A stretch of DNA of 64,000 nt from Phycisphaerae bacterium (GTDB lineage: Bacteria; Planctomycetota; Phycisphaerae; UBA1845; Fen-1342). Below are positions 1 to 64,000 of this stretch, in pieces. The stretch lies in NCBI GenBank assembly GCA_017999985.1, contig JAGNKU010000008.1, forward strand, positions 124,001 to 188,000, in the 5' to 3' direction. Each line of letters starts with the position of its first letter. Within the stretch, counting starts at the first letter, position 1. The notes beneath the pieces are model-generated. The model did no database searches, was not told where the DNA came from, and was given only the letters and a program-made list of their open reading frames with translations. Both the position numbers and the translations under genes were made by a program.

Positions 1-2813
1 GCCGGCTGGCCGGCGGCGAATTCGACGCGGCGGCGCGGGTACTCGATGAAATGCTGACGGCGCGGCCGAGTCATGCGCTGGCGGCCGACGCGCTGGCGCT
101 GCTGGTGGAGGCGTTGTATCGCGCCGACAAGTTCCAGGCGGTGGAGCAGAAAGCGGCCGTGTTCATCGAGCGTTGGCCGACGCATGCGGCGCACGAGCGC
201 GTCATGCTGTTTCGGGCGCTGGCGCTGATGGGGCGGAGCGAGTGGGCGTCGGCGGCTGAGCGGCTTACGGAATTGCTGCGCGCCGCGCCGGCGGGACCGC
301 TGGCCGAGCAGGCGGAACTGCGGCTGGCACAATGCCATGAACGGCGTGGCGCAGACGACGAGGCGGGGCGGGCCTATCAAGTCGTGCTGCAGCGCGAGAA
401 GGGGCAGTATGCGCCGGATGCGCACCTTGCGCTGGCCGGGATCGCGCTGCGCAAGAACAGCCCGCGGGACGCCGTGCCGCTGCTGGAGCGCCTGCTCAAG
501 GACGTGCCGGAGAGTCCGCTGCGCTGTGCGGCCGTCATCCTGCGAGCGCGGGCCGCACTGGCGTTGGAGCAGCCACAAGACGCACTGGCGGTGCTGAAGG
601 ACGTTGGGGCGCGCTGCGCAGAGTCCGCTGACCAGGTGGCGTACTGGCTGGCCAAGGCGGAGCTGCGCTCGGGTGCGGCGGCTGCTGCGGCGCAGCGGTT
701 GGCGGAGGCGCTGGAGAAGCATCCGCAGAGCCCACTCGTCGCGGAGATGCGGTACGACCGGGCCGCGGCACTGGCGCAGCTGGGCGACGATGCGGCGGCC
801 GCCCGCGCGATCGAGGAGTTCCTCGCACAACACGCGCAACATGGGTTGACGCCCGAAGCACTGTACTTGCTCGCGACGCTGGAGTGCCGGCAAGAGCGCT
901 ACGCGCCGAGTGCCGCGTTGGCGCGGTCGCTGCTGGAGCGTTTTCCGAAGCATCCGCGAACTGCCGCTGCGGAGTTTCTCGTAGCGGAAAGCCTGCTGCT
1001 TGGCAAACACGATGCGGAGGCCGCGACGGCGTACCAGCGATTTCTGGAAGGGCATCCAGATGATCCGCAGGCGCCAGCGGCGACGTTCCGGCTGGGCACC
1101 GTGCTGTATCGGCTGGGGCGCTTCGAGGACGCCGTGGCACCGCTGACGCGCGCGGCAGAGCAAATCGGACAGCATCCGGAGTTTCGCGACAGCCTGCTGC
1201 TGCTCGGCGACGGTTGTCTGCAACGCGGCGAGTGGAAGACCGCGGAGACGTGGCTCGCGAAATACCTGGCGACGCCGGACGCACCGGCGGCAGATGAGGC
1301 GCTGCTCAAGCTGGGCCTGGCGCGTGCGCGGCAGGGGTCGTCGGAGGCGGCGCTGGGGACGTTCGACGAACTGCTGGCGAAGCACACGGAGAGCGGGTAC
1401 CGGGTGCAGGCCCTGTTCGAGCGCGGGCAGGCGTTGCTGGCGCTGGGACGCGCGGACGAGGCAGCGACGGCATTCGAGCGCGTGCTGGCCGACGACGCGG
1501 CCGGCGATTTCAAGCCCTATGCGCTGTCGCACTTGGGCGCGATCGCGTTGCAGCGGAAGGACTTCACGGCGGCGGCGGAACGTTTCGCGGGTGCGGCTGG
1601 CAGAGCACCGAACGATGACGCCGCCGCCGCCGCACTGCTGCAGCAGGGGCAGGCGCTGTTGGCGGCCGAGCAGTACGCGGACGCGGAGGCGGCGCTGGCG
1701 GCGGTTGTACAGCGCTTCCCCGCGAACGACCGGGTGGGCGTGGCCCGCGCGCAGCTCGCCCTGGCGCTGGCGCGCCAGGACAAGCCGGCCGCGGCGTTGA
1801 GGCTGATCGAGCAGGTGGAGCAGAGCGGTGGGGCATCGGACGAGTCATTAAAAAGTGGTCTGCAATATGAGAAAGCCTGGTGCCAGCGCAAGCTGGGGCA
1901 GACGGATGCGGCGGCGATGACGTACCGGGCGCTGCTGAAGGACGGTGGTGGGTCACAGCGGGTCTATGCGGCGTTGGAATTGGCCGAATTGCTCGCGGGG
2001 CAGGGGCAATGTGAGGAGGCGTTGAAGCTGCTGCAGCCGGTGCGGGCGACGGCGAGTGATTTCGGTGCGCTAAATGCGGATGCGCAGGCGCGGGCCCTGT
2101 ACCGGATCGGCACGTGTGCGTTTGAAGCCGGCCGCAATGAGGAGGTGCTCGCGGCATTGGAGGAGATGCTGAAGGGCGCACCGCAGCATGCCTTGGCCGG
2201 CTCGGCGGAGTTCTTCTGCGGAGAGGTCTGCTTCAAGCTCAATCGGCTTCCAGCGGCAGTCGAGCACCTGACGCGCGTCGTAGAGGGGCACCAGAAGGAC
2301 GACGTGTACGGGCCGAGCCTGCTGCGCCTGGGGGAATGCCTGGCAGGCCTGCAGCGTTGGCAGCGCAGCGAAGAAGTCTTCACTCAACACTTGCGCGAGT
2401 TCCCCGCGGATTCGCAGTGGTACCAGGCGCAGTTTGGCGTGGCATGGGCGCGGGAGAACCTCGGCCGGCATGACGAGGCGCTCGCGGCGTACCGCCCGAT
2501 CGTCGAGCGGCACAAGGGGCCGACCGCGGCCCGTGCGCAATTTCAGATCGGCGAATGTCTGTACGCGCAGAAGAAGTTCCAGGAGGCCGTCACGGAATTC
2601 CTGAAGGTGGACATTCTCTATGGCTATGCCGAGTGGAGCGCGGCCGCGTTGTACGAGGCCGGGCGCTGCCTGGAGGAATTGGGGCAAGTCGCGACAGCCC
2701 GCCAGCAGTTCACGGCCGTCCGTGAGAAATACGGTGCGACGCGCTGGGCCGAACTGGCGGCGCAGCGCCTGGCCGCGAGTACGCCGACGGGTTTACCGGG
2801 CCGCGGCCGTTGA
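1..2813 (+). CDS. Long TPR-repeat protein, 5' end outside window
   Basis: The reading frame is open from the first bases, and TPR-like sequence continues upstream of the first ATG (51), so the true start lies outside the window. About 936 residues are visible. They form a continuous series of roughly 34-residue alpha-helical repeats of TPR/BamD/YbgF type, rich in alanine and leucine with recurring L..G...A motifs. No catalytic motif is seen. An ExbB and an ExbD gene follow within 35 and 8 bases, so it probably acts as a periplasmic or envelope scaffold for that motor, as YbgF does for Tol-Pal. The scaffold role is inferred from context. Repeat type is clear; exact family is not. Confidence 0.85.
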   Translation, partial: RLAGGEFDAAARVLDEMLTARPSHALAADALALLVEALYRADKFQAVEQKAAVFIERWPTHAAHERVMLFRALALMGRSEWASAAERLTELLRAAPAGPLAEQAELRLAQCHERRGADDEAGRAYQVVLQREKGQYAPDAHLALAGIALRKNSPRDAVPLLERLLKDVPESPLRCAAVILRARAALALEQPQDALAVLKDVGARCAESADQVAYWLAKAELRSGAAAAAAQRLAEALEKHPQSPLVAEMRYDRAAALAQLGDDAAAARAIEEFLAQHAQHGLTPEALYLLATLECRQERYAPSAALARSLLERFPKHPRTAAAEFLVAESLLLGKHDAEAATAYQRFLEGHPDDPQAPAATFRLGTVLYRLGRFEDAVAPLTRAAEQIGQHPEFRDSLLLLGDGCLQRGEWKTAETWLAKYLATPDAPAADEALLKLGLARARQGSSEAALGTFDELLAKHTESGYRVQALFERGQALLALGRADEAATAFERVLADDAAGDFKPYALSHLGAIALQRKDFTAAAERFAGAAGRAPNDDAAAAALLQQGQALLAAEQYADAEAALAAVVQRFPANDRVGVARAQLALALARQDKPAAALRLIEQVEQSGGASDESLKSGLQYEKAWCQRKLGQTDAAAMTYRALLKDGGGSQRVYAALELAELLAGQGQCEEALKLLQPVRATASDFGALNADAQARALYRIGTCAFEAGRNEEVLAALEEMLKGAPQHALAGSAEFFCGEVCFKLNRLPAAVEHLTRVVEGHQKDDVYGPSLLRLGECLAGLQRWQRSEEVFTQHLREFPADSQWYQAQFGVAWARENLGRHDEALAAYRPIVERHKGPTAARAQFQIGECLYAQKKFQEAVTEFLKVDILYGYAEWSAAALYEAGRCLEELGQVATARQQFTAVREKYGATRWAELAAQRLAASTPTGLPGRGR

Positions 2814-2846
2814 TGCCTTGCGCGGCCGCAAGACAGTGGAGTCGTC

Positions 2847-3623
2847 ATGTTGAGCCTGCTGAGTTTTGCATTGTTGGCCCAGGCGCCAGCCGCCGGCACG
2901 GGTGGGGCCACGATCGAGTCGATGTGGGACTTCGTCGTCAAGGGCGGCGTGCTGATGATCCCGATCGGCCTGTGCTCGCTGCTGGCGCTGGCGATCATCG
3001 TCGAGCGGGCCATGAGCCTGCGCCGCCGCAACATCATTCCGCCAGGCTTTCGGGCGGGGGTGGCGGCAGCATTCGGGCCGCATCGGAACGTGGCTGGTGC
3101 GCTGGAGTATTGCCGGTGTGCGAACGCGCCGGTGGGCGACATTGTCGCGGCGGCGCTCGCGCGCCTGCATGAGCCGATGGAGCTGCTCGAACGGCACATC
3201 GAGCAGGCGGGTGAGCGCGCGGTGGCGAAGCTGCGGAAGTACCTGCGGGCACTGACCGTGATTGCGTCGATCGCGCCGCTGCTGGGACTGCTCGGGACGA
3301 TCTTCGGCATGATTACGGCGTTTCAGACGGTGGCGGCAGCGGCCGAGGCGCTGGGGCGCACCGAGCTGCTGGCGCAGGGGATTTACGAAGCGCTGATCAC
3401 GACGGCGGCGGGGTTGATTGTCGCCATCCCGGTGATTGTTGCGTACCACGCGCTGGCGGCGAAGATCGATCGGCTGATCGGCGAGATCGATGCGCTGACC
3501 ATCGAGTTCATCGAGGGCACAGTGCTGACTGGCGGCAGCGCGGTCGAGTCGCGGCCGAGTCTGCGGGTCGAGCCGGCGGCCGATGTGCAGGAGACTGAAG
3601 CGCTCCCGGCTGGCGCCTTGTGA
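2847..3623 (+). CDS. MotA/TolQ/ExbB proton-channel family protein
   Basis: A 258-residue inner-membrane protein of the MotA/TolQ/ExbB family, which forms the pentameric proton channel that energizes envelope machines. A hydrophobic segment lies near residues 33-52, and two more near 133-155 and 178-200. The conserved stretch IAPLLGLLGTIFGMITAF is the family signature around the second membrane helix. It lies 33 bases after the TPR gene, and the ExbD gene starts 7 bases after its stop, so the three are almost certainly one operon. The substrate or outer-membrane partner cannot be read from the sequence. Confidence 0.93.
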   Translation: MLSLLSFALLAQAPAAGTGGATIESMWDFVVKGGVLMIPIGLCSLLALAIIVERAMSLRRRNIIPPGFRAGVAAAFGPHRNVAGALEYCRCANAPVGDIVAAALARLHEPMELLERHIEQAGERAVAKLRKYLRALTVIASIAPLLGLLGTIFGMITAFQTVAAAAEALGRTELLAQGIYEALITTAAGLIVAIPVIVAYHALAAKIDRLIGEIDALTIEFIEGTVLTGGSAVESRPSLRVEPAADVQETEALPAGAL

Positions 3624-3630
3624 GGTTGGC

Positions 3631-4041
3631 ATGTTGATTCGATCCGCGGAAGCGAACGGGGGGCCGGCGCTCGACATGATGCCCATGATCGACATGGTCT
3701 TCAACCTGCTCATTTTCTTCCTTGTGGCGACGACGTTTCACCAGGTCGAGCGCGAGATGCAGATCGCGCTGCCGATCGCGCAAGCCGGCGGGCCGGTCAG
3801 TGCCGTGCTGCGCGAGCTGGTGATCAACGTGGACCAGGAGGGGACGATCTTCGTGGCGGGCCGGCGGACGAGCGCGGAGGACCTGCACACGGTTGTGAAG
3901 GACGCCGTCGCGGCGAATCGCGAGCAGAAGGTCACGGTGCGTGGAGATCGGCACGCGGCGTATGGGCGCGTGGTCGCGGTGCTGGACATCTGCAAGCAGG
4001 CGGGGATTCAAGAGCCATACCTTGATACGGTTCTGGAATAG
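3631..4041 (+). CDS. ExbD/TolR family protein
   Basis: A 136-residue protein with one N-terminal membrane helix containing MIDMVFNLLIFFLV. The aspartate is the expected proton-carrying residue of ExbD/TolR. A periplasmic alpha/beta domain follows (about residues 55-136). The start at 3631 has GAGG five bases upstream and follows the ExbB stop closely. It should work with the ExbB protein as stator or motor. The next gene starts 13 bases downstream and is probably in the same operon. Confidence 0.92.
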   Translation: MLIRSAEANGGPALDMMPMIDMVFNLLIFFLVATTFHQVEREMQIALPIAQAGGPVSAVLRELVINVDQEGTIFVAGRRTSAEDLHTVVKDAVAANREQKVTVRGDRHAAYGRVVAVLDICKQAGIQEPYLDTVLE

Positions 4042-4054
4042 GACGCGGAGGAGC

Positions 4055-7000
4055 GTGGGAGCGGGCGCGGACGGCCCGGCGCATGTCGGGCCGCGCGGCG
4101 GGTCGTCCGCGGGGGTGCTGATCGGCGGCGGAGTCGTGGTGCTGATCGCCATCGCAGCCGGGGCGTGGTGGCTGGCGCGGCCGACGACGCGGGCCTTCTA
4201 TTCCGATGGCGTTACGATTCGTGAGACGGTACGGGGTGCGACAAAGCGCGACGTGCTCTGGCAACCGCCGATGAAGCTAGCGGCGGTGATCAACACGACC
4301 GCCGAAGACTATGAGCCGCGCCTGAGCTGGGACGAGAACACGCTGTATCTCGTGCGCGGCAAGCCGGGCGAGAACGCGGACATCTACATCGCGACGCGGA
4401 CGCCCGGTGGTTTCGGCGAGCCGACACGGCTGGACGGCGTCTGCAGCGAGTACGACGATCTCGGGCCGGAGCCATCGCGAGATGGGCGGGCACTGTACTT
4501 CTACAGCAATCGACCGGGCGGGAGCGGTGGATACGACATCTGGGTGACGCGGTGTGTCGATGGAGCGTGGCAGTCGCCGACGAACCTGGGTCCGCGGGTC
4601 AACAGTGAATACAACGACTATGGGCCGGCCCTGACGCCCGACGGCGCGACGTTGTACTTCGCGTCGAACCGACCCGATCCGCGCGATACGCGCCAGCCGG
4701 ATCCGGATGCCTGGCCGGCGACGGTGCGCGAGGACCTGTATCGCCGGACGTACGATCTCTATAGCTGCCCGATGACGGATGCCGGGCCGGGGCCGGCGAT
4801 GGCGCTCAATAGGCTGAACACGCCGTTCAACGAAGGCGCGCCGTGCGTGGCGCCGGGCGGGGATTTCGTGTATTTCGCGTCGGATCGGCCGGGTGGGCGC
4901 GGGGGGTTTGACCTGTACCGCGCGCGGCTCGTGGGTGGGGTGTTAAGGGCGCCGGAGAATCTGGGTCCGGCGCTCAACACGGCGGCGAATGAGCTTGATC
5001 CCGGGCTGGCGGCGCTGGGTTTTGGCTTGTACTTCAGTTCGGACCGACCGCCGCAGCGCGTCGAACCCGCGCGCCCTAATGCGTACGACTTGTACTATTC
5101 CGCGTCGCGCGATGTATTTGTGGAGACGGAGACGACGCCGGCACGCGGGATCGACTGGGCGGCCCTCTGGAGTGCGATCGGACCGAACCTGCTGTGGGCG
5201 CTGCTCGCCCTGCTGCTCCTGCTGTTGCCATTGGCGCTCTGGCGCGATGCGCGGCGGCGCCGGGTGAGCCTGCTCACGCGTTGCCTGTTGGCGTCGCTGG
5301 CGGTGCACGCGGGTCTGCTGCTGGCGCTGAGTTTCTGGCAGGTGACCGCGGCCGTGGTGGACGTGGTTCGTGGGCGCGGCGCGATTCGGGTGGCGTTGTC
5401 GCCGGTAGGGGGTGATTCCCTGGCGGAGCAGATTCGCGGGGCGCTTACCGATCTGACGATGCCACAGTTCGCCGCTGCGGCGGAGCGACCGGCGGAGCCC
5501 GGGATTATTGTCACGCCGTCATATGACCCGGCGCAACTGGACACGGCGCGGAGCGCGGTCACATTCATGCCGCAGCCGAATGAGATCCGGGATGTGCGCA
5601 TGGCGTCCACGGACACCGTACCGGTGTCCGTGCCACGCGCTGCGCCGCAGACGCCGGCGGCCAGATCTCTGGACGTGGCGTTGCCGGGCGACGTGTCGGT
5701 CGAGCATGCCGCCGAGCCGGCGATCGACGTTCGTGCGGCACCGGTGGACAACGACCAGCTCCAGGACGGGCCGCCGCTGGCAGTTTCGCCGGTCGATTCG
5801 GCGGTGCAGCTTGCCGTGCCGAGCGCCCACGTCTCGGAGCAGACCAGTCTCCCGATTACCCCGAGCAGTGTTCGGGATACCGGTGTTGAAGTTGCGATTC
5901 GGCCACTTGCCATGCCGCCGCCGCCACCTGCAATGACGGCGCTGGACGGGCTACGTGTTCCGGACATTGCTGACGCAGGCACCGGGGTGCGCATTGCGGA
6001 CCGTGAACCGCAGCTCCGCACGCCGGCAGTCACTGCGGTACCCACGGCCTCGCGTGCGCCGCCGGTCGTGGACTTGTCGACGCTCGTGCCGCCGAGCGTG
6101 GCCGTTGCCACGACGCAGCCGCCGCGAAGCACGGCGCAGGACACGCGCCTGGCTGCTGATTTGTCGAGCTTGCCGGCCGTGTCCACAACAACACGGTTGA
6201 TAACCCCGGCTGAATTGCCGCGCCTGCCCGCGGGTGTTGCCGCCGTGCCTGCCTTGCGGCTGCCGGACGAGGTTGCAGCGCCGGCCAGCGCGGGTGAGTC
6301 GGCGGCGTCGGCGATCGACGCAGCGCTAACCTGGCTTGCGGCGCACCAGAGTCCCGACGGACACTGGGATGGGGCCTCGTTCGACGCGGAGTGCGGCGGC
6401 TGCAGCGGTATGACCGCGCACCCGATGAACGTCACGCTCACGGGTTTGAGCACGCTGGCGTTTCTCGGCGCGGGGCACACGCACCTCAGCGACGGTCCGC
6501 ACCGGGACACTGTGCAGCATGCCGTCGCGTGGCTGCGGGCGGGGCAGCGACCCGATGGCGACCTGCGCGGTTCGGAGACCATGTACAGTCACGCCATCGC
6601 GACGATGGCGCTGGCCGAAGCCCTGGCTGCTACGGGCGACGGGGAGCTGAAGGACGTAGTCGGCCGCGCGATGCAAGTCATCATCCACACGCCCGCGCTG
6701 CGCACCGCTCCTGCCGCGTCCGACCAGGCCGCAGGTGATACCGCCATCATCGGCTGGCAGGTTATGGCCTTGCACAGCGCGCAACTCGCGGGGCTAGACG
6801 TGCCGCCGGAGCCGTTGGCGCTCGCCCGGCGTTGGCTGGCGCGCGTCGAGGATGCGACGACACCGGGCGTATATGCGTTTCAACCTGGCTATCCGCCGTC
6901 GCCGGAGATGACAGCCGAGGGGCTTTTCATTCAGCTTGCGCTGGGCACGCCGCGGGATGATCCGCGGACGCGCGGCGCGCTGGCGTTTCTGCGGGACTAT

Positions 7001-7942
7001 CCGCCGACGTGGGAGCCGGAGCCGAACGCTTACTACTGGCATTTCGCGACGCTGGCTCTGTTTCACGTGCAGGGCGAGCCGTGGGTGCGCTGGCACGAGG
7101 CGCTGACGGCGGAGCTGCTGCGTCACCAGGAGCGCCGCGGCAAGCCGGCGGGGAGCTGGCCGCCGGACGGGAAACAGGCGGCGGTGGGAGGGCGGGTGTA
7201 CCAGACGGCGTTATGCACGCTGCTGCTGGAAGCGAGCGGAACGCTCTTGCCGATGCTAGCGGCGGGGCGCGCGGACGACTCGAGCGGTGGTTTGCGCGGG
7301 CGCGTGACCAGCGCGGCGACGGGCGCGCCGCTGGCCGGGGCACTGGTGCGGGCGGACCTGGCGGACGGCATTCCGGTGGCGGCGTACACGGGCCCGGACG
7401 GCCGGTACGAGCTGTTTTTCCCGGAGATGCCGGCGCACTTCGCGCTGACGGCGTCGCATCCCGAGGCGCTGCCGAAGACGGAGAATGTGGCGTCGGCGGC
7501 GCTGCGGGCCGGCGACATGGTGCTCGATTTCGCGCTGGAGCCGCGGGCCCGCGACCGGATCGTGCTTGAGCCGGTGCCGGACGTGCATCACCTGGGAAAT
7601 GACCTGTTCGAGGGGCGCATCAACAGCCAGTTCCAGAAGCCGAGCGAAGGGCGGCGCTTTGAAGTGACCTTCGAGATTCCCGGCGACGCGGCACTGCGCC
7701 GCGCCCGGCTGACGATGATGACGCGCGGCGTGCAGTGTGCGCATCCGATCCGGATCAACGGCACCGAGGTGGCGCGGCTTGGCAACTCACCGGCGAATGG
7801 CAGCTTCGGACGGTTTGCCGCGGTTTTCGACGCGGCCGTGCTCCATGTCGGCGTGAATACGTTGGAGCTGCGCAGCACAACTTGTGCCGGCGATCTCGAC
7901 GACTTTGAGTTCGTGAACGTGCAGATCCAGCTTGAACCGTAG
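4055..7942 (+). CDS. Membrane protein fusing PD40 propeller, toroid and CarboxypepD-like domains
   Basis: About 1295 residues from a GTG start preceded by GGAGGA; an earlier in-frame start would overlap ExbD. Order of parts: membrane helix (about 22-44); five PD40/TolB-like propeller repeats (about 65-350) with motifs such as LYFYSNRPGGSGGYDIW; two hydrophobic segments (about 372-397 and 407-435); a Pro/Ala/Thr-rich linker; an alpha-alpha toroid of the squalene-cyclase/prenyltransferase type (about 750-1065, ALTWLAAHQSPDGHWD); a carboxypeptidase-regulatory-like beta domain (about 1078-1168); and a C-terminal jelly-roll-like region. The last gene of the TPR-ExbB-ExbD operon, it may sense or handle an envelope polymer. 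The function is inferred and not established. Confidence 0.85.
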   Translation: MGAGADGPAHVGPRGGSSAGVLIGGGVVVLIAIAAGAWWLARPTTRAFYSDGVTIRETVRGATKRDVLWQPPMKLAAVINTTAEDYEPRLSWDENTLYLVRGKPGENADIYIATRTPGGFGEPTRLDGVCSEYDDLGPEPSRDGRALYFYSNRPGGSGGYDIWVTRCVDGAWQSPTNLGPRVNSEYNDYGPALTPDGATLYFASNRPDPRDTRQPDPDAWPATVREDLYRRTYDLYSCPMTDAGPGPAMALNRLNTPFNEGAPCVAPGGDFVYFASDRPGGRGGFDLYRARLVGGVLRAPENLGPALNTAANELDPGLAALGFGLYFSSDRPPQRVEPARPNAYDLYYSASRDVFVETETTPARGIDWAALWSAIGPNLLWALLALLLLLLPLALWRDARRRRVSLLTRCLLASLAVHAGLLLALSFWQVTAAVVDVVRGRGAIRVALSPVGGDSLAEQIRGALTDLTMPQFAAAAERPAEPGIIVTPSYDPAQLDTARSAVTFMPQPNEIRDVRMASTDTVPVSVPRAAPQTPAARSLDVALPGDVSVEHAAEPAIDVRAAPVDNDQLQDGPPLAVSPVDSAVQLAVPSAHVSEQTSLPITPSSVRDTGVEVAIRPLAMPPPPPAMTALDGLRVPDIADAGTGVRIADREPQLRTPAVTAVPTASRAPPVVDLSTLVPPSVAVATTQPPRSTAQDTRLAADLSSLPAVSTTTRLITPAELPRLPAGVAAVPALRLPDEVAAPASAGESAASAIDAALTWLAAHQSPDGHWDGASFDAECGGCSGMTAHPMNVTLTGLSTLAFLGAGHTHLSDGPHRDTVQHAVAWLRAGQRPDGDLRGSETMYSHAIATMALAEALAATGDGELKDVVGRAMQVIIHTPALRTAPAASDQAAGDTAIIGWQVMALHSAQLAGLDVPPEPLALARRWLARVEDATTPGVYAFQPGYPPSPEMTAEGLFIQLALGTPRDDPRTRGALAFLRDYPPTWEPEPNAYYWHFATLALFHVQGEPWVRWHEALTAELLRHQERRGKPAGSWPPDGKQAAVGGRVYQTALCTLLLEASGTLLPMLAAGRADDSSGGLRGRVTSAATGAPLAGALVRADLADGIPVAAYTGPDGRYELFFPEMPAHFALTASHPEALPKTENVASAALRAGDMVLDFALEPRARDRIVLEPVPDVHHLGNDLFEGRINSQFQKPSEGRRFEVTFEIPGDAALRRARLTMMTRGVQCAHPIRINGTEVARLGNSPANGSFGRFAAVFDAAVLHVGVNTLELRSTTCAGDLDDFEFVNVQIQLEP

Positions 7943-8051
7943 GTGCGGCATCGGCGTGTAGGGGGGCGCCTCCGGCGCGCCACGCTGCGTACCGCTTCGG
8001 TTCCTGGAGCGCGGACCGCCGTGCGTGGCGGAAACGCGCAGTTCTTGCGCG

Positions 8052-8080
8052 TTTTCTCCAGGGGCCCCGCCATTTATACT
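8052..8080 (+). promoter_or_regulatory. Candidate promoter for the hybrid histidine kinase
   Basis: TTTTCT, 17 bases, TATACT. It would start a transcript near 8087 with a leader of about 140 bases before the kinase ATG at 8228. The rest of the 7943-8227 gap shows no gene. Confidence 0.45.
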
Positions 8081-8227
8081 TATAGGATCACTGGGTGGCG
8101 CGCGGCAACGGAGGCTGCGCGGCGCCAAGGCATGTCGTGCGCGTGCCACGCGTCGTCTTGCAGCGCTAGTCGGCAGGGTGTTGATAGCGCTCGAGTTGTC
8201 GGCGCTGGTGTCGAGTGAGGTGTGATC

Positions 8228-11200
8228 ATGGAGCCCGATGGCAACATTCGGACTCACGCGCCCCCGGAATGCGCAAGCCGGTCCGCGACCCACGGCATGG
8301 AACCGTCGGGTCCGGGCGCGAGCTGGCAGCCGAGCGTGGAGCAGCTCCTCGCACTCGTGCCGCATCCCGTCTTCTGGAAAGACCGCGACGGCGTTTACCG
8401 CGGCTGCAACGACGCGTTTGCACGCGACGCCGGGCTACGCTGCGCCGCCGAGGTGGTCGGGAAGACCGACTTCGACCTGTGGCGGCCGCGGGTCGTGGCG
8501 GAGGGGTACCGGGCCGAAGATCGGGCGGTCATGGAAAGTCGCCAGCCACGCCGGGGGATCGTCGAGCGGCTGCAGCGGGTGGACGGGACCGAGCTGTGGG
8601 TCGAGACGACGAGAGTGCCGCTGCTAGATCCGGACGGGCAGCCCGGCGGCGTGCTCGGCTTCTACGAGGACATCACCGCGCGGAAGCAGGCCGAGGAGGC
8701 AGCCCAACAGGAACGGTATTTCTCGGAGTCGGCGCTGGAGGCCATGCCCGGTGTGTTCTTCGTGTTCGACGCGCAGGGCCGGATGTTGAAGTGGAACCGG
8801 AAGCTGGAGACGCTGACCGGGTACACGGCGGAAGAGATCGCCGAGCGCACAATCCTCGACCTACTGCATCCGGACTGCCGCGAACTGGTTACCCAGCGCG
8901 TGCAGGACGTCTTTTCGCAGGGTTGGGCGGTGGCGGAAGTGGTGGTCGTGTCCAAGGACGGATACGCCACCCCCTACTACTGCCACAGCCTGCGCACGAT
9001 CCGGGACGGCCGGCCGTGCGTGATGGGCATGGGGATTGACATCTCCGAGCGCAAGCGGGGGGAGGATCTCGTTCAGGGCCTCAATCGGCTGAAGGAGGAT
9101 TTGCTTGGTGAGGGCGACCTGAGTGCGAAGTTGCGGCATGTCACGGACGGCGTCGTCCGGCTCTTCGATGCCGACTTCGCGCGCATCTGGTTGAGTTTGC
9201 CCGGCGATCGATGCGCCACCGACTGTGTTCATGCCGGTGTTGCCGAGGGGCCGCACGTGTGCCGGCGGCGGGAGCGTTGTCTGCACCTGGTCGCGAGTTC
9301 CGGACGCTACACGCACCTGGATGGCGCGATGCATCGACGCGTTCCGTTTGGCTGTTACAAGATCGGCCGGATCGCGTCCGGCGACGAGCCGTCGTTCCTC
9401 ACCAACACGGTGGCGGAAGACCCGCGGGTTCATGATCGCGAGTGGGCCAGGCAGCTTGGGCTGGCGTCGTTCGCGGGCTACCGCCTGCTGTCGGCCGACC
9501 AGGAGCCGATCGGCGTGCTGGCGCTGTTCTCCCGTCATCCGCTCAGCGCGGAAGATGACCGCCTGCTCGCCTCGGTGGCCGCGACGGCCTCGCAAGTCAT
9601 CCTGGCTGCCCAGATCCAGGAGTCGTTGCGGGCCAGCGAGGAGCGCTGGCAGTTCGCGCTCGAGGGGGCCGGCGACGGCGTGTGGGACTGGAACCCACAG
9701 ACCGGCGCGATCATCTGCTCCCGGCAGTGGAAGGCGATGTTGGGTTATGCCGAGCACGAGATCAACGTGACGATGGCGTGGTGGGAGCAGGCCCTGCACC
9801 CGGACGACCGGGCGCGAGCCCTGGCCGACCTGCACAGGCACCTGTCCGGGCAGGCCACGACGTACATGAGCGAATACCGGATGCGCTGCAAGGACGGCAG
9901 TTGGAAGTGGATCCTGGACCGGGGCAAGGTGGTGAGCTACACGCCGGAGGGCCAGCCCCTGCGCGTCGTCGGCACGCACACCGACCTGACCGAGCGAAAG
10001 CGCGTCGAGGAAGCGCTGCAGCTGAACGAGTCGCGGCTGGAAGCGCTGCTCGAACTGAACCAGAAGACGGACGCCACGCTGGCGGACATTGCCGAATTCG
10101 CGATGGAACAGGCGGTGCGGCTCACGCGCAGCCGCCTGGGCTACATCGCCTTCGTCAACGAGGACGAAAGCGTCCTCACCATGTTCGCGTGGTCCAAGAC
10201 CGCCATGGCGGAGTGCGCGGTCCAGAACCGGCCGGTCGAATACCCGCTCCAGACGACCGGGCTGTGGGGTGAAGCCGTGCGCCAGCGCCGCTCCATCATC
10301 ACCAACAACTACGCGGCCCCCAGCCCGTGGAAGAAGGGTACGCCGGCGGGGCACGTGACCCTGCGCCGGCACATGAACGTACCGGTCTTCGACGGGGAGC
10401 GCATCGTCATCGTAGCCGGGGTGGGCAACAAGGACACGGACTACGACGAATCCGACGTGCGGCAACTGACGCTGCTGATGAGCGGCATGTGGCGCAGCGT
10501 ACAGCGCACGCGGGCGGAGGAGGAGTCGCGCGCCAGCGAAGCGCGGTTCCGTTCGCTGTACGCCAGCATGGCGGAGGGCGTGGCCCTGCACGAATTGGTT
10601 CGCAACGAGCACGGGATTCCGGTTGACTACCGCTTGCTCGAAGTGAACCCGCGCTACGAGCAGGTCACCGGGCTTTCGGCTGAGCGCGTGGTCGGAAAGC
10701 TGGCGCGGGAAGCCTACGGGACGCCGGAGCCGCCGTACCTGCGCGAGTTCGCGGGCGCGGTCGAGGCGCGCCAGCCGGCCGGTCTCGAGACGTATTTCGC
10801 GTCGCTGGCGAGGCACTTTGCGATTTCCATCGCGCCCCTCGAGGGGGATCGTTTTGCGACGATCTTCTTCGACATCACGGAGCGCAAGCAGGCCGAGGAG
10901 CAGCAGCGCCGCCGCGAGGCCGAGCTGCGCCGGCAGACCGAGGTGCTGCTGCGACTGATGATGGACGGCGCGCTGTTTGGCGGCGAGCTCGCGGCGGCGC
11001 TGGCCGAGATCACGGCGGCCGGCGCGGAGCTGCTCCAGACGGAGCGCGTCAGCGTGTGGTGGTACGAAGACGAGTACCGGACGATCCGCTGCGTGGACGC
11101 GTTTCAGCGCCGCAGCGGCCAGCATGCCCGCGGCGAGACGCTGCGCAGCGCGGATTTCCCGACGTACACGGCCAGCCACCGCAAGGGCCAGGTGATCGCG

Positions 11201-13978
11201 GCCACGGACGTGCGCAGCGACCCGCGCACCCGCGACATTCCTGCGACCTACTGGGATGCCCACGACATCGCCTCGCTCGTGGACGCCCCCGTGTGGCTGC
11301 ACGGCCGCCTCGGCGGCCTGGTCAGCTTTGAGCAGGTAGGTGCCCCGCGCCAGTGGTCACCGGATGATGAGCGCCTCGCGGCGACGCTGGCCACCCTGGT
11401 GTCCCTGTGTGTGGAGAGCGCGGAGCGGCGGCGCAGCGAGGCGGCCCTGCGCGATAGCGAGGCCATGTTGCAGAGCATCTTCCGGGCCGCCCCGGTCGCG
11501 ATCGGCATCGTGGACTCCGATCGGCACATTCGGTCTGTCAACGACTGCATCGTCAGGATCCTGGGCTACCGCCCCGCTGAGGTCATCGGCCGGGACATGC
11601 GCCACCTCTATTTCACCGCAGAGGAGTATGAGCTCGCCGGCCGGACGTTCCAGCAGCAGGCGCAGCAGCAGGACATCATCCAGACGGAACACCGCCTGCG
11701 ACGCAAGGACGGCAGCGCCGTGCACGTCATGGTCAGCGGGGCGCCCCTGCGGCGCGAGGACGCGAGCGCCGGTTCGGTGTTCACGCTCATGGATATCACC
11801 GAGCGCAAACGCGCCGAGCAGGCGCTGCAGAGCCGGATTGTCGCGATGACACGGCCGCTGGACGACACCACGACGCTGCAGTTCTCCGATCTGTTCGACC
11901 TCGCGGAGATCCAGAAGATCCAGGACGCGTTTGCCGAATCCAGCGGCGTCGCGGCCCTGATCACCGACCCGGACGGCGTGCCGCTCACGCGTCCGAGCGG
12001 GTTCTGTCGCCTGTGCGCGGAGTTTGTCCGCAAAAGCCCCAAGGGACGTCAGCGGTGCGCGCAGTCCGACGCGGAACTCGGGCGCGTGAGCGCAGCAGGC
12101 CTGGTGGTGCGACCGTGCCTCAGCGCCGGCCTGTGGGGTGCCGGCGCCAGCATCACCGTCGGCGGCAAGCACATCGCCAACTGGCTGATCGGCCAGGTGC
12201 GCGATGAATCGCTTGACCTGGAGCGCATCAGTCAGTACGCCCGGGAGCTCGACGCCGATCCGGAGGAATTCCGCCGGGCCCTGCTCGAAGTGCCGGTGAT
12301 GTCGGCGGCCCAGTTCCGCAAGGTTGCCCACACGTTGTCGGTCCTGTCGAACCAGTTGTCGATCAAGGCCTACCAGAACGTGCAGCAGGCGCGCTTCATC
12401 GCGGACCTGAAGCGGGCCGAGGATGAACGCGACCGGTTGTTCAACTCCTCGATCGACCTGCTCTGCGTCGCCGGGTTTGACGGGCGCCTCCGGCAGGTGA
12501 ATCCGGCGTGGACACGCGCGCTGGGCTGGAGCGCGGAAGAACTGACGAAGTCGCCCTGGCTGGAGTTCGTGCACCCCGCAGACGTGCCCGCCACCATCGC
12601 GGCCGGCGAGCGCCTGCGGCGGGGGCTGGAAGTGCGCTCGTTCGAGAATCGCTATCGCTGCAAGGACGGCGCGTACCGCTGGTTGTCGTGGAACTCGTAT
12701 CCGCTGATGGAACAGGAATTGATCTTCGCCGTGAGCCGCGACGTCACGGAGCTGAAGGCGGCGGCGGAGGAGCGCGCCCGGCTCGAAGTCCAGCTCCGCC
12801 AGGCGCAGAAGATGGAAGCCGTCGGCCAGCTCGCCGGTGGCGTTGCGCACGATTTCAACAACATCCTGACCGCAGTCTTCGGCCAGCTCGATCTCGCGGT
12901 CCAGGCGCTCAAGACCCAATACCCCACCGCGCGCAACCTGCTGGACGGCATGCACCAGATCGAGCGCAGTGCCCACCGCGCCTCGGCCCTGACGCGCCAG
13001 TTGCTGGCCTTTAGCCGGCGGCAGGTCATCCGGCCCGAGGTGTTGAACCTCAACGCGACGCTGCGCGACCTGGAGAAGATGTTGCGGCGACTGCTCACGG
13101 AGAACATCACGCTGAAGCAGATCCTGGCGCCGGACCTGGCGGCCACGCGGGCCGACGCCGGGCAGTTGGAGCAGGTGATCGTCAACCTCGTGGTCAATGC
13201 CCGCGACGCGATGCCGAACGGCGGGCGCCTGACGCTGGAGACCGGCAATGTCGTGCTGGACGAGGCGTATGCGGCGCTGCATCCGGGGGCGCAGCCGGGC
13301 GAACATGTCGTCCTGGCCGTGAGCGACACGGGCCACGGCATGGACCCCGCGACGCTGGAACGCATCTTCGAGCCGTTCTTCACCACCAAGCCGAAGGGCC
13401 AGGGCACGGGGTTGGGACTGTCGACCGTTTATGGCATCGTGAAACAGGCCGGCGGTCACGTGAGCGTCTACAGCGAACGCGGCAAGGGCACGACGTTCAA
13501 GGTCCACCTGCCCGCCGTCCATGAACCCGTCACGCTCGCGAAGCCGGCCCGGGCCGAGTCCGCGCCACCGGGCGGGACCGAGACGCTCATGATTTGCGAA
13601 GACGATCCCGCGGTCCGCGAGATGACCGCCCGCATGCTGGCGGGCGCAGGGTACCAGGTGCTGGTGGCGCCGGACGCGGCCCACGCGCTGGAGCTGGCGG
13701 CCGCGCACGTCGGCCCGCTCGCGCTCCTGATCACCGACGTAATCATGCCGGACATGAACGGCCGGCAACTCGCCGAGGCCCTGACGGGCGTGCGCCCCGG
13801 CGTCCGCACGCTGTTCGTGTCGGGCTACACGTCAAACGTCATCGCGCACCACGGCGTACTGGATGAGAGCGTTGACTTCCTGGAGAAGCCGTACAGCCGG
13901 CGGCAACTGCTGCAGAGAGTCCGTGAGATGCTGGACCGCGCAGCGCCGCCGGCCGGGCCGCCGCGCTCAAGGATGTGA
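8228..13978 (+). CDS. Hybrid sensor histidine kinase with multiple PAS, GAF and PocR domains
   Basis: About 1916 residues with no membrane helix seen, so probably cytoplasmic. Approximate order: PAS, PAS, GAF (to 455), PAS, GAF (600-770), PAS, GAF (905-1085), PAS (1090-1210), PocR-type ligand domain (1220-1390; cysteines in CRLCAEF, RQRCAQSD and VRPCLSAG), PAS, HisKA (His in GGVAHDFNN near 1540), HATPase (GHGMDPATLERIFEPFF, GTGLGLS) and a C-terminal receiver (Asp in ITDVIMPDMNG, near 1836). All kinase and receiver residues are present. ATG 8228 is preferred over GTG 8222 because GAGG lies about 8 bases upstream. It has no adjacent output protein, so its partner is unknown. Confidence 0.92.
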   Translation: MEPDGNIRTHAPPECASRSATHGMEPSGPGASWQPSVEQLLALVPHPVFWKDRDGVYRGCNDAFARDAGLRCAAEVVGKTDFDLWRPRVVAEGYRAEDRAVMESRQPRRGIVERLQRVDGTELWVETTRVPLLDPDGQPGGVLGFYEDITARKQAEEAAQQERYFSESALEAMPGVFFVFDAQGRMLKWNRKLETLTGYTAEEIAERTILDLLHPDCRELVTQRVQDVFSQGWAVAEVVVVSKDGYATPYYCHSLRTIRDGRPCVMGMGIDISERKRGEDLVQGLNRLKEDLLGEGDLSAKLRHVTDGVVRLFDADFARIWLSLPGDRCATDCVHAGVAEGPHVCRRRERCLHLVASSGRYTHLDGAMHRRVPFGCYKIGRIASGDEPSFLTNTVAEDPRVHDREWARQLGLASFAGYRLLSADQEPIGVLALFSRHPLSAEDDRLLASVAATASQVILAAQIQESLRASEERWQFALEGAGDGVWDWNPQTGAIICSRQWKAMLGYAEHEINVTMAWWEQALHPDDRARALADLHRHLSGQATTYMSEYRMRCKDGSWKWILDRGKVVSYTPEGQPLRVVGTHTDLTERKRVEEALQLNESRLEALLELNQKTDATLADIAEFAMEQAVRLTRSRLGYIAFVNEDESVLTMFAWSKTAMAECAVQNRPVEYPLQTTGLWGEAVRQRRSIITNNYAAPSPWKKGTPAGHVTLRRHMNVPVFDGERIVIVAGVGNKDTDYDESDVRQLTLLMSGMWRSVQRTRAEEESRASEARFRSLYASMAEGVALHELVRNEHGIPVDYRLLEVNPRYEQVTGLSAERVVGKLAREAYGTPEPPYLREFAGAVEARQPAGLETYFASLARHFAISIAPLEGDRFATIFFDITERKQAEEQQRRREAELRRQTEVLLRLMMDGALFGGELAAALAEITAAGAELLQTERVSVWWYEDEYRTIRCVDAFQRRSGQHARGETLRSADFPTYTASHRKGQVIAATDVRSDPRTRDIPATYWDAHDIASLVDAPVWLHGRLGGLVSFEQVGAPRQWSPDDERLAATLATLVSLCVESAERRRSEAALRDSEAMLQSIFRAAPVAIGIVDSDRHIRSVNDCIVRILGYRPAEVIGRDMRHLYFTAEEYELAGRTFQQQAQQQDIIQTEHRLRRKDGSAVHVMVSGAPLRREDASAGSVFTLMDITERKRAEQALQSRIVAMTRPLDDTTTLQFSDLFDLAEIQKIQDAFAESSGVAALITDPDGVPLTRPSGFCRLCAEFVRKSPKGRQRCAQSDAELGRVSAAGLVVRPCLSAGLWGAGASITVGGKHIANWLIGQVRDESLDLERISQYARELDADPEEFRRALLEVPVMSAAQFRKVAHTLSVLSNQLSIKAYQNVQQARFIADLKRAEDERDRLFNSSIDLLCVAGFDGRLRQVNPAWTRALGWSAEELTKSPWLEFVHPADVPATIAAGERLRRGLEVRSFENRYRCKDGAYRWLSWNSYPLMEQELIFAVSRDVTELKAAAEERARLEVQLRQAQKMEAVGQLAGGVAHDFNNILTAVFGQLDLAVQALKTQYPTARNLLDGMHQIERSAHRASALTRQLLAFSRRQVIRPEVLNLNATLRDLEKMLRRLLTENITLKQILAPDLAATRADAGQLEQVIVNLVVNARDAMPNGGRLTLETGNVVLDEAYAALHPGAQPGEHVVLAVSDTGHGMDPATLERIFEPFFTTKPKGQGTGLGLSTVYGIVKQAGGHVSVYSERGKGTTFKVHLPAVHEPVTLAKPARAESAPPGGTETLMICEDDPAVREMTARMLAGAGYQVLVAPDAAHALELAAAHVGPLALLITDVIMPDMNGRQLAEALTGVRPGVRTLFVSGYTSNVIAHHGVLDESVDFLEKPYSRRQLLQRVREMLDRAAPPAGPPRSRM

Positions 13979-15748
13979 CGCGAGAACCGCCCGCAGAATC
14001 GGCTCGTAGGCCATGGCCATGCGGTGGAAGCCCAGATCCGTCGGGTGCACGCCGTCGACCGTGCCATTCTCCGGGCCGGCAAGCTGGGTGTCGCCCGGCA
14101 GGTAGTGGAGTCGGCTCACGCCCTCCTGGAGCAGGTCGGCGTACGCCTCCCGCAGGGCGCGGTTGCCGGGGTTGTCGGGCACGCCGAGCGGGCTTTCCAC
14201 CAGCAGGATCGGGGTGGTCGGCCGGGCCGCCCGCAGGGCCCGCACGAACGGCCGCACGCGCTCGCGGACCATGTCCGTGGTCATGTTCGGCAGGCACTCC
14301 AGCACGAACAGCGCCGCGTCGAGCTCGCCCAGCAGGGTGGCCATCTCCGGCTCCATCTTGCCCGCACCGGAGAAGCCGAGGTTGATCACCGCGCGGTCGA
14401 GCCAACGCCCCAGGATCGCGGTGTGGCACATGCCGGCCCGCGAAGCGCAGCCGCCCTGCGTGATGGACGTGCCGTAAAAGACGATCGGCTGGGTGCGCGG
14501 CGCCGGCGGCCGGACCAGGCGGGCGCCCGGGTCGATGCCGATGAGCAGCTCTTTCACCGGGCTGTAGAGCGGCAGATACAGCAGATACTCAGTCAGCTCG
14601 CCGGGCCGGCCGCTCACAAGCGTGGCGGTCGTGCGCTGCGGCTGCGGTCGCCCGACGCCGCGGAAGACCCAGCGGCCTTCGCGCCGGGCATACAGATCGA
14701 GCCCGCTGTTGCCGGTGGCCGCCATGTGGTTCATGGCCGTGCCGCCGTCCCAGACGGCCGCGATGGTCCCCGAATCGGTTGCGAAGCGTACGGCCAATCC
14801 GGCGGTGCGCTTGCTCAGCGTCCAGACCGCCTCGGTGACGTGCGCCCTGGCGCGGGCGGGGAGTCGCTCGTAGAACGCTTCGGTGTCGGCCCAACCCTTG
14901 CCTTCGATGGCCAACTGCTGCGCGTTGTACCAGAGCAGTTTCGAGTCCGATTCCTGCGTTGCTTCCGCCGCATTGAGAACCGTCCCGCGGGTCGTGGCGC
15001 TGGTCAGCGCCTCGTCGAGCAGTCCCGCCCACACGCGGTAGCCGGCGTCGCTCAGGTGCAGGCCGTCGCGGGAGTACTCGGCGCGCAGCAGGCCCTGCGT
15101 GTCCGCCAGGCCGGGGTACGCCGCCACGAACGTGCAGCCGCAATCAGCGGCGATCTGTCGCAACCGGTCGTTCAGGTCGACGATCAAGGGGACCAGGTCG
15201 GCGTAGCGGTCGCGCGTCGGGAACAGATCGGCGATGAGCAGCGGGACGTCGGGTAGACGCGTGCGGATGCGCCGTACCACCTCGCGATAGCAGGTCTCGA
15301 TTTCGTCCAGGGACGGCGTGCCGTGCCGCCAGAGCTCGCCCAGGTCGTTCACGCCGTTTTCGAGCACGATCACGCCGGGCTGGCAGTCGAACACGGAGCA
15401 ATCCAGGCGGTGCAGGATGCCGCGCGCGCCGATCCCGATGCGGTCGGCCGCGATGCCGCGGTTGATGACGTGCCAGCGCGGCGCCAGCAGGCTGGCGTCG
15501 AAGCCCTCGACGTGCGATGAGCCGACGAGCACGACGTTCTGCGGCGGTACGTTCTCCCGCTCGAACTGCGCGACCCGGTCGCGGTAGTGCTGCGCCCACT
15601 GGTCGGCGACGGCCTGGGTGGCGGGGGCGCTTGCCGGCTGGCCGGCGGCCACCGCGGCGAAACCGGCGACACTGACACTCAGAACGGCCTGCACGATCGG
15701 GATGACGTGGCTCGACGGGTGGTTTCTCATATTCTCGGCTGCCCTCAT
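13967..15748 (-). CDS. Exported protein with two SGNH/GDSL hydrolase domains
   Basis: 593 residues with an N-terminal signal peptide (hydrophobic run VQAVLSVSVAGFAAVAAG). The first SGNH domain (about 45-245) has LVGSSHVEGF as block I, NGVNDLG and DGLHLSDAGY. A beta-rich middle follows, then a second SGNH domain (about 395-590) with FYGTSITQGG and DGVHPTDLGF. Both carry the expected Ser, Asn and Asp/His positions, so it is probably a secreted esterase or acetylesterase acting on carbohydrate. An internal Met at residue 7 is an alternative start. Its 3' end overlaps the convergent kinase gene by 12 bases. Confidence 0.85.
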   Translation of the reverse strand: MRAAENMRNHPSSHVIPIVQAVLSVSVAGFAAVAAGQPASAPATQAVADQWAQHYRDRVAQFERENVPPQNVVLVGSSHVEGFDASLLAPRWHVINRGIAADRIGIGARGILHRLDCSVFDCQPGVIVLENGVNDLGELWRHGTPSLDEIETCYREVVRRIRTRLPDVPLLIADLFPTRDRYADLVPLIVDLNDRLRQIAADCGCTFVAAYPGLADTQGLLRAEYSRDGLHLSDAGYRVWAGLLDEALTSATTRGTVLNAAEATQESDSKLLWYNAQQLAIEGKGWADTEAFYERLPARARAHVTEAVWTLSKRTAGLAVRFATDSGTIAAVWDGGTAMNHMAATGNSGLDLYARREGRWVFRGVGRPQPQRTTATLVSGRPGELTEYLLYLPLYSPVKELLIGIDPGARLVRPPAPRTQPIVFYGTSITQGGCASRAGMCHTAILGRWLDRAVINLGFSGAGKMEPEMATLLGELDAALFVLECLPNMTTDMVRERVRPFVRALRAARPTTPILLVESPLGVPDNPGNRALREAYADLLQEGVSRLHYLPGDTQLAGPENGTVDGVHPTDLGFHRMAMAYEPILRAVLASHP

Positions 15749-15895
15749 GTCGCGGGCTCGCTGCGATCGTCACACGGGATCGAGTGTACACCGCGGAGGG
15801 CGAACTTGTCAGGGCCGATCGCGCGTGGGGGCGTTCACGCCGGCGAGGTGACCGCAGACGGTAACCGGCGTGACGGGCCGCGCATCAGGTTGGTG

Positions 15896-15925
15896 TTGCG
15901 TGCCGGTGCTGACAGCGCCTACGAT
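15896..15925 (+). promoter_or_regulatory. Candidate promoter for the WxxGxW-repeat gene
   Basis: TTGCGT, 18 bases, TACGAT, about 90 bases upstream of ATG 16014. The rest of the 15749-16013 gap between divergently oriented genes shows no gene. Confidence 0.35.
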
Positions 15926-16013
15926 AATCACGAAGCTGCCCGGCACCGTTGTCGAGCAAGGTGCAGTGGGGAAGTGTTGTTCGCAGACACGTCACCACCA
16001 TGGAGACTCGATC

Positions 16014-17573
16014 ATGAAGGCGCTCTTCCGCATCACGCTGACCGCGTTCATCCTCATGAGCGTGGACCTGCTCCCCGGTTTGTTCACGCTCACCCCCGCG
16101 TCCGCACAGTGGGCCCCGTTCCCGGTACGCCGGCGCCCAGCGCAAACTGACGCCATGCAGCAATCCGGCGTCGAGGTGTTGACGCGCGGGCCCGTCCACG
16201 AAGCTTTCGCCAGCCCGGTGAATCTCGACCCCGAGGCCGGCCTGCTCGCTCCACACGCCCCGCCCGACCCCCTCGACGAGGGCGTGCCCGACGAAGCCCC
16301 GGAGTTTACCGACGGCGACGCCGAGTGGATTCCCGGCTACTGGGCCTGGGATGACGAAGAGAACGAGTACATTTGGATCAGCGGCGTCTGGCGGGTTCCG
16401 CCGCCTGACGCCGACTGGGTGCCCGGACACTGGACCGCCACGCGGGAGGGCTATCGCTGGGTGCCGGGATTCTGGTCCACCGACGAGGATCGCGAACTGG
16501 AGTATCTGCCGCGGCCGCCGAAGAATCTGGACGAGGGTCCGGTGGGTCCGCCGCCGAGCCCCGACTACATCTGGGTACCCGGGTCATGGTACTTCGAGGC
16601 GAACTATGAGTGGGTGGCCCCGCCGACGGTCCGCGTCGAGCGCCGTGATGGCTACTTCTGGCGGCCGGGGTATTGGCTCCGGGCCCGTCCGGACTGGGTG
16701 TGGATCCCGGCCCGTTATGTCTGGTCGCCCGGTGGGGTCGTGTTCGTGGATGGCCATTGGGATTTCGTGGTCGAGCGTCGTGGCTTGCTGTTTGCGCCCG
16801 TGCGCGTCGCGCGGCCGCTGTTCTTCCACCGGCGCATCCACTATGTCCCGCAGATCGTCATCAGCACCGACATCTTCACGGTCCATCTCTTTACACGGCC
16901 GAGTTACGTTCACTACTACTTCGGGGACTATTACGCGCCCGACTACGTGCGGCGCGGGATTCAACCCTGGTTTGAAGTTCGGCGCGGCTGCTATGACCCG
17001 ATCTACGTGACGTATGCCTGGCGGTATCGCGACAATGGGACCTGGCTCGACGGACTGCGTCGCACGTATGAGCGTCGGCGGGTGGTGGTCGCGGAACGGC
17101 CGCCGCGCACGTACCGGGTCCAGCTTGAACGGGTCCGCCGCGTGCCGGAGGCCGAGCGCCGCACGTTGATCGTGGGCCGGTCGGTGCGCGAGCTGCGCTC
17201 CGACGACGCGCGGTATCGATTCCGTACGCTGGATGAAGGTCGCCGGACGACGATCACCCGCAACGTGGACGGGCTGCGTGACCTGCGCCGGCAGCGCGCC
17301 ACCTGGGAGGCGGATGCGCAGCGCCCGACGGGTGAACGCGGTCGTACGGCCCCGCGGCCCGGAACCGAGCGCGTGTCCCGCGAACCCGGGCAGGAGCGCC
17401 CGCGGAGCGAAGTCGCGGCGACGGAGCGCCCGTACCGCGTGAAGTTGCCTGCGTCTTCGATCAGTGGGCGGAAAGGGGAGGCGCGGCGCGCCCCGGCCGT
17501 GGAGCGCGCCCCCACGACGGATACGCCGACCCCGCGCAAGATCAAGCGCACCTCCGAGGGAACCCGCCGCTGA
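16014..17573 (+). CDS. Exported WxxGxW (YXWGXW) repeat protein
   Basis: 519 residues with a signal peptide ending near ASAQ (residue 32). From about 100 to 250 it has at least six WxxGxW motifs (WIPGYW, WISGVW, WVPGHW, WVPGFW, WVPGSW, WRPGYW), the hallmark of the YXWGXW repeat family of secreted beta-rich proteins. The last 180 residues are very Arg-rich and probably disordered. ATG 16014 has GGAG about 8 bases upstream. No enzymatic motif is visible; the molecular role of the family is not known to me. Confidence 0.85.
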   Translation: MKALFRITLTAFILMSVDLLPGLFTLTPASAQWAPFPVRRRPAQTDAMQQSGVEVLTRGPVHEAFASPVNLDPEAGLLAPHAPPDPLDEGVPDEAPEFTDGDAEWIPGYWAWDDEENEYIWISGVWRVPPPDADWVPGHWTATREGYRWVPGFWSTDEDRELEYLPRPPKNLDEGPVGPPPSPDYIWVPGSWYFEANYEWVAPPTVRVERRDGYFWRPGYWLRARPDWVWIPARYVWSPGGVVFVDGHWDFVVERRGLLFAPVRVARPLFFHRRIHYVPQIVISTDIFTVHLFTRPSYVHYYFGDYYAPDYVRRGIQPWFEVRRGCYDPIYVTYAWRYRDNGTWLDGLRRTYERRRVVVAERPPRTYRVQLERVRRVPEAERRTLIVGRSVRELRSDDARYRFRTLDEGRRTTITRNVDGLRDLRRQRATWEADAQRPTGERGRTAPRPGTERVSREPGQERPRSEVAATERPYRVKLPASSISGRKGEARRAPAVERAPTTDTPTPRKIKRTSEGTRR

Positions 17574-17674
17574 GGTCTGCCGGGACGTGGTCTTGTCGCA
17601 CTCGGGCGCGGATCGCATGGCGCGACGCCTGCGTCCGCGCATCACGCGGGCATTAGCGCGCGGAGGATTAGTGC

Positions 17675-20431
17675 ATGACATCACAACCGTCCCCCAGCCG
17701 CCGACGGGCGCCGGGTGCGGGCGCGCGTCGTTGCGCGCCCACGGGCTGCCTCGTGGTCAGTTCACACTGGGACCGCGAGTGGTACGAGCCGTTCCAGTAC
17801 TACCGCAGCCGGCTGGTGGACGTCATCGACGCGCTGCTCGACCTGATGGAGCGCGACGCGCGGTTTCCCTATTTCCAGTTCGACGGTCAGACCGTCGTGC
17901 TGGAGGACTACCTGGAGATCAAGCCGGAAAACCGCGCCCGGCTGGAGGCGCTGATCCGCGCCGGACGCATCCAGGTCGGCCCGTGGTACGTGCAGCCGGA
18001 TGAGTTTCTGCCCTGCGGCGAGGCGCTCATCCGCAACCTGCTGCGCGGCCACCAGCTCGCGGCTGAGTTCGGCGGCGTGATGAAGGTCGGCTTCGTCTGC
18101 GACACGTTCGGCCACAACTCGCAGTTGCCGCAGCTCTTCCGTGGGTGCGGGATCGATACGGCGGCGGTCTGGCGGGGGACGAACTACCCCACGCACCCCG
18201 GGCTGTTTCGCTGGCAGGCCGCCGACGGCAGCGAAGTCCTGACCTACGTGTTCGAGGATGTCGGCTACGGCCAGTACTACTTCGTCGTGCGGATGAAGTC
18301 GCACACGCCGGCGGGCAAGTTTGATTACGCCAAGGCGCTCGCGGGCCTGCGCCAGGTCTTCGAGATCGAGCAGCCGCGCGTTCCCGGTCGCGCCCTTCTC
18401 CTCTTCGACGGGCTTGATCACATGCCCGCCGAGCCGGCGACGCCCGAGCTCATTCGGCGGGCGCGGGCGGCGGGTTTGCCGGTGAGGCACACGACCCTGG
18501 CGGAGTATTTTGCCGAGGTGCGCCGCCAGAACCTGAAGCTGAAGGTCTTTCGCGGCGAACTGAGGGAAACCGCGGAAAAGAACGGCAACGTGATCCCGGG
18601 CGTGGCGAGCAGCCGCATCTACCTCAAGCAACACAACGCCGCGTGTGAACACCGCCTGCTGCACTGGCTCGAGCCCTTCGCCGTGCTGGCGCAACTGGCC
18701 GGCTGCGCGTACCCGCGCGGCTACCTCCGGCTGGCCTGGAAGTACCTGTTGCGGAATCACCCTCATGACAGCATCTGCGGATGCAGCATCGACCAGGTGC
18801 ACCAGGACATGCTGTACCGCTTCGACCAGTGCCGGATGATCGCGGACCGCAACCTGTACTTCAGCCTGCGGGCGCTCACCGACCGGATGCGGTTGCCGCA
18901 GATCAAGGGCGACGAAGACTTCACGGTGACCATCTTCAATCCCACCGATCAGCCGGCTGACGGCGTGCTGGATTTTCCGCTGTATTTCAAGGCCGACACG
19001 AAGAACCGCTTTTCGGAGTGGTTCGGCTATGAACCGATCGTGGGTTTCCGGCTGTATGACGCGGACGGTCGCGAGGTCGAGTACCAGCGTCTGGACGTTG
19101 TGAAGCAGGCCAATGTGAAGACTTACGACCGGCTCGCGGGGTTCAAGGAGACGGTCAGCGAGCAGGTCCGCGTCGCCGCGCAGTTGTCACTGCCGCCACG
19201 CGGCTGGACCACGCTGCTCTGCAAGCCGACCACCGAGAAGACGCGCTCCGCCGGCACGCAGGTGCTCGACGATCACCAGATGCAGAACGACCACCTGCGC
19301 GTAAGCATTCGGCCAAACGGGACCATCGACCTGCTGCACCGCAAGTCGGGGCAGACCTACACGGAGCTGCTGACCTTCGAGGACCGGGCGGACATCGGCG
19401 ATGGCTGGTATCACGGCACCGCGGTGAATGACGAGTGGTTCACGAGCCACGGCACCCAGGCGGAGATTGCGCTGGTGCACGACGGCTTCGCATTGACGAC
19501 ATTCCGCCTGCGCAGCGCGCTGCACGTGCCGGCGCGTTTCGAGCACGATCAGAAAGTCATGCGCCGCAGCAGCACGCTGATGCCGCTGGTGATCACCAGT
19601 TGGCTTACGCTGCGCGCCGGTGCGCCATACCTGGAGATCCGCACCGAGGTCGAGAACACGGTGCGCGACCACCGACTGCGCGTGCTGTTTCCCACGGGGC
19701 TGGGTGTGAAGACGTACTTCGCCGACAGTGCGTTCGACGTCGTCGAGCGCCCCGTGGCGCTGCGGCCGGACTGGTACAAACTCCACGAGCCGGAAGTCGA
19801 GACCAAGCCGCAGTATTCCTTCACCGCGGTCAACGACGGACAGCGCGGGTTCGCGGTGCTCAGCAGCGGCCAGCCGGAGTCGGCCGTCCGCGACCTGCCC
19901 GCGCGGCCCATCGCGCTCACGCTGTTCCGCGGCTTCCGGCGGACCGTGGGCACGCCGGGCGAGGACGGCGGGCAGATGCTCGGCCGCACGCGGCACACGT
20001 ACTGGCTCTTTCCGCACGCGGGGCCGCTGCCGGTCGCCGAGCTGTTGCGGCTGGGGCAGCGCCTGGCCACCGGTATCGAGTGCATCTACACCGACGTGGT
20101 CCGACAGCGGCTGGTCGCGGGCCAGGTGCCGAAGCAGGCGGTGGTGTTACCCGCCACCGGATCGTGGCTGCGCTGCGGGCCGGGGCCATTGATCATCACG
20201 GCGTGCAAGGCCTCCGAGGACGGGCAGGCGGTGATCGTACGGGCGTTCAATCCGCTCGATGAGCCGGCGCGGCAACGGCTCGAGTTCATCGCCGATGTCC
20301 GCGCCGCCCACACGACGAACCTGCTGGAAGAGCCGCAGCAGAAGCTGGCCGTTCGCGGCAAGGCCGTGACTGTGACGGCGGCGCCGAAGCAGATTGTGAC
20401 GCTGCGAGTCGTGCTCGCGCCGCTGGCGTGA
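17675..20431 (+). CDS. Glycoside hydrolase family 38 alpha-mannosidase
   Basis: 918 residues. The N-terminal catalytic domain has SHWDREWY (zinc-binding His and Asp), FQFDGQT and VCDTFGHNSQLPQL, in which the Asp is the GH38 nucleophile; HPHDSICGCSID carries a further metal-binding His/Asp. The C-terminal half is the beta-sandwich part of the family. GGAGG lies 8 bases before the ATG. No signal peptide is evident, so a cytoplasmic role in mannoside breakdown is likely. Length and domain order match bacterial GH38 enzymes. The exact linkage specificity cannot be told. Confidence 0.93.
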   Translation: MTSQPSPSRRRAPGAGARRCAPTGCLVVSSHWDREWYEPFQYYRSRLVDVIDALLDLMERDARFPYFQFDGQTVVLEDYLEIKPENRARLEALIRAGRIQVGPWYVQPDEFLPCGEALIRNLLRGHQLAAEFGGVMKVGFVCDTFGHNSQLPQLFRGCGIDTAAVWRGTNYPTHPGLFRWQAADGSEVLTYVFEDVGYGQYYFVVRMKSHTPAGKFDYAKALAGLRQVFEIEQPRVPGRALLLFDGLDHMPAEPATPELIRRARAAGLPVRHTTLAEYFAEVRRQNLKLKVFRGELRETAEKNGNVIPGVASSRIYLKQHNAACEHRLLHWLEPFAVLAQLAGCAYPRGYLRLAWKYLLRNHPHDSICGCSIDQVHQDMLYRFDQCRMIADRNLYFSLRALTDRMRLPQIKGDEDFTVTIFNPTDQPADGVLDFPLYFKADTKNRFSEWFGYEPIVGFRLYDADGREVEYQRLDVVKQANVKTYDRLAGFKETVSEQVRVAAQLSLPPRGWTTLLCKPTTEKTRSAGTQVLDDHQMQNDHLRVSIRPNGTIDLLHRKSGQTYTELLTFEDRADIGDGWYHGTAVNDEWFTSHGTQAEIALVHDGFALTTFRLRSALHVPARFEHDQKVMRRSSTLMPLVITSWLTLRAGAPYLEIRTEVENTVRDHRLRVLFPTGLGVKTYFADSAFDVVERPVALRPDWYKLHEPEVETKPQYSFTAVNDGQRGFAVLSSGQPESAVRDLPARPIALTLFRGFRRTVGTPGEDGGQMLGRTRHTYWLFPHAGPLPVAELLRLGQRLATGIECIYTDVVRQRLVAGQVPKQAVVLPATGSWLRCGPGPLIITACKASEDGQAVIVRAFNPLDEPARQRLEFIADVRAAHTTNLLEEPQQKLAVRGKAVTVTAAPKQIVTLRVVLAPLA

Positions 20432-20451
20432 GTGGGTACAGGATCGCTCCC

Positions 20452-20945
20452 ATGCGCGAATTCGCGGTGTATGCCGGCAGTTTCGAGCCGCCCACGCTGG
20501 GGCACCAGTGGATGATTGAGCAGGGTGCGCGCGGCTCTTCGAGCGCCTGGTTGTCGCCGTGGGCGTGAACCCGGACAAGTCGGCGACCTATCCGCGCGAA
20601 CTGCGGCTGCAGTGGTTGGCGGAGATCGCGTGGCCGTGGCCGAATGTGGAGGTCAGCAGTTGTGGGCACGAGTTCCTGGTGCGCTACGCGGAGCGCATCG
20701 GGGCGGGTTTCGTGCTGCGCGGCATTCGGAACGAGAGTGACTATGTCTACGGGCGCGCCATGCGCAGCGTGAACGCCGACCTGACCGACCGCGTTACGAC
20801 GGTGTTTCTGATGCCGCCGCGGGAAATGGCCGAGGTCAGCTCCAGCCTGGTGAGGGGGATGATCGGGTCCGCTGGCTGGCGCGACGTGGTGCAGGCCTAC
20901 GTGCCGGCGTGCGTGTTCGCGCACCTGGATCGGGAACATGTCTGA
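20452..20945 (+). pseudogene. coaD: CoaD-like nucleotidyltransferase gene with a frameshift
   Basis: The first frame (20452-20565) gives an adenylyltransferase start, YAGSFEPPTLGH, with the T/HxGH motif, then shifts to nonsense and stops. From about 20535 the other frame continues perfectly (LFERLVVAVGVNPDK ... GFVLRGIRN ... FLMPPREMAEVSSSLVRG) to 20945, with the family motifs of phosphopantetheine adenylyltransferase. Both halves are well conserved. Dropping one GC pair from GCGCGCGG at 20527-20534 restores a continuous frame reading GARLFERL. This may be a real recent mutation or a sequencing or assembly error. CoaD makes dephospho-CoA and is normally essential. Confidence 0.75.
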
Positions 20946-21606
20946 TCCGGCGGCGCCAGCCCTGGCGGTGCGCTGGGAGCGCGTGTGCGCTGCTCTGGCG
21001 CAGACTGAGGCGCCGGCCGGCGACACCGTGCAGTCCGCAGCGCAACTGCTCTGGCACATCCTCGCGGCGCTGTACGCGCACCCCCCGCGCGTCTACCACA
21101 CGCTCGAACATGTCGCCGCGTGCCTGCCATGGCTCGACGAGGCCCGGCCACGGATGGGGAACGTTGTGGGGGTGGAATTCGCCCTGTACCTGCACGACAG
21201 TGTGTACGTGCCGGGGCGGGCGGACAACGAGGCGCGGAGTGCGGACGTCGCGGCGATGTTCCTGACGCGGCTGGGCCCCATCGCGGTCCGGCACGAGCGC
21301 GCGGTGACCCAACTCATCCTCGCCACGCGGCACGACGGCACGGTTCTCGCGGGTGATGCGGCGTTGCTCGCCGACATCGATCTCGCCATCCTTGGATCCC
21401 TGCCGGACAACTATGATGCGTACGTGGCGGCGATCCGTGAGGAGTACGGCCAGGTGGACGACGCCCGGTATCGCGCGGGGCGGGCGCAGTTCCTGCGGAG
21501 ACTCCTGCAACGGGCACGCATCTACCATTCGGAGTGGGGTGCTGAATGTTTCGAAGCTGCAGCGCGTGCGAATCTGGGTCGGGAGCTTGCGCAACTTGCA
21601 GGTTGA
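20938..21606 (+). CDS. HD-domain-like predicted metal-dependent phosphohydrolase
   Basis: 222 residues, overlapping the CoaD-like frame by 8 bases. The motifs RVYHTLEHVAACLPW, ALYLHDSVY and DNEARSA are the metal-binding His/His-Asp pattern of the HD-like family often found beside or fused to CoaD-type adenylyltransferases. The substrate is unknown. The tight overlap suggests translational coupling, so the upstream frameshift may reduce its expression. Confidence 0.75.
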   Translation: MSDPAAPALAVRWERVCAALAQTEAPAGDTVQSAAQLLWHILAALYAHPPRVYHTLEHVAACLPWLDEARPRMGNVVGVEFALYLHDSVYVPGRADNEARSADVAAMFLTRLGPIAVRHERAVTQLILATRHDGTVLAGDAALLADIDLAILGSLPDNYDAYVAAIREEYGQVDDARYRAGRAQFLRRLLQRARIYHSEWGAECFEAAARANLGRELAQLAG

Positions 21607-21712
21607 CGGGGCGATCGCTCCATGACCAGAACTTCCCCTGCCCACCGTCGCCTGGGGTCACCATGGACTGGGACGTGCATCGCGGATTCGGACAGGGACC
21701 GGTTTGCTCCGC

Positions 21713-21741
21713 TTCTGTTCGCGCGCGTCCCTCAGTACAAT
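21713..21741 (+). promoter_or_regulatory. Candidate promoter giving a leaderless comM-like mRNA
   Basis: TTCTGT, 17 bases, TACAAT. The TACAAT ends 7 bases before ATG 21749, and no ribosome binding site is visible, so transcription would begin at or next to the start codon. Confidence 0.45.
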
Positions 21742-21748
21742 CCCGCCC

Positions 21749-23278
21749 ATGTTCGCCCGCATCCACAGCATGGCCCTCGCGGGGATCGAGGCCCATCCTT
21801 GCGAGGTTGAAGTCGACGTCACGGGGCATGGCTTTGGTGTGCCGGCGCTTGTGGGCCTGCCGGACTCGGCTGTCAAAGAGAGCATCGACCGCATCCGCAG
21901 CGCGCTCGCCAACTCCGGCTACGCGCTGCCCAAGACCCGCACGACGGTCAATCTCGCGCCGGCGGATATCCGCAAGGAGGGGCCGGCATTCGATCTGCCC
22001 ATCGCCATTGGCTTGCTGCTGGCCGACGACCAGCTCCGCAGCGAGATGGCGGAGCAGTATCTGATCGCCGGCGAGCTGGCCCTGGACGGCCAGGTGCGGG
22101 CCATCAAGGGGGCGCTTTCCATTGCGCTGCTGTGCCGCGACAACGGCTTTCGCGGGCTGCTGATCCCGCGCGAGAACGCGGAGGAGGCTGCGGTCGTGGA
22201 TGGCGTCGAGGTCTACGGCATCGACTCGCTGGCGCAGGCGGTCAGCCTGCTGGCGGGCGAGCTGCCGCTCGAACCGACGACGGTCGATCTCGATGCGCTC
22301 TTCGCGCGGGCCGCGCAATACGACGTGGATTTCGCCGACGTGCGTGGGCAGGAGCACGTGAAGCGCGCCCTGCTGGTCGCCGCCGCGGGAAGACATAACG
22401 TACTGATGATCGGCCCGCCGGGCGCCGGCAAGACGATGCTGGCCAAGCGCCTGCCCACGCTGCTGCCGCCGTTGTCCCTGCAGGAGTCGCTCGAAACCAC
22501 GCGCATCTATTCCGCGTCCGGCAAGCTGCCCGGCAAGACCAGTCTGCTTGCGACGCGCCCCGTCCGCCAGCCGCACCATTCGATCAGCATCGCGGCGCTG
22601 GTCGGCGGCGGCACGATCCCCTCGGCCGGCGAGGTCTCGCTCGCGCACCATGGCGTGCTGTTCCTCGACGAGTTCCCCGAGTTCAACCGCAGCGTGCTCG
22701 AATCGCTCCGGCAGGTCATCGAGGACCACACCGTCACCATCGCCCGCTCGCACAGCGCCGCCGATTTCCCGGCCGACTTCCTGCTGGTGACGGCGATGAA
22801 TCCCTGTCCATGCGGTTACTTCACCGACCCGCGTAAACCGTGCAAATGCTCCGCGCCGCAGATCGACCGCTACCTGGCACGCATTTCCGGCCCGCTGCTG
22901 GAGCGGATTGACATCCACGTCGAGGTGCCCGCGGTCCCGATCTCCGCCTTGCGCGACACGCAGCCCGGCACCGACAGCGCGACGTTGCGCCGGCAGGTCG
23001 AGCAGGCCCTCGCGGTGCAGCGCGCCCGCTTCGGCCAGGGCAGCACGACAACCAACGGCCGCATGACCTCGCGCCAGCTCCGCAAGTACGCCGTGATCGA
23101 CGGCGACGGCGAACGTCTGTTGCGTCGGGCGGTCAGCGAGCTGGGCCTGTCGGCCCGCGCGCACGACAAGGTCCTGCGTGTGGCCCGCACGATCGCGGAC
23201 TTGGCCGGCGCCGAGCACATCACGTCGACGCACTTGTCCGAGGCGATCCAGTACCGCCGGCTGGATCGGAGCCTCTAG
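21749..23278 (+). CDS. comM: ComM/YifB family AAA+ ATPase (Mg-chelatase-like)
   Basis: 509 residues. The N-terminal ChlI-fold domain (about 1-180; VGLPDSAVKESIDRIRSAL) is followed by an AAA+ core with Walker A GPPGAGKT, Walker B GVLFLDEFPEF and a zinc-type CPCGYFTDPRKPC cluster, then a C-terminal lid. This is the full architecture of ComM, a hexameric helicase that drives branch migration during natural transformation. In-frame codons upstream of ATG 21749 lack family homology, so that start is chosen. Confidence 0.92.
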   Translation: MFARIHSMALAGIEAHPCEVEVDVTGHGFGVPALVGLPDSAVKESIDRIRSALANSGYALPKTRTTVNLAPADIRKEGPAFDLPIAIGLLLADDQLRSEMAEQYLIAGELALDGQVRAIKGALSIALLCRDNGFRGLLIPRENAEEAAVVDGVEVYGIDSLAQAVSLLAGELPLEPTTVDLDALFARAAQYDVDFADVRGQEHVKRALLVAAAGRHNVLMIGPPGAGKTMLAKRLPTLLPPLSLQESLETTRIYSASGKLPGKTSLLATRPVRQPHHSISIAALVGGGTIPSAGEVSLAHHGVLFLDEFPEFNRSVLESLRQVIEDHTVTIARSHSAADFPADFLLVTAMNPCPCGYFTDPRKPCKCSAPQIDRYLARISGPLLERIDIHVEVPAVPISALRDTQPGTDSATLRRQVEQALAVQRARFGQGSTTTNGRMTSRQLRKYAVIDGDGERLLRRAVSELGLSARAHDKVLRVARTIADLAGAEHITSTHLSEAIQYRRLDRSL

Positions 23279-23310
23279 CCGTTGGAATCCGCCGCCGAAC
23301 CGCGACCGGC

Positions 23311-23339
23311 TTGTTCGCGCGTGGGCCCAGTGGTAGACT
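23311..23339 (+). promoter_or_regulatory. Candidate promoter for the dockerin-like secreted protein
   Basis: TTGTTC, 17 bases, TAGACT, about 115 bases upstream of ATG 23455. Confidence 0.5.
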
Positions 23340-23454
23340 GAAACCATCGTCGGAGGTTCACGGCCCGTCGGGGTGGACGGGATGTGCCGGTCACCTCACA
23401 GTTCGCATGGCGCGATCTTCGCGGGCGGTTCCACCAGGCGAAGGAGGTGTCAGC

Positions 23455-24840
23455 ATGTCGCGCAACCACGTCGCGCTCAGTGGGATGGTGGTCGGACTGG
23501 TGCTCGGCGCAGCACCGGCGGACTCCGACGTGCGCGGGGACTCCGGAGCCTGCTGCTACAGCGATGGTGAGTGTCGTGTGCTTCCAGCGGAGAGGTGCGC
23601 CACGCTCGTGGGTGACGTGAACTGCGATGACGACGTCGATCTCGCCGACGTCAACCCGTTTGTCAATTTGCTGTCCGGGGGGAGCGCGCCGGATTGCGCC
23701 TGGGCGAACGCCGACTGCAACCGCGACGGCGCGCTAAATTTCAGCGATATCAACCCGTTCGTCATGGTGCTCGTCCAAGACAGCCGGCTGACCGGGGCGT
23801 TCCTCGGCCCCGGCACGGATTGTGACCCCAATCCTTGTGTGCTGCCCGGCGACACGTGCGCCAATGCGAAGATCATCACGGGCGAGCCGTACACGGACCT
23901 GGGCAGCACGTGCGGCTATACCGACGACTATGACGAAAGTTGCCCCTTCAACCAGCCCGGCGCGCCGGACGTCGTCTACAGGTACGCGCCCGCGTGGGAC
24001 ACCGTCGTGGATATCACCCTTTGCCTGGCTGAAACCGACTACGACACCAAGCTGTATGTCTACGAGGGTGAGTGTCCCGGGAACCTGATTGCGTGCAACG
24101 ATGACGCTTGCAGCACCGCGTCGCACCCGGCGGCGTTTGTATCCAAGCTATCCTGGGTGTTCCTCCAGGCCGGACATACCTACTACATCGTCGTGGATGG
24201 CTATGGCGGCGCTTGCGGCACGTATGAACTCCTGCTGATCCCGCCGCCTCCGTGCGTTGTCCCTTGTCCGCCGGGCGCGCTCGAGGAGGGTGAGCCGTGC
24301 GGGACAGACACGAATGGCGGCTGTGGGCTGAATCCGCCGGCCTACGGTCTGATCTCCGACGGCCAGACCGTGTGCGGCACGAGCTACTACGACGGCAACT
24401 TGCGCGACACGGACTGGTATCGCATCGAGGTCGAGCCCGGCGACCGGGTCCTGTACGGCATCACGGTCCAGGCCGAGTTCGACGTGCAAGTCATGTTCAT
24501 CCGGGACGACGGGGAGGATTGCACGGGCCTGGAGATCTACTACGCCGAGGGCGCACCTTGCCAGGAGGTGTTTCTCGCGACCCCGCCCGCACCGACCTCG
24601 ATCGACTACATCTGGATCGCTCCGCAGTTCACCACCCCGTTCGCGTGCGATGACGAGCACAGTCATTACTGGGTCAACGCGGTCTTCTACGCGTTCGACC
24701 CGCCGCCGGGGGCCTGCTGCATCGATGGTGTCTGCCACGACTACCTGACCATCTGGGAGTGTGCGGACCAGGGTGGCACCTGGATGGGGTACGAAGTGCC
24801 CTGCACGCCAGAGCTGTGCCAGCCGGCGGCGCCGCAGTAG
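23455..24840 (+). CDS. Secreted protein with dockerin-like calcium loops
   Basis: 461 residues, with a strong AAGGAGGT six bases before the ATG and an N-terminal signal peptide. GACCYSDGECRVL near residue 30 and a related GACCIDGVCHDYL motif near the C-terminus are Cys-rich repeats typical of planctomycete secreted proteins. GDVNCDDDVDLADVNPF and NADCNRDGALNFSDINPF (about residues 55-110) are paired EF-hand-like dockerin loops. Two beta-sandwich-like segments follow (about 140-290 and 300-430). It may be a surface or adhesive protein; no catalytic motif is seen. Confidence 0.85.
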   Translation: MSRNHVALSGMVVGLVLGAAPADSDVRGDSGACCYSDGECRVLPAERCATLVGDVNCDDDVDLADVNPFVNLLSGGSAPDCAWANADCNRDGALNFSDINPFVMVLVQDSRLTGAFLGPGTDCDPNPCVLPGDTCANAKIITGEPYTDLGSTCGYTDDYDESCPFNQPGAPDVVYRYAPAWDTVVDITLCLAETDYDTKLYVYEGECPGNLIACNDDACSTASHPAAFVSKLSWVFLQAGHTYYIVVDGYGGACGTYELLLIPPPPCVVPCPPGALEEGEPCGTDTNGGCGLNPPAYGLISDGQTVCGTSYYDGNLRDTDWYRIEVEPGDRVLYGITVQAEFDVQVMFIRDDGEDCTGLEIYYAEGAPCQEVFLATPPAPTSIDYIWIAPQFTTPFACDDEHSHYWVNAVFYAFDPPPGACCIDGVCHDYLTIWECADQGGTWMGYEVPCTPELCQPAAPQ

Positions 24841-24866
24841 TCCGGGCGCGTGGTCCGGGGGGCGGG

Positions 24867-24895
24867 TCGTTCCAAGATGGCTCCGTTCGTATAAT
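24867..24895 (+). promoter_or_regulatory. Candidate promoter for the PspA cluster
   Basis: TCGTTC, 17 bases, perfect TATAAT. It gives a leader of about 120 bases before the PspA start at 25024 and is the only strong promoter seen upstream of the 25024-33697 cluster. Confidence 0.55.
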
Positions 24896-25023
24896 TGACG
24901 CGACTGACGCAGTGGCATATAGGGTGCATTGTCCGGGCGCCGCTCCAGCCGACTCGAGGACCAGACCTGCGTCCGGGAGACTGCACGAGGCAGGCCGCGT
25001 ATTTGGGAAAGGTCGGTGGGACG

Positions 25024-25782
25024 ATGATTCTGGCCAAACTGTGGCGCTCGCTGCGGGCCCAGCTCAACAAGCTCGCGAATGCATTTTGGACGGCCGATCC
25101 GATCGCGCAGATGCAGTATGAATACGATCTGGCGGTCGCGCAGCTCAAGGAGGGGCGCGAGGGGCTCGAGCAGTACCGCGCGCTGGTGGAGCGCGTTTCC
25201 CGGCAGGTGGCGAACGATCAACAGCACGTCGCCAGCCTGGAGGCCAAGATCAAGGCCTACCTGCAGGCGGGCGACCGCGAGACGGCGGCCAGGTTTGCCC
25301 TGGAGCTCCAGAAGGCGAAGCAGCAGTACAGCGAGAACCAGGAGCAGCTCAAGCTCCACGAGCAGTCGTACAACAACAATCTGACCAAGATCAAGCACGC
25401 CAGCGGCAAGCTGGCCCGGGTGCGCGAGAAGATCCAGAAATACGACGCCGAGCTGAAGATGAGCCGGGCCGAGGCCGAGATGGCCAAGCTCGCGCGCGAT
25501 TTCAACTTCGACGTGACGACGGACTTCGGGCAGATCGAGCAGGTCATCCAGGAGAAGATCAGCCTGAACCGTGCGAAGGCCCGCGTGGCGGCCGACCTGT
25601 CGAGCGAGGGCGTCGTCGAGGTCGAGCGCGAGCAGGCGATGGAAAAGGCCCTGGCGGACCAGGCGCTGCGCGAATTCGAGATCCAGGCCGGGCTGGTCAC
25701 GCCCGAAACCGCACCGGTCGCCGAAGCGGCCAAGGAACTCGGGCCCGCGGCCAAAACGACGCAGTCCCAGGGCCAGGTATGA
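25024..25782 (+). CDS. PspA/IM30 (Vipp1) family protein
   Basis: 252 residues, nearly all long amphipathic helices with heptad-like coiled coil, beginning with the membrane-binding helix ILAKLWRSLRAQLNKLANAF. ADPIAQMQYEYDLAVAQLKEG matches the start of helix 1 in PspA/Vipp1. These ESCRT-III-like proteins polymerize on the inner membrane during envelope stress. It is the first gene of a same-strand cluster, 37 bases before the AAA+ gene, a pairing often seen for PspA and AAA+ partners. The acidic/Ala-rich tail is probably flexible. Confidence 0.9.
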   Translation: MILAKLWRSLRAQLNKLANAFWTADPIAQMQYEYDLAVAQLKEGREGLEQYRALVERVSRQVANDQQHVASLEAKIKAYLQAGDRETAARFALELQKAKQQYSENQEQLKLHEQSYNNNLTKIKHASGKLARVREKIQKYDAELKMSRAEAEMAKLARDFNFDVTTDFGQIEQVIQEKISLNRAKARVAADLSSEGVVEVEREQAMEKALADQALREFEIQAGLVTPETAPVAEAAKELGPAAKTTQSQGQV

Positions 25783-25819
25783 GTGGCGGCCCGGCCCCTG
25801 ACCAGACGAGCACCCCCGC

Positions 25820-27571
25820 ATGAACCGGCAGATGGCACTTCCGGAGACATTTCCCCCGTGGGCGCAGGCCCTCGCGGAGGCCTACTTCTCCGGCACCACC
25901 TGCGTGTTCATCCTGCACGGCAATGTCCACGACCTGATCGCCGGCCCGGAGGGAGCGCGCACCGCGTATTGCGGTCTGACGGAGTTCCTGGCCAGCCAGG
26001 TGTTCGGCTCGTGGGACATCGTCGTGCAGTACGACCTTTCGGGCGGCCTGCGGGCCCAGCCCGGGACCGACGCGCAGCGCCTGCAGGCCATGATGCCTTA
26101 CCTGACAGCACGACTCGGCGATCCGGGCGCCTGGCCGCGCGAGCCGGACAGCGCGCTGCTCCTGCTCGACCGGCTGATGGAGCGGAACCTGCTGGAGAAC
26201 GACCCGGCGCGGCAGAAAAGCATTGGCATCCTGCTCGACTATGCCCAGTACCTGGTCCCGGCGGCTGAGCCCGGCGCCCAGCCGCGCGGGGTGAGCACGA
26301 ATGTCGTGCGGCTGCTGGGGTGGGCCCAGAACCCGTACATCAAGCGGGTGAACACCGCGATCTGCCTGGTTGCCGACAAGCTGGCGGAAGTGAACGATCG
26401 CCTGGTGCAAAGCCCCCACGTCGCGACCATCGAGATCCCCATGCCCGAGCGCGCGGCGCGCGCCGCGTTCATCGACTGGGCGGCGCGGGGCGCGCGGCTG
26501 GAAGCGCTCGCCGATTTCACGTCGGCCGAACTGGCGGAGGTGTCCAACGGCTTGAGCCTGGTGGGCCTGAACCTGCTGCTTTCGCAGGCGCGCCAGAGCG
26601 GGCGGCCGGTGGATCGCGCCCGGTTTCGCGCGCTCAAGAAGTCCATGATCGAGCGGCAGGGCCAGGGATTGCTCGAGTTCATCGAGCCCAACCACACGCT
26701 TGACATGCTTGTGGGGCAGGACGCCGCCAAGCAGCGCCTGCGCGAGGACGCGGAACTGCTGCAGCACGGGCGGCTGGAAGCCGTGCCGATGGGGTACCTG
26801 ATCGCGGGGGCCGTGGGGACGGGCAAGTCGTTTCTGGCCGAGTGTTACGCCGGCTCGATCGGCATTCCCTGCGTGAAGCTGCGGAATTTCCGCTCGAAGT
26901 ACGTGGGCGAGACGGAGGGCAATCTCGAGCACGTGTTGACGGTGCTCCGCTCACTCGGCCCGGTGGTCGTGGTGATCGACGAAGCCGACGCGGCCCTGGG
27001 CAGCCGCAGCGCCGAGGGCGACTCGGGCACGTCCAGCCGCGTCTTCTCGATGATTGCGAGCCAGATGGGCGACACGCGCTACCGCGGGCGGATCGTGTGG
27101 ATGCTGCTGACGTGCCGGCCGGACCTGCTGCCCATCGACCTGAAGCGGCAAGGGCGGGCCGAGGTGCACATCCCGCTCTTCTATCCGCAGGATGACGCCG
27201 AGGTCCAGGCCATGCTGACTACCATGGCGCGCAAGAACAAGATCACGCTCGCCACCGACACGCTGCCGGCCGGCCTGGCCGCGCGACAACTCAGCGGCGC
27301 GGACATCGAAAGCGTGGTGCTCGAAGCCCGGCGGCGGGCGCTGGCGGCGCGGCGCGACGATGTCAGCGGTGCCGATCTGGATGCCGCGTTGGCGGATTTC
27401 ATCCCCTCGGTGCAGGGGCTGGAGAAGGAGCTGCAGGAGCTGGCGGCGGTGCTGGAATGCACGCAGCTCCAGTTGCTGCCGCCGGCCTGGCGGCAGCGCG
27501 TCATGCCGCCGAACGGGCGCGTGCAGCTGCAGGAGCGCCTGGTGGCGATTCGACAGCTGATCGAGGCTTGA
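25820..27571 (+). CDS. Tandem AAA+ ATPase with a degenerate first module
   Basis: 583 residues. The C-terminal AAA+ module (about 295-500) is complete: Walker A AGAVGTGKS, Walker B VVVIDEADAALG, sensor-like LTCRPD and the SGADIESVV lid. The N-terminal region (about 15-240) looks like a second AAA+ fold whose P-loop is missing, but which keeps a Walker-B-like strand (GILLDYAQYL) and a sensor-1-like TAICLVADKLAEVND. It lies between PspA and a TerB-like gene, so remodelling of PspA assemblies is the likely job. That role is inferred. Confidence 0.85.
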   Translation: MNRQMALPETFPPWAQALAEAYFSGTTCVFILHGNVHDLIAGPEGARTAYCGLTEFLASQVFGSWDIVVQYDLSGGLRAQPGTDAQRLQAMMPYLTARLGDPGAWPREPDSALLLLDRLMERNLLENDPARQKSIGILLDYAQYLVPAAEPGAQPRGVSTNVVRLLGWAQNPYIKRVNTAICLVADKLAEVNDRLVQSPHVATIEIPMPERAARAAFIDWAARGARLEALADFTSAELAEVSNGLSLVGLNLLLSQARQSGRPVDRARFRALKKSMIERQGQGLLEFIEPNHTLDMLVGQDAAKQRLREDAELLQHGRLEAVPMGYLIAGAVGTGKSFLAECYAGSIGIPCVKLRNFRSKYVGETEGNLEHVLTVLRSLGPVVVVIDEADAALGSRSAEGDSGTSSRVFSMIASQMGDTRYRGRIVWMLLTCRPDLLPIDLKRQGRAEVHIPLFYPQDDAEVQAMLTTMARKNKITLATDTLPAGLAARQLSGADIESVVLEARRRALAARRDDVSGADLDAALADFIPSVQGLEKELQELAAVLECTQLQLLPPAWRQRVMPPNGRVQLQERLVAIRQLIEA

Positions 27572-27662
27572 CCGCGGGCGGCGCGTGGGGCGCACGCGTC
27601 GGGCCGTGCCTCGGCTTGGGAAATACAGTGGTCCGATGAGAGGACGCCTTGAGGGAGCGGCC

Positions 27663-28046
27663 GTGAAAAAGACCAAGAAGACCGTGAAGAAGGTGGCGCC
27701 GCGCAAGGCCGCGCGGCCTGTCCGGAAGAGCAAACCCCAAGCGGCACGCTCCAAGCCGGCGCGCCTGAGCTGGCTTGACGAAACCGGCACCACACCGCAG
27801 ATCGACAGCTATGCCCGCAAGCTGCGCACCTTCATGGCGGCGCTGGCAGACGGCATTGTCGATGACGCGGAAGTGGCGGCGCAGGAGCAGCGGCTCGTGA
27901 AGCTGATGAAAGAGATCGAGCCGGAACTCTCGGCCACGTTACACGGACGGGTCACGGAGCTGTTGTGCGAGTTGACCGCGTACGACATCATGCGGCTGCT
28001 GCACGCGATGCACGCCACGCGGCCCAAGCACGTCTTCCGTGGTTGA
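27663..28046 (+). CDS. Small basic protein with TerB-like helical domain
   Basis: 127 residues from GTG 27663, with GAGGGAG upstream. ATG 27636 is an alternative start adding nine residues. The first 45 residues are Lys/Arg/Ala-rich. The rest is helical and contains MAALADGIVDDAEVAAQEQR, resembling the acidic metal-binding helix pair of TerB-like proteins. The match is by eye and tentative. It sits 16 bases before the VWA gene, and TerB-like plus VWA neighbours are a known combination in Ter/Psp stress systems. Confidence 0.55.
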   Translation: MKKTKKTVKKVAPRKAARPVRKSKPQAARSKPARLSWLDETGTTPQIDSYARKLRTFMAALADGIVDDAEVAAQEQRLVKLMKEIEPELSATLHGRVTELLCELTAYDIMRLLHAMHATRPKHVFRG

Positions 28047-28062
28047 AAGGCAGGTGCCACCG

Positions 28063-28857
28063 ATGGCCAAGCGAACGCTGGCACGGCGCCCGCGGGTTGG
28101 CGCGCTCATGATCGCCGGCCTGGGGGCCCTGATCCTGTCGGCCGGCTGTGAGCAGAGCCCGCCGCCGCGCGCGCCCAGTGCCGCCGGCGGGGCTGTGGCG
28201 GGCGCGCCGCGCGGGGCGCGGACGATCAACCTGCCGCAGGTCGACCAGCGGCTGTGCACCGCGGTGGTGCTGCTGATCGACACATCCGGCAGCATGTCGC
28301 AGAACGTGCCTGACTCCGGCGGCACCCAGCGCCCCAAGCATGTGATCGCGCGCCGGGCGCTGGAAGGCATCGTGGACTACACGGCCGACTGGCAGCAGGC
28401 GCACACCGATCGGGTACTGCAGCTCTCCATTTGCCACTTCAGCAGCGCCGTGCACAAGCTGCTGCCCATGGGTGTTTTCCAAGCGGAGCAAGCGCGGTCC
28501 GCCGTCCGGAAGCTCCCCGGACCCGGGGGCGGCACGGCAATCGGGCAGGCCCTGGAGGCCGGGTTCAAGGCGCTGTATGCCTCCGGCTGTGTCCGCAAGT
28601 ACGTCGTCTGCATTACGGATGGCGAAAACACCGTGGGACTGCCGCCCGACCGCATCGCACGGCAACTCTTCGCGCAGACCGGCGGCGAGGTCGAGATTCA
28701 CTTTGTCGCGTTTGACACGTCAGCCGCACAGTTCGCGTTCCTGAAGTCCGCGAACGGTGCGGTGGTCGAAGCGGCCGATGGGGCGCAGTTGCAGGCGCGG
28801 TTGGCCGAAATCTATGAAAAACGGATCCTGGCCGAGGCCGCCGCCGAACAGCAGTGA
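28063..28857 (+). CDS. VWA-domain lipoprotein
   Basis: 264 residues with a lipoprotein signal peptide (LILSAGC, lipid Cys near residue 29). From about 65 to 240 it is a von Willebrand factor A domain with an intact MIDAS: DTSGSMS, later GGGTAIG and ITDGENT. It should bind a partner through a divalent metal on the periplasmic face. It lies inside the PspA-ABC cluster and probably links envelope components. No protease or kinase motif is seen. Confidence 0.88.
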   Translation: MAKRTLARRPRVGALMIAGLGALILSAGCEQSPPPRAPSAAGGAVAGAPRGARTINLPQVDQRLCTAVVLLIDTSGSMSQNVPDSGGTQRPKHVIARRALEGIVDYTADWQQAHTDRVLQLSICHFSSAVHKLLPMGVFQAEQARSAVRKLPGPGGGTAIGQALEAGFKALYASGCVRKYVVCITDGENTVGLPPDRIARQLFAQTGGEVEIHFVAFDTSAAQFAFLKSANGAVVEAADGAQLQARLAEIYEKRILAEAAAEQQ

Positions 28858-28947
28858 CGGCGGGGCCGGGCGGTCGCTGCGCCTGGAAGGTGTGCAGCGC
28901 GTGAGACACAATGCGGCTTCAAGGCAAACACAGCAGGGAGAAAGGCC

Positions 28948-30714
28948 ATGGCGGGACAGCCTAAGATTCCGTTCTATATCGCACTTGGCGTGGTGATCAT
29001 CGGCCTGATCGGCTTCGCGCTCTATCGCAGCGACATCCTCGCGCCGCAGGGGGCGCGGGAGGGCGGTGCCGCCCCGGTCGCGCCGGTGGCGACCCCGACC
29101 GGCGAGACCGCGTCCCAGCAGCCCGCTGGCACCGGCCCGGAGGCCGCCGACGCGGCCAGCGTGACGACGGTCAAGGAATACAAGTTCACCCCCGCCGAGC
29201 GGTTGCCGGAAGTGAAGGGCATCTCGGCGTACAAGCCGCTGGCCGACGAGACCGTGCGCTTCGCGCTGAACGTCTGGGCCGGCTGGGCGCCGATCATCCA
29301 GGCGAATGACGGGTTCAAGGCCGGCAAGGTCTGGAAGACGCCGGACGGGAAGTCCTTCAAGGTCGAGCTGGTCCTGATCGACAACCCGGTGGCGATGCGC
29401 GACGCGTACGCGGCGGGCGACGTGCACATCGGGTGGGCGACGCTCGACATGGTGCCGCTGTTCCTGGAGGGCTTCGTGGACGCCGGCGGCAAGCCGCGCG
29501 ACAGCCGCGTGATGCCGCGGATTTACCAGCAGGTTGACTGGTCCAACGGCGGCGACGGCATTGTCGTCCGCGACGTGATCAAGACCGTCGCCGACCTGCG
29601 CGGCAAGAAGGTCGCGCTGGCCCAGAACTCGCCGTCGCACTATTTTGCGCTGAACATGCTCGTCGCGGGCGGGGTGCAGCCGAGCGAAGTCAACATGGTC
29701 TTCACCGAGGACGCGTTCCAGGCGGCGGCCGCGTTCAACGCGCAGAAGGACATCGCGGCGGCCGTGTCGTGGGCGCCGGACATCTACAACCTCGAGAAGG
29801 TGCGGGGCAATCGGCTGCTGGTCACGACCGCGACCGCAAACAAGCTGATCGCGGATGTGTGGTTCGCGCGGGCGGATTTTGCGAAGGACCATCCGGGCAT
29901 CATCGAGGGCCTGGTGCGCGGGATTTTCGACGCGATGCAGGCGCTGCACGATGAGGATGTGAAGAAGCATTGTGCCGAGCTGATGGGCCAGGGCTACAAC
30001 ATCCCGCCCACGGAAGCGTTCAACATGTTCGGCGACGCGCACAACACGAACTGGGCCGAGAACTTCCAGTTCTTCATGAACCAGAACAACCCGACGAACT
30101 TCGAGCGCGTCTGGAACCAGGCGTATTACCTCTACCGGCGGATCGGGGCGATCCGGCACCAGCCGGTGTCGTTTGACAGCGTAATGGACTTCTCGCTGAT
30201 CGCGAAGCTGGGCGGGGAAGAGAAGTACGCGTCGCAGAAGGACGAATACGAGATCCAATTCGCGCCCCGGACCGTGAGTGAGATCCGGGCCGAGGACGAG
30301 ATTCTCACGAACACGGTCGTCATCCACTTCTTCCCGAACAGTTGGGACCTGGCGAAGACCGTCACGCGCCAGAAGGACGGCAAGAGCGTCGAAGAGCTTT
30401 ACGATCCCACCGTGGACCTGGTGCTCGAAGAGGTCGCCAAGCTCGTCGGGCAGTTCGGCGCCGCCCGCATCGTCATCGAAGGGCATACCGACAGCTCGAT
30501 GAAGGGGCAGGTGACGCCCAGCCTGGTCAAGGAGCTCTCGCTCAACCGCGCCAACGCCGTGAAAGAGGCGCTGGTCAAGAAGTACAAGCTCAACCCCAAC
30601 CAGTTCGGCGTCGAGGGGCTCGGCTGGGACCGGCCGGCGGATTCGCAGGACCCGACCAACCACGCCAAGAACCGGCGCGTCGAGATCAAGGTCTACCCGG
30701 CGGAGAGGGCCTAG
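28948..30714 (+). CDS. SsuA/NMT1-type solute-binding protein fused to OmpA domain
   Basis: 588 residues. An N-terminal membrane helix (about 9-27) and a short Pro/Ala linker precede a periplasmic binding domain of the nitrate/sulfonate/taurine (NMT1/SsuA) type (about 85-400; NVWAGWAPIIQANDGF, AGDVHIGWATLDMV, GKKVALAQNSPSHY). An OmpA peptidoglycan-binding domain follows (about 445-585; IVIEGHTDSS, LSLNRANAV, NRRVEIKV). The permease and ATPase of the transporter follow directly. The fusion would tether the binding protein both to the inner membrane and to the cell wall, which is unusual for an ABC importer. Confidence 0.88.
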   Translation: MAGQPKIPFYIALGVVIIGLIGFALYRSDILAPQGAREGGAAPVAPVATPTGETASQQPAGTGPEAADAASVTTVKEYKFTPAERLPEVKGISAYKPLADETVRFALNVWAGWAPIIQANDGFKAGKVWKTPDGKSFKVELVLIDNPVAMRDAYAAGDVHIGWATLDMVPLFLEGFVDAGGKPRDSRVMPRIYQQVDWSNGGDGIVVRDVIKTVADLRGKKVALAQNSPSHYFALNMLVAGGVQPSEVNMVFTEDAFQAAAAFNAQKDIAAAVSWAPDIYNLEKVRGNRLLVTTATANKLIADVWFARADFAKDHPGIIEGLVRGIFDAMQALHDEDVKKHCAELMGQGYNIPPTEAFNMFGDAHNTNWAENFQFFMNQNNPTNFERVWNQAYYLYRRIGAIRHQPVSFDSVMDFSLIAKLGGEEKYASQKDEYEIQFAPRTVSEIRAEDEILTNTVVIHFFPNSWDLAKTVTRQKDGKSVEELYDPTVDLVLEEVAKLVGQFGAARIVIEGHTDSSMKGQVTPSLVKELSLNRANAVKEALVKKYKLNPNQFGVEGLGWDRPADSQDPTNHAKNRRVEIKVYPAERA

Positions 30715-30786
30715 CGCAGCGCATGGCGCGCCAACTGCCGGCGTCGATGGCTGGCACTGAAGCCGGGGTGCCCCGCCCGGATATCG

Positions 30787-31875
30787 ATGGGGCGTGAATG
30801 GAGCATGATGGATCAGCAACCAGCGAATCCAGCCGCGGGCCCCGGCGCCCCGTCCGAGACCCCGGCCGGTGCTGTGCCCGCGGATGCCCAGAACGTCGTG
30901 GCTGCGCCGCCGCCGACCCCCGTCGCGCGCCGCCGCGCGCGGCCGTTCTTTGCCCTTCGCCGGACCATTCCGCGCTGGCAGGCCGCGCTCAGCGGAGTGC
31001 TGGGCGTGGCCATCTGTTTGGGCGCGTGGTGGTTTGTGACGCGGGGCGAACCGGAGAGTCGCCTGCTCGGGCCGACGGTCCTGCCCAGCCCGCTGGAGAC
31101 GTTCAAGACTTTTCCTACGCTGTGGTTTGACCGGGCGCTGACCCGCAATACGCTGGTCACGCTCAAGCGCGTGGCGCTCGGTTTTGCGCTGGCGGCACTG
31201 ATCGGCGTGCCGGTCGGCGTGCTCTGCGGATGCTTCAGCCGGATCGCGGCGCTGCTGGCGCCGTTGACGCTGGTGGGGCGCAACATTCCCGTCGCCGCCC
31301 TGATTCCGCTCACGTTTTCGCTGTTCGGCATCGGCGAGCTGCAGAAGGTGATGTTCATCTTCATTGCGTGCGTCGCGTTCGTGATTTCTGACACCGCGGG
31401 GGCCATCGCGGACATCGGCGGCCAGTACCTCGACACCGCGTACACCCTCGGGGCCAGGCGTCGGCAGGTCGTGCTCAAGGTGCTCGTGCCGCTGGCGCTG
31501 CCGAGCGTGTTCAATTCGCTGCGCGTGCTGTTCGGGCTGGCATTTGGCTACATCATGCTCGCCGAGCTGGTGAAATTCGGCGGCGAGGCAGGCGGCCTCG
31601 GGGACATCATCATCACCTCGCAGCGCCGCGGCCAGCGTGAGCACATCCTGCTCGTACTGATGATCATTCCGCTCGTTGCGCTGGCGCTGGACCGGTTGAT
31701 CTACGCCGTGCAGCGAAGCCTGTTCCCACACCGCTACGGTGGCGCCGGCCTGCTGTGGAAACTGGTGTGCGTTGTCCTGCACGGCTGGGAGTGCTTGAAA
31801 GGCATTTTCTGGAAACCCGCGGACGTCGAGCCGCTGCCGGCCGGACCCGGTACCACAGTGGGGCCACGCCCATGA
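30787..31875 (+). CDS. ABC transporter permease, SsuC/TauC-like
   Basis: 362 residues. A Pro/Ala-rich cytoplasmic N-terminus of about 60 residues is followed by six or so membrane helices with the BPD_transp_1 coupling motif GARRRQVVLKVLVPLALPS. It is the membrane channel of the importer served by the upstream binding protein. The stop overlaps the ATPase start by four bases (ATGA), indicating translational coupling. ATG 30805 or 30808 could be the real start, because GGAG lies just before them. Confidence 0.9.
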   Translation: MGREWSMMDQQPANPAAGPGAPSETPAGAVPADAQNVVAAPPPTPVARRRARPFFALRRTIPRWQAALSGVLGVAICLGAWWFVTRGEPESRLLGPTVLPSPLETFKTFPTLWFDRALTRNTLVTLKRVALGFALAALIGVPVGVLCGCFSRIAALLAPLTLVGRNIPVAALIPLTFSLFGIGELQKVMFIFIACVAFVISDTAGAIADIGGQYLDTAYTLGARRRQVVLKVLVPLALPSVFNSLRVLFGLAFGYIMLAELVKFGGEAGGLGDIIITSQRRGQREHILLVLMIIPLVALALDRLIYAVQRSLFPHRYGGAGLLWKLVCVVLHGWECLKGIFWKPADVEPLPAGPGTTVGPRP

Positions 31876-32774
31876 CCACGAATTCCACCCAGCCCGCGCC
31901 CGCCGCCGCGGCGCCCACCCACACCGTCGGCATGAGCCAGGTCCTGGAGCATCCGCGCACCGCGGCAGATGTCGTCCGGCCTCCGGTGGTGGAGTTCCGC
32001 AACGTCACGAAGACCTATGGCGCCGGCGGCCCCAAGCCCTACACCGCGATCAAGGAGGTGACCTTCGTCGTCGAGGACTTGCCGAACAAGGGCGAGTTTG
32101 TCTGCGTACTGGGGCCGAGCGGCTGCGGGAAGAGCACGATCCTGCGGCTGATTGCCGGTTTGGAGCCGCAGCATCCGCCGACGAGCGGCACGGTGCACGT
32201 CCAGGGTGCGCCGGTCGTGGCGCCGGGGGCGGACCGGGGCATGGTGTTTCAGGACTACACCAGCTTTGACCACCGCACGGTGCTGGACAACGTGGCCTTC
32301 GGTCTGGAATGCCGGGGCGTGCCGCGCCGGCCGCGCTACGAGCTGGCCCGCTGGTGGATTCGGCGGGTCGGGCTGCGCGCCGCCGACGAGGGCAAGTACC
32401 CGCACGAGCTGTCCGGGGGCATGCGTCAGCGCGTAGCGATCGCCCGCACGCTGATTCTCCGGCCGCGCATCATCCTGATGGACGAGCCCTTCGGGGCGCT
32501 GGACCCGCAGACCCGGATGCACATGCAGGACCTGCTGGTGGCGCTGTGGCGGGAAGTGCAGGCCACGGTGTTCTTTGTCACGCACTCGATCGAAGAGGCC
32601 GTTTTTCTTGGCGATCGGGCCTACGTCATGAGCAATTCGCCGGGTACCATCTTGCGCGAGCTGGTGATCGAGCCGGCCGACCGGCCGGTCAAGGAGATGC
32701 GCCGCCAGGCGCGCTTCCACGAGACGGTCGGCTACCTGCGCGATCTGATCAGCGAGTTGGAGGAAGGCCACTGA
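31872..32774 (+). CDS. ABC transporter ATPase, SsuB/TauB-like
   Basis: 300 residues. Walker A GPSGCGKS, Q-loop MVFQDY, signature LSGGMRQR, Walker B RIILMDEPFGALD and the H-loop VTHSIEEA are all intact. An N-terminal extension of about 40 residues precedes the core. It overlaps the permease gene by four bases and is the energy-coupling subunit of that importer. The family usually imports nitrate, sulfonates, taurine or pyrimidine precursors; this substrate is unknown. Confidence 0.93.
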   Translation: MTTNSTQPAPAAAAPTHTVGMSQVLEHPRTAADVVRPPVVEFRNVTKTYGAGGPKPYTAIKEVTFVVEDLPNKGEFVCVLGPSGCGKSTILRLIAGLEPQHPPTSGTVHVQGAPVVAPGADRGMVFQDYTSFDHRTVLDNVAFGLECRGVPRRPRYELARWWIRRVGLRAADEGKYPHELSGGMRQRVAIARTLILRPRIILMDEPFGALDPQTRMHMQDLLVALWREVQATVFFVTHSIEEAVFLGDRAYVMSNSPGTILRELVIEPADRPVKEMRRQARFHETVGYLRDLISELEEGH

Positions 32775-32806
32775 GGCCTGACGAGCGCTGACGAGGAATC
32801 ACGACG

Positions 32807-33697
32807 GTGGAGCGCGGCGGCCCGCTGCATTTCGGCAGGTCTCTGAAGGCGGCGTTCACGCACCGCTGGAACCTGCTCGTTTTCTTCGGGGCCCTGGCGT
32901 TCGCGCTCATCAGCGGCCGTCCGGATGTCTGGGGGCCGCTCGTGCTTGCCGGCGAGTTGCTCTACGTGGGCGGGCTGGCTTCGCACCCGCGCTTCCAGGC
33001 CTACGTCGCCGCGCAGGCCGCCAAGACGGCGCGCCGGCAGGGCTCCGCGACTGCCGATGTGCTCCTGAGCCGGATCGTCGCGGCGCTGCCGCCCAAGTCG
33101 CTCCAGCGCTTCGAGGCCCTGCGTACGCGCTGCCTGGAGTTGCGGCAGCTCGCGGCGCAAATCAAGGACCCCGGCCGGGCGGGCGCGCCCGTGCCGCTGG
33201 AGGAGCTGCAATTGGCCGGCCTGGACCGGCTGCTCTGGATTTACCTGCGGCTGCTGTTCACGGAATACTCGCTCGACCGGTTCCAGCAGAAGACCGACCG
33301 CGCGCAGATCGAACGTGACATCGCCAACCTGGAAGCCCGGCTGCGGCAAACCGAGCGCATCTCCGACGAGGCCCAGCGCCAGAAGGTGCGCCGGGCGATC
33401 GAGGACAACCTGCAGACGTGCCGTGACCGGCTCGCGAATCTCCAGAAAGCGCTCGACAACTACGAGTTGGTGAAGCTCGAGATCGATCGCCTGCAGAACA
33501 AGATCTGCGCGCTCAGCGAGCTGGCGGTGAACCGCCAGGAGCCGGATTTCATCTCCACGCAGGTCGACCAGGTGGCGTCCAGCATGGTGCAGACCGAGCG
33601 GACGATGAACGAGCTGCAGTTTGCCACCGGCCTGGAGGCTGCCGACGATGCCGTGCCGGAGCTCGTCCGGCGCGAATCCGTTATCGCGAAGCGCTAG
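32807..33697 (+). CDS. Membrane-anchored coiled-coil protein, unknown family
   Basis: 296 residues from GTG 32807, 32 bases after the ATPase gene. Two hydrophobic segments near residues 22-55 (LLVFFGALAFALISG, GPLVLAGELLYVGGL) are followed by long charged helices (about 130-260) with coiled-coil character. I do not recognise the family. As the last gene of the PspA-ABC cluster it may be a membrane receptor or scaffold for PspA. This rests on position and shape only. Confidence 0.75.
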   Translation: MERGGPLHFGRSLKAAFTHRWNLLVFFGALAFALISGRPDVWGPLVLAGELLYVGGLASHPRFQAYVAAQAAKTARRQGSATADVLLSRIVAALPPKSLQRFEALRTRCLELRQLAAQIKDPGRAGAPVPLEELQLAGLDRLLWIYLRLLFTEYSLDRFQQKTDRAQIERDIANLEARLRQTERISDEAQRQKVRRAIEDNLQTCRDRLANLQKALDNYELVKLEIDRLQNKICALSELAVNRQEPDFISTQVDQVASSMVQTERTMNELQFATGLEAADDAVPELVRRESVIAKR

Positions 33698-33821
33698 CAC
33701 CGACCATGCCGCGCGACGGGGGCGGATATCCCACCCAATCCGCATGGCGCGCCCAATATAGGCGCGGCCGCTGCGAATACCCCCCCGGATGTCAACCAGG
33801 CTTGTGCAGGAGGGCGGGGTC

Positions 33822-34895
33822 ATGGCCCGCGCGTGGACGTGCTACCGACATACGGTGGTGATCTTCGTGGTTGTAGTGGGGTTCGGCCTGCCCGCACTCG
33901 TCATGCGGCCCGTGGCGCGCGCGCAGGAGACCGAGTCCCCGAGCCTCGACGCGATCAGCAGGAAAGTCGTCGTCGGCGAGATTGCCGATCTGCTCATCAC
34001 ACACCATCTCACTCCGGACGTGGGCCGCGCCTGCGCGGACCACATCCGCGCGCGGCTGGCCGACGGGGCGTACGAAACCATCACGGATCCGACGCAGTTC
34101 GCCGGCCAACTGACGCGCGATCTGCACACGGTGGACGACGACGGCCATTTGCGCGTCGAGGTCGGTCCGCCGCACGCGTTTCTCGAAGTCGACCAGATCG
34201 ACTCGGAGGAGACGCGGCAGCGCGTGTACGCCCTCTTTCGGCGCGACAACTTCGGCTTTCGCAAGGTCGAGATCCTGGATGACAACATTGGGTACCTCGA
34301 GCTGCGCCAGTTCGCGCCCCCGGAGGTCGGCGGCGACACCGCGGTTGCGGCGATGGCGTTGCTGGCGAATTGCGATGCACTGATCATCGACTTGCGCGCG
34401 AATGGCGGCGGAACCGGCGCGATGGTCCGGCTGCTCGCCAGCTATTTCTTCGATCGGCCCACGCATTTGATCAGCACGGAGACCCGCGGCGAGCCGCTCG
34501 TCACGCAATCCTGGACGCAGTCGTATGTGCCCGGCAAGCGGTTGTCCGCGACGCCGCTGTTCATCCTGACCAGCCGGCGCACCGGGTCCGCGGCCGAGGA
34601 GTTCACCTACGACCTGAAGCACCACGGCCGGGCAACCGTGATTGGCGAGCGGACCTGCGGCTCGGGGCATTCTGCCTTTCTGGCCCGGGTGGCCGACACG
34701 TTCAACGTCGTCATTCCGCAGGGCCGCCCGATCCATCCGGTGACGGGCACCGGCTGGGAGCGGGTGGGTGTGCAGCCCGACATCGATGTCGCTGCCTCGC
34801 AGGCGCTAACGCGAGCGCGCGTGGAAGCGATGAAGGTCATCCGCGCACGCGCCGGTGGGACCACCGGCAACACAGGAGAAATCCATGCACCGTGA
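33822..34895 (+). CDS. Exported S41-family peptidase
   Basis: 357 residues. A signal anchor or signal peptide (VVIFVVVVGFGLPALV, ending near ARAQ) is followed by an N-terminal helical domain and the S41/IRBP catalytic core. DLRANGGGTGAMV, the Ser in TSRRTGSAAEEF and the Lys in DLKHHGRATVIGE form the expected catalytic site. No PDZ domain is seen, so it is the IRBP-like short form. AGGAGG lies about 9 bases before ATG 33822. It overlaps the next gene by 11 bases. Confidence 0.85.
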   Translation: MARAWTCYRHTVVIFVVVVGFGLPALVMRPVARAQETESPSLDAISRKVVVGEIADLLITHHLTPDVGRACADHIRARLADGAYETITDPTQFAGQLTRDLHTVDDDGHLRVEVGPPHAFLEVDQIDSEETRQRVYALFRRDNFGFRKVEILDDNIGYLELRQFAPPEVGGDTAVAAMALLANCDALIIDLRANGGGTGAMVRLLASYFFDRPTHLISTETRGEPLVTQSWTQSYVPGKRLSATPLFILTSRRTGSAAEEFTYDLKHHGRATVIGERTCGSGHSAFLARVADTFNVVIPQGRPIHPVTGTGWERVGVQPDIDVAASQALTRARVEAMKVIRARAGGTTGNTGEIHAP

Positions 34896-36171
34896 CCTGG
34901 AGGAAATGCCCCCGACGCGCGTCGCGGCGTGGCTCATCACGCTGGCGTGCGGCCTGCAAATCGCGCTCACGCCGGCTGCCGTCGGCCAGGAAAAGGAGGC
35001 CGGACGCGCGAACGAAGCGCTGCTGCCGATCAAGAACGACCGCTTCGCGGCGGGCGGCACAGCCGAGCAGCCGATCACCGATTGGACGTTTGAGTCGCTG
35101 TCCATGGACGTGAACCCGGACGACTTCAGCAGCACGGTGCGCATCGGTCCCAGGGGCGACGCGACGATTGCGATTCCCACGGATGGTACCGGCGTCACCC
35201 TGCAGGGCACGACGGACCTGGCGCGCGGCGACCTCGTGTCCAGCCCGTGCGCACTCAAGCCTTTCCGCTGGGTCAAGGTCGGGGTTGAATACGTCGTCGA
35301 ATCCGGCGAGCCGCTGGTGTTCGTCTGCCTGCGGCCCACCAAGGACCGGTCGTTGGTCGATCTTGAGTTCCTGCCGAAGGCCGCGCCGGGCGAGAAGCGC
35401 AAGGCCTTCGTCCGCCTGCACACCGGCTCACTCGACGGCGACTACTCGATCGCCGTGTCCATCCACGGCACGGGGTCGGTGCGGTTCCTGATCGTCAAGG
35501 CGAAGGAGGACGGGGAATACCCGCGCCCCACAAGGCCGGCTGTCGTGATCGATCTGATGCACGAACGACCCGCGACGGAGGGACTGCATCGGTGGAACGA
35601 GATCTACAAGCTGGAGACCGTCTACGGTTTTCCAGCCATCCAGTTCCTGTCGTACACCGAGGTCACGCCGGCGAAGCTGAAGGCGTTGGATCCGGCGCTG
35701 ATCCTGCTTTGGCCCTATGCCGACCGAGAGCAGAACCCGGACCGCCAGAAGGTCATCGCGGCGACCCGGGCCGCGGCCCGTCATGGCGCCCCGCTGATCG
35801 GTACCGGACTGGGGCACCAGATCCTGGCGCAGGCCGAGAAGAACGTCGCGATGGATCGGGAGGTCGAAGTCGGGCCGACACGCCTCGACATCGTCGCGGA
35901 TGACCCTGTCTTCGCCGGCCTGCCGCGACCGTCGCATTTCTTCGCGGAGGAGTCGCACAGATTCATCGTGCGCGAAGTCCCGCCCGGTGCGGAGATCATT
36001 GCGAGTTCGGAGACCGTCGTGACCCAGGCGTTTCACTACACCGGCAAGCCCTGGTACACGTTTCAGCCCAACATCGAACGCGGCTGGGAGATCGCCTGCC
36101 CCGAGGCGTGCATCGTGTGGAAGAACCTGCTGCGCGGCTGGGGCCTGGCTCCGCCGGCAGAAAAACGCTGA
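34885..36171 (+). CDS. Exported protein with inactive class I amidotransferase-like domain
   Basis: 428 residues with a signal peptide (ITLACGLQIALTPAAVGQ). The middle part (about 60-210) is beta-rich and unidentified. The last 210 residues resemble a class I glutamine amidotransferase: PLIGTGLGHQILAQ aligns with the nucleophile elbow PxxGxCLGHQ, but the Cys is Gly here. ESHRFIV followed by PPGAEIIASSETV matches the His region. It is therefore probably a binding protein and not an amidase. It overlaps the S41 peptidase gene, with AGGAG six bases before its ATG. Confidence 0.7.
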   Translation: MHRDLEEMPPTRVAAWLITLACGLQIALTPAAVGQEKEAGRANEALLPIKNDRFAAGGTAEQPITDWTFESLSMDVNPDDFSSTVRIGPRGDATIAIPTDGTGVTLQGTTDLARGDLVSSPCALKPFRWVKVGVEYVVESGEPLVFVCLRPTKDRSLVDLEFLPKAAPGEKRKAFVRLHTGSLDGDYSIAVSIHGTGSVRFLIVKAKEDGEYPRPTRPAVVIDLMHERPATEGLHRWNEIYKLETVYGFPAIQFLSYTEVTPAKLKALDPALILLWPYADREQNPDRQKVIAATRAAARHGAPLIGTGLGHQILAQAEKNVAMDREVEVGPTRLDIVADDPVFAGLPRPSHFFAEESHRFIVREVPPGAEIIASSETVVTQAFHYTGKPWYTFQPNIERGWEIACPEACIVWKNLLRGWGLAPPAEKR

Positions 36172-36236
36172 GTCTGGCGACTGACGCTCGTTGTGCCACG
36201 CTCGGGACAACGGCCACAATGGCGGACGCCCGCCGA

Positions 36237-36398
36237 CTATGCGCCAGAGGCGGCGGCCGCGACGAGTTCCTCGAGCAGCGTCGTCAGGACGTCGTACAAC
36301 AGGCTCTCCGCGTCCAGCGCACAGGCGCTGGTCTGCACGATTACCGCTGCGCCGCCGATCAGTCCGGCGGCCCGCAGCCACTTCCAAACTTGCGGCAT
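36237..36398 (-). CDS. Small exported peptide, 53 residues
   Basis: A short gene on the minus strand: GGAG lies about 9 bases before the ATG at 36398, and it stops at 36237. The product has a basic start (MPQVWKWLRAAG), a hydrophobic stretch (LIGGAAVIVQTSACAL) that could be a signal peptide, and an acidic/Leu-rich tail (ESLLYDVLTTLLEEL). No family can be assigned, but the start site, signal-like N-terminus and lack of a competing gene support it. The 36399-36624 gap upstream holds no other gene. Confidence 0.55.
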   Translation of the reverse strand: MPQVWKWLRAAGLIGGAAVIVQTSACALDAESLLYDVLTTLLEELVAAAASGA

Positions 36399-36624
36399 GA
36401 ATCGTCACTCCCGGCGCCCGGCTGAACTGGCGCTGCCGACCACGCGGCCGTTGCGCCTCATGGGATGCGCCCACCAGGAGTATGGCCGTCCCCATGTGGC
36501 CGATCCATCGAGCACGCGCAAAGCTGCGCAAAAAACGGCTGACACTTCTTTACACGCCGCTGGTCGAAGCTTTGCCGAAACATCACGTGTATACTGTGGA
36601 GACGAGGTCCGTACGGTAGTGCCC

Positions 36625-37398
36625 ATGCCGGAGCCAACCAGCGATTCCCCGGCCCCACGCCTTCTGCTGATCGATGACGATGCAGAGCTCTGCGAGCTAC
36701 TGAACGATTACCTGGGAGCGGCCGGATTCGCCGTCACGGCGGCCCACGACGGCGCGGAGGGCATCCGGCATGCGCTCAGCGGCACGTACGCTCTGGCGGT
36801 GCTGGACGTGATGTTGCCCGGGCTCGACGGCTTCGAGGTGCTCCGCCGGATTCGCGCGCGGTCCGCCTTGCCCGTGCTGATGCTCACCGCGCGCGGCGAC
36901 GATGTGGACCGGATCGTCGGCCTGGAAATCGGAGCCGACGACTACCTGCCCAAGCCGTTTAATCCGCGCGAGCTGGTGGCGCGCATCCACGCGATCCTGC
37001 GGCGTAGCGCAGCGCCGCGCGGCGCGCCGCCCGGGCGGCTGGTGGTGGGCGATGTCGAGATGGACGCCGGGGCCCGCGTCGTCCAGCGCGGCGGAACGCC
37101 GGTCGAGCTCACGGGGGCCGAATTCGCGCTGCTGGAGCTGCTGTTGCGCGGTGCCGGCCAGGTCGTCGAGCGCGACGAGCTCTCGCGCAGCGTGCTGGGG
37201 CGCAAGCTGATGCCCTTCGACCGCAGCATCGACATGCACGTCAGCAACCTGCGCCGCAAGCTGGGGCCGGCACCCGGTGGAGGTGAGCGCATCAAGACGG
37301 TGCGCGGCTGCGGCTACCTCTACGCCATTTCTGCAGGGCGGTCAGGCCCGGAACCCGCCGCGGAAGGCCCGCCGCCGCACGCCAACGAGAGGCCGTAG
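36625..37398 (+). CDS. OmpR/CpxR-type response regulator
   Basis: 257 residues. The receiver domain (about 12-125) has acidic LLIDDDAE, phospho-acceptor Asp in LAVLDVMLPG and Lys in YLPKPF. A winged-helix DNA-binding domain (about 140-235) carries ELTGAEFALLELLL and RSIDMHVSNLRRKLG. The sensor kinase follows 4 bases later, so the two form one operon. The 20-residue tail is Pro/Gly-rich. A TATACT at 36590-36595 could be its -10 box, but no good -35 is visible. Confidence 0.93.
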   Translation: MPEPTSDSPAPRLLLIDDDAELCELLNDYLGAAGFAVTAAHDGAEGIRHALSGTYALAVLDVMLPGLDGFEVLRRIRARSALPVLMLTARGDDVDRIVGLEIGADDYLPKPFNPRELVARIHAILRRSAAPRGAPPGRLVVGDVEMDAGARVVQRGGTPVELTGAEFALLELLLRGAGQVVERDELSRSVLGRKLMPFDRSIDMHVSNLRRKLGPAPGGGERIKTVRGCGYLYAISAGRSGPEPAAEGPPPHANERP

Positions 37399-37402
37399 CG
37401 CC

Positions 37403-38791
37403 ATGCGCACGCTGTTCCTGAAAATCTTCCTCTGGTTCTGGCCGGCGATGATCCTCGTCGTCGGCATCTTCGTGGCGCTCGATTTCTGGCAGCGCAGGTT
37501 GAATCCGCCCCCGCGCGGCGGGCTGCATGACACGATCCAGCTCTGCGGGCAGGAGGCGCTGGAAGCCTGGGAACGCGGCGGCGTGACGGAGTTGGATGCT
37601 TTCTGTGCGCGCCTGTCGGAAGTGACGAGCATGTGCGCCGTGCTCCTCGATGAGCAGCGCCGCGCGCTGTCCACGGCGCCCGTGCCGGACGGGGCGACGG
37701 ACATTGCCGCGCGCCTGGACGCGGACCGGCCCGAAGCGCTGCAGCGTACGCCGGGTGGACCGCTGATTGCAGTGCGCGTGATCGGCCGCACCGGTGCGCC
37801 CCATGTCTTCGTGGCGCACGTCACACGCGGCCCGTGGAACGAAGCGCGGCTGGACTGGACCACCTTGAGCTGGCAATTGGCCGCGGTCATCGCGGTCAGT
37901 GGTGTGCTGTGCTACGGGCTGGCGCGCTACCTCAGTGCGCCGGTGCGACGGTTGCGGACCGCGGCCCGGCGGCTCGCGTCCGGGGACCTGACCGCGCGGG
38001 CCGGGTCCGCGACCAGTCGCCGCCGCGATGAGATCGCGGATCTGGCGCGGGACTTCGACTACATGGCGGAGCGCGTGGAGACGCTGGTGGCGTCGCAGCA
38101 GCGGCTACTGCGGGACATCTCGCATGAACTGCGCTCGCCCCTGGCGCGGGTGTGCGTGGCCCTGGGGTTGGCGCGGCGCGCCGCCGGTGACGCCGCGACC
38201 CCGGCGCTGGATCGCATCGAACGCGATGCCGAGCGTCTGAACGAACTGATCGGCCAACTGCTCACGCTCACGCGCCTGGCGAACAACGCGGAGCAGCCGG
38301 AACAGGTGCCGCTTGCGCTCGCCGAGCTCGTGGAACTGGTCGTGGCGGACGCGCGTTTCGAGGCCGGCGCGGCGCACCGCCAGGTCGTCTTCACGGCCAG
38401 CGCGGACTGCACAGTACTTGGGTCACCCGAGCTGCTGCGCCGCGCCATCGAGAACGTGGTCCGTAACGCCGTGCGCTACACGCTTGAAGGCACGACGGTT
38501 ACCGTCACGCTGGACCAAGTGTCCGAAGGTGGCGCCCACCGCGCGCAGCTCGAGGTCCGCGACCGGGGCCCGGGCGTGCCGGCGAGTGCGCTGCAGGATA
38601 TTTTCCGGCCCTTCTACCGCGTCGCCGACGCCCGCGACCGTCACAGCGGCGGCACCGGCCTCGGTCTGGCCATTACGGCCCAGGCGGTCCGCCTCCATGG
38701 CGGCCGCATCAGCGCGGAAAACGCCCCGGATGGTGGTCTGATCGTTCGGATCGAGCTGCCCGCCGCTCCGGGCAGTCCGGCGTCCGCGTAG
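37403..38791 (+). CDS. CpxA-type membrane sensor histidine kinase
   Basis: 462 residues. Membrane helices near 7-28 and 155-175 flank a periplasmic sensor of about 120 residues. HAMP follows (APVRRLRTAARRLASGDL), then HisKA (DISHELRSPLARV with the phospho-His) and an HATPase with N box ENVVRNAVRYT and G box GGTGLGLAI. It is the partner of the response regulator just upstream. Domain order matches CpxA, an envelope stress sensor; the actual signal is unknown. Confidence 0.92.
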   Translation: MRTLFLKIFLWFWPAMILVVGIFVALDFWQRRLNPPPRGGLHDTIQLCGQEALEAWERGGVTELDAFCARLSEVTSMCAVLLDEQRRALSTAPVPDGATDIAARLDADRPEALQRTPGGPLIAVRVIGRTGAPHVFVAHVTRGPWNEARLDWTTLSWQLAAVIAVSGVLCYGLARYLSAPVRRLRTAARRLASGDLTARAGSATSRRRDEIADLARDFDYMAERVETLVASQQRLLRDISHELRSPLARVCVALGLARRAAGDAATPALDRIERDAERLNELIGQLLTLTRLANNAEQPEQVPLALAELVELVVADARFEAGAAHRQVVFTASADCTVLGSPELLRRAIENVVRNAVRYTLEGTTVTVTLDQVSEGGAHRAQLEVRDRGPGVPASALQDIFRPFYRVADARDRHSGGTGLGLAITAQAVRLHGGRISAENAPDGGLIVRIELPAAPGSPASA

Positions 38792-38829
38792 CGTGGTCGG
38801 CGGGAACCCAGACTCGGCGCGGCCGGCGG

Positions 38830-38858
38830 TTGCCGTGGAGCGTGCGATCGCATAGGCT
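38830..38858 (+). promoter_or_regulatory. Candidate original promoter of the tRNA-Ser gene
   Basis: TTGCCG, 17 bases, TAGGCT, ending 44 bases before the 40-bp tRNA half at 38903. Before integration it would have driven the whole tRNA; now it points into the element. Confidence 0.35.
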
Positions 38859-38902
38859 GGATGTCCGCTGGCATCGGTGCGGCGCGCACGCCGGCTGCAC
38901 TG

Positions 38903-38942
38903 TGGAGAGGTGCCGGAGTGGCCGATCGGGCACGCTTGGAAA
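38903..38942 (+). repeat. attL: 40-bp copy of the 5' half of tRNA-Ser
   Basis: Identical to 58862-58901. It covers the acceptor strand, D-arm and anticodon arm up to the last base of the anticodon loop, but the 3' half of the tRNA is missing here. Confidence 0.93.
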
Positions 38943-39009
38943 TGGTCGCCCGACTTCGGAAACCCCTCTGGTTGCGTCAGAATGCGGTTTTTCTCGCTCA
39001 CTTGGGCGG

Positions 39010-39031
39010 AAAATGCAACGTAAAATGCAAC
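39010..39031 (+). repeat. Left pair of AAAATGCAAC repeats, likely integrase arm sites
   Basis: Two copies of AAAATGCAAC with a 12-base period, 67 bases inside attL. The same pair occurs at the right end (58832-58853) in the same orientation. The rest of 38943-39245 has no gene. Confidence 0.6.
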
Positions 39032-39245
39032 GGATCGGGGGGCGCTTCCGGGGGCATTCGTCCGGTGGCGTTTTGCCCCTGACCCCCTGCCGCTCCGGAA
39101 GCGCCGATGATCCGCCCGATGGGGGCAGGATACCACGGCGGCGGGCGAAAATCGACTACCAAACTTTCGCCTAACGCCTTGGCGGTCGGGGGGCAGGGGC
39201 TTCTAATGCTGGAAACCTGAAGCGGGTCACGCTAGGTTGGCGGCA

Positions 39246-39797
39246 ATGGAGCCGCATCCGCTTGAGGTCAAACTGAACGCGCCCGCGTCCGACATCCTCA
39301 GCGCTATCGAGCGTGGGTTTCGGGCGCAGATTGACGTGAAGGGCAAGCTTGCTGAGCTGTATCTGAGTCGGCGACTTGAGGCGCTTCAAGAGGCAGGCAG
39401 GATCGCGGGCTTTGAATGGCAGGACGTGGACGGCAAGCCGGACTTCATCGTCAAGTATCGAGGGCAGGACTTGATACTTGAATGCAAAAACATCCGGAAT
39501 GAATGTTTCACGCGGCCCGAGCGCTGCTTCAAGGTCGAATTGCAGCGGACCCGCAATAGCAAGGATGGGACGCTGACGCGCGGTTACCGCTTCGATGAAT
39601 TCGACGTGATCGGCGTTTCGCTTTTCAATCAGACCGGCTGTTGGGACTTTCTCTTTGCCCCTGTCCGCCGTCTGGAGCGGCGTCCGGATCGTCCGGAGTT
39701 TCTGACGATCATGCAGCGCGTGCCGGTCACGCCGAATGCGCTTTGGACGCCCGATCCGTTCGCGGCGTTTGATGCTGCCTTGGAGTTACGGCAATGA
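39246..39797 (+). CDS. PD-(D/E)xK restriction endonuclease-like protein
   Basis: 183 residues. [20 protein letters not shown] supplies the D...ExK metal-binding nuclease motif, with a helix-rich N-terminus (about 1-55). Its stop overlaps the start of the DNA methyltransferase gene in ATGA, so the two form a coupled type II-like restriction-modification pair. Its short length is typical for stand-alone type II enzymes. Recognition sequence unknown. It is the first gene inside the left end of the element. Confidence 0.75.
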
Positions 39798-40774
39798 GCC
39801 GACGGAGCGGCTTCAAACTTAAGCGCAAGGCGTTCTTTCAGACCGACCACGGCGCGGCATACCTGGGGGACTCACGCAAGCTGCTCGCCGACATACCGGA
39901 TGGATCGGTCAACCTGATTATGACTTCTCCGCCGTATGCCCTTCACTTCAAGAAAGAATACGGCAACGCCGATCAGGGCGCATACGTCGATTGGTTTCTC
40001 GGATTCGCGGATGATTTCAAGCGCGTCCTGACCGATGACGGCTCGCTTGTGGTCGATATCGGTGGCGCGTGGACGCCCGGCAAACCGACTCGCTCCCTCT
40101 ATCATTTCGAGTTACTGATTGCGCTCTGCCGTCAGGTCGGTTTTCACTTGGCGCAGGAATTCTACTGGTACAACCCTGCCAAGCTGCCCGCGCCCGCCGA
40201 ATGGGTGACCGTCCGCAAGCTGCGCGTGAAGGATGCTGTTAACTGTCTCTGGTGGTTATCGAAATCGGAGAATCCCAAGGCGGACAACCGGCGCGTTCTT
40301 GTCGAATACAGCGCCGATATGAAGCGCCTGATTAAGCGGGGGTATCGGGCGAAGCAGCGCCCGAGCGGTCACAACATCACGGAGAAATTCGGCAAGGATC
40401 AGGGCGGGAGCATTCCGCCGAATATCCTGATCTTCGGTAACAATGACGCCAACGGGACGTATATGTCGCGCTGCAACGAGGCAGGGATCAAACCGCATCC
40501 GGCGCGCTTCCCTCAGCAATTGCCGACGTTTTTCATCCGCTACCTGACGGAGCCGGGCGACGTGGTGCTTGATCCGTTTTGCGGATCGAATACGACGGGC
40601 GAAGCGGCGGAGCGCGAGGGGCGGCGCTGGGTTTCATTCGAGCTGGACGAAACCTACCTGCGCGCCAGCGTCTACCGGTTTGATCCTGCCGGATGGGAGC
40701 CGATAGACCTGTCGAAGCGCAACGGCGACTTGCGCGGGCAGAAAGAGCCGTCCCTGTTTGACCAAACCAAGTGA
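39794..40774 (+). CDS. Beta-class DNA methyltransferase (m4C or m6A)
   Basis: 326 residues. The catalytic motif [11 protein letters not shown] comes first (about residue 50) and the AdoMet motif [14 protein letters not shown], near residue 260, which is the beta-class permuted order; TSPPY favours N4-cytosine. The target-recognition region lies between. It overlaps the endonuclease gene by four bases and should protect DNA from it. Full length and both motifs intact. Confidence 0.9.
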
Positions 40775-40786
40775 GAGGGCACGCCG

Positions 40787-41020
40787 ATGGGGCTTTTTGA
40801 TTTCTTCACGCGACTTTTTCGCGGCGGGCCGGAGAAAGTCGGATGGGAAGATGGGGGCGCTGCGATTAAGAGCGTCGCGGACGGCCCGGATGCCGTCAAC
40901 CGCGCTCACGAATTCGCCCGCCAAAACGGCGTGACGATCGCGCCGGGCAATCCGTCACAATTCAGGACGCGTGACGGCATTACCTACTTGAAATTCACGG
41001 TGGACAAGCCGCCGTCCTGA
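40787..41020 (+). CDS. Small hypothetical protein
   Basis: 77 residues, 12 bases after the methyltransferase stop. It starts with an amphipathic MGLFDFFTRLFRGG, followed by a compact alpha/beta-like segment (AHEFARQNGVTIAPGN ... TYLKFTVDKP). No family is recognised. Position suggests co-transcription with the restriction-modification genes. Confidence 0.55.
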   Translation: MGLFDFFTRLFRGGPEKVGWEDGGAAIKSVADGPDAVNRAHEFARQNGVTIAPGNPSQFRTRDGITYLKFTVDKPPS

Positions 41021-41053
41021 TCCGCCAGCGGAAGTCACGCCAACGGATAGCTC

Positions 41054-41081
41054 TTGATTTGAGCCTGAAATCTGGTACGAT
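41054..41081 (+). promoter_or_regulatory. Promoter of the 41258-42954 pair
   Basis: TTGATT, 16 bases, TACGAT. It gives a leader of about 170 bases before ATG 41258. Confidence 0.55.
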
Positions 41082-41088
41082 GCGCGCC

Positions 41089-41257
41089 ACAAGTGAATAA
41101 CAGGTTGACCGTGGTCGATTGTTTCGACAGCCCGTCAACCGGTGTGACCATCCCCCGCTTGGTTCCCCTTCAATGGGGAGCGCGGCATCTGCTCCGTCCT
41201 AGGGAAATGGGCAGAGAACGGCGCGAGGTCTCCCACCTATAGGGAGATTTTGCGCTC
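41089..41257 (+). promoter_or_regulatory. Structured leader RNA with start-site hairpin
   Basis: 41103-41109 pairs with 41134-41140 (GGTTGAC/GTCAACC) and encloses 41114-41118 with 41124-41128 (GTCGA/TCGAC). Near the start, TCTCCC (41229-41234) pairs with GGGAGA (41242-41247), hiding AGGGAG, the ribosome binding site of ATG 41258. This is the layout of a translational switch; its signal is unknown. Confidence 0.45.
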
Positions 41258-42058
41258 ATGCCAGCCCAATCTCTTCAACGCACGCGCCCGAAGTCCGCGC
41301 CCCACGTCACCGTAACGTCAACGCCGTCCGATGCGACCATTGAGGACACGTCTGTCCACAAAGAGACAGCAGTCTGTCCGCTTCCGGATGATGCCGTCCG
41401 ATTATTGCGCGACGCGCTTGACGCGCCCCTGCCCGAGCCGGACGCGCCCGATGCAATCAAGGTCAAGTTTGTCGGCAAGCTCCATCGCGCCATTGAATGC
41501 GTGGGCAAGGTCGATCTTGAGCTTGCCTGCCGCAACGGTCAGGTGCTCGCAACCATCAAGCAGCGCGAGAAAAACGCCCACGGATGGGAAGCGTGGGCAG
41601 AATCGAAACTGCCCTTCAGCATCAAAACCGCCAACCGGTATATCGCGGTTTACGAAGGTCGCGAGCATCAGCGCGAGATTGCGCCGACAGACCCGCTGCC
41701 GGTCGGACTTTGGGAAGCCTACAAGCGCTATGGAGTCGTGACGGAGGCGACGGAGCCGACGGAGCCGCGCACCAAGGGCAAGCACAAGGGAAAGGGCAAG
41801 AGCAAGGGGACGCGCAAGGCGCTTGACAGGGACGTTGCGCCATTGGGCAGGGTCTATGATCTTCTGCGCGATTACCGGCGCGTCACGATCAAACACGGCA
41901 AGGTCTTTTTGCAGGGGGACGCGGCGCGATACCGCAAGATCGCCACGTCTTGCCTGACCTACGTTGCCAAGATCGAAGCGGAAGTCGCGGAGCTGCGAAA
42001 AGTCCTGACCCAAGCGGCAGCGGCGCTCGCGAAGACTCCGAAGGGGGTGAAGGTATGA
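41258..42058 (+). CDS. DUF3102-like phage protein
   Basis: 266 residues. The centre (about 75-145; VDLELACRNGQVLATIKQRE, SIKTANRYIAVYE) resembles the DUF3102 domain found in phage and plasmid proteins, with a helix-turn-helix-like feel. A Lys/Gly-rich linker (about 165-190) and a C-terminal helical segment follow. It overlaps the next methyltransferase by four bases. Function not known; DNA binding is plausible from the basic linker. Confidence 0.5.
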   Translation: MPAQSLQRTRPKSAPHVTVTSTPSDATIEDTSVHKETAVCPLPDDAVRLLRDALDAPLPEPDAPDAIKVKFVGKLHRAIECVGKVDLELACRNGQVLATIKQREKNAHGWEAWAESKLPFSIKTANRYIAVYEGREHQREIAPTDPLPVGLWEAYKRYGVVTEATEPTEPRTKGKHKGKGKSKGTRKALDRDVAPLGRVYDLLRDYRRVTIKHGKVFLQGDAARYRKIATSCLTYVAKIEAEVAELRKVLTQAAAALAKTPKGVKV

Positions 42059-42954
42059 CGCGCCGCAACATCTATGCGCCCTTGCTCCGCGCCCCCGGCG
42101 CAAAGACCCGGTTTGGCGCGAAATGCGTTTCCCTGATGCCTGCCGATACGTTGGAATTCAGGGAGCCGTTTTGCTTCTCTGCTGCCGTTTACGCTCGCGT
42201 CCCGCCCACGATCCGACGATGGATCAGCGATGTAAATCCCGCTTATGCTGACTTCTACCGGTGGGTCGCGACCGATCCGAGCGCGCCCGCCCTCATAGAA
42301 ACCGTCCGGCGCTTCGCGACCACGGACGAGCGCCAACGGATCGTCTATTTCTCCGCGTATTTTGGGCAGGCAGAGCGCGGATATCCGCTGCCGCTCGAAA
42401 CCTTGATCCTGACGCGCCACGGTTATTGCGGCATCATCAGGCGCAAGCCCAATCATTCTCCCGCTGCTCACAAAAACGGTATGCGCGTGGTCAGTCCGGA
42501 GCGCGTCGCCTACTGGCGCGCCATCCTGCCAGGGACGCGGATAACCTGCGCCGACTACGAAGAGGTTGTGCTCGCGCCCGGACGCAACGTCACGATTTAC
42601 CTTGACCCCCCTTACCTCTTGGGGGCGCGCCGTGACCACGGACAGCCCGTCTACCCCGGTTTCGATTGGGGATGGCGAGACTACCTACGTCTCGCGGAAG
42701 TCCTGAGGCGCTGCCCCCATCGGTGGATTATGACCGTGGATCAGAGCGTCCAGATGTATGACCTGTTTCGCAACGTTTCGGGCGCTCGATTTCTGCGGCG
42801 CGACTATACCGGCAGCGTCAATACCCCCAATCCCAAGCACGAATGGGTCATTACCAATTACAATCCACGGACAGTAGCGCGCCTGCAACCGGTCACTCGC
42901 GAGCAGGCATACGGACTTGCAACCTCTGTGTCCACGATTGGGGCCACAGAATAA
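42055..42954 (+). CDS. D12-class (Dam-like) adenine DNA methyltransferase
   Basis: 299 residues. PLLRAPGAKTRFGAKCVSLM matches the N-terminal AdoMet region of Dam-like enzymes, and YLDPPYLLG is the catalytic DPPY motif. The motif I usually reading EPFxGxG is EPFCFSAAV here, so the glycine loop is altered and activity uncertain. The start at 42055 overlaps the upstream stop. It has no endonuclease partner, so it is an orphan methyltransferase that could mark or protect element DNA. Confidence 0.75.
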   Translation: MTRRNIYAPLLRAPGAKTRFGAKCVSLMPADTLEFREPFCFSAAVYARVPPTIRRWISDVNPAYADFYRWVATDPSAPALIETVRRFATTDERQRIVYFSAYFGQAERGYPLPLETLILTRHGYCGIIRRKPNHSPAAHKNGMRVVSPERVAYWRAILPGTRITCADYEEVVLAPGRNVTIYLDPPYLLGARRDHGQPVYPGFDWGWRDYLRLAEVLRRCPHRWIMTVDQSVQMYDLFRNVSGARFLRRDYTGSVNTPNPKHEWVITNYNPRTVARLQPVTREQAYGLATSVSTIGATE

Positions 42955-42989
42955 TTTTCAGATTTCCGCGAGATTTCTTTCGACCCGCC

Positions 42990-43018
42990 TTGGCGGCGGA
43001 CTCGCCCATATATATAGG
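42990..43018 (+). promoter_or_regulatory. Candidate promoter for the 43104 gene
   Basis: TTGGCG, 17 bases, TATAGG, in an AT-rich patch just after the Dam-like gene. Confidence 0.4.
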
Positions 43019-43027
43019 TAGAGTAGT

Positions 43028-43090
43028 GGTCAGGGCGGAGCGCCTGACCGGTTGACAGGGGCAGGACAACAGGGATGTTGTGCCTGCCCC
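43028..43090 (+). promoter_or_regulatory. Tandem stable hairpins in the leader of 43104
   Basis: GGTCAGG (43028) pairs with CCTGACC (43043). GGGGCAGG-ACAACA (43058-43071) pairs with TGTTGT-CCTGCCCC (43076-43090, one bulged G), with a GGGA loop. The second hairpin covers a possible GTG start at 43080, which supports GTG 43104 as the true start. Confidence 0.5.
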
Positions 43091-43103
43091 CGGAGATTAC
43101 GCC

Positions 43104-43283
43104 GTGAAGCAGTCTTTAGACGAGCAATTGGACGCAATAGCAGCACAGATAGAGGCAGCGCCCAAGGGCGCGGCATTCGACCTGAATGTTGAGGAGGATG
43201 ATGATGGACAGCCCGTCAAGGTATGGGTGACGCCGAAGGATGCACCACGATATCCCCTTGTCCCTGTTTCGCGCCCTGAGTGA
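43104..43283 (+). CDS. Small acidic hypothetical protein
   Basis: 59 residues from GTG 43104, with GGAG eight bases upstream. GTG 43080 is an alternative start but is buried in a 14-bp hairpin. The product begins VKQSLDEQLDAIAAQIEAAP and has an acidic NVEEDDDGQPVKVWV strand pair. No family recognised. A 7-bp hairpin (43271-43289) overlaps its stop. Confidence 0.45.
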   Translation: MKQSLDEQLDAIAAQIEAAPKGAAFDLNVEEDDDGQPVKVWVTPKDAPRYPLVPVSRPE

Positions 43284-43300
43284 GGGCGCTTGTACCCGAA

Positions 43301-43356
43301 GCCCGCCCCTGCCGGTCTACGCGCGCCGGTTGCATCAGGGGCGGGCGCTCATTTTC
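43301..43356 (+). terminator. Hairpin terminator candidate
   Basis: GCCCGCCCCTG (43301-43311) pairs perfectly with CAGGGGCGGGC (43336-43346), followed by GCTCATTTTC. It would end transcripts from the 43104 gene just before the large RNA promoter. Confidence 0.5.
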
Positions 43357-43384
43357 TCAGCGGGCAGAAAAATCTTTCGCAGAA

Positions 43385-43415
43385 AAGAGGGCTCGCGCAA
43401 GAAACGTTGTATAAT
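43385..43415 (+). promoter_or_regulatory. Promoter of the large structured RNA
   Basis: AAGAGG (43385-43390), 19 bases, perfect TATAAT (43410-43415) directly preceded by GTTG. The same AAGAGG-19-TATAAT arrangement with GTTG occurs at 55633-55663 before a small RNA. Confidence 0.6.
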
Positions 43416-43419
43416 TACG

Positions 43420-44100
43420 CATGGGAAGATGGTCTAAGGGCAACAGAAAGAGTAGAAAAGACATTCCGCTCGTTCTGTTGCCCCCAAAACAGCGGACCAT
43501 CAGCCCCACGGTAAGCGACCCTTGCCGTGGGGCATCCCATTTCTACAATCAATTAACCCTTGGGCTCCCGTAGGGTCGGGCGTGAAACACGGCAAGAAAG
43601 CCCCCTCGCGCAAGCGACGGATCGCCGACGGAAGCGAATAGCAGAAGAAAACTGCGGCAACAAATTGCAAGTCACGTCTCTACCCTGCGCGGATGCAATG
43701 GGATGACGTGGCACTCCGACGTAGCAGAGCGTATGCCGGATCGTCCTGGGGCTGTGACCACTATACTACAGGGCGGTCTTAAGCACGTCACTTCGCAGGG
43801 ATAGTCCGGGAGAGCGAAGAAAAACAAGCCCGGTAGTCGGTCGGCTCCATACTTCGACGACAGAGCCGACGTTAAACCACTACCTATTTCCTAATAGGGA
43901 GTGGTCTCTCCACCTTCTCTGACAGGCTTGAAGGGACAAGCGCTCAACAGGCTTGAAGGGACAAGCGCTCGATAATCGCTTATGACACAGCGAATAAGAC
44001 TGGCGTGATGGGTTACTGGGTCAAACGGGCTATCCGATGCTCTGATAAGCGAAGCGATTAGAGCATCGAATGGGCTGAGCAGTCTAGGAAACCGAAGAAC
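43420..44100 (+). ncRNA. Large ornate structured RNA candidate (about 690 nt)
   Basis: There is no credible gene here. Stems seen: a closed multibranch domain, 43421-43426 with 43535-43540, holding 43428-43434/43495-43501, 43438-43446/43475-43483 (9 bp) and 43503-43515/43521-43533 (13 bp); 43606-43617 capped by GCAA; 43641-43644/43652-43655; 43671-43678/43705-43712; pseudoknot 43791-43796/43814-43819 crossed by 43806-43810/43829-43833; 43840-43847/43863-43870 (8 bp); 43876-43887/43894-43905; two identical hairpins in 43922-43970; 43997-44002/44080-44085 enclosing 44035-44043/44060-44068 (9 bp). The loop of the last stem can pair with 43973-43983. Size, intricacy and phage setting resemble GOLLD/ROOL RNAs; family identity is unproven. 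Confidence 0.7.
43922..43970 (+). repeat. Two tandem copies of a 24-base hairpin unit
   Basis: ACAGGCTTGAAGGGACAAGC plus CTC repeats twice with a 25-base period. Each copy folds GCTTG/CAAGC with loop AAGGGA. The loop is complementary to CCCTT at 43557-43561. Confidence 0.85.
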
Positions 44101-44113
44101 GAAAGGAAACCAT

Positions 44114-44386
44114 ATGACAAATGCAGAGTATGAAGCGCTAATTCACAGATGGGAACAGCAAGCGATGAAAGCAGCGGGAGTAAATCGAGAGTATATGGAA
44201 ACGTATTCTCAGGCGTTACTGAATTCAAATCGTAAGACTGATAAGCAAAGAGAAGCAGAAGCAGTGAGCAAGTCTGGTTATATCAAGTTACAGGCAGAAA
44301 CAGAGAAGATCAAGGCAGACGCGCTGTTGCTTGTGATTAAGAGAATATTGTGTATAAAAGAACCGGAAAGTAAAGTCGCAATTTAA
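44114..44386 (+). CDS. Small AT-rich helical protein following the large RNA
   Basis: 90 residues, with AGGAAA seven bases before the ATG. Its base composition is clearly lower in GC than the genes around it, and it uses AGA, ATA and TTA codons, which suggests separate acquisition. The product is charged and almost entirely helical (NREYMETYSQALLNSNRKTD, KLQAETEKIKADALLLVIKR), coiled-coil-like, and of no family I know. It begins about 14 bases after the RNA structure and may be co-transcribed with it. A role as RNA partner is a guess. Confidence 0.65.
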   Translation: MTNAEYEALIHRWEQQAMKAAGVNREYMETYSQALLNSNRKTDKQREAEAVSKSGYIKLQAETEKIKADALLLVIKRILCIKEPESKVAI

Positions 44387-44392
44387 CGAAGG

Positions 44393-46777
44393 TCATAACG
44401 ACCCAGGGCGTTTCTCCGTCTGATACTTTGTCGCCTGAGGAAACGGACTTGGTAGGTCATTCTCTTCAAGCCGGATTAGTTGCGCAAGCCCTTTGTTAAT
44501 CTCTTTGAGCTGGTCAACCTTGCGTCCTTGGTTACGGACGCGCTCTACGCGATCGTGATACTCGCGGTAAACGGGACCGTAAATCTGACTTGCAGGGACA
44601 GGCATACCGGTCTTATTCCACGGCTCCGGGTAGAGCGCAGGATTACTGATGCCCAATTCGAGCGCTTTCGCGACGTTGTGGTTGAAGTCGAATAAGACCT
44701 TCTCCCATCGACCCGCGCCAATAATCTGATCCATGCCCTTGTAGGACTGCCTTATCTGCTCGCTCGTCTGGCGCTGCTCCAGCTTCAAGCCCAAAATCTG
44801 AGCCCTGATCTTGTTTGCTTCTATGACCCCTTCCGTGGTGCTCTGATCTATGCTTTCGAGGATTTCAGTCAGGCGGGTGATTTCGACTTGAAGGGTCTGT
44901 TGCAGGGCGCGTAGCTGATTGATCGCGCCTATCGTCCCTAATGGCGTGGTCTCTGCTATCTGCGCCTGGAGCCGGGCGAGCTGAGATACTGACGCTGCCT
45001 CTTGGGCGGACAGGTCAAGGGTTACGCGCTTCGCGGCGTTGTCCTGTAGGCGCTTCAAATTGTCATTCAGGGCATCGACTTCGACTTGGGCTTTCTGCGC
45101 GTCCTGCGCTAACTTCGCGGGCGTGGTTTGCGTGGGGGTCTGCTCTGCCTGTTTGGCGGTTTCTTTCTGCGCGGCATTCAGGGCTTCTATCTGGCGGGTC
45201 AGGGCTTCGCGCCGCTTGCCCATTTCAGCGACGACCTTACGGTCGGTCTCGCTCAAATCATCCGCGCCAAAGAAACGGCGGACGAAACCACGCTTGTGCT
45301 CCTCAGAGTAGCGCCCGATTTCAAGGTCAAGGGTCTGACGCTCGCCCTTCAAGCGGGTTGCCTGATCTTGGGCGGCTTTGTTTCTTTGCGCGATTTCTGC
45401 GAAGCGCGCTTGTTGGGCGTCCGCCCGCTCTTGGGCTTCGATTAGTCCGCCGCGCTCCATCAGGTAGCCCGCGCCCATTCCGGCGCTGAGCCCCACGCCC
45501 ACGGTTGCCGCCGCGACGCCCAAGCCCGCGAGGGCAGCGCCGCCGAGACCTGCCAGGGCGGGCGCTGCCGCGACTCCGCCCGGCGCTGCGAAACCGACGA
45601 TCCGGGGTATGACCTGGGTCGCGGCGCGACCTGCGCCCGCCGCGCCAGCGCCGCCTAAGAGCTTGCCCCCTGCCCATTGCAGACCTTGCTTGCCCGCCCA
45701 TCCGATGCCCTTGACCCCCAGGTAAGCGCCCACCGCGCCCGCGCCGACTTCAAGCCAGGACGCGCCTTGATCCGTCCCGATCTTGCCCGCCCATCCTGCC
45801 GCCTTTTCAATGGCGCTCGCGAGGTTGTCGATTTGGGGCGCGAGCTGATCGGCGAGTTTGACCACGAGCGTATCGAAAGCGTCGCCGATCCGTTGGGCGG
45901 CGCTTTCAAGGTTGGCGGCGGCTCGCAATACCGGGTCCATCGTTTGCGGAGCGCCAGCGAGTCCCTGAGAGGTTTTAAGGGCATTCAGAGCGGTCGTTAC
46001 CGCCATGATGTTCTTGTCCGTCGCCGCGCCCATCAGCGCCCCCCGGACGTTGCCCCCGGCGGCGGTCTCGACAAACTGCCTGAGTTTGTCCGGCTCCAAT
46101 GACTCCGTAACCGCCAGGATGATTTCGTTTGCCCTGTCCAAGCCGATCTTCTCAAGCGCCCGCTGCGCCGCCACGAGTCCGGGCAGCGCTTGCTCGCCCA
46201 AGGCAAACCGGGCGTAGGCGTTCTGCTGCTGAAACCTGCCCGCCAGGTCTGACGCCGCGAGCATATTCCGCCCGCCTGTCAGACCGCGCAACGCGGCGAC
46301 CTGCCCGGGGCCGCCCGCCAAGGCAAGCGCGAATTCCTTTTGGACGGTCTCTTTGATCCGCGAAACCGCCGAGTAGATCAGGGAGCCGCCTGCCAAGAGC
46401 CCAAGGGTCTGTTTCAGGGAGCGCCCAAGTCCGAGACTGGCGCGCCCGAGACCCTGACTCGCCCGGGACGCCTGCGCCGACTCTGACCTGTATTTCCGTA
46501 TTAGGTCAAGCTGCTCGCGCATCGGTTTTTGGGCTTGCTTGATGCTCTGCGCGACTTTCTGTTGGGCGCTCCGGTAGGCGTCCGTCGCCTTGGCAGCAGT
46601 CCGCGCCGCGCTGCCTGACCCCCTGATCGCGCTCTGATATCGCTTGATTGACGCCTCTGCCTTGCGAGTCTGCGCGATGAGGCGGTCAAGATGCTTGACG
46701 ATGTTGTCGCCCTTAAGCGACTCGACCACCTGCAAGATGATCTTCTGTATGACGGGCTCTGTTGCTTCTGTGTCCAT
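44393..46777 (-). CDS. Tail tape-measure-like protein
   Basis: 794 residues, from an ATG at 46777 on the minus strand. Coiled-coil N-terminus (about 1-110), then GLGRASLGLGRSLKQTLGLL and an Ala/Gly-rich hydrophobic centre (about 270-400) containing possible membrane-crossing segments, then a second long coiled coil (about 430-660). This pattern fits phage tape-measure proteins, which set tail length and cross the host membrane. It is the only structural-type gene on this strand and is convergent with 44114 (6 bases apart). A start at 47014 would overlap the divergent gene and is rejected. Confidence 0.65.
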   Translation of the reverse strand: MDTEATEPVIQKIILQVVESLKGDNIVKHLDRLIAQTRKAEASIKRYQSAIRGSGSAARTAAKATDAYRSAQQKVAQSIKQAQKPMREQLDLIRKYRSESAQASRASQGLGRASLGLGRSLKQTLGLLAGGSLIYSAVSRIKETVQKEFALALAGGPGQVAALRGLTGGRNMLAASDLAGRFQQQNAYARFALGEQALPGLVAAQRALEKIGLDRANEIILAVTESLEPDKLRQFVETAAGGNVRGALMGAATDKNIMAVTTALNALKTSQGLAGAPQTMDPVLRAAANLESAAQRIGDAFDTLVVKLADQLAPQIDNLASAIEKAAGWAGKIGTDQGASWLEVGAGAVGAYLGVKGIGWAGKQGLQWAGGKLLGGAGAAGAGRAATQVIPRIVGFAAPGGVAAAPALAGLGGAALAGLGVAAATVGVGLSAGMGAGYLMERGGLIEAQERADAQQARFAEIAQRNKAAQDQATRLKGERQTLDLEIGRYSEEHKRGFVRRFFGADDLSETDRKVVAEMGKRREALTRQIEALNAAQKETAKQAEQTPTQTTPAKLAQDAQKAQVEVDALNDNLKRLQDNAAKRVTLDLSAQEAASVSQLARLQAQIAETTPLGTIGAINQLRALQQTLQVEITRLTEILESIDQSTTEGVIEANKIRAQILGLKLEQRQTSEQIRQSYKGMDQIIGAGRWEKVLFDFNHNVAKALELGISNPALYPEPWNKTGMPVPASQIYGPVYREYHDRVERVRNQGRKVDQLKEINKGLAQLIRLEENDLPSPFPQATKYQTEKRPGSL

Positions 46778-46870
46778 GAATACACATTCGTCGCGCAGAA
46801 AAGATTTCCTGCCAGAATTTTGAAGGAATGGGCGGCGGTCGCGTTGAATGAGTGAAAGAGGAGACCACCA

Positions 46871-47119
46871 ATGGCACGCAAATACATACCACGCGGGACG
46901 CCTGTAGGACGCCCGCCCATTTATCCGCGAGATAGAATTGATGAAGCGGTCAAGGGCATCATCGCCCACGAGCCGCCACGAAAGCCTTACGGTGATACGG
47001 CGCTTGCCGCGCATCTAGAGGCATACCACGGGCTCCGCTGCTCGCCTTATGCCGCGAGGGAGTCGCGCAAGCGACTTGGGATAGAGCCCGCCAGAAAGCG
47101 GTGCAGACGTGACGGGTGA
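46871..47119 (+). CDS. Small basic DNA-binding-like protein
   Basis: 82 residues, with GGAG eight bases before the ATG. It is Arg/Pro-rich, with YGDTALAAHLEAYHGLRCSPYAARESRKRLGI resembling the helix-turn-helix of the RpoN-box or of phage regulators. It is the first gene of the rightward late operon, divergent from the tape-measure gene across 93 bases. A regulator of late transcription would fit, but this is inferred from shape. Confidence 0.5.
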   Translation: MARKYIPRGTPVGRPPIYPRDRIDEAVKGIIAHEPPRKPYGDTALAAHLEAYHGLRCSPYAARESRKRLGIEPARKRCRRDG

Positions 47120-47369
47120 TCGTTACCGCAATCTGCGCTCCAAGGCAATCGTATTCAGCTCTTGGGAGCCGATCGCGGCGACCGTCAGAAGCGGCAAGCG
47201 GAAGCCGGTTGAAGGGTCAAAGGGCATCGTGACGATTTCGTTTCGCAGAAACCCCGGCAAGTATACGTATCGGCTCACTCGACCTTTCACGATGAAAGAA
47301 TGGTTGGCGTGGATGAGCGCCAACAGCGTCGGGCGTTGGTGGAATTTCAAATATCTAGGAAGGGTCTGA
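47109..47369 (+). CDS. KTSC-domain-like small protein
   Basis: 86 residues from a GTG that overlaps the previous gene by 11 bases. The C-terminal part (YTYRLTRPFTMKEWLAWMSA then GRWWNFKYLG) resembles the KTSC domain, a small fold common in phage and often linked to nucleic acid. Function unknown. Confidence 0.5.
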   Translation: MTGDRYRNLRSKAIVFSSWEPIAATVRSGKRKPVEGSKGIVTISFRRNPGKYTYRLTRPFTMKEWLAWMSANSVGRWWNFKYLGRV

Positions 47370-47372
47370 CCT

Positions 47373-47636
47373 ATGAAGGAAGCAATTGGACACGTCGTTT
47401 TTGAAATCAGGCGCGGTGAAGGGCTCGCCACGATGACCATCTGGACGGACGGAAGCGAAATGACCGTCTCAGTCCTGCCGGAAGCCCTACAGGCGTTGTC
47501 TCTTGGACTTGGCGAAATGGCAGGACAGGACGAAGGATATCGCGCCTATGTCGCTGATATCTTCACCAACCCTGACTTGCCCGATGATACTCCGGAGCCG
47601 GAGCCCGCCGACGGTGGGCTATCGTTAATCGACTAG
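47373..47636 (+). CDS. Small hypothetical phage protein
   Basis: 87 residues, three bases after the previous stop. A beta-rich N-terminus (GHVVFEIRRGEGLATMTIW) is followed by a helix and a Pro/Asp/Glu-rich tail. No family recognised. Placed in the late operon upstream of the terminase genes. Confidence 0.5.
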   Translation: MKEAIGHVVFEIRRGEGLATMTIWTDGSEMTVSVLPEALQALSLGLGEMAGQDEGYRAYVADIFTNPDLPDDTPEPEPADGGLSLID

Positions 47637-47646
47637 GACGGTAACA

Positions 47647-48135
47647 GTGAGAGAATACGAATTAGCTACAACGTGGGGACTGCCGAAACAATCGTGGCTT
47701 GTGACGCGCCACGAGCGCGAGCGCTTCGGGCGGATGCTCCGCAAATGGAAGCGCGAAAACCCCAAGGCGACATTGATACAAGAAATGCTCGCCGAGTCCC
47801 TTGTCCGCCTGCATATCTGGGAGCAACGCCTCGTAGATCGGCGGACATTCTTTGACGGCGAGCGGACGGACTACCAAGAGGTAGCAGACCACAAGCCCGA
47901 CGTGGATACCGAAGACCTAGAGCGCAAGATGAAAGAATGGAAAGAGCTTATGCCGCTCGTGATTAAATGGAAAACAGAGCTGCTGAAGCTTGCCCTTGCC
48001 AATGGCGTCAACCTGCAAATCACAGGGGACGCCCGAAACGTGAGCGCCCTATTCGGCGCGCTCGATCAGTCCGAAAGAGAAAAGGTCAATTCCTACCGTG
48101 GTAGTAGCGGAGAAAACGCGCAAGAAACAGATTGA
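47647..48135 (+). CDS. Small terminase subunit candidate
   Basis: 162 residues, highly charged and helical (HERERFGRMLRKWKREN; TEDLERKMKEWKELM). It directly precedes and overlaps the large terminase gene by 38 bases, the usual place of TerS. No clear helix-turn-helix signature, so the call rests on position and size. Confidence 0.5.
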   Translation: MREYELATTWGLPKQSWLVTRHERERFGRMLRKWKRENPKATLIQEMLAESLVRLHIWEQRLVDRRTFFDGERTDYQEVADHKPDVDTEDLERKMKEWKELMPLVIKWKTELLKLALANGVNLQITGDARNVSALFGALDQSEREKVNSYRGSSGENAQETD

Positions 48136-49576
48136 CCCGGCGCTGATCGTCGCCAGCTTCGATGATGACGAAATCGCCTTGGCGCGGTATCTCCGCGATG
48201 ACCCCGTAGCATTCTGCCGCCACGTCCTGCAAGTCCGCCCCCATCGCAAACAGGTTGAAGTCCTCACGTCGCCATTGGAGCGTCAATCATCGCTGCTGCC
48301 GTGGGGCAGGCAATTCGGCAAGTCAACGGTTATTCGCTGGTACTTGGCTTGGAAGCTGTTTTCGAGCCGTGGATATACCGCCTACGTTATGTCGCCCTCA
48401 GGCGAGCAGTCCGCCAAATTCTTCGAGCGCCTGTTGGACGTATTTGAGCAATCGGCTTACCTGCGGACTTATGCCACCTGGAAGGTCAGCGGGCGGACGC
48501 TTCACGTCGGCGGCGATGAATGGGGCGCATCGGTCGAATGGTTGAAAGTAGGACTTGACGCGTCTAACGTCAGGGGACGCACAATCACAGACGGTAACGG
48601 GCTGGTTGTTTATGACGAAGCCGCCTCATTCCTTTACCCTGAGCAGATAATCGGCGTCACGTTGCCTTTCTGCGCCACGGGCGGCGGAGCCGTCTATCTA
48701 TCATCGCCCGGTGAAATCGGCTCGTATTTCCACGCCCTGTATGAAGACTTCAAGGCGCAAGAGCGCCTTGCCCGTGAGCGCGGCGAGACCCCACGCCACC
48801 GCGTCTATGAGGCAGATTGGCGCGACGTTGACCACCTGTCCGCGGAATTCGTCGCGGAGCAAGAAAGATCGCTCACGGCGCAGGGGCGACGGTGGTTTTT
48901 CGAGCGCGAATATCTCGGGCGCTGGGTCAGGACTGAGGGGGCGTTTTTCAACGCATCAGACGTGAAACTCTGTCACGTCCGCGACCTGCCCCAAGGTGGC
49001 AGCGCCGACACCTGGATTTACTCGCTGGACCCCGGACTTGATAAGAGCCCTGCTGTCCTGATCGTCGCCCGTTGGAACCCTGTCCTGCGCCGCCTTGAAA
49101 TCGGCGAGTTAATCAGTCTCGTGAGGGACGGCAACCGCTACGTCAGGCAGGGGTCAGAGCGGATCGCGGGCTACCCCGACCTACTCGACCTGATCTTGGA
49201 GTTACGGCGGACCCGCCCCATTCACCGGCTCTATTACGACCCCGGCATAGAGCAGACGTTAAGCGAAATGCTCGGCAACCGCTTCGGCGTTGCCACGGAG
49301 CCCGTCCGGGTCGGCGGTTACGCCGCAAAACTAACCGCCTTGCAGGACTTGCAGCGCGCCCTAAGCGCCCAACGGATCGTCTGGCAGGATCATCGAATAA
49401 CGGCGCAATTGTTGGGCTTCTCCGCGCCCGTCAATCCGCTAACCGGGCGTCACGATTTCCCCACGTCGGACGCGGATATCGTGGTCGCGCTCTGCCAGCT
49501 TGCCCGCTACCTGGGGCAGCGCGTGGAAACGCCGTGGGCTTTTGAGGCGGTCACGCGGAAGGGGGCAACGTGGTAG
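48098..49576 (+). CDS. Large terminase subunit
   Basis: 492 residues from GTG 48098. ATPase part: PWGRQFGKST (Walker A-like) and GLVVYDEAA (Walker B), followed by a Ser/Thr-rich coupling motif (AVYLSSPG). The nuclease part has YSLDPGLDKS and a later TSDADIVVALCQ acidic residue. This is the motor that packages DNA into the procapsid. It overlaps the small subunit candidate and the portal gene, indicating a coupled packaging operon. Confidence 0.9.
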   Translation: MVVAEKTRKKQIDPALIVASFDDDEIALARYLRDDPVAFCRHVLQVRPHRKQVEVLTSPLERQSSLLPWGRQFGKSTVIRWYLAWKLFSSRGYTAYVMSPSGEQSAKFFERLLDVFEQSAYLRTYATWKVSGRTLHVGGDEWGASVEWLKVGLDASNVRGRTITDGNGLVVYDEAASFLYPEQIIGVTLPFCATGGGAVYLSSPGEIGSYFHALYEDFKAQERLARERGETPRHRVYEADWRDVDHLSAEFVAEQERSLTAQGRRWFFEREYLGRWVRTEGAFFNASDVKLCHVRDLPQGGSADTWIYSLDPGLDKSPAVLIVARWNPVLRRLEIGELISLVRDGNRYVRQGSERIAGYPDLLDLILELRRTRPIHRLYYDPGIEQTLSEMLGNRFGVATEPVRVGGYAAKLTALQDLQRALSAQRIVWQDHRITAQLLGFSAPVNPLTGRHDFPTSDADIVVALCQLARYLGQRVETPWAFEAVTRKGATW

Positions 49577-50916
49577 GACTACTGCGCCGCCTTTTCGGAT
49601 CGCCTGCCCCTGCGCCCGCGCCTGCCTTTGACGTGGCAGCGGGAGCCCAACGGGTGGTCGATACTCGACTCCTCTTGAATGCCCAGCGCTTCTACGTGGG
49701 CTTGTCCGCGTCGGATCGCCTGGATCTCTTCCGATCCATCTACTACGGGACGCCCCTTGCCGTCGGCGCGGTCAACGTCATTGTCCGGATGACCAATTCT
49801 CGCCCGCGCTTCAATTCCGGCAACCCTGACGTGGATCGGCGCTGCCGTCAGATATGGCAGACCTATCGGCTCCATCAGGTCAATGACTCGCTGATCCGGC
49901 AGAGTCTCATTTACGGCTACAGCATCGGTGAAGTCGTTTGGGGCGAGCGGGAGCCCCTGACCCTGGATCGCGTGGTCGTGCCGCCGTCCTACGAAATCCG
50001 AGTCCTGGCAGACGAGCGCGGGCAGCGGACGGGCTACCTGCAATTGCCGTCTATCGAGTCGATGCGCCCCCTGGATCGTCGGACGATACCGCCCGAGAAA
50101 TGTATCGCGGTCACAAGAGACCCGACAGACCTACAGGACTACTACGGATCATCGCTTTTTGAAAGCGCCGTCGGGCAGTTTGATAGTCTCTGCCAAATCC
50201 TGAAAGCCCAAATCACGGTTATGCAGCGCTTGGGCAAGCCGCGCTTTCAGGTCGCAATACCGACAGAGGGCTTGTCTGAGGAACAATTCCGCGAGCGCCT
50301 GACCGCCGCGAAAAACGTCTTTGCCCAAATCGGCAGCGTTGACGCCGACCTATTTGTGCCTGCCGGAGTCGAAGTGAAGATCATCGGCGGCGAAACCTTG
50401 GGGGTCAAAGTCGCGGATGAAACCCGGCTTGTGGTTTCGATGTTGCTCGCTGCCGTGGGCATCCCGCCCGCGTTGCTTCACGTAACAATAACCGGCTCCG
50501 TGGGGACTGAGAGTTACGCCCGTCAAAGCATTCTCGTTATGCAGAGCATGTTAGACAACATTCAAGAGGCAACGGCGGCGGCGTGGAATACGTCATTCTG
50601 GCGGATCGTCCAACGCCTTGAAGGGATGCCCGTCGCGCCCCAAATGTCGTTTGAAAAGCCGAGACTGCTAGAGCAACAAATAGAGGAGCAAGCCCGCGCG
50701 CTCCGTTGGGAAAACGACCTGACGGAAGTCCGTTACGGAATTCGCGCCCCTGAATGGTTGGCGCAGCGTTGCGGCGCGGATGAAGCATACGACCCCGACT
50801 TACTGGCGGACAAGATCGAAGAGGAGCCGGAAGCGCCCGCCACGCCCGACGCTGCCCGGGCAGAGTCCACAACCAAGGGGACAGACGAGCGGGCAACCGG
50901 CAACAAGGAATTATGA
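49570..50916 (+). CDS. Phage portal protein
   Basis: 448 residues, overlapping the terminase by 7 bases. The centre (about 100-350) matches DUF935/Mu gp29-like portals: PPSYEIRVLADERGQ, KCIAVTRDPTDLQDYYGSSLFESA, then a long helix and an acidic tail. Portals form the ring at the capsid vertex through which DNA passes. The position after TerL supports the call. Confidence 0.85.
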   Translation: MVGLLRRLFGSPAPAPAPAFDVAAGAQRVVDTRLLLNAQRFYVGLSASDRLDLFRSIYYGTPLAVGAVNVIVRMTNSRPRFNSGNPDVDRRCRQIWQTYRLHQVNDSLIRQSLIYGYSIGEVVWGEREPLTLDRVVVPPSYEIRVLADERGQRTGYLQLPSIESMRPLDRRTIPPEKCIAVTRDPTDLQDYYGSSLFESAVGQFDSLCQILKAQITVMQRLGKPRFQVAIPTEGLSEEQFRERLTAAKNVFAQIGSVDADLFVPAGVEVKIIGGETLGVKVADETRLVVSMLLAAVGIPPALLHVTITGSVGTESYARQSILVMQSMLDNIQEATAAAWNTSFWRIVQRLEGMPVAPQMSFEKPRLLEQQIEEQARALRWENDLTEVRYGIRAPEWLAQRCGADEAYDPDLLADKIEEEPEAPATPDAARAESTTKGTDERATGNKEL

Positions 50917-50938
50917 CAGAAACGGAGAAGTAAGATAT

Positions 50939-52051
50939 ATGCCACTACCACTACCAACGGACAAAGAAACGCAGTCGCAGTATGTTGATCGCTGCATCGA
51001 CGATCGCGCCGTTAAGCGGGAGTATCCCAATTCCGCCGAGCGCCGCGACGCCTGCCGCCGCCTTTGGAATACCGCCAAGGCAAAGCGCCACAACCTGCGC
51101 GTGACGCCCATCCGCGAGCATAGCGCTACTGCGCCGGACTTGGACAAGATACGCGCCGTGGCGGGCAACGCCGATCTTGCCGCGGACGATGTTTTTGACT
51201 TCGGCGTCTTCGTTATCGCAAGATCAGGCGTCAACCGCAACGCGACCGACATAACGCCTGAGGGGCAACGCGCCGCCGTAGATGAATGGATCGGCAAGCC
51301 GATTTACTTCCGCGACCACGAAACCGAAGCCGCCAACCAAATCGGGCGCATCTATGACGCCTGGATCGAAGATCAGGCAGGCGAGACCGTCACGATGGGC
51401 AGGGGCTACGGCATCAGGACGGATGACCTGCGCGACGTTTTTGCGCGCATTGAAAACGGAATTCACCGTGAAATGTCCTGCGGTTACGAGCCCGTCCGGT
51501 CGGTCTGTAGCGCCTGCGGTGCAGACCTGGACGCGCCGAGTTTCAACGCCTGCCCCAAGGGGCATCGGGTCGGATCGGACGGCGTTTATGCCCGTGACCT
51601 TGCTTTCGTCCCTGACCATATTTCATTCGTCGGCAGACCTGCCGTTGAAGGGGCGGGCATCGTCTCTGCCGCCGACGTGGTGCGGATCATCCGCCAGTAT
51701 GCCGCCGATCCAACGCCCCCGCCCGAGCTGGCAGGTGTCCTATCAGAGCTGGCGGACGCCCGCGACTTCCGAGACCACGCGCAGGCAGAATTCCGGCGCT
51801 ACGCCCGTAGCAACCTGCCCGACCTGACCGAAAGTGACCTATCCGAAATCTGTGAGCGGCTATCCGCTCGAAACCTACTACGTCTGGCCCGAGCCGAGAA
51901 AGCCCGCTTAACCGCCGACCTGCCAGACGGCAAGCAACTAACGACCGTCGCGCCCGCCCCTGACCCGGAGTCAGGGAGCAGCGCGCCCGAGTATCGCAAT
52001 CTCAAAGACCTGTTTTCCAACCTGAGAGGTAATAAGCAATGGCGAGTGTAA
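50939..52051 (+). CDS. Capsid maturation protease / scaffold candidate
   Basis: 370 residues from ATG 50939, with GGAG upstream. The middle part (about 80-240) resembles phage prohead proteases, with FDFGVFVIARSGVNRNATDI and EWIGKPIYFRDHETEAANQI. A CSACGADLDAPSFNACPKGH cysteine pair-of-pairs looks like a zinc ribbon, unusual in this family. The C-terminal third is helical and may act as scaffold. It lies between portal and capsid genes, as expected. Confidence 0.65.
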   Translation: MPLPLPTDKETQSQYVDRCIDDRAVKREYPNSAERRDACRRLWNTAKAKRHNLRVTPIREHSATAPDLDKIRAVAGNADLAADDVFDFGVFVIARSGVNRNATDITPEGQRAAVDEWIGKPIYFRDHETEAANQIGRIYDAWIEDQAGETVTMGRGYGIRTDDLRDVFARIENGIHREMSCGYEPVRSVCSACGADLDAPSFNACPKGHRVGSDGVYARDLAFVPDHISFVGRPAVEGAGIVSAADVVRIIRQYAADPTPPPELAGVLSELADARDFRDHAQAEFRRYARSNLPDLTESDLSEICERLSARNLLRLARAEKARLTADLPDGKQLTTVAPAPDPESGSSAPEYRNLKDLFSNLRGNKQWRV

Positions 52052-52428
52052 ACCTATCATCCGGCGGCGTCCGCGCCGGAGTCCGGGCGGGCGCAGACCT
52101 GCCCGCCGACAGACTTTTCAAATACAGCAGCATCGAAAACGAAGTCGTTTTATGCGGCGCTGGCGAAGAGGCGGACGGTATCGTCCTGGCGGAAGTCCTG
52201 ACAGGCGAGATTCTGAATGCCGAAGGGGTCTGTTACGCCCGAAAGACCACGGGGACGTTCTCTGACGTGACCATCGGCAGTAACTTCACCTGCGGCGCGG
52301 AGTTTATGTCCGCTGCCGATGGGGTCATAACCGCCTACGTCGCGGCAAGTGACAACCGCCCGCTTGGAAAGTTTCTGAGCAGCGGAAGCAGCGGCGAAAC
52401 CGGCAAGATACTCTTTTATTCGAGGTAA
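52039..52428 (+). CDS. Capsid decoration protein candidate
   Basis: 129 residues, overlapping the protease gene by 13 bases. It is beta-rich with many Gly/Ser (AGVRAGADLPADRLFKY, GEILNAEGVCYARKTTG) and resembles DUF2190-like head decoration proteins. It directly precedes the major capsid gene, the usual location. Confidence 0.6.
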   Translation: MASVNLSSGGVRAGVRAGADLPADRLFKYSSIENEVVLCGAGEEADGIVLAEVLTGEILNAEGVCYARKTTGTFSDVTIGSNFTCGAEFMSAADGVITAYVAASDNRPLGKFLSSGSSGETGKILFYSR

Positions 52429-52434
52429 CAACCA

Positions 52435-53583
52435 ATGGTAAAGACATACGAGAATGATCTCTTCCAACGTCTCGACGCGACCTATGAGCCCGCCGAGACC
52501 TGCGCCCGCCGCTTTACGGCAGGCGACTACTTACGCACCTTCAATGACCCTGCCAAGCGGGCGTCATTCGACAACCTGAAACTCAGCATTCAGACTGACG
52601 GACTAACGCCGCGACGCATCTACGAAGCCAAGGAATGGGCGGACTTCATCCCGACCGTTTACCTGGACCCGATCCTCGAAACGGTCACCTACCGCTCGGT
52701 CGCTTCGCAGCTTGCCAGCACGGCGAGCGTCAATACCGGTCTGACCTTCGTCTACCGGACTTTTGAGCATTTTCAACGGGCGCAGCGCGGAGCCGAGAAT
52801 ACCGAATTCGAGCGCCGCAAGGGTCAACGCGCCGTCCAACAGACGGGCTTTCATACGTTGGGCTTGCGCTCTTACGTGACCGAAGAGGAGACCCTCGATA
52901 TCCCATTCTCCGCGCAGCAGCTTGAGCTAAATACGATGGGCGCGGCAATCGCCCTGGAGCGCGACCTCCTCTGGATGGACGCGCTGCATACCGCGACAGA
53001 CGGGACCAATGCGACCACCTATCACAATCATCTTGTGAGCAAGGCGCAGCTTGACCTTGAAGGGCTCCACGGCGTGTTGACGTGGTTTGCAAGCCCCTTT
53101 GAGGCAGCGCTGACGACCATCGACCTGAGCAACTTTTGGGAGTCAGGGACGGCAGCGGAGCAAGTCGAAGGGCTTATGCGGATCGGTATGTTTCGCCCAA
53201 CCGACGTGTTGGTCAATGCCAAGCTGTATTTCTCGATTGTGAATAACTCATTCTTGCAGCAGCAGAATATATGGACGAATTCGCGCATCCTCGATACCGG
53301 TGAATTGAGCGTCCCCTTGCTTGGCGTCAACATATGGAAGGTCAATACCGGTCACTTTGCCGATGCAAACGACCCCGATAGCTGGGTGCCTACCGATGAC
53401 GTGATTGTCCTGGATCGCCGTATGGGCGGCGGCGGAACCATCAATCAGAAACAACCGCTTCAGGTTAGAAATTGGGCTACGCCTGAATTCCGGACTGAGG
53501 ATTTTATGATCTACGAAAGACTCGGCGTCGCCGTCCAAAACCGACGCTCGCTTGTCCGGATCAGCAACGGAGCCGGGAGCTAA
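52435..53583 (+). CDS. Major capsid protein (HK97-like)
   Basis: 382 residues, 6 bases after the decoration gene. An N-terminal helical arm is followed by E-loop-like and P-domain-like segments (AAIALERDLLWMDALHTA; GMFRPTDVLVNAKLYFSIV; WATPEFRTEDFMIYERLGVA). Size, order in the operon and the closing LGVAVQNRRSLVRI strand fit an HK97-fold coat protein. Sequence similarity by eye is moderate. Confidence 0.8.
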   Translation: MVKTYENDLFQRLDATYEPAETCARRFTAGDYLRTFNDPAKRASFDNLKLSIQTDGLTPRRIYEAKEWADFIPTVYLDPILETVTYRSVASQLASTASVNTGLTFVYRTFEHFQRAQRGAENTEFERRKGQRAVQQTGFHTLGLRSYVTEEETLDIPFSAQQLELNTMGAAIALERDLLWMDALHTATDGTNATTYHNHLVSKAQLDLEGLHGVLTWFASPFEAALTTIDLSNFWESGTAAEQVEGLMRIGMFRPTDVLVNAKLYFSIVNNSFLQQQNIWTNSRILDTGELSVPLLGVNIWKVNTGHFADANDPDSWVPTDDVIVLDRRMGGGGTINQKQPLQVRNWATPEFRTEDFMIYERLGVAVQNRRSLVRISNGAGS

Positions 53584-53584
53584 A

Positions 53585-54085
53585 GTGACGCGTGAGACCT
53601 TCAATAACGTCGAAGAGCTGATTTTGTGGTCGGGCTTCGACCACGGCGCATCATCCGGTCAGGCGAGCGTCACACAAGGGACTTTCGCCTACGGTCAATT
53701 CGAGCGCGCCTTGGACGAAGCCCGCCGAGAAATCTACCGGAAGACCGGGCAACGCCTGAATGATGAATTCGACGAAGATCGCGCCGATGAATTGAAGGAA
53801 GCCGAGCGCTACCTTGCCATTGCCCGCTTAATTCCCAACTACGCGAACCGGATGCAATTAGAGTTTCCGGAGAGCAACCTCGCAAGTGTTGGGGAAGTGA
53901 CTGTTGGCGCGGATACCCCGAGCCCCTACGAAAAAGGCGCGCAATGGATTGAGAAGATGTATAGCGCCTATAGGTCGATGGGGCTTGCGTTGCTCGCCAA
54001 CGCCCGCGACCACGCCGACATAGAGCTAGGCGACGACGTATCCTCTGAGAGTTACCCTTGTCTGTCCCCCTCTCCTTCAGGGTAA
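53585..54085 (+). CDS. Head-tail connector candidate
   Basis: 166 residues from GTG 53585, with GGGAG five bases upstream. It is mainly helical (QFERALDEARREIYRKTGQR; ADELKEAERYLAIARLIPNY), like phage head-completion proteins. It follows the capsid gene. Its last codons lie inside a perfect 12-bp inverted repeat (54047-54090). Confidence 0.55.
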   Translation: MTRETFNNVEELILWSGFDHGASSGQASVTQGTFAYGQFERALDEARREIYRKTGQRLNDEFDEDRADELKEAERYLAIARLIPNYANRMQLEFPESNLASVGEVTVGADTPSPYEKGAQWIEKMYSAYRSMGLALLANARDHADIELGDDVSSESYPCLSPSPSG

Positions 54086-54157
54086 CTCTCAAGAGCCGGG
54101 CGCGGCGAGACGAAGAGGTGTTCCGGCTTCCCACCTTTTCTAACGCCCCCCCGGCTC
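54047..54157 (+). terminator. Nested inverted repeats at the end of the connector gene
   Basis: GAGAGTTACCCT (54047-54058) pairs perfectly with 54079-54090 around a pyrimidine-rich 20-base loop. GAGCCGGG (54093-54100) pairs with CCCGGCTC (54150-54157), followed by GCCCCTTTCTTCT. It could attenuate the late operon. Confidence 0.45.
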
Positions 54158-54182
54158 GCCCCTTTCTTCTAACGGAGCAACT

Positions 54183-54437
54183 ATGACAGACCTTATCAGT
54201 GAAATCGAAACCAACGTCCTAAACATCGCCGAATTGCTAAACGACGCTCGCAGCGACCTGCATCGCCTGGTGCGACTGCGCTTCGCTTGCGAGTCGCAAT
54301 ATCGCGCAATCGAGAATATCGCAGACGAAGAGCAGTATCGCCACCTGCGCCGTCGGCTCTGGACCTGTCAGGCAGCGCTCAATCGCCTCATCGAAGCCGC
54401 GGACTTCGCGCTGCGGCAAAAGGGTTGGGAATGTTAG
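54183..54437 (+). CDS. Small helical phage protein
   Basis: 84 residues, with GGAG six bases before the ATG. Almost all helix (ISEIETNVLNIAELLNDARS; LRRRLWTCQAALNRLIEAA). It overlaps the next gene by 7 bases. No family recognised; position suggests a tail-completion or assembly role. Confidence 0.5.
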   Translation: MTDLISEIETNVLNIAELLNDARSDLHRLVRLRFACESQYRAIENIADEEQYRHLRRRLWTCQAALNRLIEAADFALRQKGWEC

Positions 54438-55531
54438 TTTTCGTTTCCGCCTCAGACCTGACGCAAAGCGCGGCGCTCGCCACGCCCACAACCAATATCG
54501 ACTTGGGCTATTTCACGACCGGACGAATGGCGACGGTTGCCCTGCGCGTCGGCAACCAAGGCAGCACAAGCGCCGCTTGGAATTTGAATGCCCGCGACCC
54601 CTTCGATGACGGCGTGACCTGTGATATCTACCCTGATATGGGCTTTCTTGTGGCGGATGAAATCTCGGATACCGTCACGGTCGATATCACGTTGCCGCTG
54701 GACGCCTACGAAATAGGTCACGTCGCTGACCTGATCCTGACGGACGGATCGTCTGAGACGATTTGCGAGCTGACGTTTACGCCCGTCCAAGCAAACGTCG
54801 AAAGGCGCTCGCAGTATCCGTCACGCGCAGGGGACGCCACCCGGATCAGCGGTAACGTCATAGAGTCCCTTGGTGATACGCTCCAGGTCTACGTGTTTCA
54901 GCCCGTCGCCTACGATCCGTCAACCGACGACCTAATCAGCGTCGAATGGCAGGACAAGAGCATCGGCGGGCTCTATCGCGGAATGAAGATCGTGACCGCC
55001 GCCGATCCTTGCGAGCGCCTGAACCCGCATAACGAGCAATGGGGCTATACGGTTTGCCCGACCGTGGTCAGAGGGCAATTTCAACGCGAGTCGCCGAGCA
55101 TCGTGACCACCGCCCTTGAAGCCACGGGCGCGCCCTTGCGTTACAACGTCTCGGCGTCCCTGATCCTGCCCGGTTGGGCAGAGCTAACCCCCAGGTTGTG
55201 GGCGATGTTTCAACCTGAAACCGAGACGGAGCCCGCGACGTATAAGCGGACGGTTTACCTCTTGAAGCGCCAAGGCGTCGTTTACGCCATTGAAAACATC
55301 CGTGGGCTTGATCTTGGATCAGACCTTTCGCATTTTGAATGCGACCTGATCGCCCTTCACGATGCCGCGATGGGAAGCGCGGACTACTACAACCCCTTTG
55401 CCGTGGTCTATCAGTATGACAGCGACAAGCCGTATGCGGTATTCACTTGCCCCACGCCGCGCCTTGACACTCTGCTGCCCGATAGCAGCGGGTCAGGATC
55501 AGGCGCAGGATGGAGCGGCAGCGGTTGGTGA
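54431..55531 (+). CDS. Beta-rich tail/structural protein candidate
   Basis: 366 residues from ATG 54431. The first 115 residues form an immunoglobulin-like beta domain (IDLGYFTTGRMATVALRVGN), and the rest is beta-rich, ending in a Gly/Ser stretch (SSGSGSGAGWSGSGW). It is the last gene of the late operon. A tail or distal structural role is inferred from position. Confidence 0.5.
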   Translation: MLVFVSASDLTQSAALATPTTNIDLGYFTTGRMATVALRVGNQGSTSAAWNLNARDPFDDGVTCDIYPDMGFLVADEISDTVTVDITLPLDAYEIGHVADLILTDGSSETICELTFTPVQANVERRSQYPSRAGDATRISGNVIESLGDTLQVYVFQPVAYDPSTDDLISVEWQDKSIGGLYRGMKIVTAADPCERLNPHNEQWGYTVCPTVVRGQFQRESPSIVTTALEATGAPLRYNVSASLILPGWAELTPRLWAMFQPETETEPATYKRTVYLLKRQGVVYAIENIRGLDLGSDLSHFECDLIALHDAAMGSADYYNPFAVVYQYDSDKPYAVFTCPTPRLDTLLPDSSGSGSGAGWSGSGW

Positions 55532-55534
55532 AGG

Positions 55535-55623
55535 TATAATGCGATATCTCTGTCTCTCTGATGGGGGCGGCGGTCACTTCAAAACTCACTCTCCTGTGAT
55601 ACGAACCCGCCGCCCCTTTTCTT
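55535..55623 (+). terminator. Late-operon terminator, or short RNA with its own TATAAT
   Basis: GGGGCGGCGG (55564-55573) pairs perfectly with CCGCCGCCCC (55607-55616), followed by TTTTCTTT, a strong intrinsic terminator 33 bases after the last late gene. A perfect TATAAT at 55535-55540 just upstream means a transcript of about 75 bases could also start here. Confidence 0.7.
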
Positions 55624-55632
55624 TCAAATCAC

Positions 55633-55663
55633 AAGAGGAATGCAACGGACTTTGTTGTATAAT
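55633..55663 (+). promoter_or_regulatory. Promoter of the small RNA at 55670
   Basis: AAGAGG (55633-55638), 19 bases, TATAAT (55658-55663) preceded by GTTG, the same arrangement as at 43385-43415. Confidence 0.6.
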
Positions 55664-55669
55664 GACTTG

Positions 55670-55771
55670 CTTCAATAAGAGCGTTGTTTGACGCTCCATT
55701 CTGGCGCAAGCCAGGACTTACGTGGACGCCCCCGGGGAGTATGCACCACCCACCCGGGGGCTCTTTCTTTT
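55670..55771 (+). ncRNA. Small RNA with three hairpins and an intrinsic terminator
   Basis: GAGCG/CGCTC (55679-55683/55692-55696); a 7-bp stem 55699-55705/55710-55716 capped by a GCAA tetraloop; then GCCCCCGGG (55728-55736) with CCCGGGGGC (55753-55761), followed by TCTTTCTTTT. It begins about 7 bases after a perfect TATAAT. No start codon with a ribosome site competes. Role unknown. Confidence 0.65.
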
Positions 55772-55785
55772 GGGCGCTGGCTTCC

Positions 55786-55798
55786 GGACAGTCTGTCC
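55786..55798. promoter_or_regulatory. Perfect palindrome GGACAGTCTGTCC
   Basis: A 13-base perfect inverted repeat just after the small RNA terminator. It looks like a dimeric protein binding site. Confidence 0.35.
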
Positions 55799-55854
55799 AA
55801 AAGCGGAGCGCCGCATCCGTAATTCTGTGCCCACGGCAGAAAACGGACAGGATC

Positions 55855-55912
55855 AAAAAGAACTTCTTAACGCCGAAAGGGGCAAAAAGAATTTCTTAAC
55901 GTGGAAAGGGGC
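55855..55912. repeat. Two tandem 29-bp repeats with AAGAAYTTCTT palindromes
   Basis: Two adjacent 29-base copies differing at three positions, each containing AAGAA-C/T-TTCTT. They look like paired operators for a dimeric regulator or recombinase. Confidence 0.7.
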
Positions 55913-56000
55913 GGCGGTCGTTTTCTTCCCCCCACGTTATCCTTTCTAGACATGCTCGGCGGTCTGCAATGTCACGCCTTGTCCGCTCCAAGGCTATAGA

Positions 56001-56194
56001 TATGTTGGCGAAGTCTACCCTTATGTTGGCGTAATGCCGCTGAATTACGTTGGCGGCTCTAGAATACTTGCAGAAAGCATCGGTAAATACAGCACTTCTG
56101 CATAGGACTGCGCGAGATATGCGTTATGTCCTTTGATTGGCGGCTATGTCCTGTCGCTTTCAAATGTCCACTTAAGGTAATGGTTATGTTGGCG
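56001..56194 (+). repeat. Four TATGTTGGCG-like repeats
   Basis: TATGTTGGCG at 56001, 56022 and 56185, and TACGTTGGCG at 56046, with a further TTGGCGGCT at 56137. Iteron-like, in a gene-free region beside the recombinase. The remaining 55913-56426 sequence shows no gene; a perfect 8-bp hairpin lies at 56202-56220. Confidence 0.6.
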
Positions 56195-56370
56195 TCATTC
56201 AGCTCGGCAACCTGCCGAGCGTGACACGCCAAGCTGGGTTAATGGCGGACATGCGGGTCGGTAAGCCGGGCGAGGTGGGGAGCGCCACTAATCATCGCTG
56301 CTAATCGGCGCATCGGCGGGCATCAGGCGGATCAAGCGCGTTGCTTGGGGTCGTGAAACAACAAGGGGCG

Positions 56371-56401
56371 CTAACGACCACGAGTCGCCAGCGCCCTTGT
56401 C
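56371..56401 (-). terminator. Terminator-like hairpin after the serine recombinase
   Basis: ACAAGGGGCGCT pairs with AGCGCCCTTGT (one bulge), about 25 bases beyond the recombinase stop, followed on the minus strand by GTTGTTT. Confidence 0.45.
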
Positions 56402-56426
56402 TCTGAAACACGAAATACCCTGTTAT

Positions 56427-57116
56427 CTATTCTCCGTTGGCGGGCTCTGATCCTCTGTTGAGAATGCCGTAAATCGCCTGCCGGGTGATTTTGAGTTTGT
56501 CGGCAATCTGTATCACTGAGAGACCGTCTGTCCTGAGTTTCGCAATCAGGGCGTGGCGCTTCGCGTTACGCGGGCGTCCGACGTGGCGTCCTGCTGCTTT
56601 GGCGGCTTCCATACCGGCGCGGATGCGCTCCACGGTCGTTTCACGCTCGAAAGCGGCAACCGACAAGAGGATCGAAGCGATAAGGCGTCCGGTCGAGTTT
56701 GAAAAGTCGATGTTTTCAGAGACCGAGACAACGCGGATGCCCTTGTCTGCCACGCTGGCCAGGATGCCGAGACCGTCACGGGTGGATCGGGCGAGACGGT
56801 CAAGGCGGAAGACCACGAGCGTATCGACCCTGCCCGCGTCGATTGCGCGCAAGAGACGGTGGAGCGCCGGGCGGTCGGTTGAAGCGCCGGAGCGCCGGTC
56901 TTCAAAGAACGTCACGTCTTCGGGTCTGACGTGGGCAGCGTCCGCCCATTGGCGGATTGCGTGGCGTTGTGATTGCGTGGTCTGACCCTTGTCGGTTGTC
57001 GAGACTCTGACGTATGCGCCGATCTTGGGGCGATGGGCGGCGGCGGGCTTTGATTTCTCTGCGCGGTTTTTCATCGGGCGCGACCCTTTCACGTTGGGTT
57101 GGGGGTCATTCCCCAA
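56427..57116 (-). CDS. Serine recombinase (resolvase/invertase family)
   Basis: 229 residues. The catalytic domain has YVRVSTTDKG with the active-site Ser, FEDRRSGASTDRP and VVFRLDRLARS with the conserved Arg residues. The C-terminal helix-turn-helix is LSVIQIADKLKITRQAIYGI. This is a complete small resolvase. A second Met (residue 15) also has an AAAGGG upstream. It could resolve multimers, invert DNA or control the gene-free repeat region next to it. Confidence 0.88.
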   Translation of the reverse strand: MGNDPQPNVKGSRPMKNRAEKSKPAAAHRPKIGAYVRVSTTDKGQTTQSQRHAIRQWADAAHVRPEDVTFFEDRRSGASTDRPALHRLLRAIDAGRVDTLVVFRLDRLARSTRDGLGILASVADKGIRVVSVSENIDFSNSTGRLIASILLSVAAFERETTVERIRAGMEAAKAAGRHVGRPRNAKRHALIAKLRTDGLSVIQIADKLKITRQAIYGILNRGSEPANGE

Positions 57117-57225
57117 CCCTCATACTGGGCCGCGAAACGGACGCCACGCCAAGCGAAATCCGCGGAAAATCGGGCGGAATTCTGTTGGCGCTGCGGAGTC
57201 GTCGGGGATGCCCTGAGACGTGAGC

Positions 57226-57252
57226 GCCCCTGCCGTGACAGGGGGCAGGGGC
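57226..57252. terminator. Hairpin between the integrase and recombinase genes
   Basis: GCCCCTGCC (57226-57234) pairs perfectly with GGCAGGGGC (57244-57252) just beyond the integrase stop. No T-run follows. Confidence 0.4.
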
Positions 57253-57273
57253 GTTGCGCTCGCCAGGCGGTCT

Positions 57274-58782
57274 CTAATGCGTTTTCTTGGCGGTCTGGCG
57301 GGCTTGTTTCGTCTGCGCGAAATACCGGTTGCCGACGGCGCGGACAAGGGGCAGCAGATAGGTTTCGTCGGCGTCGCCCGTATAGAAGCGGCTCGTGCCG
57401 TGGATTGCGTGACCGAGAATCGTATCGCTCATATCGGTGGGCAGTTTGGCGTCACGGCGGACGGTGGGGGCGACGTTGCGAAGATGCTTGAAACTCCAAT
57501 ACGAGTTATGTCCGGCGTCGCGCTTGAGCTGTCCGAAAACGCGGCTGATATCGTCATACGTCCAAGGCGCTTTGCGAGCGTTGCGGAAAACATACTCCGT
57601 GGGGCGCTCATATTCGCGCCACCGGATCAGCGCCCGGGCGGTCTCAGGGAGCAGGGGCGTTTTGCGGTCGATGGGTTGACCGGTTGACCATGCCGGTTTC
57701 TGTCGCGGAAAGTCGATATGCGGCGTGGGGGCATCAAGTCGGACGTGACTCCATTTCAGGGCGCAAACATCCTGATTATCGAGGGCGGCTTGGCAGGCGA
57801 GCCGGAGCAATGCGGCAAACTGGATCGCCTCGCGTTTGTCGATGATTGCCTGCGCCTTGCGTCCGTTGTCCGCGTCGGTTGCCGTGGGCAGGGCGTCAAC
57901 GTCGATTGTGGCGCGTTGCTCGCAAAGGTCGATGATCGCTCGGAAAACATCAGCGGGCAGGGGTTGGCGGTTGGTGGCGGCGGCGGTCACCTGCCGGGCG
58001 TCGATTGCGTCAAGCCAGCGGATCAGGTCTGCCGGAAATGGAAACTCGGTTTTGCGGACGGCAAGGTCTAGGACGGCGCGGACTGCCTTACGCCGGAGCA
58101 TATACCAATTGTTGGGGTTGCTCTGCGCGCCCTTCGGTCCCGTGGCTTTGCCCTTGGTTGCCTTGCGTGGCGCGACCTGTCCGTTAGCGCCCTTGACCAT
58201 GTAGCGCTCGAATTCGGTGAAGTCGGTTTTGCGGAGCTGGTTGACGGGCTTGTCGCCGATGACGGCGATGAATTCATTGAAGACGCGGACGGTTTCAGCG
58301 ACGTAAGACGGGCGGCAGCGTTTCGCCTGTTTGTCGTCGCGCCAGAAGTCGCGGCAGGTTGACAGGCGCTCGGCGGATGGGATGCTCGGGCTGTCTGGCG
58401 TGGGCTGTTGCGCGACCTGGAGCAAGCGCTCTATTCGGCGCTGCGCTTCGGGCGTGGGGACTTCGCGCATTCCCTCACGCGGCGATAGAAGGTCTTGGAC
58501 AGCGATTTCAAGCTCTACGTGGGTCTCGTGGAGCCGGGTCCGCTCGGGCGTCCAATAGGTCTCTCCGGGCGTGACCTGACGGATAGCGCTCGCCAGGTCG
58601 GAGCCGAGCCGGACGCGCTTACCGTCGCGATAGGCGTAGTAGACGCCGCGCTCGGGCTCTTTCCCCTTCGGCGTGGTTCGGTGATAATGGAGCCCGTGGA
58701 TTTCGCGTCCTCCCTTTGCGACGCGGCGGACGGAGCCGTCAGGTAGGTCGATGATCCGGACGAAGATCAGGTTTCGTGGCAT
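57274..58782 (-). CDS. int: Divergent tyrosine recombinase (integrase)
   Basis: 502 residues. A SAM-like core-binding domain (about 135-260) is followed by a catalytic domain: box I region [16 protein letters not shown], box [12 protein letters not shown], then [15 protein letters not shown] with His and the likely nucleophile Tyr. The usual box I Arg is Asp here, and the box II HxLR reads KHLR, so two catalytic positions differ from the classic pattern. It lies 80 bases from attR and faces inward, the usual integrase position. The N-terminal 120 residues may bind the arm repeats. Confidence 0.85.
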
Positions 58783-58831
58783 GGTTTGTTTCTCCGCTAC
58801 GCCTAACGGAGACCTTACCGCGCCAGGGTCG

Positions 58832-58853
58832 AAAATGCAACGGAAAATGCAAC
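58832..58853 (+). repeat. Right pair of AAAATGCAAC repeats, likely integrase arm sites
   Basis: Two copies with a 12-base period, 8 bases before attR, matching the pair at 39010-39031. Confidence 0.6.
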
Positions 58854-58862
58854 AAACTCACT

Positions 58863-58949
<87 letters not shown>

Positions 58950-59007
58950 TAAAACCCCGTTCCTGAGCTCAGGGCGGCCTCGCCATGCGTTCGTACACTG
59001 CTTCCTG

Positions 59008-59218
59008 TTACTTCTCAGCCGCCGCGATGTCCTTGAGAACACCGGCCAGTGCCGCCTTGGCCTGCTCGCCGGCTTCTCGCTTCCGCGCGGCCTGTTCGCG
59101 CATCAGGTCGATGTGCGCCGTCGACGCGAGCGGCACGATCCCCGCCTGAAGACGCTCGGCCGCCTGTTGACCGGCGCGGGGGACGGTCACGGGCTTCGTC
59201 GTCAACGCGAGCGGCCGC
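59008..59218 (-). pseudogene. C-terminal remnant of an unknown protein
   Basis: About 66 residues on the minus strand, read from near 59218 to the stop at 59008: ALTTKPVTVPRAGQQAAERL then IDLMREQAARKREAGEQAKA. Coherent helical protein sequence without a start, abutting the dockerin-type fragment on the other strand. Family unknown; the call is tentative. Confidence 0.3.
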
Positions 59219-59220
59219 TG

Positions 59221-59733
59221 ACACCGGGCTTGTCGGTCGGACAAATGACGATCGCCGGCACCTATTCCTACTGGCAGCAGGCCGGCGGAACGCTCGAGCT
59301 CGATATCGGAGGTACGGCGCCCGGCCAATTCGACAAGCTGGTCGGCACTGGCCTCGTCGCGCTCGCCGGCGAATTGGACGTCACGTTCGTCAGCCCGTTC
59401 GAGCCGCAGCACGGCGACACGTTCGTGGTAGTGACGGCCTGCGGCGCCGGGCTGAGCGTCGCATTCGACAGCGTGACGGTGCACAACCTGCCGCCGACGA
59501 TGATCCTCACGGTCGACGCGGACTACACCGCGAACTTCGCTTAGCTGACGGTGATCGGCGGCGATTGCGGCATGGACGGCGCGCTCGACTTCGACGCCTT
59601 CACGACGCTGGGCGACTGCCTGCAGGGTGCCGACAACGGCGTGCTGCCCGGATGCGACTGCCTCAACCTCAACAAGGACGGCGATGTCGATTTGAGCGAC
59701 GCCGCGGAGTTTCAGGCAGCGTTCATGGGATAG
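59221..59733 (+). pseudogene. Fragment of a dockerin-ended autotransporter-like surface protein
   Basis: The frame reads MTIAGTYSYWQQAGGTLELD ... GDTFVVVTACGAGLSVAFDS, typical of the end of long beta-solenoid passenger repeats. A TAG at 59542-59544 interrupts it. The same frame then continues with GGDCGMDGALDFDAF and NLNKDGDVDLSDAAEF, a dockerin-like pair, and stops at 59733. No start or upstream part is present, so this is a decayed remnant. The 59734-59945 gap holds nothing I can support. Confidence 0.65.
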
Positions 59734-59945
59734 CACCCCCGGGGGCCTCTCATGACCGGGAGTGTATCCATCTCTAAGACGTCATCTGCCCTTTGCGCGA
59801 CGGCCGAAGCTGAAATCTGGGCGCAGCTGGGTACCGGCTCGGTTCGAAAGCTGTTCGCTATGCCACGATGCGGGCACACGTCGCGCACATCCCGCGCGAA
59901 ACCGGCGCCCTGCGCGGGCCCTTCATCGATCATCCAGCGCATGGC

Positions 59946-60651
59946 CTACGGGCCCGCGAAAACGCGCTGAAGCTCGGCGAAGTCAGCCAACTCCGCGTCG
60001 CCATCGTCGTCCAGGTCGGCACACCGGCACTCCGGCGACACACTCGCCATCGGTCCCGCCATGCAACCGGCAAAAACGCCGAAGTCATCCAGGTCCACAA
60101 ACCCATCGCCATCGCAGTCGCCGGGCTCGTGCACGACTTGGCCCGCTGGCCAGAAGCCGCCGGTCATCGCGTACGGTGAACGGGAGGCCGTTGCTGTCGC
60201 CTGCGCCGCAGTGAACGATAATGTCGCCGGAAGACGCCTGTGGGCCAATCTGAACCGCGATCCGCGTATTGCTCCAGGCGAGATAGGCGGCTGCCTGCCC
60301 ACCGCCGATCGTGACCGTCGCACTCCCGCGCTGGTCGCCGAAGCCGTTGCCGTAGAGAGTCACGATGGCTCCGGCGTCGTTGTATCCGCCGTGGGAGGGG
60401 CCACTGATCAGATCGGAGAAGAAGATCCGGGGCGCGCCGGGATCGCCGAGCGACACGGGGCCATCGACGTGGATCGGCTGGTCGCCCGCGCTGCCGTTAC
60501 CGCCCTGCGTTCCGTCATCGCCGTTTTGAACTTGGCCGTCGTTGGCGGTGCCGTTGTCGGTCCTTTCTTCGCCAGCCTGCGGGCAACCGCAGACGAAGAT
60601 TGTCGCCACCAGGACCCAAACCGGTACTCCAGAGTTCCGGATGATGAACAT
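59946..60651 (-). pseudogene. IPT/TIG-domain lipoprotein with dockerin-like tail, frameshifted
   Basis: It starts at 60651 with AAGGAG eight bases upstream. A lipoprotein-like signal (VLVATIFVCGC) leads to a Gly/Asp-rich linker and an IPT/TIG domain (AGAIVTLYGNGFGDQRGSAT). Near 60165-60185 this frame turns to basic nonsense, while the adjacent frame continues GGFWPAGQVVHEPGDCDGDG and a dockerin-like second loop, ending at 59946. A single frameshift splits it; sequencing error is possible. Confidence 0.6.
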
Positions 60652-60943
60652 CTCACACTCCTTGCGTTTGAGCCTGCTACTCGAACTCGGTGGAAGCGAG
60701 CTCGCGGGTTCGCACTGTCTGGTCTCAAACAGCAAGTTGGCAGCGCGCGCCCACGGTGCTTCTGTCTTGCGGCGCAGCCATTTGTTTCCCGCGGGCGGAG
60801 CGCGAGCGTGGGGACGACTTGCCTCATGGCCGGAGCCGGTCGTTTGATGCTGGGTTATGTGCCTGTTGCACAGGGAGTTGGGCGGCAGACTCTCGCCGGT
60901 TCCCGACCGCCACAGGGCGTGCAGACCCGGCGCCCCGGCGGGT

Positions 60944-60949
60944 ACAATC
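60944..60949 (+). promoter_or_regulatory. Possible -10 box for the ECF sigma factor gene
   Basis: TACAAT about 77 bases before ATG 61026; no convincing -35. The 60652-61025 gap between divergent genes holds no other feature I can support. Confidence 0.25.
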
Positions 60950-61025
60950 ACGCGTGCGGAGCGATGTGGGCTTCTTTGCCCCGGGCCGAGTTCCGTCGGC
61001 CGGGCGAACCGATGAATCTGTACGC

Positions 61026-61670
61026 ATGAACGGGCCTTCCGATAGCGACGATCAGATGCTCGCCGCCGTAAAGCGTGCGGTGTCCGGTGACACAACGGCG
61101 CTGACGCTGGTACTCATGAACCTGCACGCGGACCTCTGTGCCTATCTGAACCCGCGCATCCCACCGGCATTGCGTGGCCAGTTGGATGCCGAGGACGTAT
61201 TGCAGCAGACCTATGTGCAGGTGTTCCGACACGTTGCGCGGTTCGTTCCGCGAGACCCCGACGCGTTTCGGCGCTGGGTGTGCACAATTGCGTTGCGGCG
61301 ATTGCGGAACGAGATCTGCAAACTACGGACTGCCAAGCGCGGCGGCGGGGCGCGAGCGGTGGACGGCCGATTGGAGCAGCGGGATTCGTGGATCGGGCTG
61401 ATCGAGCTCCTCAGCGCGCCAGGACGGAGCCCGAGCCGCTGTGCCGCGCGCGCCGAGGCGGTCGCGGCCGTCGAAAGTGCCTTGTCAACGCTCCCGGAGC
61501 ACTATCAACAGGCCATACGCCTCGTGTACCTGCAGGGCTGGTCGGTCGCCGCCGCCGCGACCCAGATGAACAAGACCGAGCGGGCGATTCACGGCTTGTG
61601 TCGGCGCGGGCTGGACCTGCTCCGCAGCCGAATGGGTTCTGCGAGCGGGTTCCTGAGTTCGGGCTCGTAG
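61026..61670 (+). CDS. ECF-type RNA polymerase sigma factor
   Basis: 214 residues. Region 2 is seen in QLDAEDVLQQTYVQVF and FRRWVCTIALRRLRNE. Region 4 follows near the C-terminus with LPEHYQQAIRLVYLQGWSVA and TERAIHGLCRRGLDLLR. It lies 93 bases before a Ser/Thr kinase gene, a common planctomycete pairing in which the kinase controls the sigma factor. No anti-sigma factor is seen. The start is the ATG giving the usual family length; its ribosome site is weak. Confidence 0.88.
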   Translation: MNGPSDSDDQMLAAVKRAVSGDTTALTLVLMNLHADLCAYLNPRIPPALRGQLDAEDVLQQTYVQVFRHVARFVPRDPDAFRRWVCTIALRRLRNEICKLRTAKRGGGARAVDGRLEQRDSWIGLIELLSAPGRSPSRCAARAEAVAAVESALSTLPEHYQQAIRLVYLQGWSVAAAATQMNKTERAIHGLCRRGLDLLRSRMGSASGFLSSGS

Positions 61671-61763
61671 GTCCCGATTTTCTTTCACGGCGGCGGGCGC
61701 GCCGGGCGTTTTTGCTGTTGATAGCCGGGCTGTGACTTGTGGCGCCCGTTGGAGTTGCGCTCC

Positions 61764-64000
61764 GTGTCTTCGTCAGTGCCGTTCCCGAGTGATCCGGCTG
61801 ACCGCCTCGGAAGTGTTCTTGCGGACGTGGTCAGTCGCCGCGCACACGGCGAATTGGTGGCGGAGGACTCGGTGGTAAGCGCGCACCCCGAGCTGATGCC
61901 GGCGCTCGGAGAGAGGCTGCGCGTTTTGCGGTTGATTCAAGAGGCGGAGCGCAGCGCGCACGCACACCCAATCAGCGGTTGCAGCGACCAAGAAGCGCCG
62001 GACCTGCCAGGGCCGGAGCCAACAATCCCCGGTTACGACATCGTCCGCCCGATTCACCGCGGCGGGCAGGGAGCGGTGTATGAGGCCGTTCAGCGCTCCA
62101 CTGGGCGCACGGTTGCGGTCAAGGTGCTTCCAGGGACGCATTTTGCCGACGCACGTCACCGCGATCGGTTTGATCGGGAGGTCAAAGCGCTGTCCAGCCT
62201 GCGTCATCCGAACATCGCCGCCATTCACGATAGCGGCTCGCGGCCGGGCTTCGGCTACATCGTGATGGACTACGTGGACGGCCAGCCTCTCGATGTGCTG
62301 ATCGTAGAGGATCCCAGGCCAGCGCCGAACCGGGTTCTGGAACTCTTCGCGACGATTTGCGACGCGGTCAACGCCGCACACCTGCGGGGGATCATCCATC
62401 GCGACTTGAAGCCGAGCAACATCCTGATCGATGCCCAGGGCCGGCCGTACGTACTGGATTTTGGCCTGGCCAAGCTGGTTGGTCGCGATGCCCCGGAAAC
62501 CGGGGGCGAGCCGCTGACCACCACGGGCCAGTTCGTCGGGACACTTCCGTGGGCCAGCCCGGAGCAGGTGGAGGGTTTACGCGACCAGATCGACCTGCGC
62601 ACGGACGTCTACTCGTTAGGCGTAATCCTGTTTCAGTTGCTGACCGGCACGTTTCCGTACGCCGTCGACGGACGGACCAGCGAGGCCATGCAGAACATTT
62701 TGCATGCCCAACCGCAGCGCCCCAGCGCCCTGCACCGTCAGGTCCCCCGCGACGTAGACACGATCGTGCTGAAATGTCTGGCCAAGGAGCGTGAGCGCCG
62801 CTACCAGACTGCCGGCGAGATAGCGCGCGACGTGAACCACCAACTGCACGGCGAGCCGCTCGACGCCAAGCGCGACAGCAGCCTGTACGTGCTGCGCAAG
62901 ACGCTTGCGAAGCACTGGCTGCCGACCATAATCGTGGTCGCGTTCGTCACGCTCGCCGTCGTCTCGGCGCTGACGCTCTCGATGCTCTACAGCCGTCAGA
63001 GCCGTCTGCTACATGATATAACCGCCGCGCACACGGCCGAAGTCGCCGCCCGGCGCAGCGCCGATCGTGTGCAGGAAACACTGCGCGGCCTCTTGTTGAA
63101 GGTAGCCGAGGTCGGGCGCGGCTCGGATATCGCGCTGCGCCGTGCCCTGCTCGACGAGGCGACCCGTGGGGTCGACATGCAGCTCGGCGACGAGCCTGCG
63201 GCGCTTGCGGCAGCCCATGAGGCAATCGGCCAGACATATCAGAATATCGGTCTCTACACCGAGGCCGAGCAGCACTTGCGAAGGGCGCTGGCGATTCGCG
63301 TCGAGCTGTTCGGGGGCGAGCACGCGATCGTGGCAGCGAGTCTAAACAGCCTCGGCCTGCTATTGCTTGACAAGAGCGCTTTCGCCGAAGCTCAGCCGCT
63401 ACTGGAGGAAGCGCTGGCGATCCGACAACGGGTGTGTGCCGACGATCCCACGGCAGTTGCCGAGAGTCTCGACCATCTTGGCCTGGCCAGGCAGTATCGG
63501 CAGCGGTACGAGGAGGCTGCGGCGCTGCACCGGGAGGCCTTGGCTATCCACCAGGAGATCGGCGGGAACGACCGGCCGGAGTTTGCCACGTGCCTGTCAC
63601 ATCTGGCAATGGCGTTGTTCAATGAGGAGCAGTACGCTGCAGCCGAACCGGTTTTTCGTCAGACGCTGGAGATGCGCCAGCGCCTGTTGGGCGAAGGCCA
63701 CCGCGACGTGGCCGGCAGCAAGATCGCGCTCGCCAAGTTCCTGCACGTCAAAGGGGACTATGCCGCTGCTGAACCTCTGTATCGTGAGGCGATTGAGACG
63801 TATCGCACCCTGCTGGGGGACAGTCACGACAATGTTGCTTGGGGCCTGCACCGACTCGGTAACCTCCTGCACAGTCGCGGTCGGTACGTCGAAGCGAGGT
63901 CTGCACTGGAGGAATCGCTGAGCATCTATCGCCGCTGCCTCGGAAACGACGATCCCTACGCCGCGATGGTGCGCGACAGCCTTGGTACGCTACTGCTCGA
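61764..64000 (+). CDS. Ser/Thr protein kinase with TPR repeats, 3' end outside window
   Basis: It begins at GTG 61764 with GGAG about 9 bases upstream and stays open to the window end (about 745 residues visible). The kinase domain (about 90-365) has HRGGQGAVYEA (P-loop), AVKVL (Lys), HRDLKPSNIL, DFGLAK and WASPEQVEG, all intact. One membrane helix follows (about 393-413; IIVVAFVTLAVVSALTL), then tetratricopeptide repeats of the kinesin-light-chain type (LNSLGLLLLDKSAFAEAQPL and further copies). This is the usual planctomycete PknB-TPR form; TPRs probably bind partners. The upstream sigma factor is the likely target. Confidence 0.9.
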   Translation, partial: MSSSVPFPSDPADRLGSVLADVVSRRAHGELVAEDSVVSAHPELMPALGERLRVLRLIQEAERSAHAHPISGCSDQEAPDLPGPEPTIPGYDIVRPIHRGGQGAVYEAVQRSTGRTVAVKVLPGTHFADARHRDRFDREVKALSSLRHPNIAAIHDSGSRPGFGYIVMDYVDGQPLDVLIVEDPRPAPNRVLELFATICDAVNAAHLRGIIHRDLKPSNILIDAQGRPYVLDFGLAKLVGRDAPETGGEPLTTTGQFVGTLPWASPEQVEGLRDQIDLRTDVYSLGVILFQLLTGTFPYAVDGRTSEAMQNILHAQPQRPSALHRQVPRDVDTIVLKCLAKERERRYQTAGEIARDVNHQLHGEPLDAKRDSSLYVLRKTLAKHWLPTIIVVAFVTLAVVSALTLSMLYSRQSRLLHDITAAHTAEVAARRSADRVQETLRGLLLKVAEVGRGSDIALRRALLDEATRGVDMQLGDEPAALAAAHEAIGQTYQNIGLYTEAEQHLRRALAIRVELFGGEHAIVAASLNSLGLLLLDKSAFAEAQPLLEEALAIRQRVCADDPTAVAESLDHLGLARQYRQRYEEAAALHREALAIHQEIGGNDRPEFATCLSHLAMALFNEEQYAAAEPVFRQTLEMRQRLLGEGHRDVAGSKIALAKFLHVKGDYAAAEPLYREAIETYRTLLGDSHDNVAWGLHRLGNLLHSRGRYVEARSALEESLSIYRRCLGNDDPYAAMVRDSLGTLLL

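Follow-up and report, generated by a model that had tools for sequence, protein, structure and literature searches.

Eight consecutive genes on the plus strand of the window, the whole stretch of 64,000 nucleotides that was analysed, very probably form one functional system. They run from a PspA gene to the gene of a two-TM helical protein (25024-33697), and the set is conserved, co-inherited and kept even when its members are dispersed. Conserved synteny, the recurrence of the same members in rearranged order in Acidobacteriota, co-occurrence over 294 genomes and retention of the genes where the operon is broken up all agree with the sequence-only reading, which had proposed a single envelope system. 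The features are as follows.

24913..24928, plus strand: candidate sigma54-like site (TGGCATATAGGGTGCA), 111 bp upstream of pspA, the best match upstream of this gene in the window
25024..25782, plus strand: PspA-family protein (PspA_IM30) of a divergent subclass, amphipathic N-terminus; Pfam PF04012 46 bits, cut-off 33.9
25675..25746, plus strand: conserved C-terminal tail of PspA (FEIQAGLVTPETAPVAEAAKELGP) with [KR]x[LMI]G, candidate AAA+ recognition motif
25820..27571, plus strand: AAA+ ATPase; Pfam AAA 75 bits at residues 327-452
27663..28046 (start approximate), plus strand: small protein ("TerB-like"), basic disordered N-terminus and helical domain with ADGxVDxxE motif
28063..28857, plus strand: VWA-domain lipoprotein, optional member; Pfam VWA_2 45.5 bits, lipobox LSAGC
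28948..30714, plus strand: substrate-binding protein (NMT1/TauA class); Pfam NMT1 and OmpA above cut-off
30787..31875, plus strand: ABC permease of importer type with EAA-like loop (DTAYTLGA); Pfam BPD_transp_1 61.8 bits, and conservation
31872..32774, plus strand: ABC ATPase, catalytic motifs all intact; Pfam ABC_tran 94 bits
32807..33697, plus strand: two-TM protein whose cytoplasmic part is a long helical bundle; AlphaFold model pLDDT 89

The intergenic gaps of the set range from -4 to 91 bp, the permease and ABC ATPase genes overlapping by 4 bp, and no terminator-like sites were found between the eight genes in the window sequence. When the eight gene products were scanned, PspA_IM30, AAA, VWA, NMT1 with OmpA, BPD_transp_1 and ABC_tran scored above the Pfam cut-offs, and neither the small nor the helical protein matched a family above cut-off. 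The earlier description of eight same-strand genes with short gaps or overlaps, among them a PspA, a VWA lipoprotein, a wall-tethered binding protein and a complete ABC importer, was thus borne out. The sigma54-like site scores well in the window but is not enriched across 65 homologous upstream regions, in which no conserved promoter was found, and a conserved sigma54 promoter was accordingly rejected. Assignment as a defence system was also discarded, as PADLOC gave only generic AAA, ABC and MotB-like OmpA matches. A search for further conserved genes by clustering of flanking ORFs was uninformative, since shadow ORFs of the GC-rich DNA swamped the clusters.

With the binding protein as query, some 85,000 genomes yielded 460 relatives, from which 80 loci were read. 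The seven core genes, i.e. all except that of the VWA protein, were found together in 40 of the 44 loci with enough flanking DNA, so that the neighbourhood survey suggested by the earlier reading supports the set with VWA as an optional member. The gene order was that of the window in 36 of the 40 complete loci and the Acidobacteriota order in the remaining four; the window order is common to Planctomycetota, and Acidobacteriota keep the same membership in a permuted order. The cluster is more than a product of chance, since order and membership recur in these testable loci from distant genomes. Across 294 surveyed genomes the AAA+ N-terminal module and the binding protein shared 17 genomes and occurred alone in 8 and 3, respectively (p < 1e-18 for co-occurrence, phylogeny not corrected for). 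The AAA+ and helical proteins likewise shared 17 genomes, and the small protein was confined to genomes with the AAA+ protein (11/11, one marginal match left out). The tree distances of the seven families also correlate (r 0.70-0.93, 54 loci), though neither this correlation nor the co-occurrence removes shared ancestry.

According to the sequence-only reading, independent occurrence of the genes in close relatives would speak against a single system. To the letter, this is what is seen in G015, a genome of the same family, where the genes lie in three separate places (PspA-AAA-small protein, VWA-binding protein and permease-ATPase-helical protein). Yet all eight are retained there despite their dispersal, and G015 therefore speaks for linkage. 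The set of G236, a single contig, is likewise spread over three loci, without VWA. Such genomes, together with G162, in which the modules are also apart, could be read as showing that the PspA-AAA-small protein module and the importer-helical protein module are unrelated and share an operon by convenience or joint transfer. This reading gains from the patchy distribution of the set, which is found in 9 of 61 close relatives (the window's genome included), and from three of the 11 surveyed genomes with the AAA+/small-protein pair (G068, G105 and G290), which have no strong binding-protein match; the two halves are therefore separable. In G105 and G290, PspA is adjacent to the pair. Nevertheless, the split genomes still keep both modules, the co-occurrence lies far above chance with the reservation about phylogeny given above, and Acidobacteriota hold the set in a different order, and we consider two unrelated modules highly improbable.

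The PspA of the window belongs to a distinct group, as operon-class PspAs score 29-57 bits, whereas the 30 other planctomycete PspAs that were examined, those with the best scores, reach 114-179 bits. The groups also differ in the C-terminal tail, which in operon-class PspAs takes the form …PETA…KELG: the motif [KR]x[LMI]G lies within the last 35 residues of 76 of 77 operon-class PspAs (shuffled mean 3.3) and in none of the 30 other planctomycete PspAs, which are the top-scoring ones and not a random sample. The AAA+ gene starts 37 bp downstream of pspA, and its product probably acts on the operon's own PspA. We tentatively propose the tail, from its sequence conservation, as a candidate docking signal for the AAA+ protein; against this, the tail could bind a partner other than AAA+.

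In 66 sequences the AAA+ protein consists of a conserved N-terminal module of about 290 residues without Walker motifs and a Cdc48/p97-like AAA domain with Walker A and B, the pore loop KYVGE and a conserved C-terminal tail. Its nearest solved chains are those of Cdc48/VCP, and a Pfam scan found no MIT domain. The first module had been described as a degenerate AAA module. While the AAA+ ATPase itself stands, an AAA+ fold of this module was not demonstrable: its 290 residues gave no credible Pfam match in 13 members and showed no profile similarity to the second module when the two were compared without sequence overlap. Neither comparison showed a dead AAA domain.

The small-protein gene lies directly downstream of the AAA+ gene in almost all loci that carry it. 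Its product had been called TerB-like, a label that finds little support, as Pfam TerB was matched by only one of 60 members (E 0.012), comparison with the TerB profile gave 57% probability over 40 columns (a half-domain match only), and a structure model with fold search produced no fold match. A Pfam scan of the eight genes plus two neighbours downstream showed no TerC or TerD partner.

Both the VWA protein and the importer appear intact in their motifs. The MIDAS motif of the former (DTSGS, T, TDG) is complete, with its residues conserved in 12 homologues. The binding protein has an N-terminal TM anchor and a C-terminal OmpA peptidoglycan-binding domain whose motifs are intact across the family, and its PDB profile matches are TauA (6ssy) and Omp38 (3td3). 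In the ABC ATPase, Walker A (GPSGCGKST), the signature (LSGGMRQR) and Walker B (DEPFGALDP) are conserved in 71 homologues. By sequence, binding protein, permease and ATPase constitute an NMT1/TauA-class importer. The lipid handling suggested earlier is thereby left unsupported, the binding protein and permease being of the taurine/nitrate/sulfonate class.

In G015, G236, G162 and G074, where the set is split, the helical protein has its gene on one contig stretch with that of the ABC ATPase. It corresponds to the membrane coiled-coil protein of the earlier reading in having two TM segments and a helical bundle, but homology to PspA/ESCRT-III is not detectable. Foldseek gave no match better than E 0.3, and profile comparison with PspA gave none either (E 0.38), so that a second ESCRT-III protein was not supported. 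CdvB2 (Z 6.9) was one among many helical bundles, and BAR/F-BAR entries reached Z 9.3, below the meaningful level for helical bundles.

We slightly favour a dedicated PspA-AAA+ machine for membrane maintenance that is coupled to an importer tethered to both wall and membrane. As judged from the domains, the specialised PspA would coat the inner face of the cytoplasmic membrane, and the AAA+ protein, a Cdc48/Vps4-like motor with a pore loop, would engage the C-terminal tail of PspA and disassemble or recycle the coat, with the small protein as a presumed adaptor. In the periplasm, the binding protein, held by its membrane anchor at one end and by OmpA on peptidoglycan at the other, would feed the importer, and the VWA lipoprotein, where present, may serve as an auxiliary partner that binds a ligand or a surface. 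As a companion of the ABC ATPase, the two-TM helical protein may link this enzyme to the PspA coat. Ligand state of the importer or wall-membrane distance could then set the place and time of PspA assembly, and in return PspA would maintain the seal of the membrane surrounding the transporter. That the importer senses rather than plainly transports is possible, if rather doubtful.

Alternatively, transport might be primary: an importer of the taurine/nitrate/urea class, with the PspA-AAA+ pair providing only local membrane protection or quality control of the wall-tethered complex. The importer is complete, the pocket-side segments of its binding protein are near-invariant in 81 homologues from two phyla, implying one conserved ligand, and G147, G123 and G104 carry the binding protein but no AAA+. 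Among NCBIfam models, those of urea/taurine binding proteins and SaoP/NtrB/TauC permeases come closest; however, all equivalog cut-offs were missed by far (binding protein 76/334, permease 125/295 and ATPase 209/357 bits), and the identities taurine, nitrate, urea and Sao transporter were rejected on this basis. Furthermore, the genes that flank the set in the window (dockerin protein, S41 peptidase and GATase) do not accompany it, barring one marginal dockerin-repeat match, and the PspA-AAA-small trio is also found without the binding protein, leaving primary transport, in our judgement, rather improbable. The ABC part could instead be an FtsEX-like signalling device in which ATP hydrolysis reports the state of wall or membrane from a peptidoglycan-bound arm to cytoplasmic PspA and AAA+. 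The double anchoring of the binding protein and the constant company of helical protein and ATPase in split genomes would suit such a device, but the permease keeps importer-type features, the pocket side is conserved and there is no sign of transport loss, which makes it distinctly improbable.

MIM motifs on ESCRT-III filament proteins are read by Vps4, and the PspA tail may by analogy recall them. The cluster resembles ESCRT-III/Vps4 (CdvB/CdvC) in encoding an ESCRT-III-superfamily protein beside an AAA+ motor, and differs in that this motor has no MIT match and is nearest to Cdc48/VCP. It is conceivable, though on the unlikely side, that Planctomycetota and Acidobacteriota hold a bacterial counterpart of the ESCRT-III/Vps4 pair, in which the tail of a PspA subclass is read by its own Cdc48-like AAA+, as Vps4 reads MIM motifs, with activity set by a wall-anchored ABC importer. 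With the classical Psp response (pspABC-pspF) the window shares a PspA_IM30 protein and an upstream sigma54-like site; in contrast, its PspA belongs to a divergent subclass that has a tail of its own, the site is not conserved, and PspB, PspC and PspF are absent from the cluster. Binding protein, permease and ATPase all match NMT1/TauA/SsuA-class importers, from which the OmpA-fused, membrane-anchored binding protein and the failure to reach any equivalog cut-off set them apart.

The core of the set has been published: Ravi et al. 2024 (mSystems, PMC11237479) describe operons of PspA/TM-Snf7, AAA+, ABC ATPase, permease and PBPB-OmpA, exemplified by OGG56892.1 in their section on Vps4 and other AAA+ ATPases, and likewise propose, in general terms, a link between remodelling and solute transport. 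As in those operons, the PspA gene of the window stands beside an AAA+ gene, and ABC ATPase, permease and OmpA-fused binding protein are encoded by contiguous genes. Their AAA+ protein has two AAA domains, the first inactive; in ours the second domain is an AAA domain. Their Snf7 homologue carries a TM segment; our two-TM protein gave no PspA profile match. The TerB-like protein, the VWA protein and Planctomycetota are absent from the main text of that paper, and the PspA tail motif and dispersed-but-retained genomes from its Vps4/AAA+ section. Relative to these parts, membership of the TerB-like and optional VWA proteins, the dispersed-but-retained genomes and the conserved PspA tail are new here; in the literature on TerB/VWA/PspA operons we found no paper describing the eight-gene set. 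Ravi et al. also state that it is unknown how PspA homologues without an AAA partner regulate assembly (PMC11237479). In many genomes, a PspA subclass combines a conserved tail with an AAA+ partner of its own, so that two proteins would suffice for a direct in vitro test of bacterial ESCRT-III recycling. Coupling to an importer tethered to the wall further points to a path by which periplasmic state could influence membrane remodelling.

Translation and Pfam searches verified eight genes on the + strand at 25024-33697, with spacing that ranges from a 4-bp overlap up to 91 bp, and no terminator-like sites were found between them. The products, in gene order, are as follows.

Products of the cluster genes (25024-33697, + strand)
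PspA: PspA_IM30 match of 46 bits; the only PspA copy in the genome
AAA+ protein: single AAA domain (residues 327-452) with a conserved module of 290 residues on its N-terminal side
Small protein: no family match
VWA protein: lipobox and intact MIDAS
Binding protein: transmembrane anchor, NMT1/TauA-type domain and OmpA domain
Permease and ATPase: together a complete importer pair
Helical protein: two transmembrane helices plus a long helical bundle; matches no family

The cluster is real, conserved and of interest, and its core has been published before: an operon of PspA with TM-Snf7 homologues, a two-domain AAA+ protein, an ABC ATPase, a permease and a PBPB-OmpA protein is described by Ravi et al. 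2024 (PMC11237479), who proposed that remodelling is tied to solute transport. TerB, VWA and Planctomycetes are all absent from the main text of that paper, and none of Planctomycetes, OmpA, VWA and TerB comes up in a survey from 2022 on the phyletic distribution of Psp (PMC9239133). To the extent that this could be verified, the novel elements are the small-protein and VWA genes, the arrangement in Acidobacteriota, the genomes with dispersed but retained genes, and the PspA tail.

A search with the binding protein revealed strong orthologues in nine of 61 close genomes (the window's own included), spanning four families; the other eight show 76-80% identity, and relatives from other families carry the eight genes in identical order where contigs permit. 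A scan across some 85,000 species genomes yielded 460 relatives; those with names are Phycisphaerae and other Planctomycetota, which makes that group the probable origin of the window. For the best 80 of these, the locus and as much as 10 kb of flanking sequence were retrieved and scanned with a profile for each of the eight families; gene order was counted in the 44 loci that had 4.5 kb or more on both sides. The order PspA-AAA-small-(VWA)-SBP-permease-ATPase-helical (SBP, the binding protein) was found in 36/44 loci, and (VWA)-PspA-SBP-permease-ATPase-helical-AAA-small in four, all from Acidobacteriota. Since two orders hold the same membership, unit status is favoured more than by synteny alone. 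The VWA gene was found in only 8/44 loci and, in more distant genomes, lies upstream of PspA, after SBP or after AAA; it is therefore a genuine though optional member. Tree distances of the seven core families correlated at 0.70-0.93 (54 loci), consistent with joint inheritance. One MAG (CAMAWN01) carries two differing copies on separate contigs (L060, L062), and Planctomycetota-type clusters at L045, L060, L067 and L086 come from records that bear the names Deltaproteobacteria or Candidatus Kuenenia stuttgartiensis in their titles, which may be misassigned.

The genes are also retained when split. G015, from the window's own family, holds PspA-AAA-small, VWA-SBP and permease-ATPase-helical in three distant places, and the single-contig genome G236 holds PspA-AAA-small, SBP-permease and ATPase-helical in three. 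Among 294 genomes of the phylum, with score thresholds for presence set after the lists were seen, the AAA N-module and SBP occurred together in 17 genomes (unpaired in 8 and 3), AAA and the helical protein in 17 (8 and 1), and SBP and the helical protein in 16 (4 and 2). The small protein was confined to AAA genomes (11/11, excluding G247, whose one marginal profile match lies inside a long frame). Fisher p was below 1e-7 for every pair tested, phylogeny being ignored. The sequence-only reading of the eight genes as one unit is supported by shared membership in two orders, co-occurrence and retention when split. Three genomes have AAA and the small protein without a strong SBP match, with PspA adjoining the pair in G105 and G290 and the helical protein the only member seen beside it in G068, so that the AAA side can function without the importer. 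A divergent binding protein-OmpA relative (L028, 8850-10367, about 30% identity) was seen in G035, where the AAA+ N-module and helical protein were both undetected.

PspAs encoded within such clusters score 29-57 bits against Pfam, whereas the best-scoring other planctomycete PspAs compared reach 114-179 bits, and both kinds coexist in some genomes. C-terminal to PspA_IM30, the operon-class proteins carry F-E-x4-G-[LM]-x-[TS]-P-E-T, a short linker and K-x-[LMI]-G. [KR]x[LMI]G lies within the final 35 residues of 76/77 of them (3.3 expected from shuffled tails), mutually related sequences from which the motif itself was derived, and of 0/30 other PspAs of the phylum, chosen as the highest-scoring. 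It is kept in several otherwise far diverged operon-class PspAs. We regard the tail as a candidate signal that the AAA+ protein or its partner would read.

Walker A (GxVGTGK), Walker B (DEAD-type) and pore-loop (KYVGE) motifs are present in the AAA+ protein, whose C-terminal tail is conserved and whose nearest solved chains are Cdc48/VCP. Its first module had been called a degenerate AAA; it gave no credible Pfam family match and no detected profile similarity to the second, so that this label derives from what has been published on relatives. The small protein begins with a basic disordered stretch of ~60 residues, and its helical part contains an ADGxVDxxE motif; of its TerB-like label there stands a profile match over only 40 columns at 57% probability, with no family assigned. 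The helical protein was modelled confidently (pLDDT 89), and fold searches nevertheless gave no significant match.

The binding-domain segments VDWSNGGDGIVVR, AQNSPS, WAPDIYNL and IADVWFARADFA are near-invariant among 81 homologues, so a single ligand is probably conserved. Among proteins of solved structure, its closest relatives bind taurine or sulfonates, although the protein missed all equivalog cut-offs. Comparative genomics establishes linkage; interaction, signalling direction and ligand are what we infer. The best-supported mechanism would be a dedicated PspA-AAA+ pair for membrane remodelling, coupled to a wall-tethered NMT1/TauA-class importer.

A sigma54-like promoter site (TGGCATATAGGGTGCA, 24913-24928) lies 111 bp 5' of pspA, with no enrichment in homologous upstream regions. 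Directly 3' of the cluster, an S41 peptidase and a glutamine-amidotransferase-like protein (33789-36171) do not co-travel in other genomes. Upstream, and outside the membership, a secreted protein (23311-24840) has dockerin-type repeats (GDVNCDDDVDLADVNPFV), and a similar repeat was found near the split locus L022.

Follow-up and report, generated by a model that had tools for sequence, protein, structure and literature searches.

A putative 120-nt structured RNA in an ORF-less gap of a capsid-encoding element from a Phycisphaerae bacterium

Introduction

The packaging RNA of phi29, about 120 nt long, has a helix that closes its 5' and 3' ends and a three-way junction, and it belongs to an element with DNA packaging genes. 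On a larger scale, GOLLD and ROOL are large, multibranched noncoding RNAs (PMC12286853) that have been reported from many phage genomes (PMC7567579). A noncoding transcript of about 800 nt from ICP1 and the inter-inverted-repeat transcript of PLE have been shown by RNA-seq (PMC7567579). The ORF-less gaps of phages and satellites can carry the most abundant transcripts of an element, with unknown roles, as is the case for ICP1 and PLE (PMC7567579). The PLE RNA has, in addition, antisense homology to ORF leaders (PMC7567579). Type III toxin-antitoxin and AbiF modules (PMC5086642, PMC12373285) combine a promoter and a structured RNA carrying a tandem repeat with a small ORF that follows on that strand. 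Here, we analysed a window of 64,000 nt, which is the whole stretch of DNA considered (Phycisphaerae bacterium, assembly GCA_017999985.1, contig JAGNKU010000008.1, positions 124,001-188,000, forward strand). An earlier note on this DNA had described the segment 43420-44100 as a single ornate RNA of about 690 nt, in the style of GOLLD and ROOL, inside a capsid-encoding element. A structured noncoding unit in such an element is well supported by a promoter motif, a predicted start that coincides with the first paired base, the structure itself and the lack of a coding signal. The single RNA in the style of GOLLD and ROOL is not well supported, as Rfam is negative, most of the structure signal comes from the first 120 nt and no terminator was seen before a 90-aa ORF.

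Results

The element that carries the segment is bounded by a direct repeat.

38903-58861, strand not applicable: integrated capsid-encoding element of 19,959 bp, from the 40-bp flanking repeat and gene matches
38903-38942 and 58862-58901: att-like direct repeat of 40 bp that covers the 5' half of tRNA-Ser(GGA), from repeat comparison

The right-hand tRNA-Ser(GGA) gene is intact and the element sits on its 5' side. Short AAAATGCAAC repeats, which are possible arm sites of the integrase, are paired at 39007-39034 and 58826-58853, close to both ends. The element encodes a portal protein, a terminase that matches ordinary large-subunit families, a tyrosine integrase (family match), two DNA methyltransferases and a probable HK97-fold capsid protein, for which the match is weak (E 9e-4). 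The structure of the putative capsid protein, predicted without an alignment, had a pLDDT of 31. Another protein weakly resembles head protease/capsid fusions and a further one is scaffold- or decoration-like. No tail, lysis or replication families were recognised among the element proteins scanned. A serine recombinase at 56427-57116 (Pfam Resolvase, E 4.9e-40) adjoins the tyrosine integrase, giving two recombinases in 20 kb. The 873-aa protein encoded at 44393-47014 on the opposite strand is tape-measure-like by eye, with coiled and glycine/alanine-rich stretches, and it matches none of the families of Pfam, PHROGs or NCBIfam. A search for terminase relatives in genomes of the order and the class returned a single 50%-identical fragment, from the class sample, and the 8.4-kb contig of this fragment had no match to the other listed element proteins. 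With head and packaging genes but none recognised for tail, lysis or replication, the 20-kb element is possibly a capsid-encoding satellite; a small prophage or a remnant would be the other options.

The segment of interest is preceded by the end of one unit and by a promoter motif.

43301-43356, plus strand: terminator-like hairpin GCCCGCCCCUG/CAGGGGCGGGC that closes the upstream unit, from the sequence
43406-43415, plus strand: promoter motif GTTGTATAAT (-10), from the motif count, with no good -35

The hairpin is missing from the terminator pattern scan, in which loops are limited to 8. The promoter motif includes the perfect TATAAT reported earlier, which is indeed present at 43410-43415. 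The +1 is expected about 6 nt downstream, near 43421, and this position is the first paired base of helix P1 described below. Within the element, TATAAT occurs three times on the plus strand and never on the minus strand, with a chance expectation of about 1. The whole genome (5.23 Mb) contains the decamer GTTGTATAAT four times and its reversed control not once, and two of the four copies lie inside the element, at 43406-43415 and 55654-55663. One of the host copies stands 66 nt upstream of an ORF; the other also precedes a gene, as judged by eye. The -35 match of the 43421 promoter is poor, with at most 2 of 6 positions, which counts against the reading preferred here. A longer similarity upstream of the two motif copies in the element is not significant. 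From these sequence features, transcription would be driven by the motif at 43406-43415 and would begin near 43421.

The second copy of the motif is followed by another candidate unit.

55654-55773, plus strand: second GTTGTATAAT motif (55654-55663) and, after it, an sRNA-like unit roughly 105 nt long (about 55669-55773), from the motif and folding

This unit consists of two hairpins, one of which is GCAA-capped, followed by a GC-rich hairpin with the U-rich tail UCUUUCUUUU (z -2.9). Its terminator was read by eye, the pattern scan taking loops only up to 8. No DNA relatives of 55654-55773 were found in 60 related genomes. Past this unit, a gap of about 650 nt without good ORFs contains TTATGTTGGCG repeats at 55990-56204, which could be binding sites for the serine recombinase or another protein.

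The first 120 nt after the predicted start fold into a compact domain, hereafter referred to as domain A, with the following helices, all from folding.

43421-43540, plus strand: domain A, a three-way junction RNA of 120 nt and 45 bp, with the predicted +1 at 43421
43421-43426/43535-43540, plus strand: P1 (AUGGGA/UCCCAU), the helix closing the 5' and 3' ends
43428-43435/43494-43501, plus strand: P2, 8 bp
43438-43448/43473-43483, plus strand: P2b, 11 bp
43503-43515/43521-43533, plus strand: P3, a GC-rich 13-bp hairpin with the loop CGACC

The long arm is made of P2, an asymmetric internal loop and P2b, followed by 4 bp and 3 bp. The stems of the multibranch domain that the earlier note had drawn here were confirmed, and their stability is clearly beyond that of shuffled sequences. 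The energy of domain A is -67.9 kcal/mol, compared with -32.2 +/- 3.7 kcal/mol in 500 shuffles (z -9.6, 0/500 as stable), and a second test with 200 shuffles gave z -11.4 (0/200 as stable), but these z values are inflated because the boundaries were picked after the fold was seen. When 272 windows of 150 nt were scanned on a fixed grid, which is unaffected by the choice of boundaries, the most extreme was 43375-43524 (z -4.95), and the runner-up outside the region starts at 54025 (z -4.65). This other window, 54025-54174, ranks second in stability within the element and lies at the gap between an ORF ending at 54085 and an ORF starting at 54183. The z of domain A is -9.6 on the plus strand and -7.9 on the minus strand. 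P3 with its tail AUCCCAUUUCU is a possible weak terminator; the U-run past P3 is weak, and the pattern scan (loops up to 8) does not call it. Taken on sequence and folding, it is very likely that the domain starting at 43421 is a real RNA.

The remaining part of the region has a less pronounced structure.

43569-43689, plus strand: branched stem of 8 bp and 7 bp that encloses small hairpins, from fold prediction
43606-43617, plus strand: GCAA-capped hairpin inside this branched stem, from sequence and fold prediction
43791-43833, plus strand: candidate H-type pseudoknot with an A-rich loop, from the stem search, not clearly beyond chance
43840-43870, plus strand: 8-bp hairpin of high pair probability, from the stem search and fold prediction
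43876-43905, plus strand: hairpin of 5 and 6 bp with mismatches between them, of high pair probability, from fold prediction
43922-43945 and 43947-43970, plus strand: two identical 24-nt copies with a spacing of 25, from the repeat scan
44035-44068, plus strand: 12-bp hairpin (44036-44067) of high pair probability, from the stem search and fold prediction

The full 681 nt have z -7.1 on the plus strand and z -4.9 on the minus strand (20 shuffles each). For 43541-44100 (560 nt) z is -3.0; the values for 15 further windows of this length in the element lie between +0.1 and -2.6. By segment, z is -1.8 for 43541-43733, -0.8 for 43734-43880 and -3.7 for 44000-44100, and the three perfect stems of at least 8 bp with loops up to 20 have p of about 0.01 against shuffles. 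The dense stems described earlier across 690 nt are therefore there, but it is mainly the first 120 nt that show evidence of selected structure. The hairpins at 43840-43870 and 44035-44068 and the GCAA-capped one at 43606-43617 are all in the sequence. The stems of the crossing pseudoknot, CUUCGC/GCGAAG (43791-43796/43814-43819) and CCGGG/CCCGG (43806-43810/43829-43833), are present too, but a pseudoknot of equal stem lengths occurs in 12% of shuffles, and an equally GC-rich one in 1.6%, so that this feature is not clearly beyond chance. What had been read as tandem identical hairpins are indeed identical 24-nt copies, but they are predicted to pair together instead of forming separate hairpins. 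Scanning for further occurrences of this 24-nt pattern gave no match.

The earlier statement that the region holds no plausible gene is borne out. In 43420-44100, every stop-to-stop frame of at least 30 codons scores negative, from -0.09 to -0.53 per codon, on a scale of element codon usage in which clear genes score 0.16 to 0.32 but also trained the table. The next ORF on the same strand is the candidate product of the same transcript.

44114-44386, plus strand: 90-aa ORF with an RBS-like AAGGA 6 nt before its ATG

The encoded protein is predicted to be helical. The ORF has 41% GC, compared with 55% in the RNA region, and a codon score of -0.35, which suggests that it was recently acquired or is not translated. 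No relative of it turned up in 391 further genomes from the phylum, and it has no toxin family match and one weak JetA match (E 0.003). No terminator is evident before 44114 in the pattern scan (loops up to 8), so the structured unit may be a leader.

Searches for known families and homologs gave no relative of the region. Rfam 15 has no match in 43420-44100 at gathering thresholds, and up to E 10 on both strands only chance matches were obtained (three miRNA models and PhrS); no known riboswitch family was matched up to E 10. The covariance models of GOLLD, ROOL and OLE, proposed earlier as a check, were negative even at E 10. As no large RNA of Rfam is matched, membership in GOLLD, ROOL, OLE or HEARO finds no support. 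Homologous intergenic regions, which were to be collected for comparison, were not found in phages, plasmids or 396 other class genomes: blastn against phages and plasmids gave no homolog, and neither did a DNA search of 61 related and 397 class genomes, in which six matches of 22-35 nt were judged to be chance. A single-sequence covariance model of domain A, run on the genomes of the bacterium itself, the order and the class, matched only domain A and its own reverse complement. Scans of viral and genome contigs anchored on the terminase, portal, capsid, 873-aa, 90-aa and integrase proteins gave no RNA homolog. Pattern matches to the P2b arm in two near-identical viral contigs were rejected as a simple terminator-like hairpin.

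Known modes of action were also compared. The longest Watson-Crick run to element transcripts is 12 for the plus strand and 13 for the minus strand, and the maximum of the null, which was built for the plus strand only, has a mean of 11.5 and reaches 14. An antisense RNA of the P4, P1 C4 or PLE type is not supported, since the complementarity is not above the shuffled control. Nor is a CsrB-type sponge for CsrA, with 14 GGA and an element mean of 13.1 +/- 4.4; ANGGA motifs number 7 in the region and 3.1 +/- 2.1 in the element. A type III toxin-antitoxin is not supported either, as the 90-aa ORF after the repeats matches no known toxin family.

Discussion

The promoter motif, the absence of a coding signal and a structure beyond that of shuffles place the locus in the general kind of phage-encoded structured noncoding RNA, and the RNA is probably a new one of this known kind. 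The reading that we prefer, to which we give about an even chance, is an independently transcribed orphan RNA made of a small RNA of about 120 nt and a read-through into a leader, similar to ROOL and GOLLD only in its setting. Transcription would start near 43421 from GTTGTATAAT, right past the terminator-like hairpin of the upstream unit, and the first 120 nt would form the compact three-way junction with the 5' end sealed inside P1. P3, which adjoins P1, would probably pause or partly terminate the RNA polymerase and leave a stable small RNA of about 120 nt. Read-through would yield a less structured leader of about 570 nt and, at 44114, the small helical protein. In the manner of a phage 'moron', the unit would have a promoter of its own and so would possibly be expressed in the lysogen. 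Most likely, the RNA is untranslated, is structural or protein-binding rather than antisense to the element, and either ends near 43540 or continues as the leader of the 90-aa ORF. We infer its transcription, 3' end and mode of action; protein binding by domain A is a guess, reached by elimination.

It is unlikely, if still worth weighing, that domain A and the later hairpins are simply a long 5' UTR through which the 90-aa ORF is regulated in cis, by translation or attenuation. The common strand, the RBS-like site 6 nt from the ATG and the absence of an intervening terminator agree with such a leader, and P3 could attenuate. However, the ORF has atypical codon use (-0.35) and no relatives, no two-structure switch was found and no known riboswitch family is matched. 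Somewhat more doubtful is one noncoding RNA of about 690 nt that forms a single folding unit, is ended or processed before 44114 and possibly oligomerises like ROOL and GOLLD. Its length, the ORF-less gap, the full-length z of -7.1, the remainder at z -3.0, slightly past the controls, and a pseudoknot together with self-complementary tandem copies would suit such a molecule. However, 120 nt give most of the signal, 43541-43733 and 43734-43880 being at z -1.8 and -0.8, no large RNA of Rfam is matched and no terminator is seen before 44114. That the transcript of about 690 nt would be the first known representative of a separate class of large ornate phage RNAs, with a 5' folding core formed by domain A and with assembly contacts made by the pseudoknot and the self-complementary tandem copies, is a long shot. 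If the whole 690 nt turned out to form one folded RNA and to have homologs, it would join the handful of ornate RNA classes known. Least probable of all is a site for replication origin, packaging or recombination, at which the inverted repeats and tandem copies would act as DNA, either double- or single-stranded. In its favour, a good fold is also predicted for the reverse complement of domain A (z -7.9), and the two 24-nt direct copies adjoin an AT-richer stretch. Against it, the promoter motif is placed exactly so that the first paired base would be the start, the fold is a three-way junction whose arms are unequal and include U-G pairs and not a palindrome, the direct copies are only two and no replication protein is recognised.

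With the orphan RNA as the preferred reading, the ORF-less gap of the element contains a 120-nt domain that is very stable, has sharp boundaries and follows a predicted start site, and the same element has a possible second RNA behind the same rare GTTGTATAAT motif. The locus shares with GOLLD and ROOL a phage-type carrier (terminase, portal, capsid-type protein, integrase and att-like repeats), a setting that is common to many unrelated RNAs; it differs in having no covariance-model match at E 10 and no homologs, and in its signal being concentrated in 120 nt. The order of promoter, structured RNA with a tandem repeat and small ORF is that of type III toxin-antitoxin and AbiF modules, but here there are only two copies, no terminator is seen before the ORF and there is no toxin family. 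Domain A and the phi29 packaging RNA are alike in architecture only; the terminase of the element matches ordinary large-subunit families, and there is no Rfam match. The RNAs of ICP1 and PLE were proven by RNA-seq, whereas the one described here is predicted from sequence and its antisense homology to the element is not above chance; what it has in common with them is a noncoding RNA placed in an ORF-less gap of a phage or of a satellite that exploits phages.
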